Origin: Selenomonas sp. TAMA-11512
GTDB taxonomy: Bacteria > Bacillota > Negativicutes > Selenomonadales > Selenomonadaceae
Direction: 5' to 3'
Length of the DNA: 64,000 nt
Assembly: GCF_037076525.1 (NCBI RefSeq)
Contig: NZ_AP029018.1
Span: 930,001-994,000 of the forward strand
The translations under genes and the position numbers were made by a program. Positions 1-64,000 of this stretch are shown piece after piece. The first letter of the stretch is position 1. Every line of letters begins with the position of its first letter. Under the pieces are notes generated by a model. It had not been told where the DNA came from, searched no databases, and worked only from the letters and a program-made list of their open reading frames with translations.

Positions 1-279
1 CGGCAGTATGTGTCTGTCTAGTAAGCATTGATAGTATGCGAGCGTCGATTCTTCTAACTTGTCATCTCGGCGCTTCATTAATATGAAATCTTCTGCGAAA
101 TTATGAAATGTCTCGATACAGAGATAATCGGCGATGTTGCCTTTAAGGAGTCGCTGCCGCTCGGCTTCCAGTTCTTTCAAGCTGTAGCCGTAGATATACT
201 TCTTCACTTTCTCCCCGGTCAGGGGATTTTCGATGGTCACGCTGGATTGATAGCGTCCGTCTTTTCTTTTTGTTGGCAC
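1..279 (-). CDS. int: Tyrosine recombinase/integrase, N-terminal part
   Basis: The 93 visible residues, read leftward from a GTG start at 279, begin MPTKRKDGRYQSSVTI. They then give the KKYIYGYSLKELEAE stretch typical of the AP2-like arm-binding domain of phage tyrosine integrases, and the start of the SAM-like core-binding domain (roughly residues 55-93). A strong AGGAGG lies 6-7 bases before the GTG. The catalytic R-H-R-Y domain is beyond the left edge. The position at the prophage end and the tRNA-Leu attachment site at 42276 support site-specific integration and excision as its role. Calling it a tyrosine integrase rests on the N-terminal domain and context only. Confidence 0.85.
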   Translation of the reverse strand, partial: MPTKRKDGRYQSSVTIENPLTGEKVKKYIYGYSLKELEAERQRLLKGNIADYLCIETFHNFAEDFILMKRRDDKLEESTLAYYQCLLDRHILP

Positions 280-350
280 GGTAAACACCTCCTGACTTAC
301 GTTGCTCATCGTGATGGCGCACGGTGGGCGGTTTTTATTTCTGATTTCCA

Positions 351-665
351 TTATCTCTGTGGCTTTAACCCCATCGCTTCCCACCGCTTATAATCTTCCT
401 CAGTTGGTGGGGGACCTCCTCCATCAAGATCAGTAACCCTATCATCAAGATCTCTAACTTTATCTTCGAGGTCGAGTATGGAGCTCTCGATATCTCTGAC
501 AGAGTTCTCGATGTTACCGGCCTTTAAATGCTTTTTAAAAGACGCGCGGTTCTTTTGGACAATTTTATGGAGTGATTCGATATAGTTCTGTTGCTGGTAT
601 GTGATGACGCTGAGAGCACATATTGCGACGACCAGCAGGGTAGTAATGATGTTTTGGCGGGTCAT
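351..665 (-). CDS. Small membrane-anchored coiled-coil protein
   Basis: This 104-residue protein has one hydrophobic segment at about residues 6-22. It is followed by a charged region and a heptad-like Leu/Asp/Glu stretch (about residues 50-80, SILDLEDKVRDLDDRVTDLD), then a short proline/glycine-rich tail. It begins within the end of the upstream membrane protein gene (4-base overlap), so the two are translationally coupled. A GAGGTGGAG sequence precedes the ATG. The predicted form is a single-pass membrane protein with a coiled coil. It lies between integrase and repressor, on the strand transcribed in the lysogen, where prophages often carry superinfection-exclusion or defence genes. No family was recognised, so that role is inference. 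Confidence 0.6.
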   Translation of the reverse strand: MTRQNIITTLLVVAICALSVITYQQQNYIESLHKIVQKNRASFKKHLKAGNIENSVRDIESSILDLEDKVRDLDDRVTDLDGGGPPPTEEDYKRWEAMGLKPQR

Positions 666-1165
666 GGCGGATCTCCACCTCTTTTGTTGTTTACGACCGA
701 ATTGTTGCGTTGATGTTTGTAGTCACCTGAAGGGAGCACCTCGAATGAGCTTTTCCCTTCATGGACGTATTTTTTAACGGGACCATATAATTCGTATCTT
801 AGCTCGGAAATTGTGTTTTTTAGGATTCGTATTTCATCTTCGTAAGACTTACATGTGCTAATATCTTTATCTGCAAAATCTCTTTGTTTGTCTTCGTATT
901 TTCTCTGTAATGCATCATATTCTTTTTGTAGGTTTTTATACTCTTCCGCTTGAGATTTACATGTTTTTCCCAGAGAGTTTGAAATTTCCATTCTTCCCAG
1001 ATCGGCCAGCATTCCGAGGATTGTGGCGGCACCTGCCATACTGATTGCATCGCCTGCGTCAGAAAAAAGAGAAGAGGTCAAGATGGTGAGGAGGGCTGTT
1101 CCGTGGAATAAAATAGAACCACTGTTTAAGAATAAAAGGTCGCTTTCACGCTGCCATGTGCTCAT
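662..1165 (-). CDS. Membrane protein with long coiled coil, lysogeny module
   Basis: This 167-residue protein has a hydrophobic, Ala/Leu/Ile-rich N-terminal third (about residues 10-55) that could form one or two membrane helices. A strongly charged coiled coil (about 70-125, Lys/Glu/Gln-rich) and a basic, asparagine-rich tail follow. The AAGGAGCG site 8 bases before the ATG is good, and the start overlaps the ImmA-like stop codon. With the smaller partner downstream it forms a two-gene unit co-oriented with the repressor, so both are probably expressed in the lysogen. A membrane sensor or exclusion function is possible but nothing in the sequence proves it. Confidence 0.6.
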   Translation of the reverse strand: MSTWQRESDLLFLNSGSILFHGTALLTILTSSLFSDAGDAISMAGAATILGMLADLGRMEISNSLGKTCKSQAEEYKNLQKEYDALQRKYEDKQRDFADKDISTCKSYEDEIRILKNTISELRYELYGPVKKYVHEGKSSFEVLPSGDYKHQRNNSVVNNKRGGDPP

Positions 1166-1410
1166 ATAGATCGCTCCTTAATATTCGATGCAGGAAAATG
1201 AGCTTCCGCCTCAATCTCGTCCGCCATCTCGGGGCGGTGAAAGTCGTTTCTTTTGATGTGCTCAAGCTCGTGTAGATATGTCTCTATATTTGTTTCTCTT
1301 CTATGGTTGGCGTTCAATACAACTGTCGGATCTCCGTTTTCATCAAGCACGGTGAATCCTCTGATCTCAACGGGAAGATTTTGCAACACTGTTCTTACAT
1401 CAGTCGTCAT
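1162..1410 (-). CDS. ImmA/IrrE-like zinc metallopeptidase, short form
   Basis: A HELEH zinc-binding motif sits at about residues 47-51 of this 82-residue protein, followed by an acidic stretch (DEIEAEAHF) that resembles the third-ligand region of ImmA/IrrE proteases. In ICEBs1 and many phages such enzymes cleave the partner repressor after DNA damage. Its overlap with the repressor gene (11 bases) fits that pairing. I start it at ATG 1410, because the AAGGAG site is 10 bases from that codon but only 1 base from the alternative GTG at 1419. It is shorter than typical ImmA (about 125 residues), so activity is likely but not certain. Confidence 0.75.
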   Translation of the reverse strand: MTTDVRTVLQNLPVEIRGFTVLDENGDPTVVLNANHRRETNIETYLHELEHIKRNDFHRPEMADEIEAEAHFPASNIKERSI

Positions 1411-1798
1411 AATCTCCACGCTCCTTCGATTTTTGGTATTCGATAAAACGCCTCACCTCTTCAATCGATTCTTTCTTTAAGCCCCGTGTCGCGTCAAAGA
1501 GGACGCGGATATCGGGGTTCTCTTTCATTTCATTTGCAATCGCCGCTACTTCCGGATCGTCGTAGTAGGAGGTTGGAAAATTTTCCTCTAAAAAGTAGCT
1601 TTTCCCCAAGTTAAAATGGTCGGCTATTTTTTGTATCACGCCCATTCTTGGAAGTGATATTTGCAACAACCATTTACCCACAGTCGATTCGCTTACATTT
1701 AGGATTTTACTTAGTTCTGCCTGATTGATGTCACGTTCATTCATTACGCGTTGCAAACGCGTACTAAAAAGCTTTTTGAGCCCCTCTGTATCTGGCAC
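1400..1798 (-). CDS. CI-like phage repressor (XRE helix-turn-helix)
   Basis: This 132-residue protein carries an N-terminal XRE-type helix-turn-helix at about residues 12-65 (INQAELSKILNVSESTVGKW). The C-terminal part is acidic and charged, with no visible LexA-type Ser/Lys protease signature. That fits a repressor inactivated by the adjacent ImmA-like protease rather than by self-cleavage. It starts at GTG 1798 behind AAAGGTGGTG. Its promoter carries an operator in the spacer, so it should regulate itself as well as the rightward early promoter. Confidence 0.9.
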   Translation of the reverse strand: MPDTEGLKKLFSTRLQRVMNERDINQAELSKILNVSESTVGKWLLQISLPRMGVIQKIADHFNLGKSYFLEENFPTSYYDDPEVAAIANEMKENPDIRVLFDATRGLKKESIEEVRRFIEYQKSKERGDYDD

Positions 1799-1821
1799 TT
1801 ACATCACCACCTTTGCCATAG

Positions 1822-1850
1822 ATTATAGAATAATATTCTATATATGTCAA
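1822..1850 (-). promoter_or_regulatory. Leftward repressor promoter (PRM-like)
   Basis: On the minus strand TTGACA (1850-1845) and TATAAT (1827-1822) are separated by exactly 17 bases. Both boxes match the sigma-A consensus perfectly. The predicted start is just upstream of the repressor gene. The spacer contains a 19-base palindrome that serves as an operator, so this promoter is probably autoregulated. Confidence 0.88.
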
Positions 1851-1902
1851 ATAAAAACTAATAGGACTAGAAAAAAAATCTTGACTATAGAAATAAAATC
1901 TA
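1826..1902. promoter_or_regulatory. Operators O1-O3 of the lysogeny switch (TAGA-N7-TCTA)
   Basis: Three 15-base sites share the pattern TAGA-N7-TCTA: 1826-1840 (within a perfect 9+1+9 palindrome at 1824-1842), 1868-1882 (last base differs) and 1888-1902. O1 lies in the spacer of the leftward promoter and O3 in the spacer of the rightward promoter. A bound repressor or Cro-like dimer would therefore block either polymerase directly. The arrangement is analogous to lambda OR but with operators between the -35 and -10 boxes. Confidence 0.85.
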
Positions 1903-1909
1903 GTATGAT
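1881..1909 (+). promoter_or_regulatory. Rightward early promoter (PR-like)
   Basis: TTGACT (1881-1886) and TATGAT (1904-1909) are separated by 17 bases. Operator O3 occupies the spacer and O2 overlaps the -35 box. It should drive the Cro-like gene and the early operon when the repressor is removed. Confidence 0.88.
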
Positions 1910-1941
1910 TGTGTTGAAGGGGTTGAGAAAGGAGGTTAAAG

Positions 1942-2133
1942 ATGTTTCAAATATCTTTAAAGGCAGCAAGAGTAAATGCAGGACTTACCATTGTTGAGGC
2001 TGCAAAAGCCCTTGGGATATGCAAAGAGCGGGTTATGAAATACGAACGGACTCCAGGTCTTGTGAATCCTATATATCAGAAGAAGATATCCGAGGCGTAT
2101 AAGTGCCCCATTGACTGTATTAAATTTACCTAG
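1942..2133 (+). CDS. Cro-like helix-turn-helix regulator
   Basis: This 63-residue protein is almost entirely one helix-turn-helix domain (about residues 5-58, with VEAAKALGICKERVMKYE spanning the two recognition helices). It is the first gene of the rightward early transcript, behind an AAGGAGG site 6 bases from the ATG. Position and size fit a Cro-type regulator that binds the same TAGA-N7-TCTA operators and favours lytic growth. It has two cysteines and a short C-terminal tail. Confidence 0.85.
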   Translation: MFQISLKAARVNAGLTIVEAAKALGICKERVMKYERTPGLVNPIYQKKISEAYKCPIDCIKFT

Positions 2134-2137
2134 AAAC

Positions 2138-2152
2138 TAGAATTTAATTCTA
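2138..2152. promoter_or_regulatory. Operator O4 downstream of the Cro-like gene
   Basis: A fourth TAGA-N7-TCTA site lies 4 bases after the Cro-like stop codon and about 235 bases from the promoter cluster. It may allow looping between distant operators or roadblock transcription into the next gene at 2187. Confidence 0.7.
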
Positions 2153-2186
2153 TATCAACAACCCAAAACAGAAAGAAGGTGAGGAG

Positions 2187-2399
2187 ATGGCAAAAGAAAA
2201 GCCCTCGAAAGTGCCGCTGACGCTGCGGCTTCCGAGGGAACTCTATGAGGAGCTGAAGGAGGAGGCGGAGCGTCTTGGACTAGACGTGAAAAGCCTCATC
2301 GTTGTTCTTCTTCTTGCTTATGTTTCTTCACATAGTCTTCAATGGCTACGACAATTTCCCGCGCGGCTGGTCGATGGTTTTTCTCTGCAACAGCTTTAA
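2187..2399 (+). CDS. Ribbon-helix-helix (Arc/CopG-like) protein
   Basis: Residues 8-45 (VPLTLRLPRELYEELKEEAE then a second helix) fit a ribbon-helix-helix DNA-binding domain, a beta strand followed by two helices. The start follows AGAAGGTGAGG. The last 35 residues are antisense to another ribbon-helix-helix gene (2296-2457, minus) and look unrelated to the family. The frame may therefore be a domain that has lost its original 3' end, or the two genes genuinely overlap tail to tail. Early regulatory function is inferred. Confidence 0.55.
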   Translation: MAKEKPSKVPLTLRLPRELYEELKEEAERLGLDVKSLIVVLLLAYVSSHSLQWLRQFPARLVDGFSLQQL

Positions 2400-2457
2400 T
2401 TTCCTCAAACAGTTCTGCGGGCATACGTAATGTAAAGCGTTTCTCAAAATCTGACAT
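2296..2457 (-). CDS. Arc-like ribbon-helix-helix repressor, leftward
   Basis: Translation of the minus strand from ATG 2457 gives 53 residues beginning MSDFEKRFTLRMPAELFEEI and ending KKHKQEEEQR. This is a complete Arc-type fold: a beta strand (RFTLRMP), helix A, and helix B with RPAAREIVVAIEDY. AGGAGG lies 8 bases upstream. It is divergent from a second ribbon-helix-helix gene (2572) across a shared region with seven GGTGT/ACACC boxes, which are the probable binding sites of one or both. It resembles the P22 Arc/Mnt type of secondary immunity control. Confidence 0.8.
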   Translation of the reverse strand: MSDFEKRFTLRMPAELFEEIKAVAEKNHRPAAREIVVAIEDYVKKHKQEEEQR

Positions 2458-2473
2458 GGTAATCCCTCCTTAG

Positions 2474-2565
2474 ACACCATTATAACACCGTGCAGGTGTA
2501 AATGACAGAAAAACATATTGACACCTCAAAGGTGTCGTGATAATATAAAGGTGTCTAGGAGGTGT
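2474..2565. promoter_or_regulatory. Divergent operator region with seven GGTGT/ACACC boxes
   Basis: ACACC occurs at 2474, 2485 and 2521, and GGTGT at 2495, 2531, 2550 and 2561. The boxes at 2521 and 2531 form a GACACCT-CAA-AGGTGTC palindrome between the -35 and -10 boxes of the rightward promoter. The region lies between two divergent ribbon-helix-helix genes. Such proteins bind short repeated half-sites cooperatively, so this is the likely operator. A TATAAT on the minus strand (centred near 2483) would serve the leftward gene. Confidence 0.75.
2518..2546 (+). promoter_or_regulatory. Promoter of the rightward ribbon-helix-helix gene
   Basis: TTGACA (2518-2523), a 17-base spacer and TAATAT (2541-2546). 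Two GGTGT half-sites fill the spacer. Transcription would begin about 20 bases before ATG 2572. Confidence 0.75.
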
Positions 2566-2571
2566 CAACAA

Positions 2572-2721
2572 ATGGAAAAGCCAATAAGGTTTACACTGAG
2601 AATCGTCACAAGCCTTGATAAAGCCCTGACGGATTTAGCTAAGGCGGCGGGGCAATCTAAAACGGGGCTTATCACGCAAATCCTTTGGGAGTATGTACGG
2701 CAACAGAAAAAGCCCGCATGA
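2572..2721 (+). CDS. Ribbon-helix-helix regulator, rightward partner
   Basis: This 49-residue protein begins MEKPIRFTLRIVTSLDKALT. It has the strand (RFTLRI), helix A (DKALTDLAKAAG) and helix B (SKTGLITQILWEYV) of the Arc/CopG fold. I use ATG 2572 behind AGGAGG. The longer frame from 2518 would start inside the -35 box and is not credible. With the leftward Arc-like gene it forms a divergent pair that probably competes for the GGTGT boxes. Confidence 0.8.
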   Translation: MEKPIRFTLRIVTSLDKALTDLAKAAGQSKTGLITQILWEYVRQQKKPA

Positions 2722-2727
2722 GCGGGC
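2707..2727 (-). terminator. Leftward terminator overlapping the RHH stop codon
   Basis: GCCCGC-ATGA-GCGGGC (2712-2727) is a perfect 6-bp stem. On the minus strand it is followed by TTTTT. It would stop leftward transcripts before they enter the divergent ribbon-helix-helix region. Confidence 0.6.
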
Positions 2728-2746
2728 GGAGGGAGGTGAAGAGAAG

Positions 2747-2866
2747 ATGGAGATCACAATCGTTTTTCGCGCGGAGATGTGGAAAAGTATGGATGCTTTT
2801 TTAGAGCATTTAAAAAGAGCAAGCTTCCCAAAGGGAAGCAAGCTCAAAGTGGTGATCTATGTGTGA
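2747..2866 (+). CDS. Possible 39-residue small protein
   Basis: A frame from ATG 2747 behind GGGAGGTGAAG encodes 39 residues beginning MEITIVFRAEMWKSMDAFLE and ending KVVIYV. The start signal is good and the protein could form a small alpha/beta fold. Its second half, however, coincides with a strong leftward terminator hairpin (2817-2845), so the codons may be a by-product of that structure. No family recognised. Confidence 0.35.
   Translation: MEITIVFRAEMWKSMDAFLEHLKRASFPKGSKLKVVIYV
2812..2845 (-). terminator. Strong leftward terminator
   Basis: On the minus strand GAGC-TT-GCTTCCC-TTT-GGGAAGC-TT-GCTC is followed by TTTTT. The symmetric stem has one 2x2 internal loop. It lies 33 bases after the stop codon of the leftward gene at 2878-3099 and is its natural terminator. 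Confidence 0.8.
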
Positions 2867-2877
2867 TCAGGACAGTT

Positions 2878-3099
2878 TCACGCTTCGGCAATCTCGACAA
2901 AAAGAATCAAGCTGCCATGCGTGGATACGGAATTTGATTCACCAATGACGGCATAGGGGCCGGAGGAAGGCAAAGGGAGGGGCTTCCCTTTGCAAATAGA
3001 GATAGTTTCCAGTTGCCCACCAGAATACTGGGCAACTGAAACAGCGTTTTCAACAATGGTCTCCGTACCGTCATTGAAATGAATTTTTACTGAAAACAT
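2878..3099 (-). CDS. Small hypothetical phage protein, leftward
   Basis: This protein has 73 residues from ATG 3099 (MFSVKIHFNDGTETIVENAV). I prefer that start to the GTG at 3108, which lies inside the AAGGAGGTG site. The alternating hydrophobic pattern suggests a compact beta-rich fold. No signal peptide or known motif is seen. It is transcribed against the early operon from a probable promoter (TTGTTT, 18-base spacer, TATACT near 3152-3123) and ends at its own terminator (2845-2812). It is therefore an independent unit expressed in the opposite direction to its neighbours, which suggests lysogenic or constitutive expression. Function unknown. Confidence 0.65.
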   Translation of the reverse strand: MFSVKIHFNDGTETIVENAVSVAQYSGGQLETISICKGKPLPLPSSGPYAVIGESNSVSTHGSLILFVEIAEA

Positions 3100-3170
3100 G
3101 ATAATCACCTCCTTCCGTGTTCAGTATAGCACGGCGTGGAGGCGGGAAACAACATTGAGGAGGTGACAAG

Positions 3171-3485
3171 ATGGAGAGAGACACAATCCCAATCTGGGAG
3201 AAAGCTACTTTGACAATCGAGGAGACGGTCACCTTGACGGGCCTCGGACGAGATACTGTCCGCGCCTTGACGTTCGCCGCACTGAACGGCGTAGGCGACT
3301 TCCCGGCGTTCAAGGTCGGGAGAACTGCCCGCGTGGCACGTCTGCCGCTTCTGGATTGGCTTCGTGACGTGGCGAGGTCTCACAGAGATCTCAAGCGGGC
3401 GGAGGCGATTGTCGAGAATGCGAAGAAGATGGGAACGCCGCGCGGTCGGGGGCGGCCGCGAAAGAGAAGGGAGGCTATCGCGTGA
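3171..3485 (+). CDS. Excisionase-like MerR-type DNA-binding protein
   Basis: Residues 14-65 (LTIEETVTLTGLGRDTVRAL then AFKVGRTARVARLPLLDWL) form the winged helix-turn-helix of excisionase/AlpA family proteins. The wing residues match the family's FKVGR pattern. The C-terminus carries an AT-hook-like GRGRPRKRR, which would add minor-groove binding. AGGAGGTGACAAG precedes the ATG. A role in excision directionality fits a prophage with a tyrosine integrase, although these proteins can also be transcription regulators. Confidence 0.7.
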   Translation: MERDTIPIWEKATLTIEETVTLTGLGRDTVRALTFAALNGVGDFPAFKVGRTARVARLPLLDWLRDVARSHRDLKRAEAIVENAKKMGTPRGRGRPRKRREAIA

Positions 3486-3778
3486 TAAACAAAATCATAA
3501 TAGTTGCCGCCCTAATCGGGGCAATATTCATCTTGTCCGGGGCGGCAATCCGGGACGATGCCGCGGATGCGGTGTTCGTCGAGGAGACGTACATCGTGAA
3601 GCCGGGGGATACGGTGTGGAGTATCGCCGAGGAGTATCTGCCGAAAAACACATACTCACGACGCTACATCTTGGAGTATGTGGAAGGGATTAAAGAAAAT
3701 AACCCGTGGCTGGTTGAGCGCAAGAGCCAGCTGCAGCCGGGGGACGAGCTTGTGATGACGTACTGGGTCAAGAAGTAA
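3482..3778 (+). CDS. LysM-domain membrane/secreted protein
   Basis: A 98-residue protein with an N-terminal hydrophobic segment (about residues 4-24, ending SGAAIRDDAADA). One LysM domain follows at about 37-94: YIVKPGDTVWSIAEEYLP at its start and LQPGDELVM at its end. LysM binds peptidoglycan, so the protein probably sits on the outer face of the cytoplasmic membrane and touches the cell wall. The start overlaps the stop of the excisionase-like gene. Early expression of a wall-binding membrane protein suggests a role in host takeover or exclusion, but this is inference. Confidence 0.75.
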   Translation: MINKIIIVAALIGAIFILSGAAIRDDAADAVFVEETYIVKPGDTVWSIAEEYLPKNTYSRRYILEYVEGIKENNPWLVERKSQLQPGDELVMTYWVKK

Positions 3779-3792
3779 AGGAGGAAAAGAAA

Positions 3793-4362
3793 ATGAACAA
3801 AGAAAAACTGAAAGAAATCATAAAAAGTCACGGGAGATGGCTTAAGGGAGAATCGGATGGTCAACGTGCTGACCTGCGCGGTGCTGACCTGCGCGATGCC
3901 GACCTGTGCGATGCCGACCTGCGCGGTGCCGACCTGCGCGATGCCGACCTGTGCGATGCCGACCTGCGCGGTGCCGACCTGCGCGATGCCGACCTGCGCG
4001 ATGCCGACCTGTGCGGCGCTAACTTGTGCGGAGCTAACTTGTGCTTGGCTGACCTGCGCGGCGCTAACTTGTGCGGCGCTAACTTGTGCTGGGCTGACCT
4101 GCGCGGTGCTGTGATGTCCGTAAACATAATTCAGGTAGGTCCGATTGGCAGCCGGAGGAGTTACACGACGTATAACGTCACCGAAGATATTGTCCAATGC
4201 GGTTTTTGGAATCACTATAGGGGCGGCACTTTGGCGGAGTTTGAAGCGCGAGTTGAGGAGTTATATCCCGCGGAAAAAGGGGGTACATTTAAATACCGCA
4301 AAGAATATCTGGCTGTTATCGCATATTTTAAAGCGATGCGAGAAATGGAGGGTCAAAAATGA
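3793..4362 (+). CDS. Pentapeptide-repeat protein
   Basis: About 17 consecutive A(D/N)L(R/C)X pentapeptides (residues ~26-110, such as ADLRG, ADLCD, ANLCG) predict a right-handed quadrilateral beta helix. A globular C-terminal region without repeats (about 111-189) follows. Pentapeptide-repeat proteins include DNA mimics that protect or inhibit gyrase, but most phage members have no known role. AGGAGG precedes the ATG. Many repeat units are nearly identical in DNA, a sign of recent tandem expansion. The unusual cysteine content (ADLC/ANLC units) places a column of cysteines on one face of the predicted helix. Confidence 0.9.
   Translation: MNKEKLKEIIKSHGRWLKGESDGQRADLRGADLRDADLCDADLRGADLRDADLCDADLRGADLRDADLRDADLCGANLCGANLCLADLRGANLCGANLCWADLRGAVMSVNIIQVGPIGSRRSYTTYNVTEDIVQCGFWNHYRGGTLAEFEARVEELYPAEKGGTFKYRKEYLAVIAYFKAMREMEGQK
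3862..4110 (+). repeat. 15-bp tandem repeats encoding pentapeptides
   Basis: Units of 15 bases built on GCTGACCTGCGCG / GCCGACCTGTGCGAT recur about 17 times with very few differences. The middle (about 3890-4010) is a higher-order repeat of three units. It is coding, not CRISPR, since no spacers intervene. Confidence 0.85.
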
Positions 4363-4655
4363 AAACAAAGGTCGTACAACAGGTAAACGCGTTCACGCTC
4401 CAAGGAAGCAACTATAACGGAACCGGAGATATAATCGAGGTCGGCTACTCTGAGCTAGAAGCCGCACCGGTCGGAACGGTCTGGAACGGCTTTGATGACC
4501 ACAACTGCGGTCGAGACCTTCGAGAAGAATCTGCAGAAGTTGTCTATAAGACCGACCGCGGATGTGCGGTGCTCTTTCGGGAGTGGGGCACAACGGATGA
4601 ACCTACCCCGAGGGATTGGGAAAGCGCTTCGGAGCTGGTGTGGTATGAGTACTAA
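4359..4655 (+). CDS. Hypothetical phage protein
   Basis: A 98-residue acidic protein (MKTKVVQQVNAFTLQGSNYN at the start). It has conserved-looking aromatic and glycine residues but no recognised motif, membrane segment or signal peptide. GGAGG lies 8 bases upstream, and the ATG overlaps the pentapeptide-gene stop codon, so it is translated from the early operon. The downstream gap to 4744 (88 bases) holds only an imperfect hairpin and a 17-codon frame. Function unknown. Confidence 0.65.
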   Translation: MKTKVVQQVNAFTLQGSNYNGTGDIIEVGYSELEAAPVGTVWNGFDDHNCGRDLREESAEVVYKTDRGCAVLFREWGTTDEPTPRDWESASELVWYEY

Positions 4656-4743
4656 AGAAAAGCCCGAAGCGGCGGCAACCACTTCGAGCGATGAGTAAAA
4701 TATTTTCACCGTGATTGTACCACGGATGAGGAGGTAATGCAAG

Positions 4744-5058
4744 ATGAATGAGAGAGTTCGAGAAAGTCTTTTGTCGCTCATTTGCGCATATAAAGAAGCA
4801 AGAAAGGCACAAAAAGAAATATATAAGTATGGGTTTATGAACATAGTCGGAAGCCCCGCGGATTCTGTCATGGAGATACATATATCTTCGGATATATACA
4901 AAATGTCAGGGATGGAAACGAAAAAGATCGTGACCATCGATGGCTGGTTTCACGTAGAGGCGGATTTTGCAGACGGTTGGAAGATTACTGCATGCAAGAG
5001 AAAAGAAGAACTGACGGATACGGAGATGGCACTGTTAAGAAGAGCGGAGGTTGCATGA
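4744..5058 (+). CDS. Hypothetical phage early protein
   Basis: A 104-residue protein with a helical N-terminal half and a C-terminal part rich in beta-prone residues (MSGMETKKIVTIDGWFHVE). No family recognised. GAGGAGGTAATGCAAG precedes the ATG. Its stop overlaps the start of the Gam-like gene (ATGA), so it belongs to the recombination operon and is probably co-translated with Gam. Confidence 0.65.
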   Translation: MNERVRESLLSLICAYKEARKAQKEIYKYGFMNIVGSPADSVMEIHISSDIYKMSGMETKKIVTIDGWFHVEADFADGWKITACKRKEELTDTEMALLRRAEVA

Positions 5059-5588
5059 TGGAAAACATGGCGGAAGAAAGAAAAGAGCGTTTTGAAGTTG
5101 TAGACGCATCGTCTGCTGAGTGGTGCGTAGAGAAGATAGCAGGACTCGAAGCACGCAAAGCAGAGATTGACGCACAATACAAAAAGATGATCGAGCGATA
5201 CGACAAGTGGCGAGATGATGAATTGAAGAACATCGATGACAGCGTTTCTTTCTTTCATTCTCTCTTGCGCCCTTGGGTTTTTGAAGAGCTCAAAACAAGT
5301 AAAAATAAGTCCATTACTCTCCCAAGTGGAAGAGTAGGGACACGCAAAGGAAAAGAGACGTGGACTCTCGCAGGAAAGGAGTTCGACAGGAACGATCCTG
5401 CGTTGCTGGTTATAGCAAAGAGTATTGACAAAAAGTACGTCGAGATAAAAGAGTCGGTCAAATGGGCTGACTTAAAGAAAAATCTGCAGGTCACGGAAAG
5501 CGGCTCCGTTGTATCAGAGGATGGGGAAATTATAGATGCTTTCCATGTGGAGCAGGGTGAGCCGAAGTTTTATGTGGAGGTGAAATGA
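5055..5588 (+). CDS. gam: Gam-like host-nuclease inhibitor
   Basis: The 177-residue protein has an early coiled-coil helix pair (about residues 20-75). A central segment (KSITLPSGRVGTRKGKETW) and the FYVEV terminus match the Mu Gam-like family. These proteins bind double-stranded DNA ends as dimers and protect linear phage DNA from RecBCD/AddAB. I start at ATG 5055 (ATGATG), which overlaps the preceding stop and follows GGAGG, instead of the longer frame from 4977. The next gene is a Sak4-like recombinase, which supports a recombination role. Confidence 0.85.
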   Translation: MMENMAEERKERFEVVDASSAEWCVEKIAGLEARKAEIDAQYKKMIERYDKWRDDELKNIDDSVSFFHSLLRPWVFEELKTSKNKSITLPSGRVGTRKGKETWTLAGKEFDRNDPALLVIAKSIDKKYVEIKESVKWADLKKNLQVTESGSVVSEDGEIIDAFHVEQGEPKFYVEVK

Positions 5589-6262
5589 TGAGCAGGGCAA
5601 TACTTATCTACGGAGAGAGCGGGAGCGGCAAGACAACGTCGCTCCGCACGCTCGACCCTGAACGGACATTTATCGTCGACGCTGACCGCAAGGGGCTATC
5701 GTGGCGCGGTTGGAAGAAACAGTACAACGGCACAAAGAAAAACTATGTGCAGACATCAAGCGTGCCCACACTCGAAAGCATCTATCAGAAGATGCAGGGC
5801 GAGTGGGCGGATAAATTTGATGTGCTTGTCATTGACGGGCTGTCCACGATCATGGTGGACGACGAGATGCGGCGGGCGAAGGAGCGCGGCTTTGACAAGT
5901 TTGTCGATCTAGCCCAATGCGTCTGGAATCTCGTGTCGGATGCTCATCTTCTGCGCGAGAATCTGACGGTCGTATTTATCGCCCACGCCATCACGGAGCA
6001 CGACGAGAGCGGCTACCAGTGGACGCACGTCAAGACGGGCGGCAGGAAGCTCGACAAGATTGTGCTCGAATCCAAATTCACGACGGTGCTCTGGGCAAAG
6101 GCGTTGGACGGCAAGTATGTATTCGTGACACAGGCTGACCACTCGACGGCAAAAAGCCCGATGGGATGCTTTGAAAAGGAGATTCCAAACGATATGGCGG
6201 CTGTAATCGCCGCACTGAAGAAGTACGAGGAGGACGATGATAATGATGACGAAGCCAAGTAA
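5585..6262 (+). CDS. Sak4-like RecA-fold ATPase (single-strand annealing)
   Basis: A P-loop GESGSGKT at residues 10-17 and a Walker B-like VLVIDGLSTI (about 79-88) with a following VVFIAHA sensor mark the RecA-like AAA_24/Sak4 family of phage recombinases. Such proteins promote single-strand annealing together with an SSB, and an ssb lies downstream at 13334. The C-terminus is acidic (EEDDDNDDEAK). The start overlaps the Gam-like stop. At 225 residues it matches the usual family length. Confidence 0.8.
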   Translation: MMSRAILIYGESGSGKTTSLRTLDPERTFIVDADRKGLSWRGWKKQYNGTKKNYVQTSSVPTLESIYQKMQGEWADKFDVLVIDGLSTIMVDDEMRRAKERGFDKFVDLAQCVWNLVSDAHLLRENLTVVFIAHAITEHDESGYQWTHVKTGGRKLDKIVLESKFTTVLWAKALDGKYVFVTQADHSTAKSPMGCFEKEIPNDMAAVIAALKKYEEDDDNDDEAK

Positions 6263-6782
6263 CTGGGATACAACACCTGCACAGACGGGGGAGTATACAC
6301 CTTTGCCCGCGGGCGGATATGAGTGCCGCATTGTGGCGGTGCAGCTCGGGAGTGCCCGCAGCGGTGCACCGATGATGACGATCGCTTTTGATATCGAGAG
6401 CGGTGCGTATGCAGGCTACTACAAGAAGCAGTACGAAGGGCGCAAGGCGAGTAACCCGGAGGTGAAGTGGGGCGGCCTGTACTATCAGCTCACGGATGGA
6501 GACGCACTCGGTCGGTTCAAGGGAATGATCCAAAACATCGAGGAGTCCAATCCCGGCTATACGTGGAACTGGGATGATCAGAGCCTTGTCGGAAAGCTCT
6601 TTGGCGGCAAATTCCGCGAGGAGGAGTACATCGGCAATGACGGAAAGGTGCATACTTCAACAAAGTGCATTTCTATTCGGCCGATTGAAGGCATTGAGGC
6701 AATCACGCCGCCTGAAAAAAAGTGCATTGAAGGGGCACGCAGCGGTGCGCCGATCTATAATGACGAAGAAATTCTTTTTTGA
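6237..6782 (+). CDS. DUF669 family phage protein, probable ssDNA-binding
   Basis: The N-terminal region (LPAGGYECRIVAVQ then MTIAFDIESGAYAGYY) and the later LVGKLFGGKFREEEY with a Lys-rich strand match DUF669. This family is regularly paired with Sak4-type ATPases and thought to act as a single-stranded DNA-binding partner. It starts inside the end of the ATPase gene (26-base overlap). Alternative ATGs at 6243 and 6246 cannot be excluded. The OB-like fold and function are known for the family only by inference. Confidence 0.75.
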   Translation: MIMMTKPSNWDTTPAQTGEYTPLPAGGYECRIVAVQLGSARSGAPMMTIAFDIESGAYAGYYKKQYEGRKASNPEVKWGGLYYQLTDGDALGRFKGMIQNIEESNPGYTWNWDDQSLVGKLFGGKFREEEYIGNDGKVHTSTKCISIRPIEGIEAITPPEKKCIEGARSGAPIYNDEEILF

Positions 6783-6784
6783 GC

Positions 6785-7438
6785 ATGGTTCTCGTCGGGA
6801 AGGTCATAGAGGAGCGGGATGATGGAGTTTTAGTCTTCGTCCCGTTCCGGCATGACAAAAAGAAACCGGAGAGCTATTGTGCATCGGTCGGTGTGGAATT
6901 CGTTGACGGGCGCAGCATATCGGCGGATCAGCGCAAGAAAGCGTACGTTCTGATCTCCTACATCGCTGCATGGTGGGGTTACACTCCGATTGAAGCAATG
7001 AAAGAAATGCTCAAGCTGATGTTTGTCGGAGAAACGGAGACGCTCCGTCGGACGTTCTCACTTTCAGATTGTGACATGACGACAGCCCGGCTCTTTATCA
7101 CGTATCTCATCGACTTTTGTATTCTGCATGGTGTAGACGTAGGAGAACCGCTGTATCAGCTCTCAGAGGACATTCCGCGCTATGTGTGGGCGTGTCTCAT
7201 AAATAAGAGGTGCGCAGTGTGTGGAAGAAAAGCAGAGCTGCATCATGTGGATGCAGTCGGCATGGGACGCAATCGGAAAGAGATATGTCATATTGGTATG
7301 CGGGCGCTACCGCTATGTAGGGAGCATCACAGTGAAGCACACAACATCGGCGAAGATGACTTTCTGAAGAGGTATATTCTCGAGCCTGTGCAGATTGATG
7401 AGCGGATTGCGAAGGTGTATCGGCTGAAAGGGAGGTGA
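6785..7438 (+). CDS. Putative HNHc nuclease
   Basis: The C-terminal part holds the zinc/HNH signature: CAVCGRKAELHHVDAVG around residues 138-154, then LPLCREHHSEAHNIG. The first 130 residues resemble the conserved extension of the phage 'putative HNHc nuclease' family. ATG 6785 is preferred to TTG 6779, which lies inside the previous gene's end. The ribosome binding site is weak, suggesting coupling to DUF669. It lies in the replication/recombination block and probably nicks or processes DNA intermediates. Confidence 0.8.
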   Translation: MVLVGKVIEERDDGVLVFVPFRHDKKKPESYCASVGVEFVDGRSISADQRKKAYVLISYIAAWWGYTPIEAMKEMLKLMFVGETETLRRTFSLSDCDMTTARLFITYLIDFCILHGVDVGEPLYQLSEDIPRYVWACLINKRCAVCGRKAELHHVDAVGMGRNRKEICHIGMRALPLCREHHSEAHNIGEDDFLKRYILEPVQIDERIAKVYRLKGR

Positions 7439-7442
7439 ACGT

Positions 7443-8243
7443 ATGCGGCAGTATATGACACTTCTAAAATCTTACTCTGATTCTAGCGTGGGATTAGTCC
7501 CGCCCGTAGCCCAAGCGCTTTATTTTAGGCTGTTTCTCATAAACAACCGCGCCGGCTGGACGGAATGGTTCGGGGCGACAAATCAGAGACTAATGTTAGA
7601 AGTCGGACTCAGTAGTGCCCATACTCTCATTGAGAACCGAAACCTCCTGAAAAGATTGGGGTTCATCGATTTCAAGCAGGGGAAAAAAGGTCAACCGACG
7701 CTCTATCGTCTGAATGATATGTGTGAAGAAAAGGGTGCATTAAATGCACTGAATACTGCACTGAATACTGCACTGAATACTGCACCGCAAACTGCATTAG
7801 AAAGTGCATCAAATACTGCACCGCAAACTGCACACATATATAGACAAGAGACAATGACTAAGACAATGACAAAAAAGAATCCAAAAGAAAAAGCTGTCGC
7901 CGCTCTTTTGAATTCCTACACCGATAATCCCGCTCTTAGAGAATCCCTTGCTGGATTTATCGAAATGCGGAATGGCAAAAAGTCTCCGTTGACGGAACGG
8001 GCGATGCGGTTGAGCCTCTCTAAGCTGGATAGTCTGGCAAGTACCGACGAGGAGAAGATTGTCATTGTCGATGAGGCAGTCATGAACGGATGGAAGACAT
8101 TCTACCCGCTGAAACAGGAGGTGAGACAAAGTGGAACAGGCAGGGACAATAGCCGCGCGGCTCTTGAAGCGCGGTATAGCGATTTCGTCGAAGCCGATCG
8201 AAACCATGTCCATCCGTGGGAAGTACAATCTCACGGAGAATGA
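7443..8243 (+). CDS. Phage replication initiator (O-like)
   Basis: The N-terminal ~90 residues (TLLKSYSDSSVGLVPPVAQ then LMLEVGLSSAHTLIENRNLL) form a winged-helix domain like the replisome organiser and DnaD-type phage initiators. A low-complexity linker with ALNTALNTALNTAPQTA follows at about 98-130. A C-terminal helical region (about 155-235) follows, resembling the helicase-loader-binding part. The next gene is a DnaC-like loader. The linker DNA is a regular 12-bp array that may be the replication origin itself, as in lambda O. Confidence 0.8.
   Translation: MRQYMTLLKSYSDSSVGLVPPVAQALYFRLFLINNRAGWTEWFGATNQRLMLEVGLSSAHTLIENRNLLKRLGFIDFKQGKKGQPTLYRLNDMCEEKGALNALNTALNTALNTAPQTALESASNTAPQTAHIYRQETMTKTMTKKNPKEKAVAALLNSYTDNPALRESLAGFIEMRNGKKSPLTERAMRLSLSKLDSLASTDEEKIVIVDEAVMNGWKTFYPLKQEVRQSGTGRDNSRAALEARYSDFVEADRNHVHPWEVQSHGE
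7736..7832 (+). repeat. Iteron-like array: nine TGCA boxes, mostly at 12-bp spacing
   Basis: TGCA starts at 7736, 7745, 7757, 7769, 7781, 7793, 7805, 7817 and 7829, so eight of the nine are in 12-bp register. The best units read TGCACTGAATAC (three in a row). The array is followed by an A-rich purine tract (about 7833-7890). Iterons inside the initiator gene followed by an AT-rich unwinding element are the design of the lambdoid origin, so this is the best candidate origin. Confidence 0.65.
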
Positions 8244-9015
8244 GCTGACTCTGCATCGAGCTGAAATTGTCGAGATAGAGCGAGAACAAGACAAGTGCAG
8301 AGGGTGTGACGGTACAACGTGCAAGCAGCCGGTCAAGGGGTTTATTCCGGTCGTCAACGACAAGGACGGGTACTTCACGTATGGTACAGCTCTATGCAGA
8401 TATGAGCAGGAGAGAAGGCGTGAGGCGAAGAGTCAGCGGCTCTTTTCTTCCGCCCGTGTGCCGACGGTGTATGCGTCTGACACGTTTGAAAATTACGAGG
8501 TCACGGCATTTAACAAAAAAGCGGTGGACGCTGCACGTTGGGTACTAAAAGGGGAGAAGGGCTTATTTCTCTACGGCAAGCGTGGTACGGGAAAGACGAA
8601 GCTCGCAGCGATTATTGCCAACGCTCGTATCAAAGAGAGAGAACCTGTCTTGTTCGTATCGGTACCGGATCTTTTAGCGGACATGCGAAACGCTTATGAC
8701 AGCAAGAATGCACCGGAGCTTGTGGATGCCGTCAAGAACGCGCCTTTCTTGATTCTTGACGATCTGGGGGCAGAACGCATGACGGAGTGGGTGGGTGAAC
8801 AGCTCTTTAACATCGTCAATCACAGATATAACGGACGGCTACAGACGATCGTCACGAGCAACTACAGCCCCGCGGAAATTATCAAGCGCATGTCGGCGAA
8901 TGGTGACGACATGCAAGGGCAGAGAATCATGAGCCGCCTATACGACATGTGCGAGCGTGTAGAAATTCAAGGCGAAGACTATCGTGTGAAAAGCAAGAGG
9001 GAGGTTATAGCATGA
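8131..9015 (+). CDS. DnaC-like helicase loader ATPase
   Basis: This 294-residue protein has a cysteine cluster at about 56-64 plus C89 (zinc-binding in related phage loaders). Walker A GKRGTGKT is at 149-156, Walker B FLILDDLGAE near 213-222, and a sensor TSNYSP follows. These are the marks of DnaC/IstB-type AAA+ loaders that place the replicative helicase on the origin. The start is GTG 8131 behind AGGAGGTGAG. It overlaps the initiator gene by 113 bases, an unusually long overlap. No phage helicase or polymerase is seen, so the phage must recruit host DnaB. Confidence 0.9.
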   Translation: MEQAGTIAARLLKRGIAISSKPIETMSIRGKYNLTENELTLHRAEIVEIEREQDKCRGCDGTTCKQPVKGFIPVVNDKDGYFTYGTALCRYEQERRREAKSQRLFSSARVPTVYASDTFENYEVTAFNKKAVDAARWVLKGEKGLFLYGKRGTGKTKLAAIIANARIKEREPVLFVSVPDLLADMRNAYDSKNAPELVDAVKNAPFLILDDLGAERMTEWVGEQLFNIVNHRYNGRLQTIVTSNYSPAEIIKRMSANGDDMQGQRIMSRLYDMCERVEIQGEDYRVKSKREVIA

Positions 9016-9215
9016 AAGCGGTAAGCGTTGAGAAAGCAATTTGTGTTGTAGAGACGGTTTTGAACTACATCCGAACGATGGACTATGGTCATGAATATCT
9101 GGAGCTATTTGCGGCAGAAGTACTGGAAAGAGAATCGTTCGAGGTAACGGAAAATGAACAAATTTATCAGCGACCGAAGAAGAAATTCTGTGTTAAGAGA
9201 AGGCGCATGATATGA
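9012..9215 (+). CDS. Hypothetical small phage protein
   Basis: This 67-residue protein starts at ATG 9012, which overlaps the loader's stop codon (ATGA) behind GGGAGG. The first 40 residues are helical (EKAICVVETVLNYIRTMDYG) and the C-terminus is strongly basic (RPKKKFCVKRRRM). A longer frame from 8949 lacks a credible start signal. No family recognised. Confidence 0.6.
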   Translation: MKAVSVEKAICVVETVLNYIRTMDYGHEYLELFAAEVLERESFEVTENEQIYQRPKKKFCVKRRRMI

Positions 9216-9412
9216 CAACAGACTTGCTTCAAGAACTGTCGGCAATTTCTCCGCGGATGCGTGAACGTGTGGAGAGATTCAAGACAGCAACAGACGAGCG
9301 AATGATGATCTATTACGGCGAAGAGGTGAGAATCGATGAATGGGAACATGAAGCAAGAGCCGTGGGAGCCGATGCCGTGCATGAAGCAGGTGGAGCTCGA
9401 GAATGGCGATAA
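9212..9412 (+). CDS. Hypothetical small phage protein
   Basis: A 66-residue frame, ATG overlapping the previous stop. The first ~44 residues are a charged helical stretch (ELSAISPRMRERVERFKTA). The last ~22 residues overlap the MazG-like gene in another frame and look less protein-like. The true product may be shorter or the 3' end may have been altered by a frameshift. Function unknown. Confidence 0.45.
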   Translation: MTTDLLQELSAISPRMRERVERFKTATDERMMIYYGEEVRIDEWEHEARAVGADAVHEAGGAREWR

Positions 9413-9656
9413 AGAGCTGTTCTACCAGGTCTTTTATCAGCTCGTACGAGTCGAAGAAGAGCTCCGTGAGTGCCGGCTTGTGTGGCGCGAGATGTGCTAT
9501 CTGCACAGGGAGACGAAAGACAGGATGGCGGAGGAGCTGACGGACGTCATCACAGCGGCAACCACGGCCATGGAGATTCTCGGATATGATCTCGAAAAGC
9601 GTCGGGAGATGCAGGAGTTCGTAAACGAGAAGAACAATTCGCGAGGTTACTTCTGA
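9336..9656 (+). CDS. MazG-like nucleotide pyrophosphohydrolase
   Basis: This 106-residue protein is all-alpha. EELTDVITAATTAMEILGYD (about 66-85) and the terminal VNEKNNSRGYF match the metal-binding helix and the KN.RG.F end of MazG/dUTPase-like enzymes. It would hydrolyse non-canonical or alarmone nucleotides, a common phage way to manage nucleotide pools. AGAGGTGAG lies before ATG 9336. It overlaps the small gene upstream by 77 bases. Confidence 0.7.
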   Translation: MNGNMKQEPWEPMPCMKQVELENGDKELFYQVFYQLVRVEEELRECRLVWREMCYLHRETKDRMAEELTDVITAATTAMEILGYDLEKRREMQEFVNEKNNSRGYF

Positions 9657-9668
9657 GGGGGCGAGACT

Positions 9669-10097
9669 ATGACGGAATACACGCCATGCAAGAAGAAAGA
9701 CCCAACGGCAAAGAAAGCAATCAGTAACGTGATGCGGCTCTTGCGGGCGCAGAAAAAGAACAAGTATAACGCAAGAAAGACCGTCGTCGGAAAGCACACG
9801 TTCGACAGCAAGAGAGAGGCGGAAATCTATCTCGATCTGCTGGCACGCAAGCAAGCGGGGGAGATTGTCCGCATAGGGTTTCAGCCGGAGTACACGCTTC
9901 TTGAGGGCTTTACGGACAACGAGGGCAAGAAGCAGAGACCGATCAAGTACACGGCGGATTTCTTTGTTACATTTGCCGATGGTCATTCGGAGGTTATTGA
10001 GGTCAAGGGCGTGCGCACGCGAGACTATATGCTGCGAAAAAAGCTGTTTCTATACGCGATGAAAGATACGGATATCGTGTTTCGGGAGGTGCGGTGA
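9669..10097 (+). CDS. DUF1064 family nuclease (PD-(D/E)XK-like)
   Basis: KYNARKTVVGKHTFDSKREA (about residues 36-55), then YTADFFVTFADGHSEVIEVKG (about 98-118) and RDYMLRKKLF reproduce the DUF1064 pattern. The D...EVKG arrangement is a PD-(D/E)XK catalytic core like that of T7 endonuclease I-type resolvases. It may act as a branched-DNA resolvase, since no RusA is seen. GGGGGCGAG precedes the ATG. Confidence 0.82.
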   Translation: MTEYTPCKKKDPTAKKAISNVMRLLRAQKKNKYNARKTVVGKHTFDSKREAEIYLDLLARKQAGEIVRIGFQPEYTLLEGFTDNEGKKQRPIKYTADFFVTFADGHSEVIEVKGVRTRDYMLRKKLFLYAMKDTDIVFREVR

Positions 10098-10366
10098 TGG
10101 CAACAATGACAGCAGAGGATAGAGTGATTTTCTCTAAAATTGCCAAGCTCGTAGCGGAGACACTTTACGATCCGACGGCGAGAAATCTAGAGCGGCTTCA
10201 AAAAGCATTAGATATTAGCGAACGTCTCGGGCTTGACCGTGATATTTTGAATAATCTTGAGAGTATTGCAGAAAGAGATACGGATTATGTATTTCGTGAC
10301 GAAGATTATATTTCCGATCAAGAAAGAGTTGTTGCTGAGATTCTTCGAGAGGTCGGAATAGGATGA
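10097..10366 (+). CDS. Hypothetical helical phage protein
   Basis: An acidic, mainly helical 89-residue protein (MATMTAEDRVIFSKIAKLVA at the start). GGGAGGTGCG lies 5 bases before ATG 10097, and its start overlaps the DUF1064 stop. No motif recognised. The 56-base gap before the next gene contains only a 16-codon frame. Confidence 0.6.
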   Translation: MATMTAEDRVIFSKIAKLVAETLYDPTARNLERLQKALDISERLGLDRDILNNLESIAERDTDYVFRDEDYISDQERVVAEILREVGIG

Positions 10367-10422
10367 GCTACGGAAGATACAGCGCGGTCATGCGCGGGCT
10401 AATTGCGAAGTAGGTGAGTGGA

Positions 10423-12945
10423 ATGGAAAAGGACTATATCGGCTTTTTGAAGTCGAAAATGGTTATTGCAAAGAAAACGGGCATTGACATCGCGAGAGAA
10501 GAAATCAGCGATATTCTAAAGCCGCACCAGAAAGACGCGGTCATGTGGGCAGTTCGTGGCGGGCGCAGGGCAATCTTCGCTGCTTTCGGGCTTGGCAAGA
10601 CAATCATGCAGCTCGAATGGTGCCGACTCATACACGAGCACAAAGGCGGGAAGATGCTCATCGTTTGCCCGCTGGGCGTAAAACAAGAGTTTATGCGCGA
10701 CGCGGAAATGCTTCTGCACATAGACGCGCCTGTCTACGTCCGCAACATGGCGGAGGTGGAGGCTACATCAGGCTGGCTCATGATAACGAACTATGAGCGT
10801 ATCCGTGATGGAGACATCCGACCGGATGCATTCTCGGGGACGAGTCTTGACGAGGCGGCGGTATTGCGCTCTTTCGGAAGCAAGACATATCAGACGTTTC
10901 TTGCGAAGTTTCGCGGCGTGCCGTATAAGCTGGTATCTACAGCGACGCCATCGCCGAACAAGTACAAGGAGCTCATTCACTATGCGGGCTATCTTGAGAT
11001 CATGGATACGGGACTCGCGCTTACCCGGTTTTTCAAACGCGACAGTACAAAGGCGAATAATCTGACGCTCTATCCGCACAAGGAAAAAGAGTTCTGGTTA
11101 TGGCTCTCGACGTGGGCGCTCTTTATCCAGAAGCCGTCGAACCTCGGCTATGACGATACGGGCTACGACCTGCCCGAACTCGAGGTGCGCTATCATAAGC
11201 TCGGACGTCCGGCAGAGCTCACGGAAGAGAAAGACGGACAGATCAAGATATTTCAAGACGCCGCGCACGGGCTCAAAGAAGCTGCGTATGAGAAGCGCAA
11301 GAGTATCGATGCGAGGATGGCGAAAGCGAAGCAGATTGTCGACGAAGCGCCGGAGGATCACTTCATCATCTGGCATGACCTCGAGGCAGAGCGTCAGGCA
11401 ATCAAGAGGGCGTTGCCGGAGGCGAAGGAAATCTACGGTTCGCAGGACATGGACATACGAGAGAAGAACACGATCGACTTTTCTGACGGCAAATTTCGAC
11501 TGCTTGCGACGAAGAAAGAGCTCTCCGGGAGTGGGTGCAACTTCCAGCGGCATTGTCATCGGATGATATTCTTAGGCATTGACTATGAGTTCAACGACTT
11601 TATACAGGCGATTCATCGTTGTCATCGCTTCTTACAGCCGGAGAAGGTCGTTGTGGACATTATCTACATGGACAGTGAGCAGGAAATTTTGAAGGTCTTA
11701 CAGCGCAAGTGGACGCAATACAACAAGCTGGCGCAGAAGATGGCGGATATTATCAAAGAGTATGGGCTAGGCGGCGCGAATGCGGCCGCTGAGATGGGAC
11801 GAAGCATAGGAGTGATGCGTGTGGAAGTAAAAGGCGAAGGATGGACAGCTATACACAATGACTGCATCGAAGAGACAAAGCAGATGAAAGAGAACTCCGT
11901 CGATGAGATTGTGACGTCTATTCCGTTCTCGAATCATTACGAGTACACGGCGAGTTACAACGACTTCGGTCACAACGAAGATACAGCGCGATTCTTTGAG
12001 CAGATGGACTATCTAAGCCCGCAGCTCTTGCGTATCTTAAAGCCCGGCCGGGTGTTTGCGTGCCATGTCAAGGATCGCGTGCTATTTGGCAATGCGACGG
12101 GAACGGGAATGCCGACCATCGAGCCATTCCATGCGCTCTGCATCGAACACTACATGAAGCACGGATTTCAGTATTTCGGCATGATTACCGTCGTGACGGA
12201 CGTCGTGCGTGAGAACAATCAGACGTACCGACTCGGATGGACAGAGCAGTGCAAGGACGGAAGCAAGATGGGTGTCGGGTGCCCGGAATACATTCTGCTG
12301 TTCCGCAAGCTGCCGACAGATACATCCAAAGCGTATGCGGATACGCCCGTCAAGAAGAGCAAAGAGGATTATACGCGCGGACGCTGGCAGATTGACGCGC
12401 ACGGCTACTGGCGGAGCAGCGGAGACAGACCTCTCACGAAAGAAGAAGTCATGAAATTCCCGGTGACCGACCTCCAGCGCGTCTATCGCAAGTACAGCCG
12501 CGAAAGCGTCTATGACTACAAAGAGCACGTCGAAATGGCGGAGAAGCTCGACAAAGACAGAAAGCTGCCGGCGACGTTCATGGTTGTCGCTCCGGGGAGC
12601 TGGACGGATGAAGTCTGGGACGACATCAACCGCATGCGGACGATGAACACATTGCAGGCGCAAAAGGGCAAGCAGCTGCATGTGTGCCCGTTACAGTTCG
12701 ACATTGTAGAGCGGCTCATTGAGCGGTACAGCAACGAGGGCGACATGGTCTTTGACCCGTTCGGCGGTCTGATGACCGTTCCGATTTGCGCTTTGAAACT
12801 CGGACGGCGCGGCATGGCGACAGAGCTGAATCCAGATTATTTCAGAGACGGCGTCGGCTATCTCAAAGTAGAAGAGCAAAAACGCAGTGCGCCGACGCTC
12901 TTTGACTTTATCGAGGACGAGGGGAAAGAGAGGTCTGTATCATGA
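10423..12945 (+). CDS. SNF2-like helicase fused to a beta-class DNA methyltransferase
   Basis: An 840-residue two-part enzyme. Helicase part: AAFGLGKT (about 54-61), motif II DEAA (143-146) in place of DEAH, STATP (172-176) and QAIHRCHR near 395. Methyltransferase part: a permuted order with SIPF at 499-502 (where active enzymes have S/DPPY/W), then FDPFGGLMTVPICALKLGRRG (FxGxG-type SAM pocket) at 777 onward. Phages carry such fusions as self-methylating anti-restriction proteins, and the helicase may drive translocation. The Pro-to-Ile change in motif IV leaves the catalytic status open. ATG 10423 is preferred to GTG 10414. Confidence 0.85.
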   Translation: MEKDYIGFLKSKMVIAKKTGIDIAREEISDILKPHQKDAVMWAVRGGRRAIFAAFGLGKTIMQLEWCRLIHEHKGGKMLIVCPLGVKQEFMRDAEMLLHIDAPVYVRNMAEVEATSGWLMITNYERIRDGDIRPDAFSGTSLDEAAVLRSFGSKTYQTFLAKFRGVPYKLVSTATPSPNKYKELIHYAGYLEIMDTGLALTRFFKRDSTKANNLTLYPHKEKEFWLWLSTWALFIQKPSNLGYDDTGYDLPELEVRYHKLGRPAELTEEKDGQIKIFQDAAHGLKEAAYEKRKSIDARMAKAKQIVDEAPEDHFIIWHDLEAERQAIKRALPEAKEIYGSQDMDIREKNTIDFSDGKFRLLATKKELSGSGCNFQRHCHRMIFLGIDYEFNDFIQAIHRCHRFLQPEKVVVDIIYMDSEQEILKVLQRKWTQYNKLAQKMADIIKEYGLGGANAAAEMGRSIGVMRVEVKGEGWTAIHNDCIEETKQMKENSVDEIVTSIPFSNHYEYTASYNDFGHNEDTARFFEQMDYLSPQLLRILKPGRVFACHVKDRVLFGNATGTGMPTIEPFHALCIEHYMKHGFQYFGMITVVTDVVRENNQTYRLGWTEQCKDGSKMGVGCPEYILLFRKLPTDTSKAYADTPVKKSKEDYTRGRWQIDAHGYWRSSGDRPLTKEEVMKFPVTDLQRVYRKYSRESVYDYKEHVEMAEKLDKDRKLPATFMVVAPGSWTDEVWDDINRMRTMNTLQAQKGKQLHVCPLQFDIVERLIERYSNEGDMVFDPFGGLMTVPICALKLGRRGMATELNPDYFRDGVGYLKVEEQKRSAPTLFDFIEDEGKERSVS

Positions 12946-13337
12946 AAAGAAGATATGCATATATGTACCCGTGCGACGATGGCTATTACACGGGCTTTGA
13001 GACGATAGAAGATGCTCTCGAAGCGGCGAGAGCGAATGAGCCGATGGAAAAGACGGTATATATCACAGAGACAAATGAATTCGTTCCATCTATCTGGCAC
13101 GACGTACTGATAGAAGACTTGCAGGAAGCCGTCGACAATGAATGCGCGGGCAGCTATGAGGGATATCTTGACAATGTGTCAAAGAATGATAGAGAAGTGC
13201 TCGGCGATGCGCTTCAAGAAGTATTCATAGAGTGGGCGAAAGAGCGCGGCATTGAGTACTGGATAGATGTTCCAGACGAGGAGAATTGCGTTCTGTATGA
13301 CTTGAGGACTGAAAAGCCGGCGGAGGGTGTATCATGA
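12942..13337 (+). CDS. Hypothetical acidic phage protein
   Basis: A 131-residue, strongly acidic protein (MKRRYAYMYPCDDGYYTGFE at the start). It has many Glu/Asp and several Trp/Tyr residues. Its start overlaps the helicase-methyltransferase stop and its end overlaps the ssb start, so it sits in a tightly coupled operon. The acidic character would suit a DNA mimic (anti-restriction) protein, but no family was recognised and this is speculation. Confidence 0.6.
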   Translation: MKRRYAYMYPCDDGYYTGFETIEDALEAARANEPMEKTVYITETNEFVPSIWHDVLIEDLQEAVDNECAGSYEGYLDNVSKNDREVLGDALQEVFIEWAKERGIEYWIDVPDEENCVLYDLRTEKPAEGVS

Positions 13338-13708
13338 ACACATGTGTAATTGTCGGGCGGCTCACGAAAGACCCGGAAGCACGATATACGCAGAGCGGAA
13401 AGGCGGTCACGTCGTTTACGGTAGCGATAGACGACGGCTGGGGAGACAAGAAAAAGACGTATTTCTTCCCCATCGTCTGCTGGGAAGGGCTCGCAGAATC
13501 GTGCGGGAATAATCTCGTCAAAGGTCAGAAAGTGGCGGTTATGGGCAAGCTCACGCAGCGCACATATGAGAAAGACGGGCAGAATCGAAGCGTCATTGAG
13601 ATTTTGGCGCGTGAGGTGGAGTTTGGTGAGAAGCCGCGAGGGGCAAGCACTTCGAGTAGTGGTACATACGCAGGGACGGCAGTGTCGGATGAAGATATTC
13701 CGTTTTGA
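13334..13708 (+). CDS. ssb: Single-stranded DNA-binding protein
   Basis: A canonical bacterial-type SSB of 124 residues. MNTCVIVGRLTKDPEARYT opens the OB fold, followed by the tetramerisation strands (FFPIVCWEGLAE, GQKVAVMGKL). A Ser/Gly-rich linker and the DEDIPF acidic tip recruit partner proteins. It is shorter than host SSB, mainly in the linker. With the Sak4-like ATPase it completes the annealing machinery. ATGA overlap with the gene upstream. Confidence 0.95.
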   Translation: MNTCVIVGRLTKDPEARYTQSGKAVTSFTVAIDDGWGDKKKTYFFPIVCWEGLAESCGNNLVKGQKVAVMGKLTQRTYEKDGQNRSVIEILAREVEFGEKPRGASTSSSGTYAGTAVSDEDIPF

Positions 13709-13722
13709 AGGGAGTGATGGAA

Positions 13723-13791
13723 ATGCAGACGATATTGCTGATTATTATTGCGTATTTTTTATACAGAATCGTTGTGTTGCTCGGAGCGTAA
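13723..13791 (+). CDS. 22-residue membrane peptide
   Basis: MQTILLIIIAYFLYRIVVLL plus GA is almost wholly hydrophobic with one central arginine. It would form a single membrane helix. GGGAGTG lies 7-8 bases before the ATG. It is followed within 14 bases by another small membrane protein. Its size resembles small membrane modulators or toxins, but the function is unknown. Confidence 0.5.
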   Translation: MQTILLIIIAYFLYRIVVLLGA

Positions 13792-13804
13792 AGGAGGGCT
13801 TGAT

Positions 13805-13990
13805 ATGAAGTGGGTGCTTATCGTTTTGGGGTGTGTCGTCGGTATACCCGTGCTGCTGATTCTCGGATATTTCGCCTGTTTTTCGCTGGCGATACTTGCG
13901 CCGGCGATTAACGGGGCACTGATAATAATATGTGTTGCCGTTTTGATTTGGGCTGCCGGCGCCCTGCTGGTCGGTAAATTGAAAGAATGA
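13805..13990 (+). CDS. Small two-helix membrane protein
   Basis: 61 residues with two hydrophobic segments (about 3-28 and 33-55) separated by a short loop, and a KLKE end. AAAGGAGGG lies 6 bases before ATG 13805. The longer frame from 13748 starts inside the preceding peptide gene. It is outside the lysis cassette, so a holin role is unlikely. Exclusion or membrane-stress functions are possible. Confidence 0.6.
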   Translation: MKWVLIVLGCVVGIPVLLILGYFACFSLAILAPAINGALIIICVAVLIWAAGALLVGKLKE

Positions 13991-14003
13991 TGGAGAGACA
14001 TGC

Positions 14004-14519
14004 ATGATTGAGAACGATGCGGCTTTGAAGATGGCGGATGAGATTCGCGCGGATCGAAAGCGCGCAGAATCTATGCTGCTAAACTACGCGGAGGAGATGA
14101 AAGTATATCATCTCAAGCGTGAAGAGTATGTGCGCGGCATGCCCGCACAGGGCGGCGGCGGGAATCTGCCGGGGAATCCGACGCAGGCGGAGGCGTTGCG
14201 CGGTGTGCAGTTTGATGAGACATATCATGCGTACACGTGGCTGCGCGCGGTGGAATTTGTCGAACGCGGGCTTTCGGAGCGCAAGCGCATATTTCTCGAT
14301 GCACGCCGCAGGGCGTCGCGTGGGCGTGCAAATAGGGGGAGGCGGGCGTGGCTGGTGGTGACACAAAGGCTTTATTGCGATGCGATGCGCGAGAGATTTT
14401 TGAATACAGAGTTTTTCGTGAGCGAGCGGACATTGCAAGAGATGTGGCGATATGTCGTTGATCGAACTGTTGAAGCATATCTAAAACTTGAGCAGAAAAA
14501 ATTAAATAGACATGTCTAA
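14004..14519 (+). CDS. Putative late transcription regulator (ArpU/RinA-like position)
   Basis: A 171-residue basic protein. The N-terminal half is helical. The C-terminal part has VEFVERGLSERKRIFLDARR and a last segment (FFVSERTLQEMWRYVVDR) that resembles the helix-turn-helix of sigma-like phage late activators such as ArpU and RinA. Its place at the end of the early operon, just before a terminator and the terminase genes, is where such regulators lie. Family assignment is tentative. The alternative is an antiterminator, which would fit the terminators inside the late operon. Confidence 0.5.
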   Translation: MIENDAALKMADEIRADRKRAESMLLNYAEEMKVYHLKREEYVRGMPAQGGGGNLPGNPTQAEALRGVQFDETYHAYTWLRAVEFVERGLSERKRIFLDARRRASRGRANRGRRAWLVVTQRLYCDAMRERFLNTEFFVSERTLQEMWRYVVDRTVEAYLKLEQKKLNRHV

Positions 14520-14569
14520 TTAACGCTGTTTTCGGTGTTAAAATGATAGTGTAGGTGTTTGTGAAATAA

Positions 14570-14773
14570 GATTCGACATCCCCTGAAATCTCTGCTGAGG
14601 TCAATAAAGACTTCGTCATCGCTAGAACCTCCGCCGGGCTCACACAAGCGGAGGTCCACAGGAGACTGGGTATCCCGATTGCGACTCTGTCGCAGTGGGA
14701 GAGCGGGCGGACAAAGCCCGCACTGTACATCATCACTCTTCTGAAAGAGTGGTACGAGAGAAACAGTAAATAA
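14570..14773 (+). pseudogene. XRE-type helix-turn-helix fragment without a normal start codon
   Basis: An open frame of 67 codons ends at TAA 14771-14773. It reads a convincing helix-turn-helix: VNKDFVIARTSAGLTQAEVH, RRLGIPIATLSQWESGRTKP, then ALYIITLLKEWYERNSK. The frame is closed upstream by TAA at 14567 and has no ATG, GTG or TTG before the domain. It is therefore either a decayed regulator, a frameshifted gene, or starts at an unusual codon. It fills most of the 330-base gap between the regulator gene and terS. Confidence 0.55.
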
Positions 14774-14790
14774 ATAAAAAATAAATTAAA

Positions 14791-14815
14791 GGCGAGACTT
14801 CGGTTTCGCCTTTTT
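14791..14815 (+). terminator. Rho-independent terminator before the late operon
   Basis: GGCGAGAC-TTCG-GTTTCGCC (8-bp stem with one G-U pair, extra-stable UUCG tetraloop) is followed by TTTTT. It ends early transcription 33 bases before terS. Late genes therefore need a new promoter or antitermination. Confidence 0.9.
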
Positions 14816-14848
14816 GTGTGCGCAAAATTAGTCAAAGGAGGTGGCAGG

Positions 14849-15223
14849 ATGCAGCAATTACAAGAAAATTTTTGTGTGGAATTTGTGCGATGCGGAAATG
14901 CCACTGAAGCTTATAAAAAAGCGGGGTACAAACCGCGATCGGACAAGGTTGCGGGGACAGCCGCCGCCAGATTGTTGGGAAATGTTGGTATTCAGGCGCG
15001 AATTGATGAACTTCGTCGAGAGCTGGATTCACATAAGATTATGGATGCGGCGGAGAGGCGCGAATTACTTACGCGGTTTGCCCGTGACGAGGAGACGGCA
15101 AAGCCGGATCGGCTCAAGGCGATGGATTTACTCAACAAGATGGATGGGGTATATATCAACAAGACGCAGGTGAGCGGCGCGGATGGCGGCCCGCTGACGT
15201 TCAAGTGGGAGGGTGACGGATGA
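14849..15223 (+). CDS. terS: Terminase small subunit
   Basis: A 124-residue protein with an N-terminal helix-turn-helix-like region (FCVEFVRCGNATEAYKKAGY) and the Ala-rich segment (GTAAARLLGNVGIQARIDEL) typical of the Terminase_2 family. An oligomerisation helix and a C-terminal tail follow (DGGPLTFKWEGDG). It recognises phage DNA and recruits TerL. ATG 14849 follows AAAGGAGG. The upstream in-frame GTG/ATG codons lie in the terminator region. Its stop overlaps terL. Confidence 0.9.
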   Translation: MQQLQENFCVEFVRCGNATEAYKKAGYKPRSDKVAGTAAARLLGNVGIQARIDELRRELDSHKIMDAAERRELLTRFARDEETAKPDRLKAMDLLNKMDGVYINKTQVSGADGGPLTFKWEGDG

Positions 15224-16548
15224 GTGAGATTGTCATTCCATACTCGCCGCGTCCGATTTGGCGTGAAACGATTCATCCGGCGCTCTCAAAGAACCGTTTC
15301 GCCGTGCTGGTCTGTCACAGGCGCTTCGGCAAGACGGTCGGCACGGTCAATGAGATGGTCAAGAAGGCTGTGCTCAACGAGAAGAGAGCACCGGTGTACG
15401 CCTATGTCGCTCCGTACCGCAATCAAGCGAAGCGGGTCGCGTGGGAGTATCTGAAATACTATACCAGCCCGATTCCGGGGCGGCAGGTAAACGAATCGGA
15501 GCTCTATGTCGAGTTGCCGCCACGTCATGCGCATTCGCCGGGCGCAAGGCTCTATATCATCGGTGCGGATCACCCGGATGCGCTGCGCGGTATCTATCTC
15601 GACGGGGTAATACTTGATGAATACGCGCAGATTAAACCGGAGCTCTGGGGCGGCGTTATCCGTCCTGCGCTTGCTGACCGCGAAGGCTGGGCGGTGTTCA
15701 TCGGTACGCCGAAGGGACAAAATCAATTCTATGAGATGTACCAGTTCGCGGAGAAGTCGGCGGGCTGGTACTCTTGCATTTACCGCGCGGACGAGACGGG
15801 CGTGCTCTCTGCAGAAGAGCTCGAAGACATGAAGTCGCAGATGACGGACATGGAGATTCGTCAAGAGCTATTGTGTGACTTCACGGCGTCGGCGTCGGAC
15901 GTTGTCATTCCGATTGATCTCGTAACGGAGGCGGCGGGTAGGCTGCTCAAGGATGAAGATGTGCTCGGTCAACCGGTTGTCTTGGGCGTTGACGTGGCGC
16001 GGTTTGGCGATGACCGCACGACGCTATGTATCCGCCAGGGGCTGTGGCTCAAGGAGATTCGCGAATACACGGAGCTTTCAACGATGGAAACGGCGGATCG
16101 TGTGATTGACTGGATTAATCAATACAGACCGCACGCGGTGTTCATAGACGCAGGTGCGATGGGCGCAGGTGTGATTGACCGTCTGCGGCAGCTGCGCTAT
16201 CAAGTGAGTGAGGTCAACTTCGGCGGCAGGGCGATGCGTGATGAGCGCTACGCGAATATCCGCGCGGAGATGTATTTCAAGTGTCGCGACTGGCTTGTAT
16301 CGGGCGGTGCTATTCCACAGAATCCGGCGCTCAAGACGGAGCTCTCGACGGTGGAATACAAGTTCAATCAGAAGGGGCATATTATCTTAGAGCCGAAGGA
16401 GAAGATTAAGGAGCGGACGGGCAGGAGCCCGGACTTGGCCGATGGATTTGTCCTGACGTTCGCGCGGCCGGTATACGCGTCAAGCGACGCATGGGAAAGA
16501 GATAATCGAACATGCAACACGGACTATGATCCGTTTGAAGCAATGTGA
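15220..16548 (+). CDS. terL: Terminase large subunit
   Basis: A 442-residue packaging motor. The ATPase has a Walker A-like CHRRFGKT (32-39) and Walker B GVILDE (129-134). The RNase H-like nuclease carries D258 (GVDVARFGDD), D310 (VFIDAG) and D405/D408 (SPDLADGF). These are all the residues expected for an active enzyme. It cuts concatemers and pumps DNA into the prohead through the portal. The start overlaps terS. A terminator hairpin overlaps its own stop codon. Confidence 0.97.
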   Translation: MSEIVIPYSPRPIWRETIHPALSKNRFAVLVCHRRFGKTVGTVNEMVKKAVLNEKRAPVYAYVAPYRNQAKRVAWEYLKYYTSPIPGRQVNESELYVELPPRHAHSPGARLYIIGADHPDALRGIYLDGVILDEYAQIKPELWGGVIRPALADREGWAVFIGTPKGQNQFYEMYQFAEKSAGWYSCIYRADETGVLSAEELEDMKSQMTDMEIRQELLCDFTASASDVVIPIDLVTEAAGRLLKDEDVLGQPVVLGVDVARFGDDRTTLCIRQGLWLKEIREYTELSTMETADRVIDWINQYRPHAVFIDAGAMGAGVIDRLRQLRYQVSEVNFGGRAMRDERYANIRAEMYFKCRDWLVSGGAIPQNPALKTELSTVEYKFNQKGHIILEPKEKIKERTGRSPDLADGFVLTFARPVYASSDAWERDNRTCNTDYDPFEAM

Positions 16549-16566
16549 AAAGCGCATTGCTTTTTT
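16540..16566 (+). terminator. Terminator overlapping the terL stop codon
   Basis: GCAATGTG-AAAAG-CGCATTGC (8 bp, one G-U pair) is followed by TTTTTT. The stop TGA (16546-16548) lies in the stem-loop. It separates the terminase genes from the head genes inside the late cluster. Confidence 0.85.
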
Positions 16567-16590
16567 ATTGCCCTGAAAGGGGGTGAATCT

Positions 16591-16812
16591 ATGTGTACTG
16601 GCAAGAAGAACAACTCCGCCCCGGCGCAGGCATATACGCCGCCGCGCGTTGACCCTGCACCGACGGTCGTCCAGGCGTCGGATGTCGGGACGGAAACGGC
16701 GGCAAAGAGTCAAAAGAGGCGTCACGGGCGCGCTTCAACGATGCTTAGCAGTGATCGTGGGACGATTCTCGGGACGCTTGCGGGCGGCGACGGAAGGACG
16801 ACGCTCGGATAA
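16591..16812 (+). CDS. Small phage protein between terL and portal
   Basis: A 73-residue basic, Pro/Ala/Thr-rich, probably disordered protein (MCTGKKNNSAPAQAYTPPRV at the start). It ends in SSDRGTILGTLAGGDGRTTLG. Small disordered proteins at this position occur in BPP-1-like and other podoviruses. The role is unknown. AGGGGGTGAATCT precedes the ATG. The downstream AAGGAGG belongs to the portal gene. Confidence 0.7.
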   Translation: MCTGKKNNSAPAQAYTPPRVDPAPTVVQASDVGTETAAKSQKRRHGRASTMLSSDRGTILGTLAGGDGRTTLG

Positions 16813-16821
16813 GGAGGCACT

Positions 16822-18579
16822 ATGCAGGAGCAAAATAAGAATGGGGCGCGTCTGCCTCCGCTGATACGCGCAAGCTATCTGGCGGCTCGGCTATCGATTC
16901 GGCGCAAGACGATTGAGCGGTCTGTCAAGCAGCTCTTAGAGAAGCGCGGCACGTATGAGAAGCGATGGGAAGAGATACGCTCGTATCAGCTGCCGTATCT
17001 CGGGTCTTTTGACGGCGTTGATGATGAGACGAATGCGGGCAATCGCAAGGACGGGAATGTCTGGCACAACTGCGCATGGGACTGCAATCAGATATTCGCG
17101 GCCGGTGTCATGGGCGGGCTTACGCCGCCCAGCCGCAAGTGGTTTCGTTTAAACTTCGCAAATACGGAGCTGGAAGACAATTCGAATCTCGGGAAAATTC
17201 TTGACGAGCGAATCGACATTCTCGCAGATGTGCTTGAAAAGAGCAACTTCTACACGGCGGTTCACAGCTGTTATCTTGAGCTTGCATTCGGGCAGGCGCC
17301 GCTCGGCATATTCCCGGATCGCCAATACGGCGTACACTTCGTTCCGTATCCCATTGGCAGCTACGCAATGGAGAACGGGGCGGACGGGACGATACAGACG
17401 TTTTGCCGGCGCTACAAGATGAGCGCACAGCAGCTTGTGGATAAGTTCGGCGAAGAGAATGTGCCGGACAATATCCGCGCGGAGTTGTCTAACGGCCCGG
17501 GGATCAAGGCAACGCATACGGTGGTGTGGTACGTCGATAAGAATCGCAATCACGATCCGAAGAAGTTGGGCAGTGCTTATCTGCCGTACATCTCTGTCTA
17601 TTACATGGAGGGCAGCGCAGAGGATGAGTTCTTGCACATTGGCGGGTTCCATGAATGGCCTGTGCCGGTGGCGCGGTATCTCATCACGGGCAATGACAGC
17701 TACGGAAAGGGCCCGGGGTGGTTCGCGGAAGGGGATGCAAAAATCCTGCATCTTCTTGAAAAGGACAAGCTGACGGTTGTGGAGCTCGGTGTAAAGCCGC
17801 CCGTCGTCGTAGATGACTCTCTCGCTACGAAGGGAATCAATCTCGTGCCGTCCGGCAAGACGTTTGTGCAGCAAAAAGACGCAATCACGCCGCTCTTTCA
17901 AGTGCAGGTGAATCTTGAGCATCTGTTGACCGTCGTAGAGGATGTGACGACGCGCATTAAGCGCGCGTACAGCGCGGACTTGTTCTTAATGCTGGATCAG
18001 CAGGACAAGAGCATGACGGCGCGTGAGGTGCTCGAGCGCACGCAGGAGAAGATGAACATCTTGGGCCCTGTCGTACAGCGCATGCAGTTTGAGTTCTTGG
18101 GACGCATCATTGAGCGCGTTTACAACATTCTTGACCGGGAGCGGATGTTCCCGGAGCCGGAGGATGAGGAGGCGGCGGAGATGCTTCGCAATCAGGAGCT
18201 CAAGATTGAGTACATCAGTCCGCTGGCGCAGGCGCAGAAGATGAGCGGTCTTGTCAATATTGAACAAGCGGTCGCGTTCATCGCGCAGATGGCGCAGTTT
18301 CATCCGGATATCTTGGACAAAATGGACTGGAACGAGACTGCGAATCGCTACATCAGTATGGTCGGTGCACCGGCGGCAATCAAGCGCACGGATGATGAGT
18401 ATGCGGCGATTCAGCAACAGAAACAGGAAATGGCGGCACAACAGCAGGAGATGCAGCAGGCTGCACAGATGGCGCAGATGGCGGCACCTGCCGCGCAGGC
18501 CGCAAAGAATGCCACGGAGGCGGCGCAGGACGGCAATCCGGCCATGCAACAGCTTCTTGGAATGCACATGGTCGGATAG
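16822..18579 (+). CDS. Portal (head-to-tail connector) protein
   Basis: A 585-residue protein of the podoviral head-tail connector family (T7 gp8-like). NVWHNCAWDCNQIFAAGVMG and GLTPPSRKWF (about 79-108) are the family signature. Later parts hold the wing and stem domains, and the tail is Gln/Ala-rich (about 535-580, AAQQQEMQQAAQMAQMAAPA). Twelve copies form the ring through which TerL pumps DNA. AAGGAGG before the ATG. Confidence 0.95.
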   Translation: MQEQNKNGARLPPLIRASYLAARLSIRRKTIERSVKQLLEKRGTYEKRWEEIRSYQLPYLGSFDGVDDETNAGNRKDGNVWHNCAWDCNQIFAAGVMGGLTPPSRKWFRLNFANTELEDNSNLGKILDERIDILADVLEKSNFYTAVHSCYLELAFGQAPLGIFPDRQYGVHFVPYPIGSYAMENGADGTIQTFCRRYKMSAQQLVDKFGEENVPDNIRAELSNGPGIKATHTVVWYVDKNRNHDPKKLGSAYLPYISVYYMEGSAEDEFLHIGGFHEWPVPVARYLITGNDSYGKGPGWFAEGDAKILHLLEKDKLTVVELGVKPPVVVDDSLATKGINLVPSGKTFVQQKDAITPLFQVQVNLEHLLTVVEDVTTRIKRAYSADLFLMLDQQDKSMTAREVLERTQEKMNILGPVVQRMQFEFLGRIIERVYNILDRERMFPEPEDEEAAEMLRNQELKIEYISPLAQAQKMSGLVNIEQAVAFIAQMAQFHPDILDKMDWNETANRYISMVGAPAAIKRTDDEYAAIQQQKQEMAAQQQEMQQAAQMAQMAAPAAQAAKNATEAAQDGNPAMQQLLGMHMVG

Positions 18580-18588
18580 GAGGTGTGC

Positions 18589-18945
18589 ATGGAATACGAA
18601 GGAACGCGGGCGGACAAGATGCGGCGTCTCGCCGACAGGAAAATTGAACAAAAGGACGGTGAAGCGCTTCTCTTTCTGCTGCATTCGAAAGAGGGGCGCT
18701 GGTTTCTTATGCGGCTTTTTGAACAGTGCCATCTCACGGGCGGCGGCACATTCCCAGAGGGAGATGTTCACCGTCTCTTAGTCATGGAGGGAGAGCGGCG
18801 CGTGGGACTGCACATACAGAATCTTATCGCCGCAAGCATGGAAACGCTCGCAGAAAAGCAGCGGGCGGAGAGTGAATACTATGCGTTGATGAATGATCTG
18901 AAAGCTATGATTGCATCGGCGGAGCGTGAGGAGGAAACAGAATGA
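18589..18945 (+). CDS. Bbp19-like phage protein
   Basis: 118 residues. LLHSKEGRWFLMRLFEQCHL, a Gly-rich bend, and GERRVGLHIQNLIAASMETL match the Bbp19 family, which always lies between portal and scaffold genes of BPP-1-like phages. The role is unknown. ATG 18589 is used, since the GTG at 18583 overlaps the AGGAGG site. It overlaps the scaffold gene start by 4 bases. Confidence 0.85.
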   Translation: MEYEGTRADKMRRLADRKIEQKDGEALLFLLHSKEGRWFLMRLFEQCHLTGGGTFPEGDVHRLLVMEGERRVGLHIQNLIAASMETLAEKQRAESEYYALMNDLKAMIASAEREEETE

Positions 18946-19592
18946 AAGAGGATTTCAGATTCGATTTGCAGCTCTTTGCAGATGACGACGGCGGTGCGCC
19001 GGATGAGGGGGCAACTGCGGAGCCGGATGGAGCGCCGGAAGGTGCGCCGGATGAGGGAGCTGCGGGCGGGGAGAACGGCACAATCTTGGGCGGCAATCCG
19101 CCGGAGAAAGAGCCTGCCGCGGAGGGTGCGCCGGATGCGTATGACTTCAAGGGCATTGTCCCGGAGGGCATGGAGTATGACGAGGAATCTGCCGCCGCGT
19201 TCGGTGAGATTGCAAAGAAGGTGGGGCTCTCGCAGGAGCAGGCAAGTGAGATCGCGTCTTACGGCATACAGTATATGCGGCAAGGTGTGGAAGCGGCTAT
19301 GCAGGCAATCGACGCGCAGCGGACGTCGTGGGCGGAGGACGCTCGCAAGGAGCTCGGCGGCGCGTTCCAGGACACGGTCGCTAAAGCCGCCGCGGGCCGT
19401 GACGCGCTTGCGACGAAGATTCCCGGGCTTGTAAACATGCTCAATGAGACGGGAGCAGGCAATCGCATTGAGATGATCCGTCTCATGGCGGCTGTCGGTG
19501 AGCTTGTCGGCGAGGACGGCGGCGACCGCAACGGCGCGGCAGGCACGGAGAAGTCGATCTATCCGAACACGGACTTTAAGAAGTACAACTAA
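18942..19592 (+). CDS. Head scaffolding protein
   Basis: A 216-residue acidic protein. FRFDLQLFADDDGG at the N-terminus is the short 'FDLQLFA' motif seen at the start of phage scaffold and capsid-associated proteins. An Asp/Glu/Gly/Pro-rich disordered stretch follows (about 14-70), then helices (about 75-190) and the end KSIYPNTDFKKYN. Location directly before the capsid gene fits an internal scaffold expelled before packaging. Confidence 0.82.
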   Translation: MKEDFRFDLQLFADDDGGAPDEGATAEPDGAPEGAPDEGAAGGENGTILGGNPPEKEPAAEGAPDAYDFKGIVPEGMEYDEESAAAFGEIAKKVGLSQEQASEIASYGIQYMRQGVEAAMQAIDAQRTSWAEDARKELGGAFQDTVAKAAAGRDALATKIPGLVNMLNETGAGNRIEMIRLMAAVGELVGEDGGDRNGAAGTEKSIYPNTDFKKYN

Positions 19593-19605
19593 GGAGGAAT
19601 GATTT

Positions 19606-20631
19606 ATGGCAACACTTGGAACACAGGCTCTGACGCTCTCTGATCTTCGGAAGCGTCTCGCGCCGGACGGGAGCGTGGACTTCATTATTGAGGCGCTCTT
19701 GAACTCGAACCCGATCATGGATGATATCACGTGGAAGATGGGCAATCTGCCGACGGGCAACCGCACGACGATTCGCACGTCGATGCCGAAGCCTTCGGTG
19801 CGTCGTATCAATCGCGGTGTGACGCGTCACAAGTCGACGACGAAGCAGGTGCAGGATACCTGCATTATTCTTGAGGATCGCTCTTGCGTGGATATCGAGG
19901 AGATCGCGCTTGCACCGAACGGCGAACAGTTCCGCCGCAGCGAGGACGCGGCGTTTGTCGGCGGATTCTCGGACGCAATCGCGGCGAATATCTTCTACGG
20001 CAACGCAGACGACGATCTGGACACGTTCAACGGAATCTCGATGCGATATCCCGTGGTCGGCGGCGAGAAGAACACACCGGGTTATCAGGTCATCGCCGGA
20101 ATGGCGGCAAACGCCGGTGCAAAGAACACGTCGGCATTTCTTGTTGGCTGGGGAACGCACGCGACGAGCGGCATCTATCCAAAGCACTCGCAAGCGGGTC
20201 TTAAGCAGCGTGACCTCGGTGAGCAGACGGTGCAGGACGAGGACGGCAGGGAGTATCAGGCACTCACGACTCTCTTCACGTGGAAAGCCGGGCTTGCGGT
20301 CGGCGATATCCGCGCTAATGCGGCTGTCCGCAACATCGATGTGGAGAAGATCACGGGAACGATGAAGAGTGACGACAAGCTCAAGCTCATCGAGAAGTTT
20401 GTCACGGCGAAGAACCGTATCCGCAACCTGCAGAACCGCGACAAGAAGGTTGTGATGTATGTCTCGGAGTCGCTCTACAACTGGTTCGAGATTTATCTCT
20501 TGGACAAGGCGAATGTGCATGTCACGAGGCAGGAGCTGCAGGCGGATGTGCCGCGTCTCTACTTTAGCGGAATAGAGATCAAGAAATGTGACGCCATCTC
20601 TGATGAGGAGACCGGCGTCACTGTTGTTTGA
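19606..20631 (+). CDS. Major capsid protein (BPP-1 Bbp17-like)
   Basis: 341 residues. The opening MATLGTQALTLSDLRKRLAP with LLNSNPIMDDITWKMGNLPT, then FAGGF-like FVGGFSDAIAANIFYGN and the central Ala/Gly-rich region, match the BPP-1 major capsid family (HK97 fold). The C-terminus has WFEIYLLDKANVHVTRQEL and ends with the beta-rich P-domain strand. AAGGAGG is placed before the ATG. It is the most strongly expected late product. Confidence 0.93.
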   Translation: MATLGTQALTLSDLRKRLAPDGSVDFIIEALLNSNPIMDDITWKMGNLPTGNRTTIRTSMPKPSVRRINRGVTRHKSTTKQVQDTCIILEDRSCVDIEEIALAPNGEQFRRSEDAAFVGGFSDAIAANIFYGNADDDLDTFNGISMRYPVVGGEKNTPGYQVIAGMAANAGAKNTSAFLVGWGTHATSGIYPKHSQAGLKQRDLGEQTVQDEDGREYQALTTLFTWKAGLAVGDIRANAAVRNIDVEKITGTMKSDDKLKLIEKFVTAKNRIRNLQNRDKKVVMYVSESLYNWFEIYLLDKANVHVTRQELQADVPRLYFSGIEIKKCDAISDEETGVTVV

Positions 20632-20648
20632 GGGGAGGAGTGACAAGT

Positions 20649-20993
20649 ATGGCTATTCTGGACGGAGAGAATCTGTTTTACAATGCCGCGGCGCTGTCTA
20701 AAGCCGCAATCGATTCGAATGTGCTGAAGGTCGGCCCCGGTGACGCGGGCGATCCGCCCATTCTCGTCCTGCGCGTTAAGGACGCCGGTACGGGCACATT
20801 CAAGACGGTGCTGGAGACGTCGGCGAAGGAGGATTTCAGTGCGCCGAAGACGCTCGGCACGTATGAGCAGGTACCGCTTTCGGTACACCTGCCGCGCGGC
20901 AATCTCGGCTATCTGCGTATCAAGGGCACAAGCACGTACGCGAAGGGTACGGTCACGGCGGGACTCGTACTCGATGACAACATTGACCGCTGA
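20649..20993 (+). CDS. Bbp16-like phage structural protein
   Basis: 114 residues from ATG 20649 (MAILDGENLFYNAAALSKAA) behind GGGGAGGAG. The TTG at 20628 inside the capsid gene is rejected. The beta-rich protein (TFKTVLETSAKEDFSAPKTL, PLSVHLPRGNLGYLRIKGTS) is the family found directly after the capsid gene in BPP-1-like phages. It has been assigned to capsid decoration or stabilisation there. A terminator hairpin follows. Confidence 0.85.
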   Translation: MAILDGENLFYNAAALSKAAIDSNVLKVGPGDAGDPPILVLRVKDAGTGTFKTVLETSAKEDFSAPKTLGTYEQVPLSVHLPRGNLGYLRIKGTSTYAKGTVTAGLVLDDNIDR

Positions 20994-21008
20994 ACCGTGA
21001 AACAAGGA

Positions 21009-21033
21009 GCAGAAGGAAAGCCCTTCTGCCTTT
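21009..21033 (+). terminator. Hairpin after the capsid/decoration genes
   Basis: GCAGAAGG-AAAGC-CCTTCTGC is a perfect 8-bp stem followed only by CTTT. It is probably a partial terminator or an mRNA-stabilising 3' end that keeps tail gene expression below capsid. Confidence 0.6.
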
Positions 21034-21082
21034 GCCATAGCGCCGCGGGAGCTGCGACGTTGTGGCAAGGGAGGGATTCTGT

Positions 21083-21679
21083 ATGAACAGTACGGAGATT
21101 TGCAACATGGCGCTGTCTTACATCGGACATGGGCACATCAACAGCATAGACGAGGAGACGGAGGAAGCGAGAAAGTGCAAGGTGCACTATGATCACGATC
21201 GCCGCCGCATGCTCACGGCGTATCCGTGGGGCTTCGCAAAGGGCGTCGGAAGGCTTGCGCTGTATACGGAAAGCATACCCGGGTGGGACTTCTTATACGC
21301 GTATCCGGCATCGTGCCTGAGTGTCCTCTATATCTACGATGAGGCGCATGCGGAGGATAAAGAAGAGGAACGTCAGGAGTTTGAGATTGTGACAATCAAC
21401 GGCGGCCGCAGGGCAATCGCAAGCAATGTGCGTGACGCGTGGGCGGAATACACGCTGGATGTTCGGGATGCAAATATGTTCAGCGAGGAGTTTGCCGAAG
21501 GGCTCGCCCACCTGCTCGCGTCGTCTATCGCGATGGGGGTGACGGGAAGCGCGAACATCGCCATGCAGCATATGCAGATGGCACAGCAGTCTGTGGCGAC
21601 GGCAAGGCATTACAGCGCGCTGGAGAAGGAGCGCCGCATGAGGTATCCGAAGAAGTACGCCAATGCGCGGTTTTCATGA
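21083..21679 (+). CDS. Tail tubular protein A (T7 gp11-like)
   Basis: 198 residues. MNSTEICNMALSYIGHGHIN, KVHYDHDRRRMLTAYPWGFA and WDFLYAYPASCLSVLYIYDE are the hallmark of the gp11/TTPA head-completion adaptor. HMQMAQQSVATARHYSALEK sits in the C-terminal helix. It forms a ring between the portal and the tail nozzle. ATG 21083 follows GGGAGGG. Confidence 0.92.
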   Translation: MNSTEICNMALSYIGHGHINSIDEETEEARKCKVHYDHDRRRMLTAYPWGFAKGVGRLALYTESIPGWDFLYAYPASCLSVLYIYDEAHAEDKEEERQEFEIVTINGGRRAIASNVRDAWAEYTLDVRDANMFSEEFAEGLAHLLASSIAMGVTGSANIAMQHMQMAQQSVATARHYSALEKERRMRYPKKYANARFS

Positions 21680-21694
21680 CGGGCGGTGGATGAT

Positions 21695-23950
21695 ATGGCG
21701 CAAACATTCTTTGCTCTGCAGCCGGCATTTACGGGCGGTGAGATTTCGGGAGAGGTCGCGTCTCGCGTTGACCTGGAGAAATATCAGCTGGCTCTGCTGC
21801 AGGCGGAAAACGCGATTATCCGCCCGTACGGGCCTGTTTATAAACGTCCGGGGACTATCTATGCGGGGCGCATGAAATATGACGACAGGGACGCTATCTT
21901 GACACGGTTTGAGTTCACAGTGGAGATTACGTATCTTCTCGAGGTCGGTGACAAATACATCCGCGTGTGGCGCGACGGCGTGCGCCTGCCGGTAGAGCTG
22001 GAGACGCCGTTCGATGTAAGTGACCTGCGCAGCCTGCGCTTTGTGCAGTGCGTCGACGTCATGTATATCTGCTCCGGGAGGCATCCGGTGCAGAAGCTTT
22101 CCAGATATGCAGAGAATGACTGGCGGATGTCGGATGTGAAGTGGATGTTGCCGGCGTATGGGGATGTGAATATCGACGAGGAGTCAAAGGTAACGCCGTC
22201 GGGAAGCACGGGGGATATACAGCTTACGGCGACAAAGGACATATTCACCGATGCGCGCGTTGGCGACACGATGAAGATCGAGCAGTATGTCAACGGGGCA
22301 ACGGTCACATACTCCGGCGGCGGCACAGCGGACAGCGGCGCGATTCAGGTCGGGAAGACATGGAAGTTCATAACGCATGGAACATGGTCGGGGAAGGTTG
22401 TCGTACAGCAGTCGAGGGATAACGGGGCGACATGGATTGACCTGCGGACGTATACGGGAAGCAACGACTACAATCCGACGGAATCGGGTGATGTGGATGA
22501 ATACTGCATGATGCGGATTCATGTAGAGGTCGGCGGAAGTGTACGCGCGGATTTATCCGCTTATCCGTATCGACATGAGGGATTTGTGACAATTACGGCC
22601 GTGACGGACGGGAAGCATGCGTCCGTCACGGCGGATAAGCCTCTCGGCGGTCTGGAACCCACGTCGGACTGGTACTGGGGCGCGTGGAGCGAAACGAACG
22701 GATATCCGCGCGCGGCGGCGTTCTTTCAAGACCGCCTCTGCTTTGGCGGCAACAGGAAGTATCCGCAGCGCGTGTGGATGAGTCGGAGCGGCGACTATGA
22801 GCATTTCGGGATTGAGAAGGAATCCGGCACGGTCACGGATGACAGCTCGATTTCCGCCGATTTGCTCTCTCGGCAGGCGTACAGCATCGCACACATGGAT
22901 GTCGGCAATGATCTCATGATCTTTACGGACGGCAACACGTGGACGATTGCCGGCGGTGAGACGGTCAAGCCGACGAACATCACGCCGAAAAATCAGGAGA
23001 ATTATGGCAGTAGCGGCGTTCCTCCGCTGCGTATCGGAAATCGCATTATCTATGTGCAGCGTCGAGGGTCTATTGTTCGCGACACGGGCTACTCTTACGA
23101 GAGTGACGGCTATGTTGGAATGGACCTGACGCTGCTTGCGAAGCACCTTGTGCGCGGGCGGGAAATTGTGAGCGCGGCATACGCGCAGGAGCCGGACAGT
23201 CTTGCTTATTTCGTCACGGACGATGGGCGAATGCTCTGTCTTACGTATGTTGTAGATCAAAAGGTTTATGCATGGAGTCACTTTGTGACGGACGGTAAAT
23301 ACAAAGCGGTCTGCGCTGCAAATTCCGGAAACAATGACCGTATCTATGCGGTTGTGGAGCGCGTTGTAGACGGCAAGACGGTTCGCTATTTAGAATACTT
23401 TGCGCCGCACACGGATTCTTCATCGGAACAGGATTATGTGATGGCGGACGCGGCTGTGGTGAAGGTCTATGATGAGCCGCAGACGGACATACCGGGAAAG
23501 GATGTCCTCAAAGGCAAGGTTGTCGCGATCATGGCGGACGGGTACTATTACGACGGCATTACGCTGGATGATAGCGCGAAGCTGCCGAAGGCGGCAAGGA
23601 AAATCACGGTTGGACTGCCATACACGATGACGCTTGAGCAGCCGAATTGGGACGCGGGGACTACGGAAACGGGGACGCTACAGGGACGGCGCAAGATGAT
23701 CACGGGCGCGATTTTGCGTCTCGTAAGGTCTTACGGCGGGAGTATCGGACAGAGTGCAGGAAAGCAGGACGCGATTATCTATGACGCGCACCGCTTGGAG
23801 ACGGACGAGGATGTGCTCTATACGGGCGATAAGGATGTAGTGCTTCCTGCCGGCGGCTGGGATACGGAGGGACGCACGTACATTGTGCATGACGCGCCGT
23901 ATCCGTTCAGCCTCTCGGCGATCATAAGGAGGGTGTCAATCGGTGGCTAG
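21695..23950 (+). CDS. Tail tubular protein B / nozzle (T7 gp12-like)
   Basis: 751 residues. The N-terminal FFALQPAFTGGEISGEVASR and ENAIIRPYGPVYKRPGTIYA open the nozzle family. The central WSETNGYPRAAAFFQDRLCF GGN block and SGDYEHFGIEKESG are also conserved. The protein is beta-rich throughout. It forms the tail tip with TTPA above and anchors the fibre. ATG 21695 is preferred over GTG 21686. Confidence 0.92.
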   Translation: MAQTFFALQPAFTGGEISGEVASRVDLEKYQLALLQAENAIIRPYGPVYKRPGTIYAGRMKYDDRDAILTRFEFTVEITYLLEVGDKYIRVWRDGVRLPVELETPFDVSDLRSLRFVQCVDVMYICSGRHPVQKLSRYAENDWRMSDVKWMLPAYGDVNIDEESKVTPSGSTGDIQLTATKDIFTDARVGDTMKIEQYVNGATVTYSGGGTADSGAIQVGKTWKFITHGTWSGKVVVQQSRDNGATWIDLRTYTGSNDYNPTESGDVDEYCMMRIHVEVGGSVRADLSAYPYRHEGFVTITAVTDGKHASVTADKPLGGLEPTSDWYWGAWSETNGYPRAAAFFQDRLCFGGNRKYPQRVWMSRSGDYEHFGIEKESGTVTDDSSISADLLSRQAYSIAHMDVGNDLMIFTDGNTWTIAGGETVKPTNITPKNQENYGSSGVPPLRIGNRIIYVQRRGSIVRDTGYSYESDGYVGMDLTLLAKHLVRGREIVSAAYAQEPDSLAYFVTDDGRMLCLTYVVDQKVYAWSHFVTDGKYKAVCAANSGNNDRIYAVVERVVDGKTVRYLEYFAPHTDSSSEQDYVMADAAVVKVYDEPQTDIPGKDVLKGKVVAIMADGYYYDGITLDDSAKLPKAARKITVGLPYTMTLEQPNWDAGTTETGTLQGRRKMITGAILRLVRSYGGSIGQSAGKQDAIIYDAHRLETDEDVLYTGDKDVVLPAGGWDTEGRTYIVHDAPYPFSLSAIIRRVSIGG

Positions 23951-24485
23951 GTACACAATCAAGACAATCACAGGGGAGAAGCAAAAGGAAGAGCTTGCAC
24001 GGGCGCTTATAAGGGACCTTCGTGCGGCGGATCGGAGGGAACTTAAAGCGAGCGCTGCACCGAATGGCTCCGTAGAAGATGAGGTTCATGGCTCTATGCT
24101 ACTGTCAGATGAATTGTTTGCCGCTTATAACGAACAGGGCGCTTTAATTGCCGTTTGGGGATATCGAAAATTCGACAACTCTCCGGGTGTTCTGATCTGG
24201 TGTCTCGGAACGGATCGCATACGGTCGTTTCGCCGCGCCTTTGCTGTGGAGTCAAGGCGGATTCTAAGGGACTGGGCGAATCGGTACGGCATGCTCTATA
24301 ACGCGGTCGGAGCGTTCAATGACGCAGCGATTTCATGGCTTATATTTTGCGGGGCGACATTTCATGAAGAGATGATGATCGGCGGGGAGCGGTTTATCCC
24401 GTTCACGATCGAAGGAGAAGGAGGGCAGTATGATGTGCAGTGTAATGGCAGGGCTTACCGCGCTGGGCGGTTATTTTCAGTATAA
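23943..24485 (+). CDS. Internal virion protein A-like (GNAT-fold, T7 gp13-like)
   Basis: 180 residues from GTG 23943, overlapping the nozzle stop. The middle segment (LFAAYNEQGALIAVWGYRKF, VESRRILRDWANRYGMLYNA, WLIFCGATFHEE) has the strand-helix pattern of a GNAT acetyltransferase, as in the DUF2833/internal virion protein A family of T7-like phages. No clear acetyl-CoA P-loop is visible, so it is probably structural or a degenerate enzyme. Confidence 0.72.
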   Translation: MARYTIKTITGEKQKEELARALIRDLRAADRRELKASAAPNGSVEDEVHGSMLLSDELFAAYNEQGALIAVWGYRKFDNSPGVLIWCLGTDRIRSFRRAFAVESRRILRDWANRYGMLYNAVGAFNDAAISWLIFCGATFHEEMMIGGERFIPFTIEGEGGQYDVQCNGRAYRAGRLFSV

Positions 24486-25089
24486 GCAGCAGGCGGCACA
24501 GATACAGTCGCAGGCAAATGCACAGGCGTCTATGTATCGCGCACAGGCAGAGGTAGCGCAGCAGAATGCGCGTATAGAGAATCGAAAGCAGGAGCAGATT
24601 GCGGACAACTATGCACAGAAGCAAGAGGAGCTGCGGTCCCGCAGGCGCCTGATTGAAGGTTCGCAGCGTGCGGAGACGGGCTCTGCGGGACTTGGATTCT
24701 CCGGCTCGGCGATGGATATTCTCTCTTCCGGCTATGATGCGTACGGCAAGGACGCTATGAATCTGCTGATGAATCAGCGTAACGATAACTACAACTCACG
24801 TGTCACGGAAACGAATTATCTCCATCAGGCGAATCAGGCGAATCAGGCGGCGGGCAATGTGCTTGCGCAGGCGAAGCGGCAGAAGCGAATGCTGGGGATT
24901 TCGACGATTCTCGGAACGGCGGCAAGTGTCTACGGCGCAGCGCAGCCGTGGAAGAGTGCAGGCCGTACGGCATCCGCGTCAAGCAATACGAGCGCTTTCT
25001 ATCAAAGCCCGAACTTCGGCGCAATGGGAATGGCGCAGGGGCTGAATAAGCCGTTTTATCAAGGCAAGATGCTCGGTTATCGGTGGTAG
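24430..25089 (+). CDS. Internal virion protein B-like (T7 gp14-like)
   Basis: 219 residues. A hydrophobic start (MMCSVMAGLTALGGYFQYKQ) leads into a long Gln/Ala-rich helix (about 17-75, AAQIQSQANAQASMYRAQAE) and a Gly/Ser segment (GSAGLGFSGSAMDILSSGYD). A second hydrophobic stretch lies near 155-170. This is the usual pattern of gp14-type proteins that are ejected and form the outer-membrane channel. It overlaps the previous gene by 56 bases and has AAGGAGGG before the ATG. Confidence 0.8.
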   Translation: MMCSVMAGLTALGGYFQYKQQAAQIQSQANAQASMYRAQAEVAQQNARIENRKQEQIADNYAQKQEELRSRRRLIEGSQRAETGSAGLGFSGSAMDILSSGYDAYGKDAMNLLMNQRNDNYNSRVTETNYLHQANQANQAAGNVLAQAKRQKRMLGISTILGTAASVYGAAQPWKSAGRTASASSNTSAFYQSPNFGAMGMAQGLNKPFYQGKMLGYRW

Positions 25090-25098
25090 GTGACGACT

Positions 25099-27459
25099 AT
25101 GAAATTCTCTTCTTATCAGCCGGTTGTAGAACGAAATACGATCAATCCTCCGGCGCTACGTACGTCGACGGACCTGAATGTGTATAAGAACTCGAGTTAT
25201 GACGACGGAGAAGGATACGGACGCATGGCGGCGGCCATCGGACAGGTCACGAAGGTCTTGGCACAGCGGCAGGACGATATGGACGCGGCAGACGTGATGA
25301 AGGCCCGCAATGAGATGATGACGAGTCTCACGGAACAGCTCTACGGGGAGAACGGCCTTTTCACGACAGGTGTCGGTGAGAATGCGAAGGGGCTCATGCA
25401 GCGCACGACGGACGCGATCAACAAGACGTACGAGGATGTCAGCAAAAACTATAACGGCCGCGTGCGGTATGCGCTCAAGGGCAATCTGAGTGAAAACATG
25501 GCAAACTTCCAGCGGATTGCCGCTTCAAAGGAAATGGCGGAAGGGAAAGAGGTCGCGGCGGCTACGTTCTCCGCGAATCTCGCAAGTAATGTGCAACAGG
25601 CGGGGCTTACGTGGCAGGTCAAGGGTTCTCCGGAGCTCTATATCAAGAATAACGATGTGCTTCTGCAGGCCCGGGCAAAGAGTGAGGGATGGTCGGGAGC
25701 GCAGTACTCGGCGGCACGGCGCAGTATGGTGTCGGATGTCGTATCCGCTGTAGTCAGTGCGGCGATGGAAAGCGAGGACTATGAGACGGCCGCTTCTACG
25801 CTTCGTGAGCACAGGAGCGAAATGGAGCAGGCGGACTATTGGAAGTATCAGAAGGAAATCAACCGCAAGCAGCGGGCAAAGGATATGGATACAGAGGCAA
25901 GAGAGATATTCAACATGCCCGGTGTGTGGGATGGAAAGCGCTTCAATAAGGCGAAGGCGTTTGAATATATCGACGAGCGGTATGGCCAGAATGTGACAAA
26001 GGGGATTGCGGGAGGCGTCGGGTGGAGCGGAGATGCTGGAATCGACAGCGAGATCAACGACGCCGCGCAAGAGTTCGGCGTCGATCCGGCGCTTGTCGCC
26101 GCTATTGCGAGCGTTGAGACGAACGGATATGACCAGAGCGCGGTATCGTATGTAGGCGCAAGAGGAATCATGCAGCTCATGCCCGGGACAGCGGCAGGAC
26201 TGGGCGTCAACCCGGATGACCGCCGCGACAACATCCGGGGCGGAGCAAAGTACCTGCAAGGGCTCTTGAAAGAGTTCGGCGGCGATATAAGACTTGCGGC
26301 GGCCGCCTACAATGCAGGGCCGCAGGCCGTAAAAGATGCGGGCGGCGTGCCGAACTACGCGGAGACAAAGGCGTACGTCGAAAAAGTGCAGAAAGCCTAT
26401 GAGGAGAACAAGAGAAAGAGTGCATCCGGCGGCGGAAATGCTCTCGGCGTGACGCCCTACGATATGGGCACACAGAACGGTATATCCAAAGATCGCCTGC
26501 AGCCGAAGTGGAAAGACGGCGTCCTTGGCACTATCGGCGGTGTATTGAAGGACGTATTCGGTGTGACGGGCGTCATCTCATCGACGGGACGAACGCGGGA
26601 ACACAATTGGGAAGTGGGCGGCGTCGAGAACTCGAAACACATCGATGACGGAAACGGCGGCGACGCCGTGGACATCGTCCTGCCGGACGGCGTGGATAAA
26701 GCCGCAATCGTCGAATACTTCAAGAGTACGGGAGCGTTTAAAGAGGTTCTCTTTCACAATGTGACAACGGGAGAGCACCTGCATTTAGGTGAGTACAGAG
26801 GCGGGCTTGGCAGCGGTGGGAGCCGTACGGTCAGCGCGTATGACCCGGAGAAGCGTGACCGAATGATGAAGCTTGTCTCGGCCATTGGAGATGATTATGA
26901 GTCAGCGTATAAAGAGCAGCGCAATCAGTATTTCGACGGGATCCTGCAGGCGGCGCAAGATGCCGGCAGCTACAGCGGGGCCATATCGATATTGAACGGG
27001 CAGGACTTAACGATGCAGGAACGGAACCATCTCGAGAATGCGATTACGGCTTACTATAAGCCGAATGCGAAAAAGAGCGGCGGATCAGATGGCTCGTACA
27101 AACCTACGGCCGACAAGGTTCGGTCGGCTTACGTTACAATGCAGAAGTTTGAGGCACGCTTACAGACGGATGGAAAAGTTTCTACGGATCAGCTTATCTC
27201 GTATCGAGCCGCTGCGGACGTTCTGCAGGCTGAAGGATATCTTGACGAGGAATATGAGAATATCCTTAACGATCAGGCGACGTGGTCAAAAATCACGGAT
27301 GCGATGGAATCCCCGAAGGGCGGCATATTAAAGGCACAACAAGCGCTTATCGGGGCAGGACTAGATCCTCTTACTGCCTTGGCGGTACTTTCTAGGGTGG
27401 ATGTGAGGATGACCCCGGCTTTCTATCCGGAAGAGGATGAGGAAGAAGAGGAGCAGTGA
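25099..27459 (+). CDS. Ejected virion protein with lytic transglycosylase and M15-like domains (gp16-like)
   Basis: 786 residues. Residues ~321-434 are an SLT lytic transglycosylase domain: FGVDPALVAAIASVETNGYD with the catalytic Glu, GARGIMQLMPGTAAGLGV and LAAAAYNAGPQAV. Residues ~488-568 resemble an M15/D-Ala-D-Ala peptidase-like fold: ISSTGRTREHN, SKHIDDGNGGDAVDIVLPD and EHLHLGEYRGG with H..D..H-x-H zinc ligands. The rest is helical and ends in a Glu-rich tail. In T7 the equivalent gp16 enters the periplasm and opens peptidoglycan for DNA ejection. Two enzyme folds in one protein would cut both glycan and peptide links. ATG 25099 chosen over GTG 25090. Confidence 0.88.
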   Translation: MKFSSYQPVVERNTINPPALRTSTDLNVYKNSSYDDGEGYGRMAAAIGQVTKVLAQRQDDMDAADVMKARNEMMTSLTEQLYGENGLFTTGVGENAKGLMQRTTDAINKTYEDVSKNYNGRVRYALKGNLSENMANFQRIAASKEMAEGKEVAAATFSANLASNVQQAGLTWQVKGSPELYIKNNDVLLQARAKSEGWSGAQYSAARRSMVSDVVSAVVSAAMESEDYETAASTLREHRSEMEQADYWKYQKEINRKQRAKDMDTEAREIFNMPGVWDGKRFNKAKAFEYIDERYGQNVTKGIAGGVGWSGDAGIDSEINDAAQEFGVDPALVAAIASVETNGYDQSAVSYVGARGIMQLMPGTAAGLGVNPDDRRDNIRGGAKYLQGLLKEFGGDIRLAAAAYNAGPQAVKDAGGVPNYAETKAYVEKVQKAYEENKRKSASGGGNALGVTPYDMGTQNGISKDRLQPKWKDGVLGTIGGVLKDVFGVTGVISSTGRTREHNWEVGGVENSKHIDDGNGGDAVDIVLPDGVDKAAIVEYFKSTGAFKEVLFHNVTTGEHLHLGEYRGGLGSGGSRTVSAYDPEKRDRMMKLVSAIGDDYESAYKEQRNQYFDGILQAAQDAGSYSGAISILNGQDLTMQERNHLENAITAYYKPNAKKSGGSDGSYKPTADKVRSAYVTMQKFEARLQTDGKVSTDQLISYRAAADVLQAEGYLDEEYENILNDQATWSKITDAMESPKGGILKAQQALIGAGLDPLTALAVLSRVDVRMTPAFYPEEDEEEEEQ

Positions 27460-27480
27460 ACGAGCTGAAGGAGTAATATC

Positions 27481-30400
27481 ATGGCATTTGATTACAAGGG
27501 CTTTGCGGAAGCCGTAGATGAATTTACGGCGAACAGTCGAGCGGAACGAGAAGAAAAAGAGAAGAAACCCACAGAGGATGCGAAGCCGTGGTATGGAAGA
27601 GTCTATGAATGGGGCAGTGATGTCGCGGGAGCCGCATACAATGCCGGAGCGGGCTTTGTAGACGCGTACGGGCGATATGCGGGCGCGGAAGTGGAGCGCA
27701 GGAAGAATCAAGGCGAATACTACTACACGCCGTACGACAACAAGGAGATATACACGCCTGAGGTCACCGAAGCGAGCAGGGAGCTTGCCGGTGCGACGGC
27801 AAACTTGGTTTTGTCTCCTGCAGGTGCGGCAATAGCGCCGATTCGTGACTTCGTCGGTGAGAAAATCTACAAGAGCGCCGAAGAGGGAAGCGGTCTCGCA
27901 CAGGATTTGATGCAGACGGAGACGTTTGTCAATTACTTCATGAAGGATGAGGATAAGCTCAAAAAGGCGCGCGAGATTGAAGCGAATACGGGAATCCCTG
28001 CGGATTCTTTCATCGACGATGATGTTGCGTATAAGCAGGCGTTGAAGATCGATGACTATAAGCGCAAGAAGCGGGAGCTCATGTCGGAGGACGCCGCTAT
28101 GGAGTCGGTGTGGAAGGAGTTCCCGGAGATTCGCGACATCGCAAAGATGAATCCAAGGGATGCGGCCCTCGCTCTCCACGACATTGAATCTGTGCGCTCA
28201 ACGCGTAGCATTATAGAGACGTTTACCCACTTCTTAGAGGTGGGAAATAAGCGTCTGGAACTGAATAATCTCGGGTACAAGATGCTCGAGGGCAAGGCGG
28301 ATGCGAATGATATGCAGCGCGCCGCGGACTTGCGGAAGATGCTTGAAGACGACAAGAAGGAATTGCCGTCTTTTTTTGATGATCCGATTCTTGCCATTGT
28401 GGGCAGCGCGACGGAAAGTCTGCCGCAGGTGGCGGATGCGTTGGCGTCGCCGGAGACGGTGCGCGACGGAATCCTGATGGCAGGCGCGACGTACGCGGCA
28501 GGTGCCATGTATGGAGCGGCGGCCGGGACGGGCGTTCTTCCGGTTGCCGGTACGGCAGCGGGCGGCGCTGTAGGCGGCGGTCTGGGCGCGGCAGGCGGTT
28601 TCCTTGCGGGTGCAGGACGCTCTGTCTCTGGTCGTCTCGGCATGTCGGGCCTGCGGTATGCTCTCGGGCAGCTGGCGAGCGGCGGCGGGCGCGCGTCGGG
28701 GGCGGCTATACTGCAGTCTGCCGCAGGGCGGAACGCAATCGGGCGCGGGGTACAAATCGGTACATACGAAGCTATGGCACGGCAGATGTCAGGCGAGCAG
28801 TATCTTGAACTTGGCGAGATGAAGGACAAGGACGGGAATGCTCTCTTGTCGGAGGATGATCGTCGTTTTTGGGCGATGGCGACGGGTTCGCCTATGGCGC
28901 TTATCGAGTCGGCGAGCTTCGGGTTAGATGCAAGGCGTCTTCTCGGCTCTTCGGTCTTTGCAAAGGAAGCGATAAAGGCTGTCGTTGACAATGCGAAGGG
29001 GAGTGTTGCGCGGCGTGAATCTCTGTCGGCGTTCGCCCGTAAAGAGGTGGGCGGCATTCTCAAGGTCGCCGGTGCGGAGTCGGCGGAAGAGGCTGCGCAG
29101 TCTGTTGTCGGCGATCTCGCGCACAATCGAATCGTTTCCACATCGAACGGGCGGGCGGCATATAAGGTATACAACGTGAAGGATATGGCGGCGAATGCGT
29201 TTGTGGCCAGTGTGTCCGCATTCCCCGCAGGGCTTGGATTCGGCATCATGACCTCCGCCGGTTCCGTTCCGGGGATTGTTCGTCATGCGCGAAGGATGTC
29301 GTCGGAAAATGTGCGCGAGGATATGGCCGTGCAGAGGACGATGACGGGGACGGTCATGCTCGAACGTCTGCAGGAGGTGGTGTCTTCGGCGAAGCTTAGG
29401 CAGACGGCACCGGATGTGCAGCAGAAAATCATCCGATCGCAGGTCAACGGGACGGGATTTGAAACCGCTTATATCGATACGCAGACGGCGATGGAAAAGG
29501 AAAACGGCCTTGCCGACCTCAAGGAGGTGGCAAAGACCGCAGGGATTGAAAATGAGCAGCTGGAGGCGACGATAAGGAATGGCGGGCATCTCTATGTGCC
29601 TGTTGAGCGCTACGCGCAATCCGCCGCGTCTCCGGAGCTTCTTGAGTCGGTGTCGTTCTCACCGGAGACGGACTCTATAGCGCGGGTGAAGAAGAACGCG
29701 AAGTCCTTGGCTGAAGCTGTGGAGAAGGCGCAGAAGGAGGCTGTGGCGGCACGCGTGGCCATTGTCGACGCGATTACCAATGAATGGTTCCCGGAGGCAC
29801 CGAAGCACGCGAATGATGCTGTAAAGACGCGCCGTACGCAGGAGCGGGAGATGGCGATTGCCGCGATCGCACAGGATCAGGAAAGCCCTGCCAACGGTTG
29901 GCGTCAGCTGTATAAGGCGTGGGTGGCGGAGCGGGACGAGCTCTTGAAGCCCGCGCTGGATGCATTGCGCCGCGGTATGGGGAACGGCGTGGATATTGTG
30001 CAGACGGGAGAGGATGGACGCGGCGTCCGTGTCTCGAACAATGAGCCGTGGTATCAGGATTTCTACAAGAAACATGGCCGCGCACCGCGCAAGTCGGAGC
30101 TCATAGATTTGGCGTATCTGCTCACGATAGGCGATGTAAATGCGCCGAAGGTGGAGGGGTGGATACCGTCCTCGAAGGAGGAAGCGGACGCGATGGCGGG
30201 CGCAAAGGGGCAGCTTGATGAGCTGAACCAGAAGATCAAGACGATGGAGAACATCAAGGATCGCATGATGCAGGTGGATGCCGCGGAGATTAGGGGTTCG
30301 GCAGGATTATCTCCGGAGGCTTACAGTGTGTATCGTCAGATCATGGCGGCGCTCAAGGCGATGGGCGGCAAGCAAACGAAGGTAGCGCGCATGAATGCGC

Positions 30401-33400
30401 TTATCTTTGCACACCATGCGGATCAGTATGCTCGTGTCATTCGTGAGAAGCAGGGCACGGAATACACGGCGATGGACTACTTTAAGAATACGTTCGGCCT
30501 GCGCTACGGCGGGAAGTATACGGAGGAGGGGGATGCTCTCCAACAGGCGGTAAGAGAAGGCTTGAATCTTGATGAACAAGTTCATGTTGTTAATCTTGAC
30601 GTGCTGACCAACAATTTAAAAGGAAAAACAGATCAAGACATTCTCAATTATATATCAAAAGCAAGTCTGTTGCCGGAAGTTCCAACGGCTGATTTTCAAG
30701 CATTGGTAGGGCTTCCCAAGGATAGCGATTCCTATGGGCAGAGGCATTTGGTGCGTGGGAATGCAAATCGATCTTCGGACAATAGAACCGCGCGGAATGT
30801 TACACTTTCAAACTTCGCTGACATTGCAAAAAATGCTGTTGTTGTTGAGGTTGTTCCGAATGCTAAAAAAGCCCCTTTAACAGGGCTCAAGGGAAAGAAA
30901 CGCCAGGCTCAAAAACGGAAGAATCAAATATCAAATTACTACCGCATCATGGTTCCCGTGCAAATGAATGGACATATCAAGACGTTGGTTATTGTGGCTG
31001 AGGAACATGACGGAGTTGTCTCCACGGGAAGTGTCCCTGTAACTGCATACGAAATCTACTATGCAAAAAAGCCCCCTCTCGCCGCTACACCACGTCCGAA
31101 GACAGGCGTTAGTGCGGCCGAGGAGGAAGCTCCTTTGACTATCAGTATACGCGATATGCTTGCTGGTGTCAAGGGCGCGGATGGGAATGTGTATGCGCAG
31201 AGTATGACAGGATTGTCTGACATAGGGCTCAAGGAAATGCAGCTCCGTATTATTCAAGAAACAAATCCGATGCATGACGATATACATACCGGAATTCGCT
31301 CGGTAGATGACATTCTCACGGCGAAGGAAGCCTTTGAGGAAAAGGTGGATGAAGATGAATCCTATGTCTATCCGGATTTTACGGAGTCCGACGGGAAAGC
31401 TGCTTTAAGGAGTGGTAAAGTCACGATTTATAGCAGCTATCCGATTACACCGGGCGTTTTTGTTACGCCAAGCAAGATGCAGGCGCAGGATTATGCAGAA
31501 AACGGCAAGGTCTACTCTAAGAGAGGTTCTGTGAAGGATGTCGCGTGGATTAACAGTGATGAGGGGCAATATGCGCCTGTAAGGACGGAAAGCTATCAAC
31601 AATCCGCATGGCATGGGACGCCGCATAACTTCGAAAGGTTCCTGTTATCCATGATTGGAACTGGAGAGGGAGCACAGACACATGGGTGGGGGCTGTATTT
31701 TGCAAAAAATCGGGAAGTATCGGAGTGGTATAAAGATGTATTGGGCGGGATTCAACAAAATATTATCCATGCCGGCGATAAAACGTACGTCATGCACCCA
31801 AGCGGTTATCGCATAGAGAAAAATAGCGGAGATGCACTACAAGAAGGTTCTTCGATAGAGATTGCTCTTTCTGCGTTTGAGGACAACGATGGAAATGTAG
31901 AGAATGCAATTAGGGAGACTACGGATTATCTTGCCCAAATGGAGCGTATAAAAGATTCCGATACGCGTGAAAGAAACAACGGTCTCATACGCGAAGCTCT
32001 GCGGATTTTGAAAGAAGAATCAAATGTGTGGAGGTTGGAAAAGAAAAAATCGAGTCTCTACCACGTCGAAATCCCGGATGATGGTGTCCTGCTTGACGAG
32101 CAAAAGACCTTGAAAGAGCAGCCGAAAATTGCTGCACTGCTCGATAGGTATGGAGAGGAAATCGGCGACTCAAGCTACATGGCGCGAGAATTAGGCGAGA
32201 ATATGACGGGAAGAGAGATTTATGAGTACATTTCATACACTGAGCAAACTCTCGGGGCCGCTAATGGTGATAAGGCTGCGTCTGAATATCTAAATGCAGC
32301 GGGCATCAAAGGTATCACCTATAGGGGGCGGCAGGACGGCCGCTGTTTCGTCATCTTCGACGATAAGGCCATCTCCATCATCGAGAAATTCAATCAGGAG
32401 ATGCAGAAGGAGGTTTACGGCGAAATCTTCAAGGAGCAGGGCAAGCGTATCATTCAGCTATTTGAGGGCGCGAATGAGTCAACGATGCTCCATGAGATGG
32501 GGCACATGTTCCTGATGGACTTGGAGGAGCTTGCGAAAATCGATGAGGCGTCTGCGGATGACCTTGCCACGGTCAATGCGTGGACGGAGTGGAAGGAAGG
32601 CTCCGCAGAGGAATATAAGGATACTCCATGGGCGGAGAAGTTCCGTGCCCACGAGCAGGCTATCCTCGACGCACAGAAAGCGGGGGACGAGGTTGCCTTG
32701 AAGGCTGCAATGGATCGCTGGAAGCAGGAGCGATTCGCACGCGGATTTGAGCTGTATCTGTACGAAGGAAAGGCCCCATCCAAGTCGCTGCGCGCTGTAT
32801 TCCGTCGGTTCAAGATGTTCCTCGGAAAAATATACAGGTTCCTTAAAAGTGCGGGCGGGAAGCCGTCGGCGGAGGTTGAGGCGGTCATGGGTCGCATGCT
32901 TGCCTCTCAGGAAGAGATTGCGGCGGCGGAGCTTGATGACAGGTTCCGCCCGATTGAGAATGTAATCGGCGTCGATGGCATGAAAAATCTCTTCGGGGAG
33001 AATGTATCCGATACGTATCAAAAGTGGCTCGATGAGGCGCGGGCGGACGCGGAGGATCGTCTGCTTGCGGAGGTCATGAAGGACCTCAAAAAGGAAGCAA
33101 GGCGGGAGTTTCGAGATGTGGTGGATGCAGAACGCACCCGAAAGCGTGAAGAGCTTGAAAGGGAACCCGTCTATCTCGCGGAGGCGGCGCTGAAGAGTGA
33201 TGTCAAGGGCGCGGAGGCGGTCATTGGTCATTGGTTCAAGTCTATGGACGAGTACCGCGAGGAGAGGGCGAAGCGAAAGGGTCTGGAAACGGAGCTCATG
33301 GAACACATGGACGCGTTCTCAAAGGGACTGGAAGAGAAGCTCATACAATCGCACATGTCGGAGGAGAACATTACAAAGGCGATGCAGTCGCCGGAGTCGT

Positions 33401-36400
33401 ATCATCGCCGTGTGGCGCTCGAAATGGTCGCCATGCGCGAGAAAGACAGACTGATCCGCAACATCAATGCGACGGCCATGCAGGGTGTAGAGGATGCCAT
33501 CAAGGACGCGCCGGAGGATGTCAATCTGCAAGATAAGAGTGACGCCGCGGCAAAGATCATGGAAGCAATCCGAAACCTGCAGGGCGGCGGCAAATGGACA
33601 GAGGAGGAGTATAAGACGCTTGAGCGCATGATTCGCGCGACGGGGAAGAAGGAGCTCAAGAAGGAACTCAAGAAGCTGCAAAAAAAGACATTCGAACGGG
33701 TGCAGAAGGTCGTCCAAGGGGAGAATGAAAAGGCGTGGAAGCGCAAGGAATTTGACCGCAAGGTGGCAGAAAATGACCGGCTTGTCCGCGAGCAGGCGCG
33801 GCTCATTCTCGCAGATCGTCCAATCGGTGAGTCGGCGAATGTGAATTTCTTCCGGCGTCAGGAGCGCATGCACGCGCGGAATGCCGCGAAAGCGCTCGAA
33901 AAAGAGCAGTGGAATGTCGCCTACGCGGAGAGGGAACAACAGGTGCTTGCCAGTGCCTGTGCACTGGAAGCGGCGAAGAATGAGAAGAAGGTTGAAGAAC
34001 TCAAGCGAGACATACAGAAGAAGCTCGGCGCGCGTACGGTGCGTATCGCGTCGGATGAGCGATACTGGCTGCACCATATCGCGTATCTCTTAGGGCTGAA
34101 AGCAAATGACATGGAGAAGCCGGAGGGAGTTGCCGAAATCGGGGAGCTCTTTTCCGGATACAAGGAGAATATCGATCTTGACGCGGACGCGCCGACGGAA
34201 ATTATCGAACTCCTCAAAAAGGAGGACGGCAACTACAAGAAGATGACGGTCGGCGAGTTTACGCAAGCGGTGAATATGCTCAAGGTGCTCTATACGATCG
34301 GCCGCGACAAGAACCGCATGCTCAGTATGGACGGCAAGGACTTCGCTGATGTTGTGCATGAAATTCTTGCATCGGATACAAGCCTGACACCGGAGGACGT
34401 CGTGCAGCATCCCGTATCGCCGGATACGGGCGGTACGGGGTATAGTGAATGGCTCGCGAAGATACCGGGTATTGGAGAGCAGATGGCCGCCCTCGGACAG
34501 AAGGGTTCAATGCACCTGATGAAGCCGGAAGTGCAGATTCGCCTGCTCGGCGAAGAGGCGCATAAATACCTTTACGGCACATATGAACGGGCGCAAATGC
34601 GGGAGTCTGAATTGCTTGGCGACGCGCAAATGGAACTGGAGCGCATCCTGTCTGTCTACTCGAAAAAGGAGCGGATGGGCTGGAAGGATCGAAACATTGA
34701 TGTCGGAGGGGACAAACTTAGCAAGGAGAACATCCTTTGCCTCGCGCTCAACTGGGGCACGGAGACGAACTTTAGGCGAGTCATGGACGGCATCGGCCAG
34801 AAGCTCGACGTACACAAGGTACTCACAAAACACATGACAGAGCGCGACTGGAATGTTGTGCAGCAGATTTGGGACTTGGTGGATACATTCTGGAAGGAAA
34901 CGGCGGAAGTAGAAGAAAAGCTGAACGGCTCGCGCCTTGGCAAGGTTCCGGCATCGCCTTTCCAAATCAAGACAGCAGACGGGAAGGAAATATCTTTGCG
35001 CGGCGGATACTACCCGCTGAAATACAATGCGGAAAAATCGGCACGCGCGCAGGAGAGCGAGGTCGAGGAACAGGCGAAAAAGACGCTGGCCGGCGCTCGC
35101 GTCTTCGGTACCGGGCGAAGCCACACAAAGGAACGCTCGAAGCATGATGTGCATGAGCCGTTGCTTCTTGAGTTCCGCGTCCTACAGGATCACGTATACA
35201 ACGCTTCGCACAATATCGCGTTCCGCATTGCCGCGCGTGATGTGCATCGTATTGTGCGAAACTCGGAATTTAAGCAGCATGTCGTGTCTACATACGGCAT
35301 GCCGTTCTGGAAGTCGCTGGATCAGTGGGTGTTGGACACGTGGGCAATCGCCGCCGACGGCAGTACGGATCAGGCGGCAAGCGATCTCAGTCGGACAATG
35401 GCGGCGTTTCGCCGAAACTCTACGATGGCGATTATGGGGTGGCGCATGTGGCCTGTCATTGAAAATGCGTCGAACATCGGGCCGATGATGGATAAACTGG
35501 GCGCTGTTGAGACGAATGCGGCCATCGCGGATTACTACTCAAACAAGAGCCGAATGGATGATCTTCTCAACAAATCCATCTTCATGCGTGACCGCATGAA
35601 CAACATGGAGCGCGATCTTAGAAACGACAAGAGGCTCTTTGACCCGACATACGCACCTGTTGAGTTTTTGCGGGATAATGCATATTGGGCGCTTGCACAG
35701 ACAGACCTTATGCTCTCAAAGCCGCTCTGGTGCCGAACGTACAAGAATGCTTTCCCGGAAACGCTTGCGGCGGTCAATCGTGAAAACGAGCTGAATAAAC
35801 GAACGTATCAGGCGGCGCAGGACGAGGTCTCGCGTCTTCGGGCGGAGGTATATGACCTCAAAAAGGAGCTGGCTTATCTACAAGATGAGCAATCGGAACG
35901 CAAGCAGATGAATCCCGAAGCAATGCGGGGCTCAGAGTATGCCGGGTGGTCGGACTATGAAGTCGCGGAAAGAATCCGTGAGACGGAGGAGAGGATTGCG
36001 GAAAGGGAAAAAGCATTCTATGAAGCGGGGTTCAAACTGGAACGCGCGTCGGAGCTGCCTATATTGGAGGGGCGTGAGATCATCAACGAGGCGGAGCTGC
36101 GTGCCGTGCAAAAGGCGGACGAAGCTGTGCGCGACGTATTCGGTTCCGGGCAGACGAAAGACCTCGCGGCGATTCAGCGTTCACGCAATGAAGCCGTCAA
36201 GATGTTTACATCGTTTTATTCGTTCTTCAATACGCAGTTTAACGCGATTCTTGAAGCGCATTTCAAGGGCAAGTATGACGCGCACGGATACAAGTATATG
36301 CGTGTGTGGATGCCGCTTGCGCGGTCAATTCTGCTCCGCATCGTGCTTGTCTCATTCATCGGCTCGGTTCTAAAATCTTTGCTCGGTCTCGAGGGCGATG

Positions 36401-37053
36401 ACGAAAAGGATAAATACAGGACGGTTGTGGACCCGAAGACAGGGAAGAAAACAAAGGTGGAAATCCCATTGGAAGAGCGTTTTGCAAAGGTGCTCGGGAA
36501 GAATCTTCTCTCTACGGCGACGGGCACACTTCCGGGTGTCCGAGACTTTGCCGGGCTCATCGGCAGTGCTGTATTTGACGGCACGACTTACGGACGCAAC
36601 TTTGAGCTCGGCTCTGTGATCACGCGCGGAGCAAAGCAGGTGCAGGCAACCATAGACCTTATGGTCAAAAAGGGAGAAGCGGAGCTTGAACGCGAGGAGA
36701 AGGAGGCGGCGGAACGCGCGAAGCTCAAGAAAATGACGAAGAAGCAGCGCAAGGCGTACGAGGAGGCGAAGAAGTACAAGAAGCCGAAAAAAGAGGTCGG
36801 CTATGTCGATGTTGCAAGGTCTGCCGCACAAGCGGCCAGTACGTTTACTGCGGCGCGTTACGGTGTGACAAACACGTTGACGGACGGGGTGTTTTCTATT
36901 GCGCAGTTCGTCGAGGACATGATGGAGACGGACAACTACTACGATCCGGACATTCGCAATGTCCTTCGAAGCGTATTCTTTGATAAGAAGCTGCGCGCGA
37001 AGGAGCCGCCGCCGAAGCCTCCGAAGAAGGAAAAGAAGAAGGGGAGAAGGTAG
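27481..37053 (+). CDS. Giant polyvalent virion protein with ADP-ribosyltransferase and zincin modules
   Basis: 3190 residues. Visible parts in order are: a charged N-terminus; a Gly/Ala-rich hydrophobic region (about 332-380); a second hydrophobic patch (about 530-590); an LPD3-like/nuclease-type domain (about 1085-1200, ending YYRIMVPVQMNGHIKTLVIV); an ART-PolyVal-like ADP-ribosyltransferase (about 1377-1635, WHGTPHNFE, GTGEGAQTHGWGLYFAKN, LYHVEIPDD, FVIFDD); a zincin HEMGH (1671-1675); long Lys/Glu coiled coils (about 1850-2190); and an LPD38-like C-terminus (about 2570-3080). Polyvalent proteins are packaged and injected with the genome to disarm host defences. The ART/LPD3 coding DNA (30540-32330) is visibly AT-richer than its flanks, suggesting a recently acquired module. 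It replaces or extends the large internal protein of BPP-1-like phages. Confidence 0.88.
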   Translation: MAFDYKGFAEAVDEFTANSRAEREEKEKKPTEDAKPWYGRVYEWGSDVAGAAYNAGAGFVDAYGRYAGAEVERRKNQGEYYYTPYDNKEIYTPEVTEASRELAGATANLVLSPAGAAIAPIRDFVGEKIYKSAEEGSGLAQDLMQTETFVNYFMKDEDKLKKAREIEANTGIPADSFIDDDVAYKQALKIDDYKRKKRELMSEDAAMESVWKEFPEIRDIAKMNPRDAALALHDIESVRSTRSIIETFTHFLEVGNKRLELNNLGYKMLEGKADANDMQRAADLRKMLEDDKKELPSFFDDPILAIVGSATESLPQVADALASPETVRDGILMAGATYAAGAMYGAAAGTGVLPVAGTAAGGAVGGGLGAAGGFLAGAGRSVSGRLGMSGLRYALGQLASGGGRASGAAILQSAAGRNAIGRGVQIGTYEAMARQMSGEQYLELGEMKDKDGNALLSEDDRRFWAMATGSPMALIESASFGLDARRLLGSSVFAKEAIKAVVDNAKGSVARRESLSAFARKEVGGILKVAGAESAEEAAQSVVGDLAHNRIVSTSNGRAAYKVYNVKDMAANAFVASVSAFPAGLGFGIMTSAGSVPGIVRHARRMSSENVREDMAVQRTMTGTVMLERLQEVVSSAKLRQTAPDVQQKIIRSQVNGTGFETAYIDTQTAMEKENGLADLKEVAKTAGIENEQLEATIRNGGHLYVPVERYAQSAASPELLESVSFSPETDSIARVKKNAKSLAEAVEKAQKEAVAARVAIVDAITNEWFPEAPKHANDAVKTRRTQEREMAIAAIAQDQESPANGWRQLYKAWVAERDELLKPALDALRRGMGNGVDIVQTGEDGRGVRVSNNEPWYQDFYKKHGRAPRKSELIDLAYLLTIGDVNAPKVEGWIPSSKEEADAMAGAKGQLDELNQKIKTMENIKDRMMQVDAAEIRGSAGLSPEAYSVYRQIMAALKAMGGKQTKVARMNALIFAHHADQYARVIREKQGTEYTAMDYFKNTFGLRYGGKYTEEGDALQQAVREGLNLDEQVHVVNLDVLTNNLKGKTDQDILNYISKASLLPEVPTADFQALVGLPKDSDSYGQRHLVRGNANRSSDNRTARNVTLSNFADIAKNAVVVEVVPNAKKAPLTGLKGKKRQAQKRKNQISNYYRIMVPVQMNGHIKTLVIVAEEHDGVVSTGSVPVTAYEIYYAKKPPLAATPRPKTGVSAAEEEAPLTISIRDMLAGVKGADGNVYAQSMTGLSDIGLKEMQLRIIQETNPMHDDIHTGIRSVDDILTAKEAFEEKVDEDESYVYPDFTESDGKAALRSGKVTIYSSYPITPGVFVTPSKMQAQDYAENGKVYSKRGSVKDVAWINSDEGQYAPVRTESYQQSAWHGTPHNFERFLLSMIGTGEGAQTHGWGLYFAKNREVSEWYKDVLGGIQQNIIHAGDKTYVMHPSGYRIEKNSGDALQEGSSIEIALSAFEDNDGNVENAIRETTDYLAQMERIKDSDTRERNNGLIREALRILKEESNVWRLEKKKSSLYHVEIPDDGVLLDEQKTLKEQPKIAALLDRYGEEIGDSSYMARELGENMTGREIYEYISYTEQTLGAANGDKAASEYLNAAGIKGITYRGRQDGRCFVIFDDKAISIIEKFNQEMQKEVYGEIFKEQGKRIIQLFEGANESTMLHEMGHMFLMDLEELAKIDEASADDLATVNAWTEWKEGSAEEYKDTPWAEKFRAHEQAILDAQKAGDEVALKAAMDRWKQERFARGFELYLYEGKAPSKSLRAVFRRFKMFLGKIYRFLKSAGGKPSAEVEAVMGRMLASQEEIAAAELDDRFRPIENVIGVDGMKNLFGENVSDTYQKWLDEARADAEDRLLAEVMKDLKKEARREFRDVVDAERTRKREELEREPVYLAEAALKSDVKGAEAVIGHWFKSMDEYREERAKRKGLETELMEHMDAFSKGLEEKLIQSHMSEENITKAMQSPESYHRRVALEMVAMREKDRLIRNINATAMQGVEDAIKDAPEDVNLQDKSDAAAKIMEAIRNLQGGGKWTEEEYKTLERMIRATGKKELKKELKKLQKKTFERVQKVVQGENEKAWKRKEFDRKVAENDRLVREQARLILADRPIGESANVNFFRRQERMHARNAAKALEKEQWNVAYAEREQQVLASACALEAAKNEKKVEELKRDIQKKLGARTVRIASDERYWLHHIAYLLGLKANDMEKPEGVAEIGELFSGYKENIDLDADAPTEIIELLKKEDGNYKKMTVGEFTQAVNMLKVLYTIGRDKNRMLSMDGKDFADVVHEILASDTSLTPEDVVQHPVSPDTGGTGYSEWLAKIPGIGEQMAALGQKGSMHLMKPEVQIRLLGEEAHKYLYGTYERAQMRESELLGDAQMELERILSVYSKKERMGWKDRNIDVGGDKLSKENILCLALNWGTETNFRRVMDGIGQKLDVHKVLTKHMTERDWNVVQQIWDLVDTFWKETAEVEEKLNGSRLGKVPASPFQIKTADGKEISLRGGYYPLKYNAEKSARAQESEVEEQAKKTLAGARVFGTGRSHTKERSKHDVHEPLLLEFRVLQDHVYNASHNIAFRIAARDVHRIVRNSEFKQHVVSTYGMPFWKSLDQWVLDTWAIAADGSTDQAASDLSRTMAAFRRNSTMAIMGWRMWPVIENASNIGPMMDKLGAVETNAAIADYYSNKSRMDDLLNKSIFMRDRMNNMERDLRNDKRLFDPTYAPVEFLRDNAYWALAQTDLMLSKPLWCRTYKNAFPETLAAVNRENELNKRTYQAAQDEVSRLRAEVYDLKKELAYLQDEQSERKQMNPEAMRGSEYAGWSDYEVAERIRETEERIAEREKAFYEAGFKLERASELPILEGREIINEAELRAVQKADEAVRDVFGSGQTKDLAAIQRSRNEAVKMFTSFYSFFNTQFNAILEAHFKGKYDAHGYKYMRVWMPLARSILLRIVLVSFIGSVLKSLLGLEGDDEKDKYRTVVDPKTGKKTKVEIPLEERFAKVLGKNLLSTATGTLPGVRDFAGLIGSAVFDGTTYGRNFELGSVITRGAKQVQATIDLMVKKGEAELEREEKEAAERAKLKKMTKKQRKAYEEAKKYKKPKKEVGYVDVARSAAQAASTFTAARYGVTNTLTDGVFSIAQFVEDMMETDNYYDPDIRNVLRSVFFDKKLRAKEPPPKPPKKEKKKGRR

Positions 37054-37065
37054 GGTGATGCACGC

Positions 37066-37809
37066 ATGATTGAAGAGCGTAAAATAGCGGTAACGTATAA
37101 GGGAGACGGGAGTACATCGGTATTCCCGTTTTCGTTTGCAATCTCATCCGCAGACACGGTATGTGTATCTATCTATGATGGCGAGACGGGCGTGGAGTCT
37201 GAAATCACAAAGGATTACTTTGTTGATATAGACGGGAAAGCGGTACATTATCCGGGCTACGCGGCGGGCGAAGCGCCGCCGGCGAGCGAGCAGCCGCCGA
37301 AGCTGCAGCACGGGAAAATGATCACGATCTACCGGAAAACGCCGGTGAACCAGCTCACAAATCTCGGCTACAAATATCCTCTGCCGCAGATTGAGAGCAT
37401 GGTTGACAAGGCGACGGCCATCTTGCAAGAGCACGAGGATGCACTGGATAGATGCATCAAGACAACGTATGTCAGTGAGACTTCGCCGGATGAACTGTTT
37501 GAGCGTCTGAAACGCGGGAGCGAGGACGCGGAGATGTTTGCCCTTCGTGCAGAGAATGCGTCGGGGAAAGTGGAGGGTGCCGCGAATACGGCGGCGGAAG
37601 CTCTTGCGGAATCGAAAGAACTGCGAGACGCTGTGGATGCAGAGACAAGGCTGCTTGAGTACGTGAAGAGGGTGACCGACGCGCTTAACGTCGCTAAAAT
37701 CGACTTCTTCGAAGTGGATATAAACGGCGACATCATGCCGAGCGAAGAGCCGATTTACGATGTCAACTATGAGCTCGACGAGAACGGCGACATCATGCCG
37801 AAAGAATAA
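37066..37809 (+). CDS. Tail fibre/adaptor protein (T7 gp17 N-terminal type)
   Basis: 247 residues. MIEERKIAVTYKGDGSTSVF PFSFAI and DYFVDIDGKAVHYPGYAAGE, then GKMITIYRKTPVNQLTNLGY, form the phage T7-type tail fibre N-terminal domain (about 1-130) that docks on the nozzle. A coiled coil (about 150-225) follows. The short C-terminus holds two NGDIMP copies encoded by DNA repeats 60 bp apart. There is no receptor-binding head domain, so this is an adaptor for the next protein. Confidence 0.85.
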   Translation: MIEERKIAVTYKGDGSTSVFPFSFAISSADTVCVSIYDGETGVESEITKDYFVDIDGKAVHYPGYAAGEAPPASEQPPKLQHGKMITIYRKTPVNQLTNLGYKYPLPQIESMVDKATAILQEHEDALDRCIKTTYVSETSPDELFERLKRGSEDAEMFALRAENASGKVEGAANTAAEALAESKELRDAVDAETRLLEYVKRVTDALNVAKIDFFEVDINGDIMPSEEPIYDVNYELDENGDIMPKE

Positions 37810-37820
37810 GGAGGAAGACG

Positions 37821-38978
37821 ATGGCAACGAGAAACTATGTGCCGCGTGCGACGGGTGAAGGAACAATCGGAACAAAGGAAAAGAAATGGAAGGCCGGATA
37901 CTTCGGAGAAGTACACGCAGAAAACACGTACACGAAGACCGAAGTCGATACGCTCAATGCGGAGCAAACAGATGCACTCAATAAGAGCATCGACGAGCTC
38001 AAGGAAGACGCGAAAAACGTCGTCGGGGTCATGCTTGCGAAAGAAGGATTGAAATCAGGAATATGGCTACACATCAACAAAGCCGGCAGAATGATTCCCC
38101 GGCCGGATTTTGATAACTTGTACCCGTGGAACGAGATTGAAACAGTCACGTTCGACGAACAGATCATGGTAAAAATCCCGAAGTTTTACCACAAGTACGA
38201 GAACAAGTGCCGCTGGATCAGTAAAGAGCCGCGCGAGGGATACCATTTGCATCCTGCGTTCATCCGCAACGGCGAAGAGAAGAGCTGCTTCTATATCGGC
38301 GCGTACGAAGCATACAACGATAACGGTGTCGCTGGAAGCGCGGCAGGAAAAACACCGTGGGTGAGCGTCGGCGGGATGGCAAGTGCAATCAACAGCTGCA
38401 CAGCGCGCAATACAAATGCCAGTGATCCGGATAAACGCGGATGGCACTTGCAGACGATCTACGAGAGAGCGGCAATCTCGCTTCTCATGCTCATAGAGTA
38501 TGCGACGACAGACATGCAAGCGGAAATCGGAAACGGTTCACAGAGCACGATAGTCGCAACGGGGACGTCCAACGCGAAGTGGCGCGGTCTATCCGAGTGG
38601 TGGGGAAACGTATGGGAACACACAGACGGTTTCAAAACAGACGCGGAGGGGAAAGCGCAGATATTCTCAAACGCGTGCGACGGCACATACGTGCAAACAA
38701 ACGTAACTGTAGCTGCCGGATGGATAACGGACGTATCCGTAGCGAAAGGCGAAGCGTACGACCTTGCAGACGTCTTTATTCCCGTAACTGCCGATGCTGT
38801 GGAAGTTAACGCGACATATGCGGATTACGCGTGGGCGGCGGCAAATAGCGTGCTGCATCAGAGCGACTGTTTTGGACACGGTACGTACTGCGGTCCGTTC
38901 TCGTTCGGTGCGAACTATGCCGCGACGGTCTCACTTACGTACCTCGGACTGCGCCTCGCAAAGTATGCTGACAATTAA
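37821..38978 (+). CDS. C-type-lectin-fold receptor-binding protein (Mtd-like position)
   Basis: 385 residues. The N-terminal half has a trimerisation-type stretch (about 30-75). The C-terminal half carries the FGE/C-type lectin pattern: WHLQTIYERAAISLLMLIEY, LSEWWGNVWEHTDGF, and the ending CGPFSFGANYAATVSLTYLG LRLAKYADN. This ending matches where variable residues sit in diversity-generating retroelement targets such as BPP-1 Mtd. The gene order (fibre, then lectin protein, at the end of the structural genes) is the same. However, no reverse transcriptase, avd or template repeat is visible downstream. It should be the host-recognition protein. AAGGAGG before the ATG. Confidence 0.85.
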   Translation: MATRNYVPRATGEGTIGTKEKKWKAGYFGEVHAENTYTKTEVDTLNAEQTDALNKSIDELKEDAKNVVGVMLAKEGLKSGIWLHINKAGRMIPRPDFDNLYPWNEIETVTFDEQIMVKIPKFYHKYENKCRWISKEPREGYHLHPAFIRNGEEKSCFYIGAYEAYNDNGVAGSAAGKTPWVSVGGMASAINSCTARNTNASDPDKRGWHLQTIYERAAISLLMLIEYATTDMQAEIGNGSQSTIVATGTSNAKWRGLSEWWGNVWEHTDGFKTDAEGKAQIFSNACDGTYVQTNVTVAAGWITDVSVAKGEAYDLADVFIPVTADAVEVNATYADYAWAAANSVLHQSDCFGHGTYCGPFSFGANYAATVSLTYLGLRLAKYADN

Positions 38979-38991
38979 AAAGGAGAAAAAT

Positions 38992-39327
38992 ATGGCAAAG
39001 GCAGGATACAAAGCATTGTTTGACAACGAAGGCCATCTGCTGGATTCATACCAAGGCAGCGTGAAGAAAGAAGGATACATTCAGATTTCAGCGGATGACT
39101 GGGAGCATTATGTGGGAATGCACGGCATGGGCGAGAACGGCACTGGCTACGTTCGAGACGGCGAGTCTGGGAAGCCGGTCTCCGCACCACCGGACAACGT
39201 GCTCAACACATCGGCAGAAGATACAAAAACAGAAGATATAAACGCGTCAATACTGGAAGCGGTAGCCGGGCTTTACGAAGCTGTTGAACGAATAGAGTCG
39301 GCACAGAAAGGAGGTGTACAGGCATGA
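38992..39327 (+). CDS. Hypothetical protein following the receptor-binding gene
   Basis: 111 residues from ATG 38992 (AAAAAGGAG upstream; the frame from 38794 inside the lectin gene is rejected). It begins MAKAGYKALFDNEGHLLDSY. It contains a basic/aromatic N-terminal half (QISADDWEHYVGMHGMG) and a helical tail (EAVAGLYEAVERIESAQKGG). Position suggests a tail-tip accessory or fibre chaperone, as in many phages, but no family was recognised. Confidence 0.65.
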   Translation: MAKAGYKALFDNEGHLLDSYQGSVKKEGYIQISADDWEHYVGMHGMGENGTGYVRDGESGKPVSAPPDNVLNTSAEDTKTEDINASILEAVAGLYEAVERIESAQKGGVQA

Positions 39328-39482
39328 AAAAGCAGCCGTTTATGATTCCGATCTATGCAGAGCTCATCCGGCTGGGGAGATATGCGAACAGCGAAGAGGA
39401 GAAAACGGAGGGGCAGAAAGTCGTCCCGGCAATCTACCGGGAAGATGTTGCGATGCATCTTGCGGAACACGCCGAAGGATAA
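39324..39482 (+). CDS. CD1375-like small phage protein
   Basis: 52 residues: MKKQPFMIPIYAELIRLGRY through VPAIYREDVAMHL. The IY..LI..G and VP...R..V..L pattern is that of the short 'CD1375 family' proteins found next to phage holins in Clostridia. Function unknown. The ATG overlaps the preceding stop (ATGA), with AAGGAGG upstream. Confidence 0.7.
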   Translation: MKKQPFMIPIYAELIRLGRYANSEEEKTEGQKVVPAIYREDVAMHLAEHAEG

Positions 39483-39507
39483 TGAAAGGCGGAGGAAAGG
39501 AGATCAT

Positions 39508-39981
39508 ATGCAGGATGCATTGATTTTTTTAAAAGGAATGATCCCGACGGAAATGCAGATGGTATGGGGGGCGGTGTGTTCCGTCGCAGGCGGAATCGCA
39601 GGGCATTTGCTCGGGTGGAATAATCTTGTAGAGACTCTGCTTGTCGCGATGGCGATCGACTATGTGACGGGCGTCCTCGCAGCATACCGCTACAAGAGGA
39701 AACACCCTAACAGCAAAAGGGGACCAAGTAGCCGAGTGGGGGCACTGGGCATTGTACGCAAGGTGTCTATTCTGTGCATTGTGGCACTGGCGCACTATAT
39801 CGACACGGCAATGGGAACATCGGCAGTACATACGATGATCGTCTGGTTCTATATCGGGAATGAAGGACTATCAATTATCGAGAACGCGGCAAACTCCGGC
39901 GTTCCGGTGCCGCAGAAGCTATGCGATACATTAGAACAGCTCAAGAACGAAAAAGGAGAGCGGGGAAATGACAAATCTTGA
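39508..39981 (+). CDS. Holin (phage holin family 1/TcdE-like)
   Basis: 157 residues from ATG 39508 (AAAGGAG upstream). Hydrophobic segments lie at about 17-36, 40-58 and 88-106. LLVAMAIDYVTGVLAAYRYK and IVWFYIGNEGLSIIENAANS GVPVP are the Holin_4_1/TcdE signature. It makes the membrane lesion that lets the amidase (40111) reach the wall. The C-terminus is charged, as usual. The longer frame from 39355 overlaps the gene upstream and is not used. Confidence 0.92.
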   Translation: MQDALIFLKGMIPTEMQMVWGAVCSVAGGIAGHLLGWNNLVETLLVAMAIDYVTGVLAAYRYKRKHPNSKRGPSSRVGALGIVRKVSILCIVALAHYIDTAMGTSAVHTMIVWFYIGNEGLSIIENAANSGVPVPQKLCDTLEQLKNEKGERGNDKS

Positions 39982-40105
39982 GTGGTGCGAGCTCTGGTCG
40001 AAGTACTACGCATTTTTGGCAATTGCAACGAGAACGGGATTCTTCGTGCCGGAGCTCAGAGCAATGGAAGAGCACTTGAAAAAGTGCAGACCGGAAAGGA
40101 GGTGA
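39968..40105 (+). CDS. Small hypothetical lysis-region protein
   Basis: 45 residues: MTNLEWCELWSKYYAFLAIA TRTGFFVPELRAMEEHLKKC and a PERR end. It overlaps the holin end by 14 bases and its own last codons contain the AAGGAGG of the amidase gene. It may be a short membrane-surface helix protein. Such proteins are common between holin and endolysin, but its role is unknown. Confidence 0.55.
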   Translation: MTNLEWCELWSKYYAFLAIATRTGFFVPELRAMEEHLKKCRPERR

Positions 40106-40110
40106 AGAGA

Positions 40111-40635
40111 ATGAAAGTGTTTTTAAATCCCGGCCATGCGCCGAACGGGATTCCGGATCCCGGAGCATGCGGCTGCGGACTCCGAGAGTGCGACGTAGCA
40201 AAGAGTGTCGCTGACCTCGTAGAGCACTATCTCACAGCGGCGGGCGTGGAAGTCGTCGGCAACATGCAGGATGACGACCTCTATACAATCACGAGTGTGG
40301 CCAACGCGAGCGAAGCGGATGTATTTATCAGCATCCACTGCAACGCATTTAACGGGAATGCAAAGGGTACGGAGGTACTCGTGTATCCCGGCAGCGCTGC
40401 CGGCAGGAAGCTCGGAAACTGCATTCAGCGTCAGATTGTCGACAGCATGGGTACGACGGACAGAGGGCTCAAAGACCGTCCAAATCTTTGGGTTTTGAAG
40501 CACACGGATATGCCGGCGGTGCTCGTCGAACTTGCGTTCATCGACAATGCCGGTGATGCAGTGCTTCTAAGAGACCGGCAGGATGACTTCGCGCGGGCGA
40601 TTGCTCGCGGCGTGACAGATTATGAGCTGATTTAA
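40111..40635 (+). CDS. N-acetylmuramoyl-L-alanine amidase (endolysin)
   Basis: 174 residues, a complete Amidase_3 domain. The zinc ligand His in VFLNPGHAPNGIPDPGA, a Glu in ECDVAK, SEADVFISIHCNAFNG with the second His, and the catalytic Glu in VLVELAFIDN are all present. There is no separate wall-binding domain or signal peptide, so it depends on the holin to reach the wall. It cleaves the amide bond between MurNAc and the stem peptide at lysis. AAAGGAGGTGAAGAG precedes the ATG. Confidence 0.95.
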   Translation: MKVFLNPGHAPNGIPDPGACGCGLRECDVAKSVADLVEHYLTAAGVEVVGNMQDDDLYTITSVANASEADVFISIHCNAFNGNAKGTEVLVYPGSAAGRKLGNCIQRQIVDSMGTTDRGLKDRPNLWVLKHTDMPAVLVELAFIDNAGDAVLLRDRQDDFARAIARGVTDYELI

Positions 40636-40648
40636 GGAGGAAAGTATC

Positions 40649-40936
40649 ATGAGCAAGTGGACAGAAATTAGAGATGAAGTTGTTAAAGAGCTCAACATTG
40701 AGAATGTGACAGAAGAAGCGAAGCAGCGTGTCACGCGCACGATACTCAACGAAGGCATTCCGTTCGTCGAGGTTGTCGTTGATAAGTTCGTTGGCAAGAC
40801 GAAAGAGCAAGCAAAAACGGAAAGCGGCTGGTGCTACTTGCGCGATGCGTTTGTCCTGCCGATGGTCCTGCAAGGTGCGGTGTGGGGCATCAAGTTAGTG
40901 CTTGAAAAGTCGCTGACTCCGACGGTCACGAAATAG
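40649..40936 (+). CDS. Hypothetical small protein at the end of the lysis operon
   Basis: 95 residues. A charged helical first two thirds (EIRDEVVKELNIENVTEEAK QRVTRT) is followed by a hydrophobic C-terminal segment (about 70-88, FVLPMVLQGAVWGIKLVLEK) that may be membrane-associated. It could be a second holin-like or spanin-like protein, but no family is recognised. AAGGAGG precedes the ATG, and a strong terminator follows. Confidence 0.6.
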   Translation: MSKWTEIRDEVVKELNIENVTEEAKQRVTRTILNEGIPFVEVVVDKFVGKTKEQAKTESGWCYLRDAFVLPMVLQGAVWGIKLVLEKSLTPTVTK

Positions 40937-40948
40937 ACAAAGTAAAAA

Positions 40949-40987
40949 GCTCTACATTACGCGATAGTGCGTAGTGTAGAGCATTTT
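40949..40987 (+). terminator. Terminator of the late/lysis operon
   Basis: GCTCTACATTACGC-GATAGT-GCGTAGTGTAGAGC is a 14-bp stem with one G-U pair followed by ATTTTTT. It is the strongest terminator of the prophage and marks the end of the late transcript. Confidence 0.93.
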
Positions 40988-41129
40988 TTAGTGGATAAGA
41001 TGTTGATAACCCTGTTAATATAGTGTTGATAAGTGCAGGAAATGAGTTGACAATAAGGTAAATAATACATTATTATAGAGGTGTAGGATATGAAATTTTA
41101 GGACGACTCCTGTGGGTGGGGTGAGTAAT

Positions 41130-41576
41130 ATGGCGACAGTGTACGATGTAGCAAAGTATATTTTAGATAAATACGGTTCTATGTCTGCAATGAAGCTACA
41201 GAAGTTGATTTTTTATTCACAGGCAATGTCCTTAGTATGGGATGATATTCCTCTGTTTGAGGACGACTTTGAAGCTTGGCGCAAAGGCCCTGTTTGTCGT
41301 GAACTATACAACGCACATAAAGGGAAATTCATGCTCGACGACAGCACATTTCTCGAACCTTATCTAGTTTCGCCGTCTGCTTTGACAGATGACCAGAAAG
41401 AAACGATTGATGCAGTTGTGCGCTCGCTTATTGACGTAACGCCGTATCAGCTCAGCTGCATGACGCATAGAGAAGCCCCGTGGAAGGATGCACGAGGAGG
41501 AATTCCCGATACGAAGAACAGTGACGCAATCATTTCGAAAGAGTCGATGATGGAATATTATGCGGAACACTGGTAA
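41130..41576 (+). CDS. Panacea-domain (DUF4065/SocA-like) antitoxin
   Basis: 148 residues. DVAKYILDKYGSMSAMKLQK LIFYSQAMSLVW, FEAWRKGPVCRELY and the C-terminal helices match the Panacea domain, used by many toxin-antitoxin systems as a chaperone-like neutraliser. The promoter lies in the AT-rich gap at 40990-41100. The next gene, overlapping by 17 bases, is a likely toxin. It follows the lysis terminator and lies beside attR, so it is an independently expressed cargo gene. ATG 41130 rather than 41112. Confidence 0.85.
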   Translation: MATVYDVAKYILDKYGSMSAMKLQKLIFYSQAMSLVWDDIPLFEDDFEAWRKGPVCRELYNAHKGKFMLDDSTFLEPYLVSPSALTDDQKETIDAVVRSLIDVTPYQLSCMTHREAPWKDARGGIPDTKNSDAIISKESMMEYYAEHW

Positions 41577-42009
41577 GAAGCAGGGGCGGGCGACATGCCC
41601 GCCCTTTTCCAATAAGCCCGAAAAAGAAGGTACAAAACTCAACGATAAACCATTCCGTTGGAAATTCTCTCAATGCTTTTGGGAACACAAGGGATGGAAG
41701 AGTGTAACGACGATACAAGACTTCCACGATCGTATCATAGCGAAACTGAAAGATTTCGAAAGTATGGTATGGCAGGAAATACTCGACGCAAGCGGCGGCA
41801 AGTCGAAAGGTAACGGGAACAATCATCATTTCATTATGGGCAACAAACTGCCGAAAGAGGAAGGTCGCGCCTTTATCGAGAAAGGTTATATGGAGAGATA
41901 TGAAAAAGTCTTTTCTTTGCGCCTATCGGGGAGGGAACGCCTTATTGGCATCGTCGATGGAGGAATGTTCTGCGTCCTGTGGTTTGATCCTGATCATGTA
42001 TTCTTTTGA
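41560..42009 (+). CDS. Putative RelE-like toxin paired with the Panacea antitoxin
   Basis: 149 residues. The C-terminal 110 (IQDFHDRIIAKLKDFESMVW then YEKVFSLRLSGRERLIGIVD GGMFCVLWFDPDH) have the strand-strand-strand pattern of a RelE-like mRNA interferase and are the part seen in related Panacea neighbours. The first ~25 codons are odd: they contain a perfect GC-rich terminator hairpin. No ATG, GTG or TTG lies after it and before the conserved part. The start is therefore ATG 41560 if the gene is intact. The toxin identification is by context and pattern only. Confidence 0.6.
   Translation: MRNTGKKQGRATCPPFSNKPEKEGTKLNDKPFRWKFSQCFWEHKGWKSVTTIQDFHDRIIAKLKDFESMVWQEILDASGGKSKGNGNNHHFIMGNKLPKEEGRAFIEKGYMERYEKVFSLRLSGRERLIGIVDGGMFCVLWFDPDHVFF
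41584..41608 (+). terminator. Terminator hairpin within the toxin 5' coding region
   Basis: GGGCGGGC-GACAT-GCCCGCCC, an all-GC 8-bp stem, is followed by TTTT. It ends the antitoxin transcript 32 bases after the stop codon and would strongly reduce toxin transcription and translation. Confidence 0.85.
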
Positions 42010-42044
42010 GAAAGACGGCGGAAGAGTCGCAATGATTTAGACAG

Positions 42045-42071
42045 CCTCGGGGCATCCGCTCCGGGGCTTTT
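42045..42071 (+). terminator. Terminator after the toxin gene
   Basis: CCTCGGGGC-ATCC-GCTCCGGGG (9 bp with two G-U pairs) is followed by CTTTT. It closes the last prophage transcription unit. Confidence 0.8.
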
Positions 42072-42096
42072 CTTGTCTACAATTTATAGTTTACGG

Positions 42097-42115
42097 TTGA
42101 CAGCTTTTTGACAGC
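42097..42115 (+). repeat. Candidate integrase arm-type repeats near attR
   Basis: TTGACAGC occurs at 42097-42104 and 42108-42115 (11-bp spacing). A related AGACAGCC lies at 42040. Short direct repeats 100-150 bases inside attR are typical arm-type integrase sites. Confidence 0.45.
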
Positions 42116-42222
42116 CTGCTATATTTGTAAGAAGTTCGATATAGCTTTGTAAAGAAAAGCAGGGAGCCGTGTATTTCAAGGATTCCTGTAAAGTATTGAC
42201 TTGTGGATTTGCGTAAAAAGAA

Positions 42223-42276
42223 ACTTAGGATCTAGTACCGCAAGGTGTGAAGGTTCGATTCCTTTCATCCGCACCA
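42223..42276 (+). other. attR: 3' part of a tRNA-Leu(UAG) gene
   Basis: From the anticodon loop onward the sequence is tRNA-Leu: ACTTAGGATCTAG (loop CTTAGGA, anticodon TAG, 3' stem), a long variable arm (TACCGCAAGGTG), T arm GAAGG-TTCGATT-CCTTT, the acceptor 3' strand CATCCGC, discriminator A and CCA (42274-42276). The 5' half, including the 5' anticodon stem, is missing. This is therefore the host 3' half left at attR, with a complete gene rebuilt at attL beyond the left edge. The crossover core starts at or downstream of the anticodon loop. Confidence 0.9.
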
Positions 42277-42288
42277 CTTGTAATACAG

Positions 42289-42310
42289 GCTTCGAGCGAT
42301 CGGGGCTTTT
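42289..42310 (+). terminator. tRNA-Leu terminator, now isolated from its gene
   Basis: GCTTCGA-GCGA-TCGGGGC with two G-U pairs is followed by TTTT. It lies 12 bases after the CCA end and is the original terminator of the tRNA gene. Confidence 0.65.
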
Positions 42311-42358
42311 CTTTTATCAGCAAAATTTCGTGTTATTTCGTGTTTTATGAGAAAACAC

Positions 42359-42387
42359 TTGACATATGCAGGTGATTTCTCTAAAAT
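42359..42387 (+). promoter_or_regulatory. Promoter and leader of rplM-rpsI
   Basis: TTGACA (42359-42364), a 17-base spacer and TAAAAT (42382-42387). The ~95-base leader to ATG 42487 includes GGTGTATCCATTAGCCCCGG and ends with GGGGAGGATACGC. It could hold an L13-type autoregulatory leader, but the structure was not resolved by eye. Confidence 0.8.
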
Positions 42388-42486
42388 AACTCTGTATGAG
42401 CCCTGCAAGGTGTATCCATTAGCCCCGGAGCACGGCAATCGGTTCATTCTAACGAAAAACGACAGAATATCATGGGGAGGATACGC

Positions 42487-42927
42487 ATGAAGACGACCTT
42501 TATGGCGAATGCAGGCAACATTGAGCGCAAGTGGTATGTTGTGGATGCAGAGGGCCAGACTGTAGGCAGATTGGCTGCAGAGGTGGCAAAGGTGCTCCGC
42601 GGCAAACATAAACCGACATTTACACCACATGTAGATACGGGAGATTTTGTCATTGTTATCAACGCGGACAAGGTGAAGTTCACGGGCAAGAAGCTCACGG
42701 ACAAGGTATATTTCCATCATTCCGGTTATCCGGGCGGCACGACCTTTACACCGGCCGGCCAGCTTCTTGAGAAGGCTCCGGAGAAGGTTATCGAGAAGGC
42801 CGTTCGCGGTATGCTTCCGAAGAACCGTCTCGGTGCACAGATGTACCGCAAGCTCAATGTCTACGCAGGCGCTGAGCATCCGCATGCAGCTCAGAAGCCG
42901 GAAGTGCTTGAGCTCTCGATTCGCTAA
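42487..42927 (+). CDS. rplM: 50S ribosomal protein L13
   Basis: 146 residues. [40 protein letters not shown] and the central [10 protein letters not shown], then [33 protein letters not shown], are the L13 signature. ATG 42487 with GGGGAGG is preferred over the in-frame upstream ATG at 42472. It is the first gene of the pair with rpsI. L13 binds 23S rRNA early in assembly and the leader mRNA may be its autoregulatory target. Confidence 0.98.
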
Positions 42928-42948
42928 GAGTAAGGAGGATACTGGTAT

Positions 42949-43341
42949 ATGGCAGCTGTCAGCTATTATGGTACGGGTCGCAGAAAGACCTCGGTTGCTC
43001 GTGTCCGTCTTGTTCCGGGCGAGGGCAAAGTCACGATCAACGGTCGCGACATGGAAGAGTATTTTGGGCTCAAGACGCTCGAGCTTATCGTTCGTCAGCC
43101 GTTGGCACTGACGGAGACGGTCGATAAGTACGACGTTATTGCAAATGTCGCCGGCGGCGGCGCTTCCGGTCAGGCCGGCGCTATCCGTCACGGCATTACG
43201 CGCGCGCTCATGGAGATTGACGGTGAGTTCCGTCCGGCTCTCAAGAAGGCCGGTTTCGTTACTCGCGATCCTCGTGAGAAGGAGCGCCGCAAGTACGGTC
43301 TCAAGAAGGCACGCAAGGCCTCGCAGTTCTCGAAGCGTTAA
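42949..43341 (+). CDS. rpsI: 30S ribosomal protein S9
   Basis: 130 residues. [40 protein letters not shown] and [20 protein letters not shown] are diagnostic. The basic C-terminus [12 protein letters not shown] reaches the ribosomal P site and ends in the invariant Lys-Arg. Co-transcribed with rplM (21-base gap) and followed by a strong terminator. Confidence 0.98.
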
Positions 43342-43364
43342 GCACAGGTTGTACTGCACAGCAG

Positions 43365-43394
43365 AGTCCCCAATCTTCGGGTTGGGGACTTTTT
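43365..43394 (+). terminator. Terminator of rplM-rpsI
   Basis: AGTCCCCAA-TCTTCGGG-TTGGGGACT (9-bp perfect stem) is followed by TTTT. The IS element inserted just downstream. Confidence 0.93.
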
Positions 43395-43438
43395 ATATAT
43401 GCCGGAATATGGGTTGTTTTATATATGCCGGAATATGG
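43391..43438 (+). repeat. 26-bp tandem repeat, left of the insertion sequence
   Basis: TTTTATATATGCCGGAATATGG occurs at 43391-43412 and 43417-43438 (26-bp period). The last 11 bases of the second copy (CCGGAATATGG, 43428-43438) are the left copy of the target duplication. Confidence 0.85.
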
Positions 43439-45004
43439 TAAGTGTAAAATAGTTCTCGGAGGGGGTTGCAAAAAGAGAAAGAGACCAGTACCCTAAAGTG
43501 TATGCTAACGAGGCGAATACACAAGAAGGAAGGTCTCTTATGGAAACTATTGTAACAGAAATCCTGGAAATAATAAAGGGTACAAAAGACAATATCTCAC
43601 AAGAAGAACAACTGCGCAGTTACTTTGAAACCCTGATATGCCGTGCAGTTAGTGAGGCATTCGAACGAATTGACAAAGAACTGGCAAAGCGATACGCAGC
43701 CAAAGGCTGGCACGTGGAACGGCTTGATGCACGGTGCGTGCAAGCAAGCTACGGAACGATTCAAATCCGTCGCAGGCGCATGAAAAAAGAAGGAGAAGCC
43801 AGTATATACCCCTTGGACAAAGAAGTGGGTATTCGCCCTTACCGGAGATACACCGCCTATTTGGAATACGTTATTGCCTGTATTGCAGCCAAGAGCGTCT
43901 ACCGTGATACAGCCGCTGTCGTCAACCTGCTGAGTCCCGTCACGATAAGCCACCAACAAGTTGCACATGTCGTGAGACGAGTAGGAGAAACCTATGGTGC
44001 TTGGGAGAAATTGCAGGAAAGCACCGATCCCATGGAAGAGACAGAACTGCGCCGGCCGGAAGTTCTCTACATCGAAGGGGATGGACTCATGCTGCACGGG
44101 CAGAATAAGAAACAGCTCGAGCTCCATCGATTCCAAATCGCCGAAGGCGTACAAGAAAACGGCAACCGTCGTACCCTTATTGGCACCCACTATGTAGCGA
44201 ATCTCGATCACGAGAAAGCCAAAGAGAGCCTGCTGCACTATCTGGAGAGCCACTATGATCTAACCCATACCCTGGTTCTGAGCAACAGTGATGGAGGTGC
44301 CGGTTACACCTGCGGCGTCTTTGAAGAAATCCTTGGAAGCGTCGGCCGGCATGAGCACTTTCTGGATTGGTACCACGTACAAAGAAAATGCAGAGAACGC
44401 CTTTTATGGGCAAATTCGACCCTATACAAGAAACTATACAAAGCGCTGTATATACATGAGCGTGAGGAAGTGAGCCTTGTATTGGATACCGTGGAATCTA
44501 TGTCCCAAGATGAGCGACAAACGGAACAAGTGGAGCTTCTTCGAAAGTACATAGAAAGAAACTGGATATACCTTGCCGGCTTGGAAGAACGAGGGATCGG
44601 GGAATACAGGAAGCTTTTGGGGACGTGTGAAAGCAACCATAGGCTCTACAGCTACCGGATGAAGAAGCAAGGCAGACGATGGAGTCGAGCCGGTGGCGAA
44701 GCGATGGTAAAGATCATCACTGGATTGAAGAACGGTGATCTGCGAGAGGCCATGGCGGCGAAGGCGGAGTGGTTCAATGCGAAGGTAGGAAGAGACTTCC
44801 GCGGAGCCGTGCGAGAGGCATTGAAAAGAAGAAAAAGCACGACATATGACGGGGTCCGACATGGGAGGATTACAGTAAGTGCGCCGATGAGCAGTGGGAT
44901 TGGACATTTGTCCAAATGCTTTGCTTAGAGGCAAAAAAAGACTATGCCACGAAGGCAGACACATCAAGGGTGAAAACTCACCACCGAGAAAATCTTGACA
45001 CATA
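43439..45004 (+). mobile_element. ISLre2-family insertion sequence, 1566 bp
   Basis: The left end TAAGTGTAAAATAGTTCTCG and the inverted right end (TATGTGTCAAGATTTTCTCG on the minus strand) match at 13 of the first 20 positions and continue as GG-GG-G. They are imperfect inverted repeats of about 26 bp. CCGGAATATGG flanks both ends (43428-43438 and 45005-45015), an 11-bp target duplication. One intact transposase gene fills it. It sits between the rpsI terminator and the greA promoter, so it probably disrupts no gene. Confidence 0.92.
43540..44928 (+). CDS. ISLre2-family transposase (UPF0236)
   Basis: 462 residues. An N-terminal helical region (FETLICRAVSEAFERIDKEL) and IRRRRMKKEGEASIYPLDKE precede a DDE-type core: IEGDGLMLHG, VLSNSDGGAGYTCGVFEEIL and FLDWYHVQRKCRERLLWANS. 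A C-terminal RWSRAGGEAMVKIITGLKNG follows. The core Asp/Asp/Glu are in place, so the enzyme may be active. ATG 43540 with AGAAGGAAGG is preferred over the GTG at 43498. The length is normal for the family. Confidence 0.95.
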   Translation: METIVTEILEIIKGTKDNISQEEQLRSYFETLICRAVSEAFERIDKELAKRYAAKGWHVERLDARCVQASYGTIQIRRRRMKKEGEASIYPLDKEVGIRPYRRYTAYLEYVIACIAAKSVYRDTAAVVNLLSPVTISHQQVAHVVRRVGETYGAWEKLQESTDPMEETELRRPEVLYIEGDGLMLHGQNKKQLELHRFQIAEGVQENGNRRTLIGTHYVANLDHEKAKESLLHYLESHYDLTHTLVLSNSDGGAGYTCGVFEEILGSVGRHEHFLDWYHVQRKCRERLLWANSTLYKKLYKALYIHEREEVSLVLDTVESMSQDERQTEQVELLRKYIERNWIYLAGLEERGIGEYRKLLGTCESNHRLYSYRMKKQGRRWSRAGGEAMVKIITGLKNGDLREAMAAKAEWFNAKVGRDFRGAVREALKRRKSTTYDGVRHGRITVSAPMSSGIGHLSKCFA

Positions 45005-45015
45005 CCGGAATATGG
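45005..45015 (+). repeat. Right copy of the IS target duplication
   Basis: CCGGAATATGG, identical to 43428-43438. A third copy of the word lies at 43402-43412 in the ancestral tandem repeat. Confidence 0.9.
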
Positions 45016-45021
45016 GCAAGA

Positions 45022-45050
45022 TTGACAAGTATCTAAATAATGAGTATAAT
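45022..45050 (+). promoter_or_regulatory. greA promoter
   Basis: TTGACA (45022-45027), a 17-base spacer and TATAAT (45045-45050), a consensus sigma-A promoter. The IS ends 17 bases upstream of the -35 box, so any upstream activator site has been displaced. Confidence 0.93.
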
Positions 45051-45061
45051 GTGATGGCGTA

Positions 45062-45084
45062 AAAACGGGCATAGTGCCTGTTTT
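45062..45084 (+). promoter_or_regulatory. Hairpin in the greA leader (attenuator-like)
   Basis: AAAACGGGCA-TAG-TGCCTGTTTT (10-bp palindrome with one G-U pair, ending in four Ts) lies about 5 bases after the predicted transcription start and 36 bases before greA. It may terminate a fraction of transcripts, like the GraL leader of E. coli greA. Confidence 0.6.
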
Positions 45085-45120
45085 AACTCGCTTTTTACAG
45101 GAAATGAAGGAGAGATATAG

Positions 45121-45591
45121 ATGGCAGAAAAACGCGTCATGCTGACGGAGGAAGGCTTAAAAAAACTTGAGGAAAAACTTGATTATCTGAAAAGTGTCCG
45201 CCGTATTGAGGTTTCGGAGCGACTGAAAGCTGCCATCGCGCTTGGTGATCTCTCGGAGAATTCGGAATACGATGATGCGAAGAACGAGCAGGCTTTTCTT
45301 GAGGGTGAGATCCTCGACCTGGAATCGAAGATTCGAAACAGCGAGATCATCCAGGGCGGCGGTACGGATACGGTGCAGATAGGAAGCACGGTCGTCATCA
45401 AGGATTTGGAATTTGATGAGACGGAGACGTATACCATCGTCGGTTCCACGGAGGCGGACCCTACGGAGAATAAGATTTCCAATGAGTCGCCTGTCGGTGT
45501 GGCAATCCTCGGGAAGTCGGTCGGCAATGTCATTGAGGTGCACGCGCCGGTCGGTGTAATTCAGTATGAGATCGTAGAGATCAAAGGATAA
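45121..45591 (+). CDS. greA: Transcription elongation factor GreA
   Basis: 156 residues. MLTEEGLKKLEEKLDYLKSV opens the coiled-coil domain. LGDLSENSEYDDAKNEQAFL carries the acidic D-x-x-E tip residues that stimulate transcript cleavage. The C-terminal FKBP-like domain ends PVGVIQYEIVEIKG. It rescues backtracked RNA polymerase by triggering cleavage of the 3' end. Coupled with lysS downstream. GAAGGAGAGATATAG precedes the ATG. Confidence 0.98.
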   Translation: MAEKRVMLTEEGLKKLEEKLDYLKSVRRIEVSERLKAAIALGDLSENSEYDDAKNEQAFLEGEILDLESKIRNSEIIQGGGTDTVQIGSTVVIKDLEFDETETYTIVGSTEADPTENKISNESPVGVAILGKSVGNVIEVHAPVGVIQYEIVEIKG

Positions 45592-45592
45592 T

Positions 45593-47131
45593 ATGAAGGA
45601 GTCTGGGATTTTGGCAAAGGAGAAGCAGGAAGCCGTACAGCCTGCGCTGAGTGAGTTGCTGCAAGTGCGCCGTGACAAGCTGCAGGCGTTTATAGATAAG
45701 GGCATCGCGCCGTTTGGGCATCGTTATGAAGTCACGTATCACGCAAAGGACATCCTGGAGAAATACGACCATCTGGAGGTCGACGATGAAGGCGAAGAGG
45801 TGCGCATTGCCGGCCGCCTGATGGCAATCCGCGGACACGGCAAGGCGAGCTTTGCCGTTCTGATGGATGTGACGGGCCGCATTCAGGTTTACTTCAAGCT
45901 GGATGTCCTCGGCGAGGAGAAGTACAGCCAATATCGTCTTCTCGACATCGGCGATATCATCGGTGTCCGCGGTATTGTCTTCCGCACGAAGCGCGGTGAG
46001 ATCACGGTGCGTGTGGAGGATTTCGATCTCCTGTCGAAGTCGCTTCGTCCGCTGCCGGAGAAGTTCCACGGGCTTAAGGATGTGGAGATGCGCTATCGTC
46101 AGCGCTATCTTGATCTCATCATGAATCCGGAGGTCAAGGATACGTTTATCGCCCGTACGAAGATCGTCCAGGCGGTACGGCGCTATCTCGATGAGCGTGA
46201 TTTCCTCGAGGTGGAGACACCGGTCATGTCGACCATCGCCGGCGGTGCTGCCGCGAAGCCTTTTATCACATACCACAACGCCCTCGACATGAAGCTCTAC
46301 CTCCGTATCGCAACGGAGCTCAATCTGAAGCGTCTCATTGTCGGAGGCCTCGAGCGCGTCTATGAGATGGGGCGCATCTTCCGCAACGAAGGCATCGATA
46401 TCCGTCACAATCCGGAGTTTACGTCGATTGAGATCTATCAGGCGTATGCGGACTATGAGGATCTGATTGCCATCACGGAGGGGATCTGCCAGGCGGCGGC
46501 AAAGGCTGTTCTCGGGACAACGAAGCTCACATATCAGGGTGTCGAGATTGACCTTGCGCAGGTCAAGCGCATCAGTATGAATGATGCCGTCAAGGAAGCG
46601 ACGGGCAAGGACTTTCTCTCCGCAAAGAGTGTGGAAGAGGCTCGTCAGTGGGCGGATGAGATCGGTGTACCGTATGAGGAGAAGCACGGTATCGGCGGGA
46701 TTCTCAACGCCGCCTTTGAGGAAAAGGTGGAGGAGTCGCTGGTGCAGCCGACGTTCATCACAGGCCACCCGACGGAGATTTCGCCGCTGGCAAAGCGCAA
46801 TCCGGAAAATCCTCTGATTACGGATCGCTTTGAGTTCTTTGTCTACGGACGCGAGCTTGCCAACGGCTTCACGGAGCTCAACGACCCGATCGACCAGGAA
46901 GGGCGCTTCCTGGAGCAGATGAAGCAGCGTGACGCCGGTGATGAGGAGGCGCATCCGATGGATCGCGACTACATCACGGCGATGGAGTACGGACTGCCGC
47001 CGACGGGCGGCTTGGGCATCGGCATTGACCGTCTTGTCATGCTTTTGACGGACAGCCCGTCGATTCGCGATGTGCTGTTCTTCCCGCACATGCGTCCGGA
47101 GGCAAAGGCGGATACGGGAGATGCAGAGTAG
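45593..47131 (+). CDS. lysS: Lysyl-tRNA synthetase, class II
   Basis: 512 residues. The OB-fold anticodon domain is at about 60-155. Motif 2 is GRIFRNEGIDIRHNPEFTSI and motif 3 is GLPPTGGLGIGIDRLVMLL near the end (about 465-485). The ATG at 45593 lies 1 base after greA. The reading frame also has a TTG at 45611 behind AAGGAG, and either could be used. Standard length and intact catalytic motifs, so an active enzyme. Confidence 0.97.
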   Translation: MKESGILAKEKQEAVQPALSELLQVRRDKLQAFIDKGIAPFGHRYEVTYHAKDILEKYDHLEVDDEGEEVRIAGRLMAIRGHGKASFAVLMDVTGRIQVYFKLDVLGEEKYSQYRLLDIGDIIGVRGIVFRTKRGEITVRVEDFDLLSKSLRPLPEKFHGLKDVEMRYRQRYLDLIMNPEVKDTFIARTKIVQAVRRYLDERDFLEVETPVMSTIAGGAAAKPFITYHNALDMKLYLRIATELNLKRLIVGGLERVYEMGRIFRNEGIDIRHNPEFTSIEIYQAYADYEDLIAITEGICQAAAKAVLGTTKLTYQGVEIDLAQVKRISMNDAVKEATGKDFLSAKSVEEARQWADEIGVPYEEKHGIGGILNAAFEEKVEESLVQPTFITGHPTEISPLAKRNPENPLITDRFEFFVYGRELANGFTELNDPIDQEGRFLEQMKQRDAGDEEAHPMDRDYITAMEYGLPPTGGLGIGIDRLVMLLTDSPSIRDVLFFPHMRPEAKADTGDAE

Positions 47132-47161
47132 GCAATTTCTCCGAAGGGGAGTGTATTTGCT

Positions 47162-47407
47162 ATGACAGAGCAGGAAGCCATTGAGGCGATTCGCAGCCAG
47201 AGGCCTTTTAAGCTGCGTACCATGACCGAGGTTATGGCGCAGTATGAGAAGAAGATCCTCAAGTATCAGGAGCTGATGAAGTCCTCGGACAACAATCGTC
47301 AGCAGCGCATGGAGGTCTATGCGGAGATCAGGATACTGGGGTGGGTTCTCTATAAGACAGAGCGGCAGGTACAGAAGGACCTGCAGGTTTCTCATGTCAA
47401 TCAATAG
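47162..47407 (+). CDS. Conserved-looking hypothetical protein downstream of lysS
   Basis: 81 residues, helical and charged (IEAIRSQRPFKLRTMTEVMA QYEKKILKYQELMKS). No membrane or signal segment. It is probably co-transcribed with lysS (27-base gap) and ends at a strong terminator. Codon use resembles the host genes. No known family is recognised. Confidence 0.75.
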   Translation: MTEQEAIEAIRSQRPFKLRTMTEVMAQYEKKILKYQELMKSSDNNRQQRMEVYAEIRILGWVLYKTERQVQKDLQVSHVNQ

Positions 47408-47418
47408 ATAGATACAGG

Positions 47419-47459
47419 GCTGCTGCACATGGTTCTTTTCGTGCAGCAGTCTCTTTTTT
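47419..47459 (+). terminator. Terminator of the greA-lysS unit
   Basis: CTGCTGCAC-(12-base loop)-GTGCAGCAG, 9-bp perfect stem, followed by TCTCTTTTTT. Confidence 0.9.
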
Positions 47460-47471
47460 AGAGGAGGATAT

Positions 47472-48320
47472 ATGTTGGAACTCAGTATCGCAGAGCTTTT
47501 CAAGGTGTTTATCTTAGGCGTTGTCGAGGGGCTCACGGAGTGGCTGCCCATCAGCAGCACGGGGCATATGATCCTCGTCGATGAGTTCATCAAGCTGGAT
47601 GTCTCAAAATCGTTTATGGACATGTTTCTCGTCGTCATTCAGCTGGGCGCGATCCTTGCCGTCGTCGCGCTGAATTTTGAAAGACTCAATCCCTTCTCGG
47701 GCAAGAAATCAAAACGCGAAAAGGGAGAGACGTGGCAGCTCTGGTTCAAGGTCGTCTTTGCCTGTATTCCCGCGGCGGTCATCGGACTGCTCTTCAACGA
47801 CTTTATGGAGGAGCACTTCATGACGGCGCCCGTCGTCGCGGCGATGCTCATCTTCTATGGCATTCTCTTCATCGTGATCGAAAACTACAACAAGCGTCGT
47901 ACGCCGAGGGTCAAGGAGCTCGAGCAGCTGGACTACAAGACGGCGTTCATCATCGGTCTCTTTCAGGTGCTTTCCCTTGTCCCGGGGACGTCGCGCTCCG
48001 GCTCGACGATCATCGGCGGCATTCTGTTCGGGGCATCCCGCTATGTGGCGGCGGAGTTTACGTTCTTCCTTGCCATTCCGGTCATGTTCGGCGCGAGCCT
48101 CCTGAAGCTGGTGAAGTTCGGCTGGGACTACACGATGAATGAGGTCGTTATCCTCGTTGTGGGCATGGTGACGGCGTTTGTCGTATCGATTGTCTCCATC
48201 AAGTTCCTGCTGCGCTATATCAAGAACAATGATTTCAAGGCGTTTGGCTGGTATCGTATCGCGTTAGGTGTTCTCGTGCTGTTGTATCTCTTTCTCGTCG
48301 GCGATCCGACGCTGGATTAA
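47472..48320 (+). CDS. uppP: Undecaprenyl-diphosphate phosphatase
   Basis: 282 residues. [20 protein letters not shown] (about 19-38) holds the (E/Q)xxxE and SSTGH motif. [20 protein letters not shown] is the second catalytic loop. About eight hydrophobic segments span the membrane. It dephosphorylates undecaprenyl pyrophosphate to recycle the lipid carrier of peptidoglycan and O-antigen, and gives bacitracin resistance. AGGAGGATAT precedes the ATG, right after a terminator. Confidence 0.97.
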
Positions 48321-48332
48321 AGGAGGTTTTGT

Positions 48333-49085
48333 ATGCGATTCATTTCATGGAATGTCAATGGACTCAGAGCGTGCCTGGGAAAGGGCTTTATGCAGTCCTT
48401 TAAGGAGCTCGACGCGGATGTATTTGCTCTGCAGGAGACAAAGATGCAGCCGGATCAGGCGATCCTGGAGCTGCCCGGCTATACGCAGTATTGGAACAGC
48501 GCGGAGAAAAAGGGATACTCGGGAACGGCGGTATTCTCGCGCGTGGAGCCTCTGTCGGTCTCGTACGGTATGGGACTGGAAGAGCATGACCATGAAGGGC
48601 GCATCATCACGGTCGAGCTGGAAAATTGTTATTTCGTCACGGTATATACGCCGAATTCGAAGCAGGGGCTGGCTCGTCTGTCGTATCGCATGGAATGGGA
48701 GGATGCGTTTCGCGCGTTTCTGCTCGGACTGCGCGAAAAGAAGCCGGTCGTTGTCTGCGGCGATCTCAACGTCGCGCACAAGGAGATCGATCTGAAAAAT
48801 CCGAAGACGAATCGCAAGAATCCGGGCTTTACAGATGAAGAGCGCGATAAGCTTTCCGTGCTTTTGGATGCCGGATTTGTCGATACGTTCCGGATGCTTT
48901 ACCCGGATATGACGGGCGCGTACAGCTGGTGGTCGTATCTGCGCAAGGCGCGGGAGTCGAATGCGGGCTGGAGGATTGACTACTTCCTGGTCTCCGAGGA
49001 TCTGAAGGAACGCGTCTCCGCGGCGACGATTCACAGCGATGTATTCGGAAGCGATCACTGCCCCGTCGGCTTGGAGCTGCGCTAA
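48333..49085 (+). CDS. exoA: Exodeoxyribonuclease III (ExoA/XthA family AP endonuclease)
   Basis: 250 residues. [26 protein letters not shown] (metal-binding Glu), [20 protein letters not shown] and [23 protein letters not shown] (catalytic His) are all present. It repairs abasic sites and removes 3' blocking groups. 12 bases after uppP with AAAGGAGG, so probably co-transcribed. Complete, normal length. Confidence 0.97.
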
Positions 49086-49202
49086 TTTTCCCTTTCGGTT
49101 CCCGACAGCTTCATGCGAAGAAGCCGGTATCCGCGGGATGGGGATGAAGGCAGACGCGTCTGTGAGAACAATGCAGGAATTGGTCAGGAGGCATGGATAC
49201 GC

Positions 49203-49838
49203 ATGAAGGTCATCGTGGGATTGGGAAATCCGGGCGCCGAATACGCTAAGACAAAGCATAATGTGGGCTTTATGCTCGTCGACGCGATGGCGGATCGTCT
49301 CGGTGTTGACGGCTGGAAGGAGTGGAAGCAGGCACTCGTTTGCGAGGCGCGCATCGGTACGGAGAAAGTGCTCCTCGTCAAGCCGCTGACCTATATGAAT
49401 GAAAGCGGACGAGCCGTAGGACCGATCCTTTCATGGTACAAGCTGGAAGCTGAGGAGCTTATCGTCGCTTACGATGACATGGATATCCCTTGCGGAACGG
49501 TGCGCATCCGCCGCAAGGGAAGCGCGGGCGGACACAACGGCATAAAGTCCATTCTCGCTCATTTGGGGAGCGAGGATTTTTCCCGTGTGCGCATCGGCAT
49601 CGGCCGACCGCTTACCGGTCAGACGGTTGTCCGGCACGTCTTGTCTCCTTTTGCGCCGGAAGATGTACCGCGGGTCAAGGTGGCGGTCGACTGCCTCCTT
49701 CCCGCCGTGGAGTGCATCGTGACGGAGGGTATTGATATGGCGATGAATCGGTACAACCCGCGCAAGGAAAAGAAGAAAAAGGAATTGCCGTCTCCGCCTG
49801 CGGCTGAGTTGAAAGCGGAAGAGGAAGAGCATGCGTAA
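49203..49838 (+). CDS. pth: Peptidyl-tRNA hydrolase
   Basis: 211 residues. MKVIVGLGNPGAEYAKTKHN VGFM (catalytic His in TKHN), LVKPLTYMNESG, AYDDMDIPCGTVRIRRKGSA GGHNGIKSI and the FSRVRIGIGRP region are the family landmarks. It releases peptides from peptidyl-tRNA. The C-terminus extends about 25 residues beyond the usual end with a Lys/Pro/Glu-rich tail (KEKKKKELPSPPAAELKAEE EEHA). ATG 49203 follows CAGGAGGCATGG. Its end overlaps the radical SAM gene by 8 bases. Confidence 0.95.
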   Translation: MKVIVGLGNPGAEYAKTKHNVGFMLVDAMADRLGVDGWKEWKQALVCEARIGTEKVLLVKPLTYMNESGRAVGPILSWYKLEAEELIVAYDDMDIPCGTVRIRRKGSAGGHNGIKSILAHLGSEDFSRVRIGIGRPLTGQTVVRHVLSPFAPEDVPRVKVAVDCLLPAVECIVTEGIDMAMNRYNPRKEKKKKELPSPPAAELKAEEEEHA

Positions 49839-51147
49839 AAAGGCAGCACGAGGACAACAGAAGAAGGATAGAAGAGGTGCGAGAAGAGAAGAGGTGGAAA
49901 TCCTCTATGAGGAGGAGATTACGGCGCTCTACGCGGATGCGGACGGCAATATCTATGACGCCCCCGGGATCGAAGGGCTCGGCCGCTCAGGCAGAGATAC
50001 AATGCCTCTCGAGGTGCGCGACCTAATCCCCCTGCCGGCGTCTGCGGACCTGATGTTCCTGCCGGAGAGGCAGGCTGTGGGACGCGATGGAGACGGCAAT
50101 CTCTGCCGCCTTCCGGGACGCGCGGTGTCGGCGCTTTTGCCGGCGGGCTATACGAGGCTTGCGCTTCCCGCCTTCCTTTCGGAGGATGAGGCGAATCCGC
50201 TGCCTCTATACGGCTATACTGCCGTTGTTCTCTATCGCGGGGAGCTCCACGCCGCCGCCCTCTACACGGATGAAAACACGAAGTGGGATCCCGCGAACTA
50301 CAACACGCACAGTCTGAAAAAACTCGTTGCCCGCGTCAGAAAGGACCTCCCGAACAACCGCATCGTCGAGCAGGTGGCGGGATGCTCGCTCGAATGGCAC
50401 TGTCTGACGGCGCAAAACCTTTTCTATCGTCGATGGGAGGCGGGTATCCCCGTATCGCCCGCCTGCAACGCGAACTGTCTCGGCTGCATCTCCCTGCAGC
50501 CCGCGGAGTGCTGTCCGTCCCCGCAGGAGCGCATCACATTCCGTCCGACCGTAAAGGAAGTCGTCGATGTCGGACTCTACCATTTGCAGTCGGCGCCGGA
50601 TGCCATCATCAGCTTCGGTCAGGGCTGCGAAGGCGAGCCGTCGCTCGCCGCGGACACGATTGCCGCTGCCATTCGGGAGATGCGTGAGGTCACCGACAAG
50701 GGGCAGATCAACATCAACTCCAACGCGGGCTGGACGGAGGGCATCAAGAAGATCGTCGACGCGGGATTGGACTCCATCCGAGTCAGCATCATCAGCGCGA
50801 GAGACGATAGCTACGATGCCTATTACAGGGCAAGCTATCACATGGACGACGTCAAAGCGTCCATCCGCTATGCGCTCGAGCATGGGGTATATGTATCCCT
50901 GAACCTTCTCTTCTTCCCGGGATTCAATGACCGAGAGGAGGAGTACAAGGCTTGGTGTGACTTTTTTACCGATTTGCCCGTGCAGATGATACAGATTCGG
51001 AATCTCAATATTGATCCCGATGTCTTTCTGGAAACCATGCCGCCGCAGCAGGGGCAAGCCCTTGGCGCGAGGACGTTTCTCGAGAAGCTGCACGCGGCGT
51101 TTCCGCAGCTTGTGATCGGCAGCTTCAGCCACTTTGTGGAGAGCTGA
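49831..51147 (+). CDS. Radical SAM protein of unknown function
   Basis: 438 residues. C212, C216 and C219 (ACNANCLGCISL) form the CxxxCxxC iron-sulphur motif. ISFGQGCEGEPSLAADTI and QININSNAGWTEGIKKIVDA GLDSIRVSI are the Gly-rich SAM-binding and following strands. The first ~190 residues form a separate part with a basic start (RKKAARGQQKKDRRGARREE) and a beta-rich segment that is not recognised. It overlaps pth. The substrate is unknown. Such proteins with an N-terminal extension are typical of Negativicutes genomes. Confidence 0.88.
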   Translation: MRKKAARGQQKKDRRGARREEVEILYEEEITALYADADGNIYDAPGIEGLGRSGRDTMPLEVRDLIPLPASADLMFLPERQAVGRDGDGNLCRLPGRAVSALLPAGYTRLALPAFLSEDEANPLPLYGYTAVVLYRGELHAAALYTDENTKWDPANYNTHSLKKLVARVRKDLPNNRIVEQVAGCSLEWHCLTAQNLFYRRWEAGIPVSPACNANCLGCISLQPAECCPSPQERITFRPTVKEVVDVGLYHLQSAPDAIISFGQGCEGEPSLAADTIAAAIREMREVTDKGQININSNAGWTEGIKKIVDAGLDSIRVSIISARDDSYDAYYRASYHMDDVKASIRYALEHGVYVSLNLLFFPGFNDREEEYKAWCDFFTDLPVQMIQIRNLNIDPDVFLETMPPQQGQALGARTFLEKLHAAFPQLVIGSFSHFVES

Positions 51148-51190
51148 ATATAATGCATACGCGAGCATCCGAATGTATAGTATAATAGTA

Positions 51191-51219
51191 TTGAATTTTT
51201 TGAAAAAAAAGGATATAAT
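51191..51219 (+). promoter_or_regulatory. Probable promoter of cheR
   Basis: TTGAAT (51191-51196), a 17-base A/T-rich spacer and TATAAT (51214-51219). About 75 bases of leader precede cheR. Confidence 0.75.
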
Positions 51220-51295
51220 GGCTATGCGTTGTATCAAGTGTATGAGAAATTTCGATTAAGTATAGCTGTAATTCGTGTACAGGAGGAATATGGGC

Positions 51296-52084
51296 ATGAT
51301 GGACGATAGAGATTGGGCATCCTTTAAGCAGAAACTGAAAGCAAAGACGGAGATCGATCTTGACCTCTATAAAGAGGCGCAGATGAAGCGCCGCGTTGAG
51401 GGTTATGTCAGAAAAAAAGGCTTTGACTCCTCAGCGCAGTACTTTGACAGCATTGTAAACAGCAAGGCGGATTTTGACGCTTTTATTGAGCATTTAACGA
51501 TCAATGTGTCAGAGTTTTTCCGCAACTCGGATAAGTTCCTGCAGCTTGAAAAGGAAGTTATTCCATACCTTCTGGAAAGGTCTCCGAAGCTCAATATATG
51601 GAGCGCCGGCTGCTCCATCGGCGCGGAGCCGTATTCCCTGGCGATGATTTTGAAGGAAGTCACGCCCGGGAAGCAGCATCGCATCTTAGCTACGGATCTC
51701 GATATCGAAATTCTTGCCAAGGCGAAGCGCGGCGTCTATCTGCCGAATGAGATCCAAAGCATGACAAAGGAGCGTGTCGTCCGCTACTTCACGCAGAACA
51801 CGGACGGCACCTATGCCGTGCAGAATGAGATTAAGCGGCTCATTGAGTTCAAGCGGCATAATCTTTTAAAGGATCGCTTTGAAAGCGGATTTGATCTGAT
51901 TCTCTGCCGCAACGTGGTCATCTACTTCACGGAAGAGGCGAAGTTCGATCTCTATACGAATTTCTTCAAGGCGCTGAAGCCGGGCGGAATTTTGTTTGTC
52001 GGCGGAACGGAATCGGTCATCAATTGCCGTCAGATCGGATATACGACATATAAGCCCTTCTTCTATCAGCGACCTTTGGAATAA
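51296..52084 (+). CDS. cheR: CheR-type protein glutamate methyltransferase
   Basis: 262 residues. The N-terminal helical domain has VSEFFRNSDKFLQLEKEVIP. The SAM pocket has IWSAGCSIGAEPYSLAMILK, ILATDLDIEILAKAKRGVYL and FDLILCRNVVIYFTEEAK. It methylates glutamates on chemoreceptors. It stands outside a chemotaxis operon, with a PaaK-like gene directly downstream. ATG 51296 is favoured because AGGAGG lies 9 bases away (only 3 bases from ATG 51290). All motifs are intact. Confidence 0.93.
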   Translation: MMDDRDWASFKQKLKAKTEIDLDLYKEAQMKRRVEGYVRKKGFDSSAQYFDSIVNSKADFDAFIEHLTINVSEFFRNSDKFLQLEKEVIPYLLERSPKLNIWSAGCSIGAEPYSLAMILKEVTPGKQHRILATDLDIEILAKAKRGVYLPNEIQSMTKERVVRYFTQNTDGTYAVQNEIKRLIEFKRHNLLKDRFESGFDLILCRNVVIYFTEEAKFDLYTNFFKALKPGGILFVGGTESVINCRQIGYTTYKPFFYQRPLE

Positions 52085-52121
52085 GAGGCATGCAGGTACG
52101 ATTGGAGAAGGTGAACAGCGA

Positions 52122-53084
52122 ATGACGGGCAATTCCGCAGTCGATAGGGCTGCGCTTGAGGCTTTGCAGCTGGAGCGACTGCAAAAGAGCGTGCGCTGGG
52201 CGAAGGATAAGTCAGCGTTCTATCAGGATCGGCTGTCGGCGATTTCTCCGGATGATATAGGGACGCTAAAGGATATAGAAAACATTCCCTTTACGACGAT
52301 GGCGGATATCGCCGAGACATCGCCGTTTGATTTTCTGACCATGCCGATGAGCGGCCTGCTTCGCATTACGCAGTACGCACATGCAGAATCGATCACCGGA
52401 ATGTATTCCGCGGCGGATGTGGCGAATCATGTGGAGACGGTGCTGCGGTCACTCAAGGCGGCAGGCGTGAATCGAGCCTCTGTCGTCGGTATTTCGGGTG
52501 ATATGTCGGACAGCATTCTGCTCGATTTTCAATATGCGTCGGAGATGCTTGGCGCTTTGACAATTCCGCTTGGAGAAAATCTGCGAAACGGCATCGAGCT
52601 CATTGAGCTTGCCGGCGCGGATATACTGATCGCGAGACAGGCCTGTATCACGCGGCTCATTGCTGAGGCGCAGACGCAGGGGAAGGAGCCCTCCGAGCTG
52701 ACGCTGCGGAAGGTGTTCTGTGTGAACGAGGCCGTTCATAACCCGATGAAGAGAGACATCGCGGATCGCCTGCAGGTGCGGGTGTATGATATGTTTCATT
52801 CTGCGGCTCTCGGCACGGCCGGCATCGTCTGTCCCTGCGAAGCGGACACGGGTGCGCATGTGCAGGAGGATATGTGCATCGCGGAGGTTGTGGAGTTTGA
52901 CGGGGAGAGAGCGATTACAGAGCCGGGATGCATGGGCGAGCTCATCGTAACATCTCTTGTCGCTGAAGCGATGCCTATCCTGCGATATCGTACGGGACAG
53001 GCGGTCATGCGGCTGATGGAAGAATGTTCTTGCGGCTCAAAGATGATGCGCATAGCGTCATCGCATGAAATACGGAAAACATGA
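52122..53084 (+). CDS. PaaK-like adenylate-forming protein, degenerate
   Basis: 320 residues, against about 430 for phenylacetate-CoA ligases. The general fold is recognisable: LQKSVRWAKDKSAFYQDRLS, IPFTTMADI, DSILLDFQYASEMLGALTIP LGENLRNGIELIELAGADIL, then PILRYRTGQAV. However, the P-loop that should read SSGTTG is LLRITQYAHAESITGMY, the YG-x-x-E motif has become YDMFHSAAL, and the C-terminal domain with the catalytic lysine is absent. It is probably unable to make acyl-adenylates and may have become a binding or regulatory protein. GAGAAGGTGAAC precedes ATG 52122. Confidence 0.8.
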   Translation: MTGNSAVDRAALEALQLERLQKSVRWAKDKSAFYQDRLSAISPDDIGTLKDIENIPFTTMADIAETSPFDFLTMPMSGLLRITQYAHAESITGMYSAADVANHVETVLRSLKAAGVNRASVVGISGDMSDSILLDFQYASEMLGALTIPLGENLRNGIELIELAGADILIARQACITRLIAEAQTQGKEPSELTLRKVFCVNEAVHNPMKRDIADRLQVRVYDMFHSAALGTAGIVCPCEADTGAHVQEDMCIAEVVEFDGERAITEPGCMGELIVTSLVAEAMPILRYRTGQAVMRLMEECSCGSKMMRIASSHEIRKT

Positions 53085-53112
53085 TATATCGTTGATGGCA
53101 GATGCAGATGTG

Positions 53113-53160
53113 AAGACCGGAAGATCGTGCGGTGCACGGGCTCTTGGTCTTTATTTTTAT
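53113..53160 (+). terminator. Terminator after the PaaK-like gene
   Basis: AAGACC...GGTCTT encloses an inner CGTGC-GGT-GCACG stem and is followed by TATTTTTATT. It separates cheR/PaaK-like from the pheS operon. Confidence 0.7.
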
Positions 53161-53229
53161 TGAAACACGGAAAGCGGGCTTTTTTCTTTAGTCACAATAT
53201 GATATACTTTTTTGGATAATATAATTTAG

Positions 53230-54270
<1,041 letters not shown>

Positions 54271-54288
54271 ACGATATAGGAGAGGTAT

Positions 54289-56721
54289 ATGCAAACATCA
54301 ATCAAGTGGCTAAAGGATTATATAGATTTTGACCTGTCGGCGGATGAGCTTGCGGATCTCTATACGATGGCCGGCGTGCCTGTCGAGAATATCGTGCGGC
54401 AGGATGAGGGCTTTGAAAAGGTCATCACGGGCCGCGTTGAAGAGATCGCTCCGAATCCGAACTCCGATCATCTGCAGATCTGCCAAATGAATGTCGGCGA
54501 GGCGGAGCTCATCACAATACAGACGGGCGCTGCAAACGTAAGGCAGGGGGACATCGTCCCTGTGGCGATGGTCGGTGCGCATCTCCCGAACGGTGTAAAG
54601 ATCTCCAAGGGAAAGATGCGCGGCGTCGTTTCGAACGGCATGCTTTGCTCCGCCGGGGAGCTGATGCTTCCGCTCGAAGGACTGCCTGAGGAGCAGCAGA
54701 ACGGTATCTTGATTCTGCCTCCGGACACACCGGTCGGTGTGCCTGCCGCCGAGGTGTTCGGTCTTGATGATGCCGTGCTCGAGTTTGAGCTGACGGCGAA
54801 CCGCGCGGACTGCTTCAGCGTATGGGGACTCGTACGGGAGGCTGCCGTCCTCACGGGCAGCACGCCGCATTTTCCGGAAATCACGGTCAACGAGGACGAT
54901 CCGGCGAAGGCGGCGGATATGGTTTCGATTGCCATTGAGGATGCAAAGCTTTGCCATCGCTTCTCGGCACGCGTCATCAGGAATGTAAAGATTGCGCCGT
55001 CGCCGGCATGGATGCAGAACCGTCTTGCCGCGGCGGGGATTCGTGCCATCAACAACGTCGTCGATGTGACGAACTTCGTCATGGTCGAGCTTGGTCAGCC
55101 GATGCACGCGTATGACTATGACCGGGTCGCCGGGCACAGGCTTACCGCGCGTCCGGCAATCGCGGGCGAGGAGCTGCATACGCTCGACGATACCTCGCGC
55201 AAGGCAAGGGGCGGTGAGATTGTCATCGCCGACGCCGAGAAGGCGGCGGGCTTGGGCGGTGTCATGGGCGGCTTCGAGACGGAAGTCACGGACGCGACGA
55301 CCACGATTGTCTTGGAGGCCGCTTCCTTTGACGGCGCGTCGATTCGCCGCGCGAGCCGCGGCATCGGTCTGCACTCGGAGGCGTCGGGACGCTTCGAGCG
55401 CGGCATTGACCGCACAGAGACCGTGCGCGCACTCAATCGCGCGGTGCAGCTGCTGCAGGATATGGGCGCGTGTACCGTCACACAGGGCGTTGTCGACGTC
55501 TATCCCGCGCCTGCCGAGCCGCGTAAGGTATCCTTTACGACGGAGGCGATCAACAGCCGCCTCGGCACGGAGATTGCGGATGCCAGGATGGAGAGCATCC
55601 TGACCTCCTTGGGATTCCGGATTGAGAAGAAGGACGATGGCCGCTATGAGGCGGATGTACCGTCGTGGCGCAGCGATGTGACGATTATGGATGATCTCTC
55701 CGAGGAAGTCGCCCGCATATACGGCTTTGACAACATACCGTCGACGCTGCCGCGCGGCGATGCCATGCAGGGCATACAGTCGGAGAAAGCCAATCTCGTG
55801 GATGCGATTCACCTTATCCTGCAGGGAATGGGCATGATGGAGACGGTTTCCTTTGCATTTACGCATCCTTCGATGTTTGACAAGCTGCAGATGCCGGCGG
55901 ACAGCCCTCTTCGTCAGGCGGTACCCATCATGAATCCGCTGACGGATGAGTATCCCCTCCTGCGCACGACGCTTCTGACCAGCATACTGGAGAACGCGGC
56001 GCGCAATTTCTCGAGAAAGAATGACAATCTCCATCTCTTTGAGATTGCCAATGTATTCACGCCGAAGGCGCTTCCCGTCACGGAGCAGCCCGTGGAGACG
56101 ACGATGCTTGCGGGGCTTCTCACGGGCCGCCGCCATGGCGCGAGTTGGAACCAGATCCGAGACGGTGTGGACTTCTATGACGCAAAGGGGATTGTCGAGG
56201 AGCTGCTCCGTGTCCTGCGCATCAAGAAGTACACGGTGGAGGCGGGAGAGCACTATGCGATGCACCCCGGCAAAACGGCGCTCTTCAAGAAGGGCCGCGA
56301 GGTGATTGCGACCGTCGGTGAGCTGCATCCGGCGGTTTCGGACGCGATGCGTTTCACCCAGCCGGTCTATGTCTTCGAGATGTCCGTCGAGACACTCAAG
56401 AAGTATCAGAGCGTTCTCTTCAAGTCCGAGTCGCTGCCCAAGTATCCGGCGATCAGCCGCGATCTGGCCTTGATCGTTGACAAAGACGCAGTCGCGGCGG
56501 ATATTCTGCGTGCGATTGAGAAGAAGGGCGGCAAGGACTTCCGCAAGGTGGAGCTCTTCGACGTTTACGAGGGCAAGCAAGTCGCTGAAAACAAGAAGAG
56601 TATGGCAATCCGCATCGATTTCCAGTCCGCGGATCGTACGCTGACGGATGAAGAGGTGGATGCCGTCGTTGCAGATATTGTCAAGGCACTGCAGTCGTTA
56701 GGTGCAGAGCTGCGCGCTTGA
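54289..56721 (+). CDS. pheT: Phenylalanyl-tRNA synthetase beta subunit
   Basis: 810 residues. The N-terminal EMAP/tRNA-binding domain is at about 40-150 (KVITGRVEEIAPNPNSDHLQ). B3/B4 editing (about 215-385), B5 (about 400-470) and the core follow, ending with the FDX-ACB anticodon-binding domain at about 715-810 (SLPKYPAISRDLALIVDKDA, DRTLTDEEVDAVVADIVKAL). Full length with all usual domains. AGGAGAGGTATATG is the start context. Confidence 0.97.
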   Translation: MQTSIKWLKDYIDFDLSADELADLYTMAGVPVENIVRQDEGFEKVITGRVEEIAPNPNSDHLQICQMNVGEAELITIQTGAANVRQGDIVPVAMVGAHLPNGVKISKGKMRGVVSNGMLCSAGELMLPLEGLPEEQQNGILILPPDTPVGVPAAEVFGLDDAVLEFELTANRADCFSVWGLVREAAVLTGSTPHFPEITVNEDDPAKAADMVSIAIEDAKLCHRFSARVIRNVKIAPSPAWMQNRLAAAGIRAINNVVDVTNFVMVELGQPMHAYDYDRVAGHRLTARPAIAGEELHTLDDTSRKARGGEIVIADAEKAAGLGGVMGGFETEVTDATTTIVLEAASFDGASIRRASRGIGLHSEASGRFERGIDRTETVRALNRAVQLLQDMGACTVTQGVVDVYPAPAEPRKVSFTTEAINSRLGTEIADARMESILTSLGFRIEKKDDGRYEADVPSWRSDVTIMDDLSEEVARIYGFDNIPSTLPRGDAMQGIQSEKANLVDAIHLILQGMGMMETVSFAFTHPSMFDKLQMPADSPLRQAVPIMNPLTDEYPLLRTTLLTSILENAARNFSRKNDNLHLFEIANVFTPKALPVTEQPVETTMLAGLLTGRRHGASWNQIRDGVDFYDAKGIVEELLRVLRIKKYTVEAGEHYAMHPGKTALFKKGREVIATVGELHPAVSDAMRFTQPVYVFEMSVETLKKYQSVLFKSESLPKYPAISRDLALIVDKDAVAADILRAIEKKGGKDFRKVELFDVYEGKQVAENKKSMAIRIDFQSADRTLTDEEVDAVVADIVKALQSLGAELRA

Positions 56722-56733
56722 GGCGGTGACGAG

Positions 56734-57018
56734 ATGTCCGAGGAGAGGAAAGCCAAGGAAAAGAAGCAGCATAAGGTCGTCGTCGAGGTCTTCGGCGAAA
56801 TCTATCCTTTGAAGAGCGAGCAGCCGCCCGAATATGTCGAGGCGGTGGCGAGACTTGTCGATGATACGATCAAGGGCGTGGCGAAGACGGCGCGCGTCCT
56901 GGGCGGACACAAGATCGTGACGCTTGCCGCGATGCAGATTGCCGATGAGTACATGATGCTCAAAAAGGATTATGATGAGCTCGTCGCCCTCATTGAGGGC
57001 GATAAAAAGGATGCATAA
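56734..57018 (+). CDS. zapA: Cell division protein ZapA
   Basis: 94 residues. KVVVEVFGEIYPLKSEQPPE YVEAVARLVDDTIKGVAKT is the ZapA globular head, followed by VTLAAMQIADEYMMLKKDYD ELV, the coiled-coil tail. It stabilises FtsZ filaments at mid-cell. It is the third gene after pheS-pheT (12 bases), an arrangement common in Firmicutes and Negativicutes, and is followed by a terminator. Confidence 0.92.
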   Translation: MSEERKAKEKKQHKVVVEVFGEIYPLKSEQPPEYVEAVARLVDDTIKGVAKTARVLGGHKIVTLAAMQIADEYMMLKKDYDELVALIEGDKKDA

Positions 57019-57027
57019 AACACATAC

Positions 57028-57061
57028 AAATGCGGAGCGGCTGCGGCTGCTCCGCATTTCT
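57028..57061 (+). terminator. Terminator of pheST-zapA
   Basis: AAATGCGGAGC-(10-base loop)-GCTCCGCATTT, an 11-bp perfect stem, followed by a short C-T stretch. Confidence 0.8.
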
Positions 57062-57124
57062 GCGTATGCGGGGACGGCGGCGCCGGAAGAAAGCGTCAAG
57101 AAAGCGTCTCCGCGTAAAAAAGAT

Positions 57125-57282
57125 TTGCATAAGGGAGAAGTCTGTGCTATAATGCTTAGCGGTGTTCATAGTTCACACGCTGTCGGATGGCTGTCCTGTG
57201 CCCCGTGCTTGCTTGCTGCGAGCTGTCAGGGTGGCGCAGCCCGAAGATGATGGCGGAGGTAAAAAACAGGAGGTAAAACACT
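57125..57282 (+). promoter_or_regulatory. rpsB promoter and ~125-base leader
   Basis: TTGCAT (57125-57130), a 17-base spacer and TATAAT (57148-57153). The leader to ATG 57283 is GC-rich and contains several complementary stretches (GGCTGTCC with GGGTGGCGCAGCC), so it can fold. S2 often controls rpsB-tsf from the leader. GGAGGTAAAACACT is the ribosome site. Confidence 0.75.
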
Positions 57283-57990
57283 ATGGCAGTCGTATCCATG
57301 AAACAGCTTTTAGAAGCCGGTGTCCACTTCGGACATCAAACGCGTCGCTGGAATCCGAAGATGGCGAAGTACATCTTCACGGAGCGCAACGGTATCTACA
57401 TCATCGATCTCCAGAAGACCGTCAAGAAGATTGACGAGGCTTACAGCTTCCTTCGCAGCGTCGCGGAAGAGGGCAAGTCGGTTCTCTTCGTCGGCACGAA
57501 GAAGCAGGCACAGGAGGCCGTTAAGGAAGAGGCAGGCAAGGCAGGCCAGTTCTTTGTCAATGAGCGTTGGCTCGGCGGCATGCTCACGAACTTCCAGACG
57601 ATTCAGCGCCGTATCCGTCGCCTGAAGGAGCTTGAGGCTATGGAAGCCGACGGCACGTTTGAGGTTCTCACGAAGAAGGAAGTTCTTCAGCTCCGTCATG
57701 AGATGGAGAGACTTGAGAAGTTCCTGGGCGGCATCAAGGAGATGAACCGTCTTCCGGGCGCGCTTTTCGTCGTTGATCCGCGCAAGGAGAAGATTGCCGT
57801 TGCTGAAGCGCGCAAGCTTCATATTCCTATCGTCGCAATCGTTGACACGAATTGTGACCCGGATGAGGTGGATTACGTCATCCCCGGTAACGATGATGCG
57901 ATTCGCGCAGTCCGTCTCCTGACAGCTGCAATGGCGGATGCCGTTGTAGAAGGCCGTCAGGGCGAGGGCGACGTTGCCGCCGCTGAATAA
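57283..57990 (+). CDS. rpsB: 30S ribosomal protein S2
   Basis: 235 residues. [40 protein letters not shown] and [20 protein letters not shown] are the S2 signature. [27 protein letters not shown] is near the end. It joins the 30S head-platform interface late in assembly. First gene of the rpsB-tsf-pyrH-frr cluster, with its own promoter and a terminator behind it. Confidence 0.98.
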
Positions 57991-58004
57991 ATTTTAGCCA
58001 CCAT

Positions 58005-58040
58005 GCGGGGGTGAGGGCATCTTCCCTTGCCTCCGTTTTT
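58005..58040 (+). terminator. Hairpin terminator between rpsB and tsf
   Basis: CGGGGGTGAGGG-CATCTT-CCCTTGCCTCCG has two stem segments and is followed by TTTTT. A partial terminator here would lower tsf relative to rpsB. Confidence 0.7.
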
Positions 58041-58165
58041 CTATGAAACATGAAGAGTCAAGGGGAACGGTGCGGTTTTACAGAAAGACGCATAAACATC
58101 GTGAAACGGATGCCTATGCGTGTGGTTTTGCAGAGATGCAGTAAAGAGAAAACAGGAGGGCATAT

Positions 58166-59041
58166 ATGGCACAGATTACAGCCGCTATGGTCAAGGAGCT
58201 CCGTGAGATTACCGGCGCAGGCATGATGGACTGCAAGAAAGCGCTTGCCGAAACGGACGGCGACAAGGAGAAGGCAATCGATTATCTTCGTGAGAAGGGA
58301 ATCGCCAAGGCGGAGAAGAAAGCCGGCCGCATTGCCGCCGAGGGCGCTGTCGCGGCATACGTTTCCGCGGACGGAAAGACGGCTGCACTTGCGGAAATCA
58401 ACAGCGAGACGGATTTCGTCGCGCAGAATGAAAACTTTAAGAGCCTGACGGCAAAGATTGTCAAGCATATCGCGGAAGTCGCGCCTGCCGATATGGATGC
58501 GCTCAATGACAGCCTTCTGGACGGCAAGAAGGTCAGCGAGGTCATCACGGAGGCGGTTGCAAGCATCGGCGAGAAGATCGATATCCGCCGCTTTGAGCGT
58601 TACAGCGTTGCGGACGGCCGCATGGCAAGCTACATTCACATGGGCGGCAAGATCGGCGTTATCGTTGAGCTCTCCGGCGGTTCGGAGGAGCTCGGCAAGG
58701 ATATCGCCATGCAGATCGCCGCGGCGGCGCCTACCTCGGTCGATCGCTCGGGCGTTACCGAGGAAGAGCTTGCGCATGAGCGTGAGATCCTCCGTGCACA
58801 GGCGCTTGAGGAAGGCAAGCCGGAGAAGATCGTCGACAAGATGGTCGAGGGCCGCATGAACAAGTACTATCAGGAGAAGTGCCTTGTAGAGCAGACGTTT
58901 GTCAAGGATCCTGATAAGACGATTCAGGACGTTCTTGCGGGCGATGAGGTTCACAGGTTTGCACGCTTCCAGCTCGGTGAAGGCATCGAGAAGAAGGAAG
59001 AGGACTTTGCAGCGGAAGTGGCCGCACAGATCAAGGGATAA
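58166..59041 (+). CDS. tsf: Elongation factor Ts
   Basis: 291 residues. [38 protein letters not shown] (UBA-like N-terminus), [20 protein letters not shown] (EF-Tu contact) and a dimerisation domain. A coiled-coil segment, [21 protein letters not shown], is near the end. It catalyses nucleotide exchange on EF-Tu. Follows rpsB by 175 bases, which hold the terminator and the AACAGGAGG site. Confidence 0.98.
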
Positions 59042-59044
59042 AGG

Positions 59045-59088
59045 AAAAGCAGCTGCGTATTATTATTATAGTATGCAGCTGCTTTTTT
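59045..59088 (+). terminator. Terminator after tsf
   Basis: GCAGCTGC-GTA...TAT-GCAGCTGC is an 8-bp stem extended by A-T pairs with an AT-rich loop, followed by TTTTTT. It ends the rpsB-tsf unit. Confidence 0.88.
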
Positions 59089-59204
59089 AGAGAAATGCAG
59101 GAAAAACGGGCTTTTCGTCGAAACGAGAAACGGGAGTATATTTCGTGCCTTTTGTGCAGGCGAAAATCGATGGTTGCTCTACCTTGGAGCAGGGAGGTAT
59201 AATT

Positions 59205-59924
59205 TTGGAAACAACGAGGTTTAAACGAGTCGTTCTGAAGTTGAGTGGGGAATCTCTTGCCGGCAATCAGGGCTTTGGTATTGACCTCCCTACGGTCGAT
59301 GAAATTGCCGCGCAGATTCGCGAGATTCGAAACCGCGGAATTGATGTCGCCGTTGTTGTCGGCGGCGGCAATATTTGGCGCGGTCTGGCAGGCTCGACAA
59401 AGGGCATGGACCGTGCGCAGGCGGATTACATGGGCATGCTGGCGACGGTTATGAATTCCTTGGCGCTGCAGAGCTCCTTGGAAAACGTCGATGTCGATAC
59501 ACGCGTGCAAAGTGCGATCGAGATGCGTCAGATTGCGGAGCCCTATATCCGCCGCAAGGCGATTCGCCATCTGGAAAAGGGGCGTGTCGTTATCCTGGCT
59601 GCCGGTACAGGCAATCCCTACTTTTCCACGGATACGACAGCCGCGCTTCGCGCTGCGGAGATTGAGGCGGACGTCATCCTCATGGCGAAAAAGGGCGTCG
59701 ACGGCGTCTATGACTCGGATCCGGCGAAGAATCCCGATGCCAAGAGATTTGATCGCCTGAGCTATATCGAGGTGCTGCAAAAGGGCCTCGCGGTCATGGA
59801 TTCGACGGCAACAAGCCTGTGTATGGACAACAAGATTCCGATTATCGTATTCAATATAGATCATCATGAGAACATTCTAAAAGTTGCTATGGGCGAAGAT
59901 ATCGGCACGATAGTGGCGTCTTGA
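59205..59924 (+). CDS. pyrH: UMP kinase
   Basis: 239 residues from TTG 59205, chosen because AGGGAGG lies 7 bases upstream and it gives the normal length. The GTG at 59145 would add 20 non-conserved residues. [52 protein letters not shown] and [20 protein letters not shown] are the family motifs. It phosphorylates UMP and is feedback-inhibited by UTP. Overlaps the frr region. Confidence 0.95.
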
Positions 59925-59938
59925 TTTTGGAGGTACCG

Positions 59939-60496
59939 ATGATTAAGGATATTTTAGCACAACAGGAAGAGCGCATGAAGAAAACGCTGGAGGCGCTGCA
60001 TAGAGAGTTCGGCAGCATGCGCGCCGGACGTGCCACTCCGGCACTTTTGGATAAGGTCATGGTGGATTACTACGGCCAGCCCACGCCTGTCAATCAGGTA
60101 GCGAATATCAGTGTCCCTGAACCGCGTATGATCCTCATCACGCCGTGGGAGAAAACGATACTGCATGAGATCGAAAAAGCCATCATGAAGTCGGAGCTGG
60201 GTCTGTCTCCAAACTCGGACGGCACGGCGATTCGCTTAAACATTCCGCAGCTCACCCAGGATCGCCGCACGGAGCTCGTCAAGGCGATTCACAAGAAGGC
60301 GGAGGATGCCAAGGTCTCGCTTCGCAACGTTCGCCGCGACGCGAACGACGCCATCAAGAAGCTTGAAAAGGGCAAGGAAATCACCGAGGATGAGGCAAAG
60401 AAGGGACAAGAGGATACCCAAAAGCTCGTTGACAAGTACATCAAGAACATCGATTCCGCTCGTGATGTCAAAGAGAAAGAAGTCATGGAAGTCTGA
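59939..60496 (+). CDS. frr: Ribosome recycling factor
   Basis: 185 residues, standard length. MRAGRATPALLDKVMVDYYG QPTPVNQVANIS, SELGLSPNSDGTAIRLNIPQ LTQDRRTELVK and the C-terminal helical bundle with KGQEDTQKLVDKYIKNIDS are diagnostic. With EF-G it splits the post-termination ribosome. ATG 59939 with GGAGGTACCG is used, and the upstream TTG at 59921 is rejected. Confidence 0.98.
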   Translation: MIKDILAQQEERMKKTLEALHREFGSMRAGRATPALLDKVMVDYYGQPTPVNQVANISVPEPRMILITPWEKTILHEIEKAIMKSELGLSPNSDGTAIRLNIPQLTQDRRTELVKAIHKKAEDAKVSLRNVRRDANDAIKKLEKGKEITEDEAKKGQEDTQKLVDKYIKNIDSARDVKEKEVMEV

Positions 60497-60729
60497 TGTC
60501 GGAGACGATGTGGCAAGACCTCCTGGCGCGCCCGTGGCACCAGGAGGTGGAACCTCTTCTGCAGGCGCGGAAGATCCCCTATACGGTGGTGTGGACGCGC
60601 TCCGGGAGCAACCTTTTCAAGGTTGACGAGGCGGCTCCCTATGTGCTTCGTGTACGAAAAAAAGACGAGGGGCTCGAGATTTTGCTGGCGCCTCGTATGC
60701 GGAAAGGAGGTGTTAAGAATGGCTTATAA
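60496..60729 (+). CDS. Small hypothetical protein after frr
   Basis: 77 residues. ATG 60496 overlaps the frr stop by one base. The protein (MSETMWQDLLARPWHQEVEP at the start, KIPYTVVWTRSGSNLFKVDE in the middle) is mixed alpha/beta. The last residues overlap the ferredoxin gene. No strong ribosome site is seen, so translation would depend on coupling to frr. No family recognised. Confidence 0.6.
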   Translation: MSETMWQDLLARPWHQEVEPLLQARKIPYTVVWTRSGSNLFKVDEAAPYVLRVRKKDEGLEILLAPRMRKGGVKNGL

Positions 60730-60889
60730 GATCGGTGAAGACTGCATCTCCTGCGGTGCATGTGCGGCTACCTGTCCCGTGGGGGCAATCTCGGAGGGCG
60801 CGGAGCGCTATGAGATTGCTGAAGATATGTGCGTAGAGTGCGGTGCTTGCGCGGCAGGCTGTCCTGTGGCCGCTATCTCGGCTCCCTGA
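60719..60889 (+). CDS. 2[4Fe-4S] ferredoxin
   Basis: 56 residues. CISCGACAATCPVGAISEGA and CVECGACAAGCPVAAI carry two complete CxxCxxCxxxCP clusters, as in clostridial ferredoxins. It carries low-potential electrons, for example for pyruvate:ferredoxin oxidoreductase or hydrogenase. AAAGGAGGTGTTAAGA precedes the ATG. A terminator follows, so it is last in the frr cluster. Confidence 0.95.
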   Translation: MAYKIGEDCISCGACAATCPVGAISEGAERYEIAEDMCVECGACAAGCPVAAISAP

Positions 60890-60903
60890 GTGTGATGTGT
60901 GAC

Positions 60904-60937
60904 AAATCCCCCAGATGCTTGTTTCTGGGGGATTTTA
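60904..60937 (+). terminator. Terminator after the ferredoxin gene
   Basis: AAATCCCCCAG-ATGCTTGTTT-CTGGGGGATTT, an 11-bp stem followed by TATC. It is also followed by weak T's; a strong hairpin. Confidence 0.85.
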
Positions 60938-61034
60938 TCTGTATAGAGGAATCGCTGATAAAATGAAGTCTGTCAGATGTGCCGAGATGATCGGGCTGAA
61001 TGAATGTATCCGTGCTTCCTAGAGGAACTTGTAT

Positions 61035-61661
61035 ATGAAAACGCCAATGCATTATCAAATATCGGAATATGACTGTGGCCCGACGACGCTCTTAAACGCG
61101 ATGAACTATCTCTTTGACAGGGAGCAGATACCTCCCGATATCATACGAAATATCATGCTCTATACACTGGACGCGTACGGCCGCGGGGGGCGGCAGGGAC
61201 GCAGCGGCACGTCGTGCGCGGCGATGATGTTCCTCAGTCAATGGATGGATGATTACGGCAGGGCGGGAGATTTCCCGATTGAAAGTCAATACCTTCGAGG
61301 CGAAAGCGTCCGTCTTTCGGAGAACGGGCGCATCTTTGATGCGGTTCGCCGGAAGGGGCTCGCTGTTCTGCGCCTGTTTTACGACGTGGAGCACTACGTT
61401 CTCATCAATCGGATTGAGGACGGCAAAGCGTATATGTTTGACCCGTACTTTGTCGAGAGCGATAAAGATATGGAAGAGCTGGGCGTGACAATCACCTTGG
61501 AGCACCCGGATGCATACAACCGGATCGTGCCGACTGCGCTCTTTGAGGGAGCGAACGAGTCGCTTTATGCGCTTGGAGATCCCGACCGGCGTGAGGCGGT
61601 GCTTCTGTTCAATGCGCAGACGAAGCTGACAGCGGCAAAGACAATAGAATATTTTATCTGA
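61035..61661 (+). CDS. Peptidase C39-like cysteine protease
   Basis: 208 residues. Cys14 in YQISEYDCGPTTLLNAMNYL, His120 in VEHYVLINRIEDGKAYMFDP YF with the following Asp near 136 form the C39/papain-like triad. There is no signal peptide or transporter part, so it is a stand-alone C39-like enzyme acting in the cytoplasm or after non-classical export. ATG 61035 with GAGGAACTTG. Neighbours are a ferredoxin and a leftward transglycosylase, so there is no operon context. Confidence 0.75.
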   Translation: MKTPMHYQISEYDCGPTTLLNAMNYLFDREQIPPDIIRNIMLYTLDAYGRGGRQGRSGTSCAAMMFLSQWMDDYGRAGDFPIESQYLRGESVRLSENGRIFDAVRRKGLAVLRLFYDVEHYVLINRIEDGKAYMFDPYFVESDKDMEELGVTITLEHPDAYNRIVPTALFEGANESLYALGDPDRREAVLLFNAQTKLTAAKTIEYFI

Positions 61662-61693
61662 TGTACGGAAAATATTTTATCTGATATACGGAA
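61648..61693 (+). repeat. 23-bp tandem duplication at the 3' end of the protease gene
   Basis: Two 23-base units, 61648-61670 and 61671-61693, differ at one base (GTACGG / ATACGG). The first contains the last codons and the stop of the protease gene. A local slippage duplication. Confidence 0.85.
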
Positions 61694-61695
61694 AA

Positions 61696-61729
61696 GGAGA
61701 TGCTGCCCGCAATACAGCATCTCCTTTTT
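61696..61729. terminator. Bidirectional terminator between convergent genes
   Basis: GGAGATGCTG-CCCGCAATA-CAGCATCTCC followed by TTTTT on the plus strand and preceded by GAAAAG (TTTTC on the minus strand). It serves both the protease gene and the leftward transglycosylase gene. Confidence 0.88.
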
Positions 61730-61737
61730 GCTGTGTT

Positions 61738-62544
61738 CTACTGTGCGGTCGACACGCTGCCGGGAATGGGCGCCGCTTCCGTTCCTACAAAATCCAGGGA
61801 CTCGATTTTGGCGGACTCCGCTTCTCGCTCCGTGATGTACCCCGATCGGACCATTGCGTCCAAAACGATGAATTGACGCTTCTTCGACAGCATGAAATCG
61901 ACGAAGGGGGAGTACACGGAAGGGGCATTCGGAACGCCTGCCAGCATGGCGGACTCAGCCAGGTTGAGCTCTCCGGGTGCCTTTCCGAAGTAACCGTAGG
62001 AGGCGTCGCCAATGCCATAGAAGCCTGTGCCGAAGTAGATGGAGTTCAAGTATAACTCCAAAATCTCATCCTTATCGTAGCGCAGCTCAAGGTCTAAGGA
62101 AAGCAGAAGCTCTTCCGCTTTTCTCTCCATGGTTTGGTCGCCGGAGAGAAACAGGTTTTTGGCAAGCTGCTGCGTGATGGTGCTGGCGCCCTCCTCAATC
62201 CTTCCGTACTGGAGGTTGACGAGCATAGCCCGCGCGACGGCGGCGGGGTCTATGCCGATATGGTCGTAGAAGCGATTGTCTTCAATGGATAAAATAGCGT
62301 GTTTCAAGTCCGGCGAAATTTCCTCTATACGGGTATATCGTTTCCGATCGCGGAGCGCGTCATTCACGCTGTCGTTTAAGAATACGATGCGGCGTATGCG
62401 GGGGAGTACGGCGTCGATATATTTCAAATACACGGCCGGGTCTGTCTGCACAACAAAGGGCGCTGAGCCGGATAGAAAAGAAGAGAATACAAACAGCAGA
62501 ACCAGGAGCACCATGCATTGCATAATGCGTTTGAACATCTTCAT
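61738..62544 (-). CDS. mtgA: Monofunctional peptidoglycan transglycosylase (GT51)
   Basis: 268 residues from ATG 62544. An N-terminal membrane anchor (about 8-26) is followed by the GT51 domain: AILSIEDNRFYDHIGIDPAA with the catalytic Glu, EGASTITQQLAKNLFLSGD, and LELRYDKDEILELYLNSIYF GTGFYGIG. There is no penicillin-binding transpeptidase domain, so it only polymerises lipid II into glycan strands. It acts on the outer face of the cytoplasmic membrane. The upstream in-frame ATG at 62556 lies in the AGGAGG site. Confidence 0.93.
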   Translation of the reverse strand: MKMFKRIMQCMVLLVLLFVFSSFLSGSAPFVVQTDPAVYLKYIDAVLPRIRRIVFLNDSVNDALRDRKRYTRIEEISPDLKHAILSIEDNRFYDHIGIDPAAVARAMLVNLQYGRIEEGASTITQQLAKNLFLSGDQTMERKAEELLLSLDLELRYDKDEILELYLNSIYFGTGFYGIGDASYGYFGKAPGELNLAESAMLAGVPNAPSVYSPFVDFMLSKKRQFIVLDAMVRSGYITEREAESAKIESLDFVGTEAAPIPGSVSTAQ

Positions 62545-62657
62545 GGCAATCAACATCCTCCTATATGAAGCGCATACGTTCTACAGTATACCATTTTCTC
62601 CAAACCATTTGCAAATTGCGATGAAATGCAATAAGATGGGGAAGGGAGCATTGTTTT

Positions 62658-63341
62658 ATGCACGGATTACTACGGAAAAGGCGAATTATGAAATACACGG
62701 AAAAACTCTCTTTGTCTGCCCTCGGACTGCTTCTCGCCGTACCGATGCTTGTCGGGACGGGAGAAGCCGCGCCGACTGCCGGCAAGCACGCAGAGGATGT
62801 GCCTGCAGGAGAAGTGCGGACGGAAGAAAGACAACAGGCGCAGAATACGGACGAATCGGAGAGGCAGGCGGAAATTATCATAGAATACCTGCGTCCGGAA
62901 GGCTTTGAAGAGCGTCATATAAGCACCGTAAATGTGCATGCACTGGAGCGCGCGGGGAATAAGCATCATACGGATGTATACCGAGGCATTACCGTCTCTC
63001 ACGGCACGGGGGACAGCTATCGGGACGGTCAGTGGCGCGACAGTGACGGCTGGGGTCTTGGCTACACGATGCTGTTTCGAAGAGAAAGACAGCTCTCGCG
63101 CGTGACCGGCATAGGCATGGATCTGAGCGGGGGATTGCTGGCTTACAATCACGCGTTTCCGGAGCATGGCCGCGCTTTTAATTTTATGTGGCGCGTCAGC
63201 CCGCATATCTCGTTTCATACAAATAAGGATATGACACTTCGATTCGGCGTGACTTGGATGCATGTTTCAAATTCATTCGGAGGACACAATCCGGGATACA
63301 ACGGTGTCGGCTATACGGCATCCTGCAATTGGGCGTTTTGA
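62658..63341 (+). CDS. pagL: PagL-like lipid A 3-O-deacylase
   Basis: 227 residues. A signal peptide (basic start, MKYTEKLSLSALGLLLAVPM, cleavage near GEA-APT) is followed by a short linker and an eight-strand barrel-type C-terminal domain. WMHVSNSFGGHNPGYNGVGY (catalytic His and Ser) and a terminal aromatic residue (CNWAF) are those of PagL. It would remove the 3-O acyl chain of lipid A in the outer membrane. This is strong evidence of LPS and an outer membrane, as in Negativicutes. ATG 62658 with AAGGGAG; ATG 62688 is an alternative. Confidence 0.85.
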   Translation: MHGLLRKRRIMKYTEKLSLSALGLLLAVPMLVGTGEAAPTAGKHAEDVPAGEVRTEERQQAQNTDESERQAEIIIEYLRPEGFEERHISTVNVHALERAGNKHHTDVYRGITVSHGTGDSYRDGQWRDSDGWGLGYTMLFRRERQLSRVTGIGMDLSGGLLAYNHAFPEHGRAFNFMWRVSPHISFHTNKDMTLRFGVTWMHVSNSFGGHNPGYNGVGYTASCNWAF

Positions 63342-63441
63342 GGAAGCGCTGATATCAGGCAGCAGATGCTTTGTTCCGCCGAAGAAGCAGACTGCAGGGA
63401 CAGCGGTGTGCGCAGCCACGCATCTTTTTCGGAGACAAAGT

Positions 63442-63479
63442 ATTGCATAATTATACACAAAGATGTATAATTATGCAAT
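63442..63479. promoter_or_regulatory. argC promoter within a perfect ArgR-type palindrome
   Basis: ATTGCATAATTATACA (63442-63457) and its exact inverse TGTATAATTATGCAAT (63464-63479) flank CAAAGA. Each arm is itself ARG-box-like. TTGCAT (63443-63448) and TATAAT (63466-63471) with a 17-base spacer form the argC promoter inside it. The same boxes occur on the minus strand, so the element is symmetric and may fire in both directions. Binding of arginine-loaded ArgR would cover it. Confidence 0.85.
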
Positions 63480-63507
63480 GACGTGATTTCATACTTGAGG
63501 TGACTAT

Positions 63508-64000
63508 ATGAAAAAGATTAGTGTTATCGGCGCGACAGGCTATGCGGGCGCGGAGCTCCTGCGGCTGCTCTTTATGCATCCGGAGGCGGAGGTCGCGGCG
63601 ATGACCTCGGAAAGTCATGCGGGAAAGCGGATTGATGAGGTGTATCCGCATCTCTTGGGCTGCTATGATGATGTCCTGCAGACGATGGAGGAAGCAAAGC
63701 CGATTTTGCAGTCTTCGGATGCCGTATTCATCGCGCTGCCGCACGGGCATGCGATGGCTGTCGGAAAAGCCTTGCAGGAAGCCGGAAGCCACGCGAAGAT
63801 CATTGATCTCGGCGCGGATTACCGATTTTCGGATACCGCTGTTTATGAGAGCTGGTATAAGGTCGCGCATACGCATAAGGACGCGAAGCGAGTCTACGGG
63901 CTTGCGGAAATCTATCGGGACAGCATCAGGACGGCATCGATTATCGGCAACGCCGGCTGTTACACGACGGCAAGCATTCTCGCGCTTGCGCCGCTCGCCA
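63508..64000 (+). CDS. argC: N-acetyl-gamma-glutamyl-phosphate reductase, N-terminal part
   Basis: The 164 visible residues begin MKKISVIGATGYAGAELLRL, the NAD(P)H-binding GxTGxxG of ArgC. They contain SDAVFIALPHGHA and DLGADYRFSD and end at GNAGCYTTASILALAPLA, which holds the catalytic cysteine. The gene is cut by the right edge. It reduces N-acetylglutamyl phosphate in arginine synthesis, and the palindromic ArgR-type operator upstream fits end-product control. ACTTGAGGTGACTAT precedes the ATG. Confidence 0.97.
   Translation, partial: MKKISVIGATGYAGAELLRLLFMHPEAEVAAMTSESHAGKRIDEVYPHLLGCYDDVLQTMEEAKPILQSSDAVFIALPHGHAMAVGKALQEAGSHAKIIDLGADYRFSDTAVYESWYKVAHTHKDAKRVYGLAEIYRDSIRTASIIGNAGCYTTASILALAPLA

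What the first reader, a model, noticed from the sequence alone, without database searches (positions are those of the whole stretch)
30540..32510. AT-rich ADP-ribosyltransferase/LPD3 insert and zincin inside a 3190-residue polyvalent protein
The coding DNA for the LPD3-like and ART-PolyVal-like domains is visibly richer in A/T than the flanking coding DNA, indicating acquisition as a module. HEMGH follows directly. Injected ART plus protease domains are good candidates for an anti-defence or host-takeover package.
Basis: partly seen in the sequence, partly recalled or inferred. Interest (0 to 1): 0.7.

Follow-up and report, generated by a model that had tools for sequence, protein, structure and literature searches.

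The report
Swappable effector cassette in phage polyprotein
A giant bacteriophage protein that is probably injected into bacteria carries an exchangeable block of effector domains, separated by short peptide joints that look like the cutting sites of the protein's own built-in protease.

Summary
Inside an intact 3190-aa ORF of a temperate BPP-1-type prophage (probably Selenomonadaceae), GC3 falls from 0.67 to 0.45 over residues 1017-1606. This is an exchangeable cassette: DNA homology to the closest relative stops at 30513 and resumes at 32391, and that relative holds other effector-type domains there. The cassette has three modules: an LPD3-like domain, an unnamed domain, and an ADP-ribosyltransferase (ART) with its H-Y-D residues. 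The zincin is not part of the insert; it is backbone. The slot just upstream of this zincin family is variable in many phages (118 of 204 related pairs) and GC3-poor (109 of 123 proteins).

New here: modules are delimited by a short joint, [FYLI]-x-Q. Joints sit at homology breakpoints, precede unrelated module families, and track the zincin. In loci fetched after the idea was formed, 32 of 32 ART modules with the zincin have the joint, against 5 of 32 without. The zincin belongs to the published CLCA_X family, sister to self-cleaving CLCA proteases. Best reading: an ejected polyprotein with plug-in cargo that its own zincin cuts at these joints. Exchange is well supported; cleavage is inferred; anti-defence function is untested.

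The parts
27481..37053 (+). 3190-aa polyvalent ejection-type protein, homologue of Bordetella phage BPP-1 Bbp10
27481..30546 (+). N-terminal part, up to joint 1; parts of it conserved in relatives
   Evidence: homologous stretches in L061, L063, L059, L064
30514..32390 (+). exchangeable AT-rich cargo cassette (limits by DNA homology to G123, L061)
   Evidence: homology ends 30513, resumes 32391; composition
30538..30549 (+). joint 1: Leu1020-Gln-Gln1022 | Ala1023
   Evidence: the matching place reads FAQ in L061 and L062
30547..31200 (+). LPD3-like module (residues 1023-1240)
   Evidence: 13.8 bits, below cut-off; only weak RNase-toxin-like fold matches, Z 4.1 or less
31192..31203 (+). joint 2: Tyr1238-Ala-Gln1240 | Ser1241
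   Evidence: homology break in S. ruminis L063; L028 joins LPD3-like directly to ART here
31201..31602 (+). unnamed module 'd2' (residues 1241-1374); also found in short separate phage proteins
   Evidence: phrog_13543 match; absent in L065 and L028
31594..31605 (+). joint 3: Tyr1372-Gln-Gln1374 | Ser1375
31603..32397 (+). ADP-ribosyltransferase module (residues 1375-1639), H1378, Y1406, D1627
32389..32400 (+). joint 4: Phe1637-Asn-Gln1639 | Glu1640
   Evidence: most ART modules listed there end in YNQ, YYQ, FNQ, YEQ or similar; homology to L062 resumes at 32395
32398..33267 (+). zincin metallopeptidase, HEMGH at 32491-32505 (H1671, E1672, H1675)
   Evidence: A1 alignment, H/E/H invariant in 16 of 16 rows; 30% identical to BPP-1 Bbp10 zincin, E 2e-22
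33268..37053 (+). conserved C-terminal core
   Evidence: phrog_9880 E 8e-145
24430..25089 (+). internal virion protein
   Evidence: phrog_418
25090..27459 (+). virion transglycosylase
   Evidence: phrog_342 and others
15220..16548 (+). terminase large subunit
   Evidence: phrog_2
16822..18579 (+). head-tail adaptor / portal-type protein
   Evidence: phrog_332
19606..20631 (+). major head protein
   Evidence: phrog_212
39355..40635 (+). holin and amidase

Best explanation
The protein is an ejected polyprotein with a cargo slot. SHOWN by sequence: residues 1023-1639 form a three-module cassette (LPD3-like, d2, ART) that has been exchanged as a block and module by module, at or near short joints of the form [FYLI]-x-Q, next to a conserved zincin. 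INFERRED: the protein is packed in the head with the neighbouring internal virion proteins and enters the cell with the DNA. INFERRED: the zincin, of a family related to self-cleaving CLCA metallopeptidases, cuts the chain at the joints, in the virion or after entry, and frees modules as separate effectors. INFERRED: the ART then modifies a host molecule using NAD+, and the LPD3-like domain acts on RNA or as an accessory. Because modules tend to be bounded by the same joint, they can be swapped without new processing sites, which would explain why the slot turns over so fast.
For: Block exchange: DNA identity to G123 next to the cassette is 69-71% on both sides, ending at 30513 and resuming at 32391 (L061), or 30482 and 32395 (L062); both G123 copies hold another ART-PolyVal type plus LPD3. 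Module exchange: S. ruminis L063 is homologous to residue 1238, then has LPD23 and a putative-metallopeptidase match just under cut-off; L065 lacks d2; L028 reads GNVYAQ|SAWHGTP where the window reads GNVYAQ|SMTG...SYQQ|SAWHGTP. Near-identical proteins of a group that includes Stenotrophomonas prophages differ by about 200 aa between DILFQ and FFQ. General slot: 118 of 204 pairs with core identity of 50% or more lose identity in the 400 aa before the zincin, and 98 of the 118 regain it further upstream. Joint: [FYLI]xQ within 15 aa of 170 of 343 non-redundant breakpoints against 0.313 at random positions (z 7.3); of 12 residues tested only Q and, weakly, G (z 3.1) exceed control. Link to zincin: 58 of 60 ART modules with the zincin against 7 of 38 without; loci fetched earlier 26 of 28 against 2 of 6 (p 0.004), loci fetched later 32 of 32 against 5 of 32 (p 4.8e-13); counting a zincin in any near-identical copy, 59 of 62 against 6 of 36. 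Joint Gln codons are CAG 36 and CAA 25, so a peptide rather than a DNA motif; 72 of 76 proteins tested have [FYLI]xQ 22-85 aa before HExxH, next residue G 57. CLCA_X was defined with Bbp10 residues 700-1000 as one of three seeds and is sister to self-cleaving CLCA_N (PMC3650047, passages). An ART-fold domain lies in the solved pre-ejectosome of cyanophage A4 (9k3a_B, Z 10.8, rmsd 5.4, 161 aligned).
Against: No cleavage has been observed. Phage N4 virion RNAP, which has such a domain, is packaged uncut (PMC5512222). Pro follows the joint Gln in 18 of 61 ART joints, unusual for a scissile bond, so the cut may lie elsewhere or not exist. Five of 32 zincin-less modules in the later set also have the joint (three of 30 once zincins missed by the HMM are counted). 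L068 carries this zincin (332 bits) but has KFS, not Q, at its ART; it stood among the zincin-less rows because its partial copy L043 was the representative. One zincin-less LPD3-like row (L055) has the joint. Zincin and joint are confounded with phage type and descent: both labels cluster on the ART tree (16 and 20 changes against about 28 and 30 if shuffled). The joint at the far end of the ART is less regular: 47 of 60 zincin-bearing rows have Q at both ends by a loose pattern. PHROG labels the gene at 18942 'protease', a possible other cutter.
Confidence: 0.6

Rival explanations
1. The joints are only flexible linkers of a favoured composition, kept by descent; the zincin is itself an effector on host proteins and does not process the chain.
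For: Iyer et al. (PMC5512222, section read) list this as a possible role for some of these peptidases. Pro after Gln in 18 of 61 joints. Related sequences dominate the counts, and both labels cluster on the ART tree.
Against: Only Gln (weakly Gly) is enriched at breakpoints. In zincin proteins the joint precedes three unrelated module types (ART; LPD3-like, 10 of 11; d2, 3 of 3), while the three short separate d2 proteins lack it; of two zincin-less LPD3-like rows one lacks it and one has it. Zincin-less ARTs and their nearest zincin-bearing relatives (48-69% identical over 70 aa) mostly differ at the joint.
Confidence: 0.22
2. The joints are cut, but by another protease, such as a head-maturation protease, as the T4 head protease trims internal proteins (T4 case recalled).
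For: PHROG names 18942-19592 a protease (phrog_458, E 1e-31). P1 DarA is cut by the head protease Pro (PMC12810830, passages).
Against: That gene has no Pfam match and reads as scaffold-like by eye. Zincin presence predicts the joint. Of five zincin-less rows with a YHE-type HExxH, three carry a [KR][YF]S joint before the ART and none the Q joint.
Confidence: 0.13
3. The AT-rich segment is ordinary effector DNA with a habitual composition, not a sign of acquisition; homology breaks reflect fast divergence.
For: The slot is GC3-poor in 109 of 123 proteins, so low GC may be a property of the cargo. Far-upstream DNA is also somewhat low (0.629 against 0.68), and the slot is below it in only 46 of 77.
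Against: Breaks are sharp at DNA level with 69-71% identity on both sides, and the relatives' content belongs to other families or lacks a module outright.
Confidence: 0.05

Closest known systems
Polyvalent proteins (Iyer et al. 2017, PMC5512222)
   Same: Giant multidomain protein in a late phage operon with ART, LPD3-like and zincin domains; autoprocessing by the peptidase was already proposed there.
   Different: In the four sections read and passages found no cleavage-site motif and no fixed exchange slot is described; both are proposed here.
Bordetella phage BPP-1 Bbp10
   Same: Same gene order (internal virion protein, transglycosylase, giant protein), homologous zincin (30%, E 2e-22), FYQ|G before it.
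   Different: 2052 aa; the match to the window protein starts at the zincin and covers no ART.
CLCA_X metallopeptidases (PMC3650047)
   Same: Bbp10 residues 700-1000 are one of three seeds of the family; the window zincin is homologous to it.
   Different: The passages seen give no substrate or cleavage site for CLCA_X.
H. pylori jhp1044 mosaic polyvalent proteins (in PMC5512222)
   Same: Domain reshuffling in one orthologous phage protein.
   Different: PBECR and ParB domains; no zincin-proximal slot or joint is described in the section read.
Cyanophage A4 pre-ejectosome protein (9k3a_B; A4L_27)
   Same: ART-fold domain in a virion-internal protein.
   Different: No HExxH and no [FYLI]xQ directly before its ART.
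Phage T4 Alt
   Same: Head-packaged, injected ART (PMC5512222).
   Different: R-S-E type active site and a separate protein.

Membership tests
Polyvalent protein (phage type) | several unrelated domains in one chain beside virion genes | tested here: met
Polyvalent protein (phage type) | injected with the DNA | not testable with these tools
   position only
ART superfamily, H-Y-D (Tox-ART-HYD2-like) | H in strand 1, Y in strand 2, D in strand 5 | tested here: met
   H1378, Y1406, D1627; Y column invariant, H and D columns 90% or more of 26. In the model H and Y lie in strands 6-12 and 37-40; D lies two residues after strand 252-257
ART superfamily, H-Y-D (Tox-ART-HYD2-like) | ART fold | tested here: met
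   9k3a_B Z 10.8, tankyrases and diphtheria toxin about 8, MbcT 7.9; Foldseek against PDB alone gave E 0.01 at best; a viral model named ART-PolyVal-like at E 3e-13
Pfam ART-PolyVal PF18760 | score over the curated cut-off 31.2 | tested here: not met
   14.5 to 25.9 bits; so filed only as a divergent ART, not as a member of this model
Pfam LPD3 PF18798 | score over the curated cut-off 27 | tested here: not met
   13.8 bits; called LPD3-like only
CLCA_X zincin | homology to Bbp10 700-1000 | tested here: met
   30% identity over 235 columns, E 2e-22 for the pair
CLCA_X zincin | HExxHxxxD | tested here: inconclusive
   window reads HEMGHMFLMD, Asp one place later
CLCA_X zincin | peptidase activity | not testable with these tools
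   -
PBECR / BECR RNase (for LPD3-like) | BECR fold | tested here: inconclusive
   BrnT Z 4.1, 7vd7 3.4, CDI toxin 6cp9 3.3, all low; hhalign with the MuF_C region of L059 negative
ART superfamily (for d2) | ART fold | tested here: inconclusive
   KptA Z 2.8 over 64 residues; hhalign with A2 negative

The most novel reading that the evidence does not exclude
Phages of several bacterial phyla inject a self-cleaving polyprotein, organised like the polyproteins of RNA viruses: a CLCA_X zincin cuts at a uniform [FYLI]-x-Q joint, so that an effector domain bounded by two joints can be slotted in, giving a universal cargo bay for injected effectors, with other peptidase types tied to other joint codes ([KR][YF]S or [YF]S[IV]).
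Probability: 0.5. Interest if true: 0.85.

Novelty: new variant of a known kind. Interest (0 to 1): 0.68.

Why it matters
Polyvalent proteins were proposed in 2017 to be processed into effectors by their own zincin. A specific joint motif that follows the zincin makes that testable residue by residue. The motif also gives a simple way to parse unannotated phage effector modules, and the slot is a natural place to look for new anti-defence proteins.

Tried and rejected
Zincin as part of the acquired insert: rejected (backbone GC; present in relatives without this ART). Third catalytic residue missing: I first took the Cys before VIFDD as the third position; the alignment shows the conserved Asp instead. 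DNA-level recombination motif at the joint: not favoured (both Gln codons used; low information at most wobble positions). d2 as a second ART: suggested by reading its motifs, not supported by hhalign, only a Z 2.8 KptA match. LPD3-like as a MuF_C relative: hhalign negative. Foldseek with the LPD3-d2 model against PDB gave nothing at E 0.001 or below. Low model confidence at the joints was considered as support and dropped: it holds near joints 2-4 only, and construct ends are always weak. Diversity-generating retroelement at the lectin-like gene 37821: no template repeat found in the window. PDB sequence searches gave nothing for the whole protein and only chance-level hits for A2 and A1. Rfam and tRNA scans of the window were empty. 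Two rows first counted as zincin-less, L260 and L280, carry an ST..HExxH motif missed by the HMM; counting such motifs the later set is 34 of 34 against 3 of 30, and the earlier set 26 of 29 against 2 of 5 (p 0.029). That the joint and slot are not in print rests on ten paper searches in an open-licence library only.

Rows dropped: the Pfam slot census used 130 of 135 non-redundant segments (size limit; L096, L093, L215, L141, L232 left out). The pair table was cut in display; its summary was recomputed. The HExxH upstream count used 76 of 141 proteins, those with HExxH inside the set limits. The earlier joint score used 77 or 123 of 141 proteins for GC, those long enough on both sides. In one search, d2-HMM rows that hit unrelated stretches of the same proteins were ignored.

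Full report
Setting. The window is part of a 2.59-Mb chromosome. The region is a temperate prophage: terminase, head-tail adaptor, head, tail, internal virion protein, transglycosylase, the 3190-aa protein, holin, amidase; a short gene at 1400-1798 (-) reads as a phage-type repressor (by eye). Order and homology match BPP-1 bbp12-bbp11-bbp10. Two further copies of the giant gene lie in the same genome, near 1.35 Mb (3181-aa frame) and 2.25 Mb (2243-aa frame); the former carries MuF_C plus a related ART in its slot.

Observation. GC and GC3 fall sharply between about residues 1017 and 1606. The dip is far beyond codon-shuffled controls: log-likelihood ratio 50.7 against at most 8.7 in 60 shuffles on a coarser grid.

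It is a cassette. Against G123, protein identity is 57-65% in the conserved stretches and DNA identity 69-71% next to the cassette, with nothing alignable between 30513 and 32391. G123 has two copies of the gene, both with a different ART-PolyVal domain and LPD3 matches in that place; their cassettes are also poorer in GC (0.525 and 0.535, upstream flanks 0.63). S. ruminis L063 keeps homology to residue 1238 and then has LPD23 and a DUF6782 putative-metallopeptidase match (26.9 bits, cut-off 27); A. lipolyticus L064 has LPD23 and LPD3; L065 has LPD3-like and ART but no d2. S. noxia L067 keeps a stub, AWHGSPYDFREFLL, of the ART that its relative L066 has whole, followed by another ART type.

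The slot is general. From 160 loci found with the zincin alignment (both listings capped at 80) and earlier loci, 141 non-redundant proteins were compared. In 204 pairs with at least 50% core identity, mean identity is 61-68% downstream of the zincin start, falls to 29% in the bin 100-200 aa before it, and is 43-47% in the bins 300-800 aa before it. In 118 of 204 pairs some 100-aa bin within 400 aa is under 10% identical; 98 of these regain 30% in some bin further upstream; 10 of the 42 pairs with 90% core identity are broken. Pairs are not independent. The slot is poorer in GC3 than the following 600 codons in 109 of 123 proteins; 42 by more than 0.1 and none higher by more than 0.1. Against far-upstream DNA the difference is weaker: lower in 46 of 77, p 0.002. 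Pfam finds ART-PolyVal in 29, LPD3 in 25, MuF_C in 8 and zeta toxin in 2 of 130 slot segments, with single cases of PBECR1, PBECR3 and others.

The joints. Near-identical proteins of a group that includes Stenotrophomonas prophages differ by about 200 aa inserted after DILFQ and ending in FFQ. Looking for this at other borders gave the pattern [FYLI]-x-Q. (i) The form [ILVMFY][FYHW]Q[SGAN] occurs 12.7 times per 1000 Gln in the slot against 4.1 in the core after redundancy removal; the next central residue in the slot is Asp at 8.2, and the highest in the core is His at 9.0. (ii) At 343 non-redundant homology breakpoints, [FYLI]xQ lies within 15 aa in 170, against 31% at random positions of the same proteins; within 5 aa, 28% against 13%. 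(iii) ART modules in zincin proteins begin at a joint and mostly also end in one (Q at both ends in 47 of 60 by a loose pattern); 10 of 11 LPD3-like modules in zincin proteins begin with it, L063 being the exception, and of two rows without zincin L055 has it and L239 does not; d2 is preceded by it in the three zincin proteins found and not in the three short separate proteins. (iv) It follows the zincin: 58 of 60 ART modules with the zincin in the same ORF, 7 of 38 without (p 1.7e-16); all 60 have a Gln within four residues before the ART. Split by time of fetching, the loci that gave rise to the idea show 26 of 28 against 2 of 6 (p 0.004); the later loci, fetched with search patterns that do not include the joint (best 80 of 544 relatives kept), show 32 of 32 against 5 of 32 (p 4.8e-13). 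Counting a zincin seen in any near-identical copy, it is 59 of 62 against 6 of 36: this moves L256 to the zincin side with the joint and L043/L068 to the zincin side without it. The remaining exceptions without zincin include short ORFs, and two that do carry an ST..HExxH motif. (v) Three of five zincin-less rows with a YHE-type HExxH carry KYS or KFS before the ART, and their ART ends read KLS or KFS; some other zincin-less proteins repeat [YF]S[IV] (L301, L283), and no peptidase was named in three of these by Pfam.

Window joints: Q1022, Q1240, Q1374, Q1639. Homology limits to L061, L063 and L065 fall within about 11 residues of them, and L028 joins its modules exactly at joint 2; the L062 DNA match ends 21 residues before joint 1.

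Domains. ART: AlphaFold model mean pLDDT 86; best structural match is the ART-like domain of the cyanophage A4 pre-ejectosome (Z 10.8), then tankyrases, diphtheria toxin and MbcT (Z about 8); Foldseek alone ranked the same A4 chain first but only at E 0.01. In A-4L this region is residue 1424 onward of A4L_27, with LYHGT and GTYF retained. This supports ARTs being physically present in ejection assemblies; the A4 paper itself was not held, and I saw only its citation. LPD3-like and d2: model mean pLDDT 83.5; fold matches are too weak to name them. Zincin: H1671, E1672, H1675 invariant in 16 of 16 aligned rows; homologous to that of Bbp10.

Known and new. The polyvalent class, its ARTs, LPD3, zincins, the autoprocessing idea and reshuffling in jhp1044 are all in PMC5512222 (sections 8, 9, 19 and 34 read, plus passages). 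The self-cleaving relatives of this zincin are in PMC3650047 (passages). I found no description of the joint motif, its tie to the zincin or the zincin-proximal slot in ten paper searches; most subscription papers are not in that library.

Verdict. Exchange is well supported; processing is a specific, untested prediction; the target and role of the ART are unknown.

Noticed in passing
window 41112-42009: A SocA/Panacea-domain gene (PF13274, E 6e-18) with a 149-aa partner that overlaps it, after the lysis genes: a possible toxin-antitoxin-like pair.
   Followed up: no
window 43498-44928: UPF0236-family gene (probably a transposase, recalled) near the likely prophage edge, before a class II (D, K, N type) tRNA synthetase gene at 45593.
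   Followed up: no
L059 and L060 (same genome): Two more copies of the giant gene with different slot contents (MuF_C plus ART; a weak LPD22 match in the upstream part).
   Followed up: partly
L301 residues 935-2048, L283 residues 1040-1609: Zincin-less ART polyvalent proteins repeat [YF]S[IV] (NYSIG, AFSIS), perhaps a second joint code with another protease.
   Followed up: partly
L067 9058-10458: Stub of an ART start (AWHGSPYDFREFLL) followed by another ART type, a scar of in-place replacement.
   Followed up: partly
window 18942-19592: PHROG calls this a protease (E 1e-31), but it has no Pfam match and reads like a scaffold protein.
   Followed up: partly
L061 3110-14168: The closest homologue is split over two reading frames in that genome.
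   Followed up: no
window 32059-32126 against L059: A 68-bp stretch within the ART is 93% identical at DNA level to the paralogue although much of the domain does not align at DNA level.
   Followed up: no
window 37821-38978: Tail-region protein whose C-terminus looks like a C-type lectin domain (by eye); no retroelement template repeat was found in the window.
   Followed up: yes
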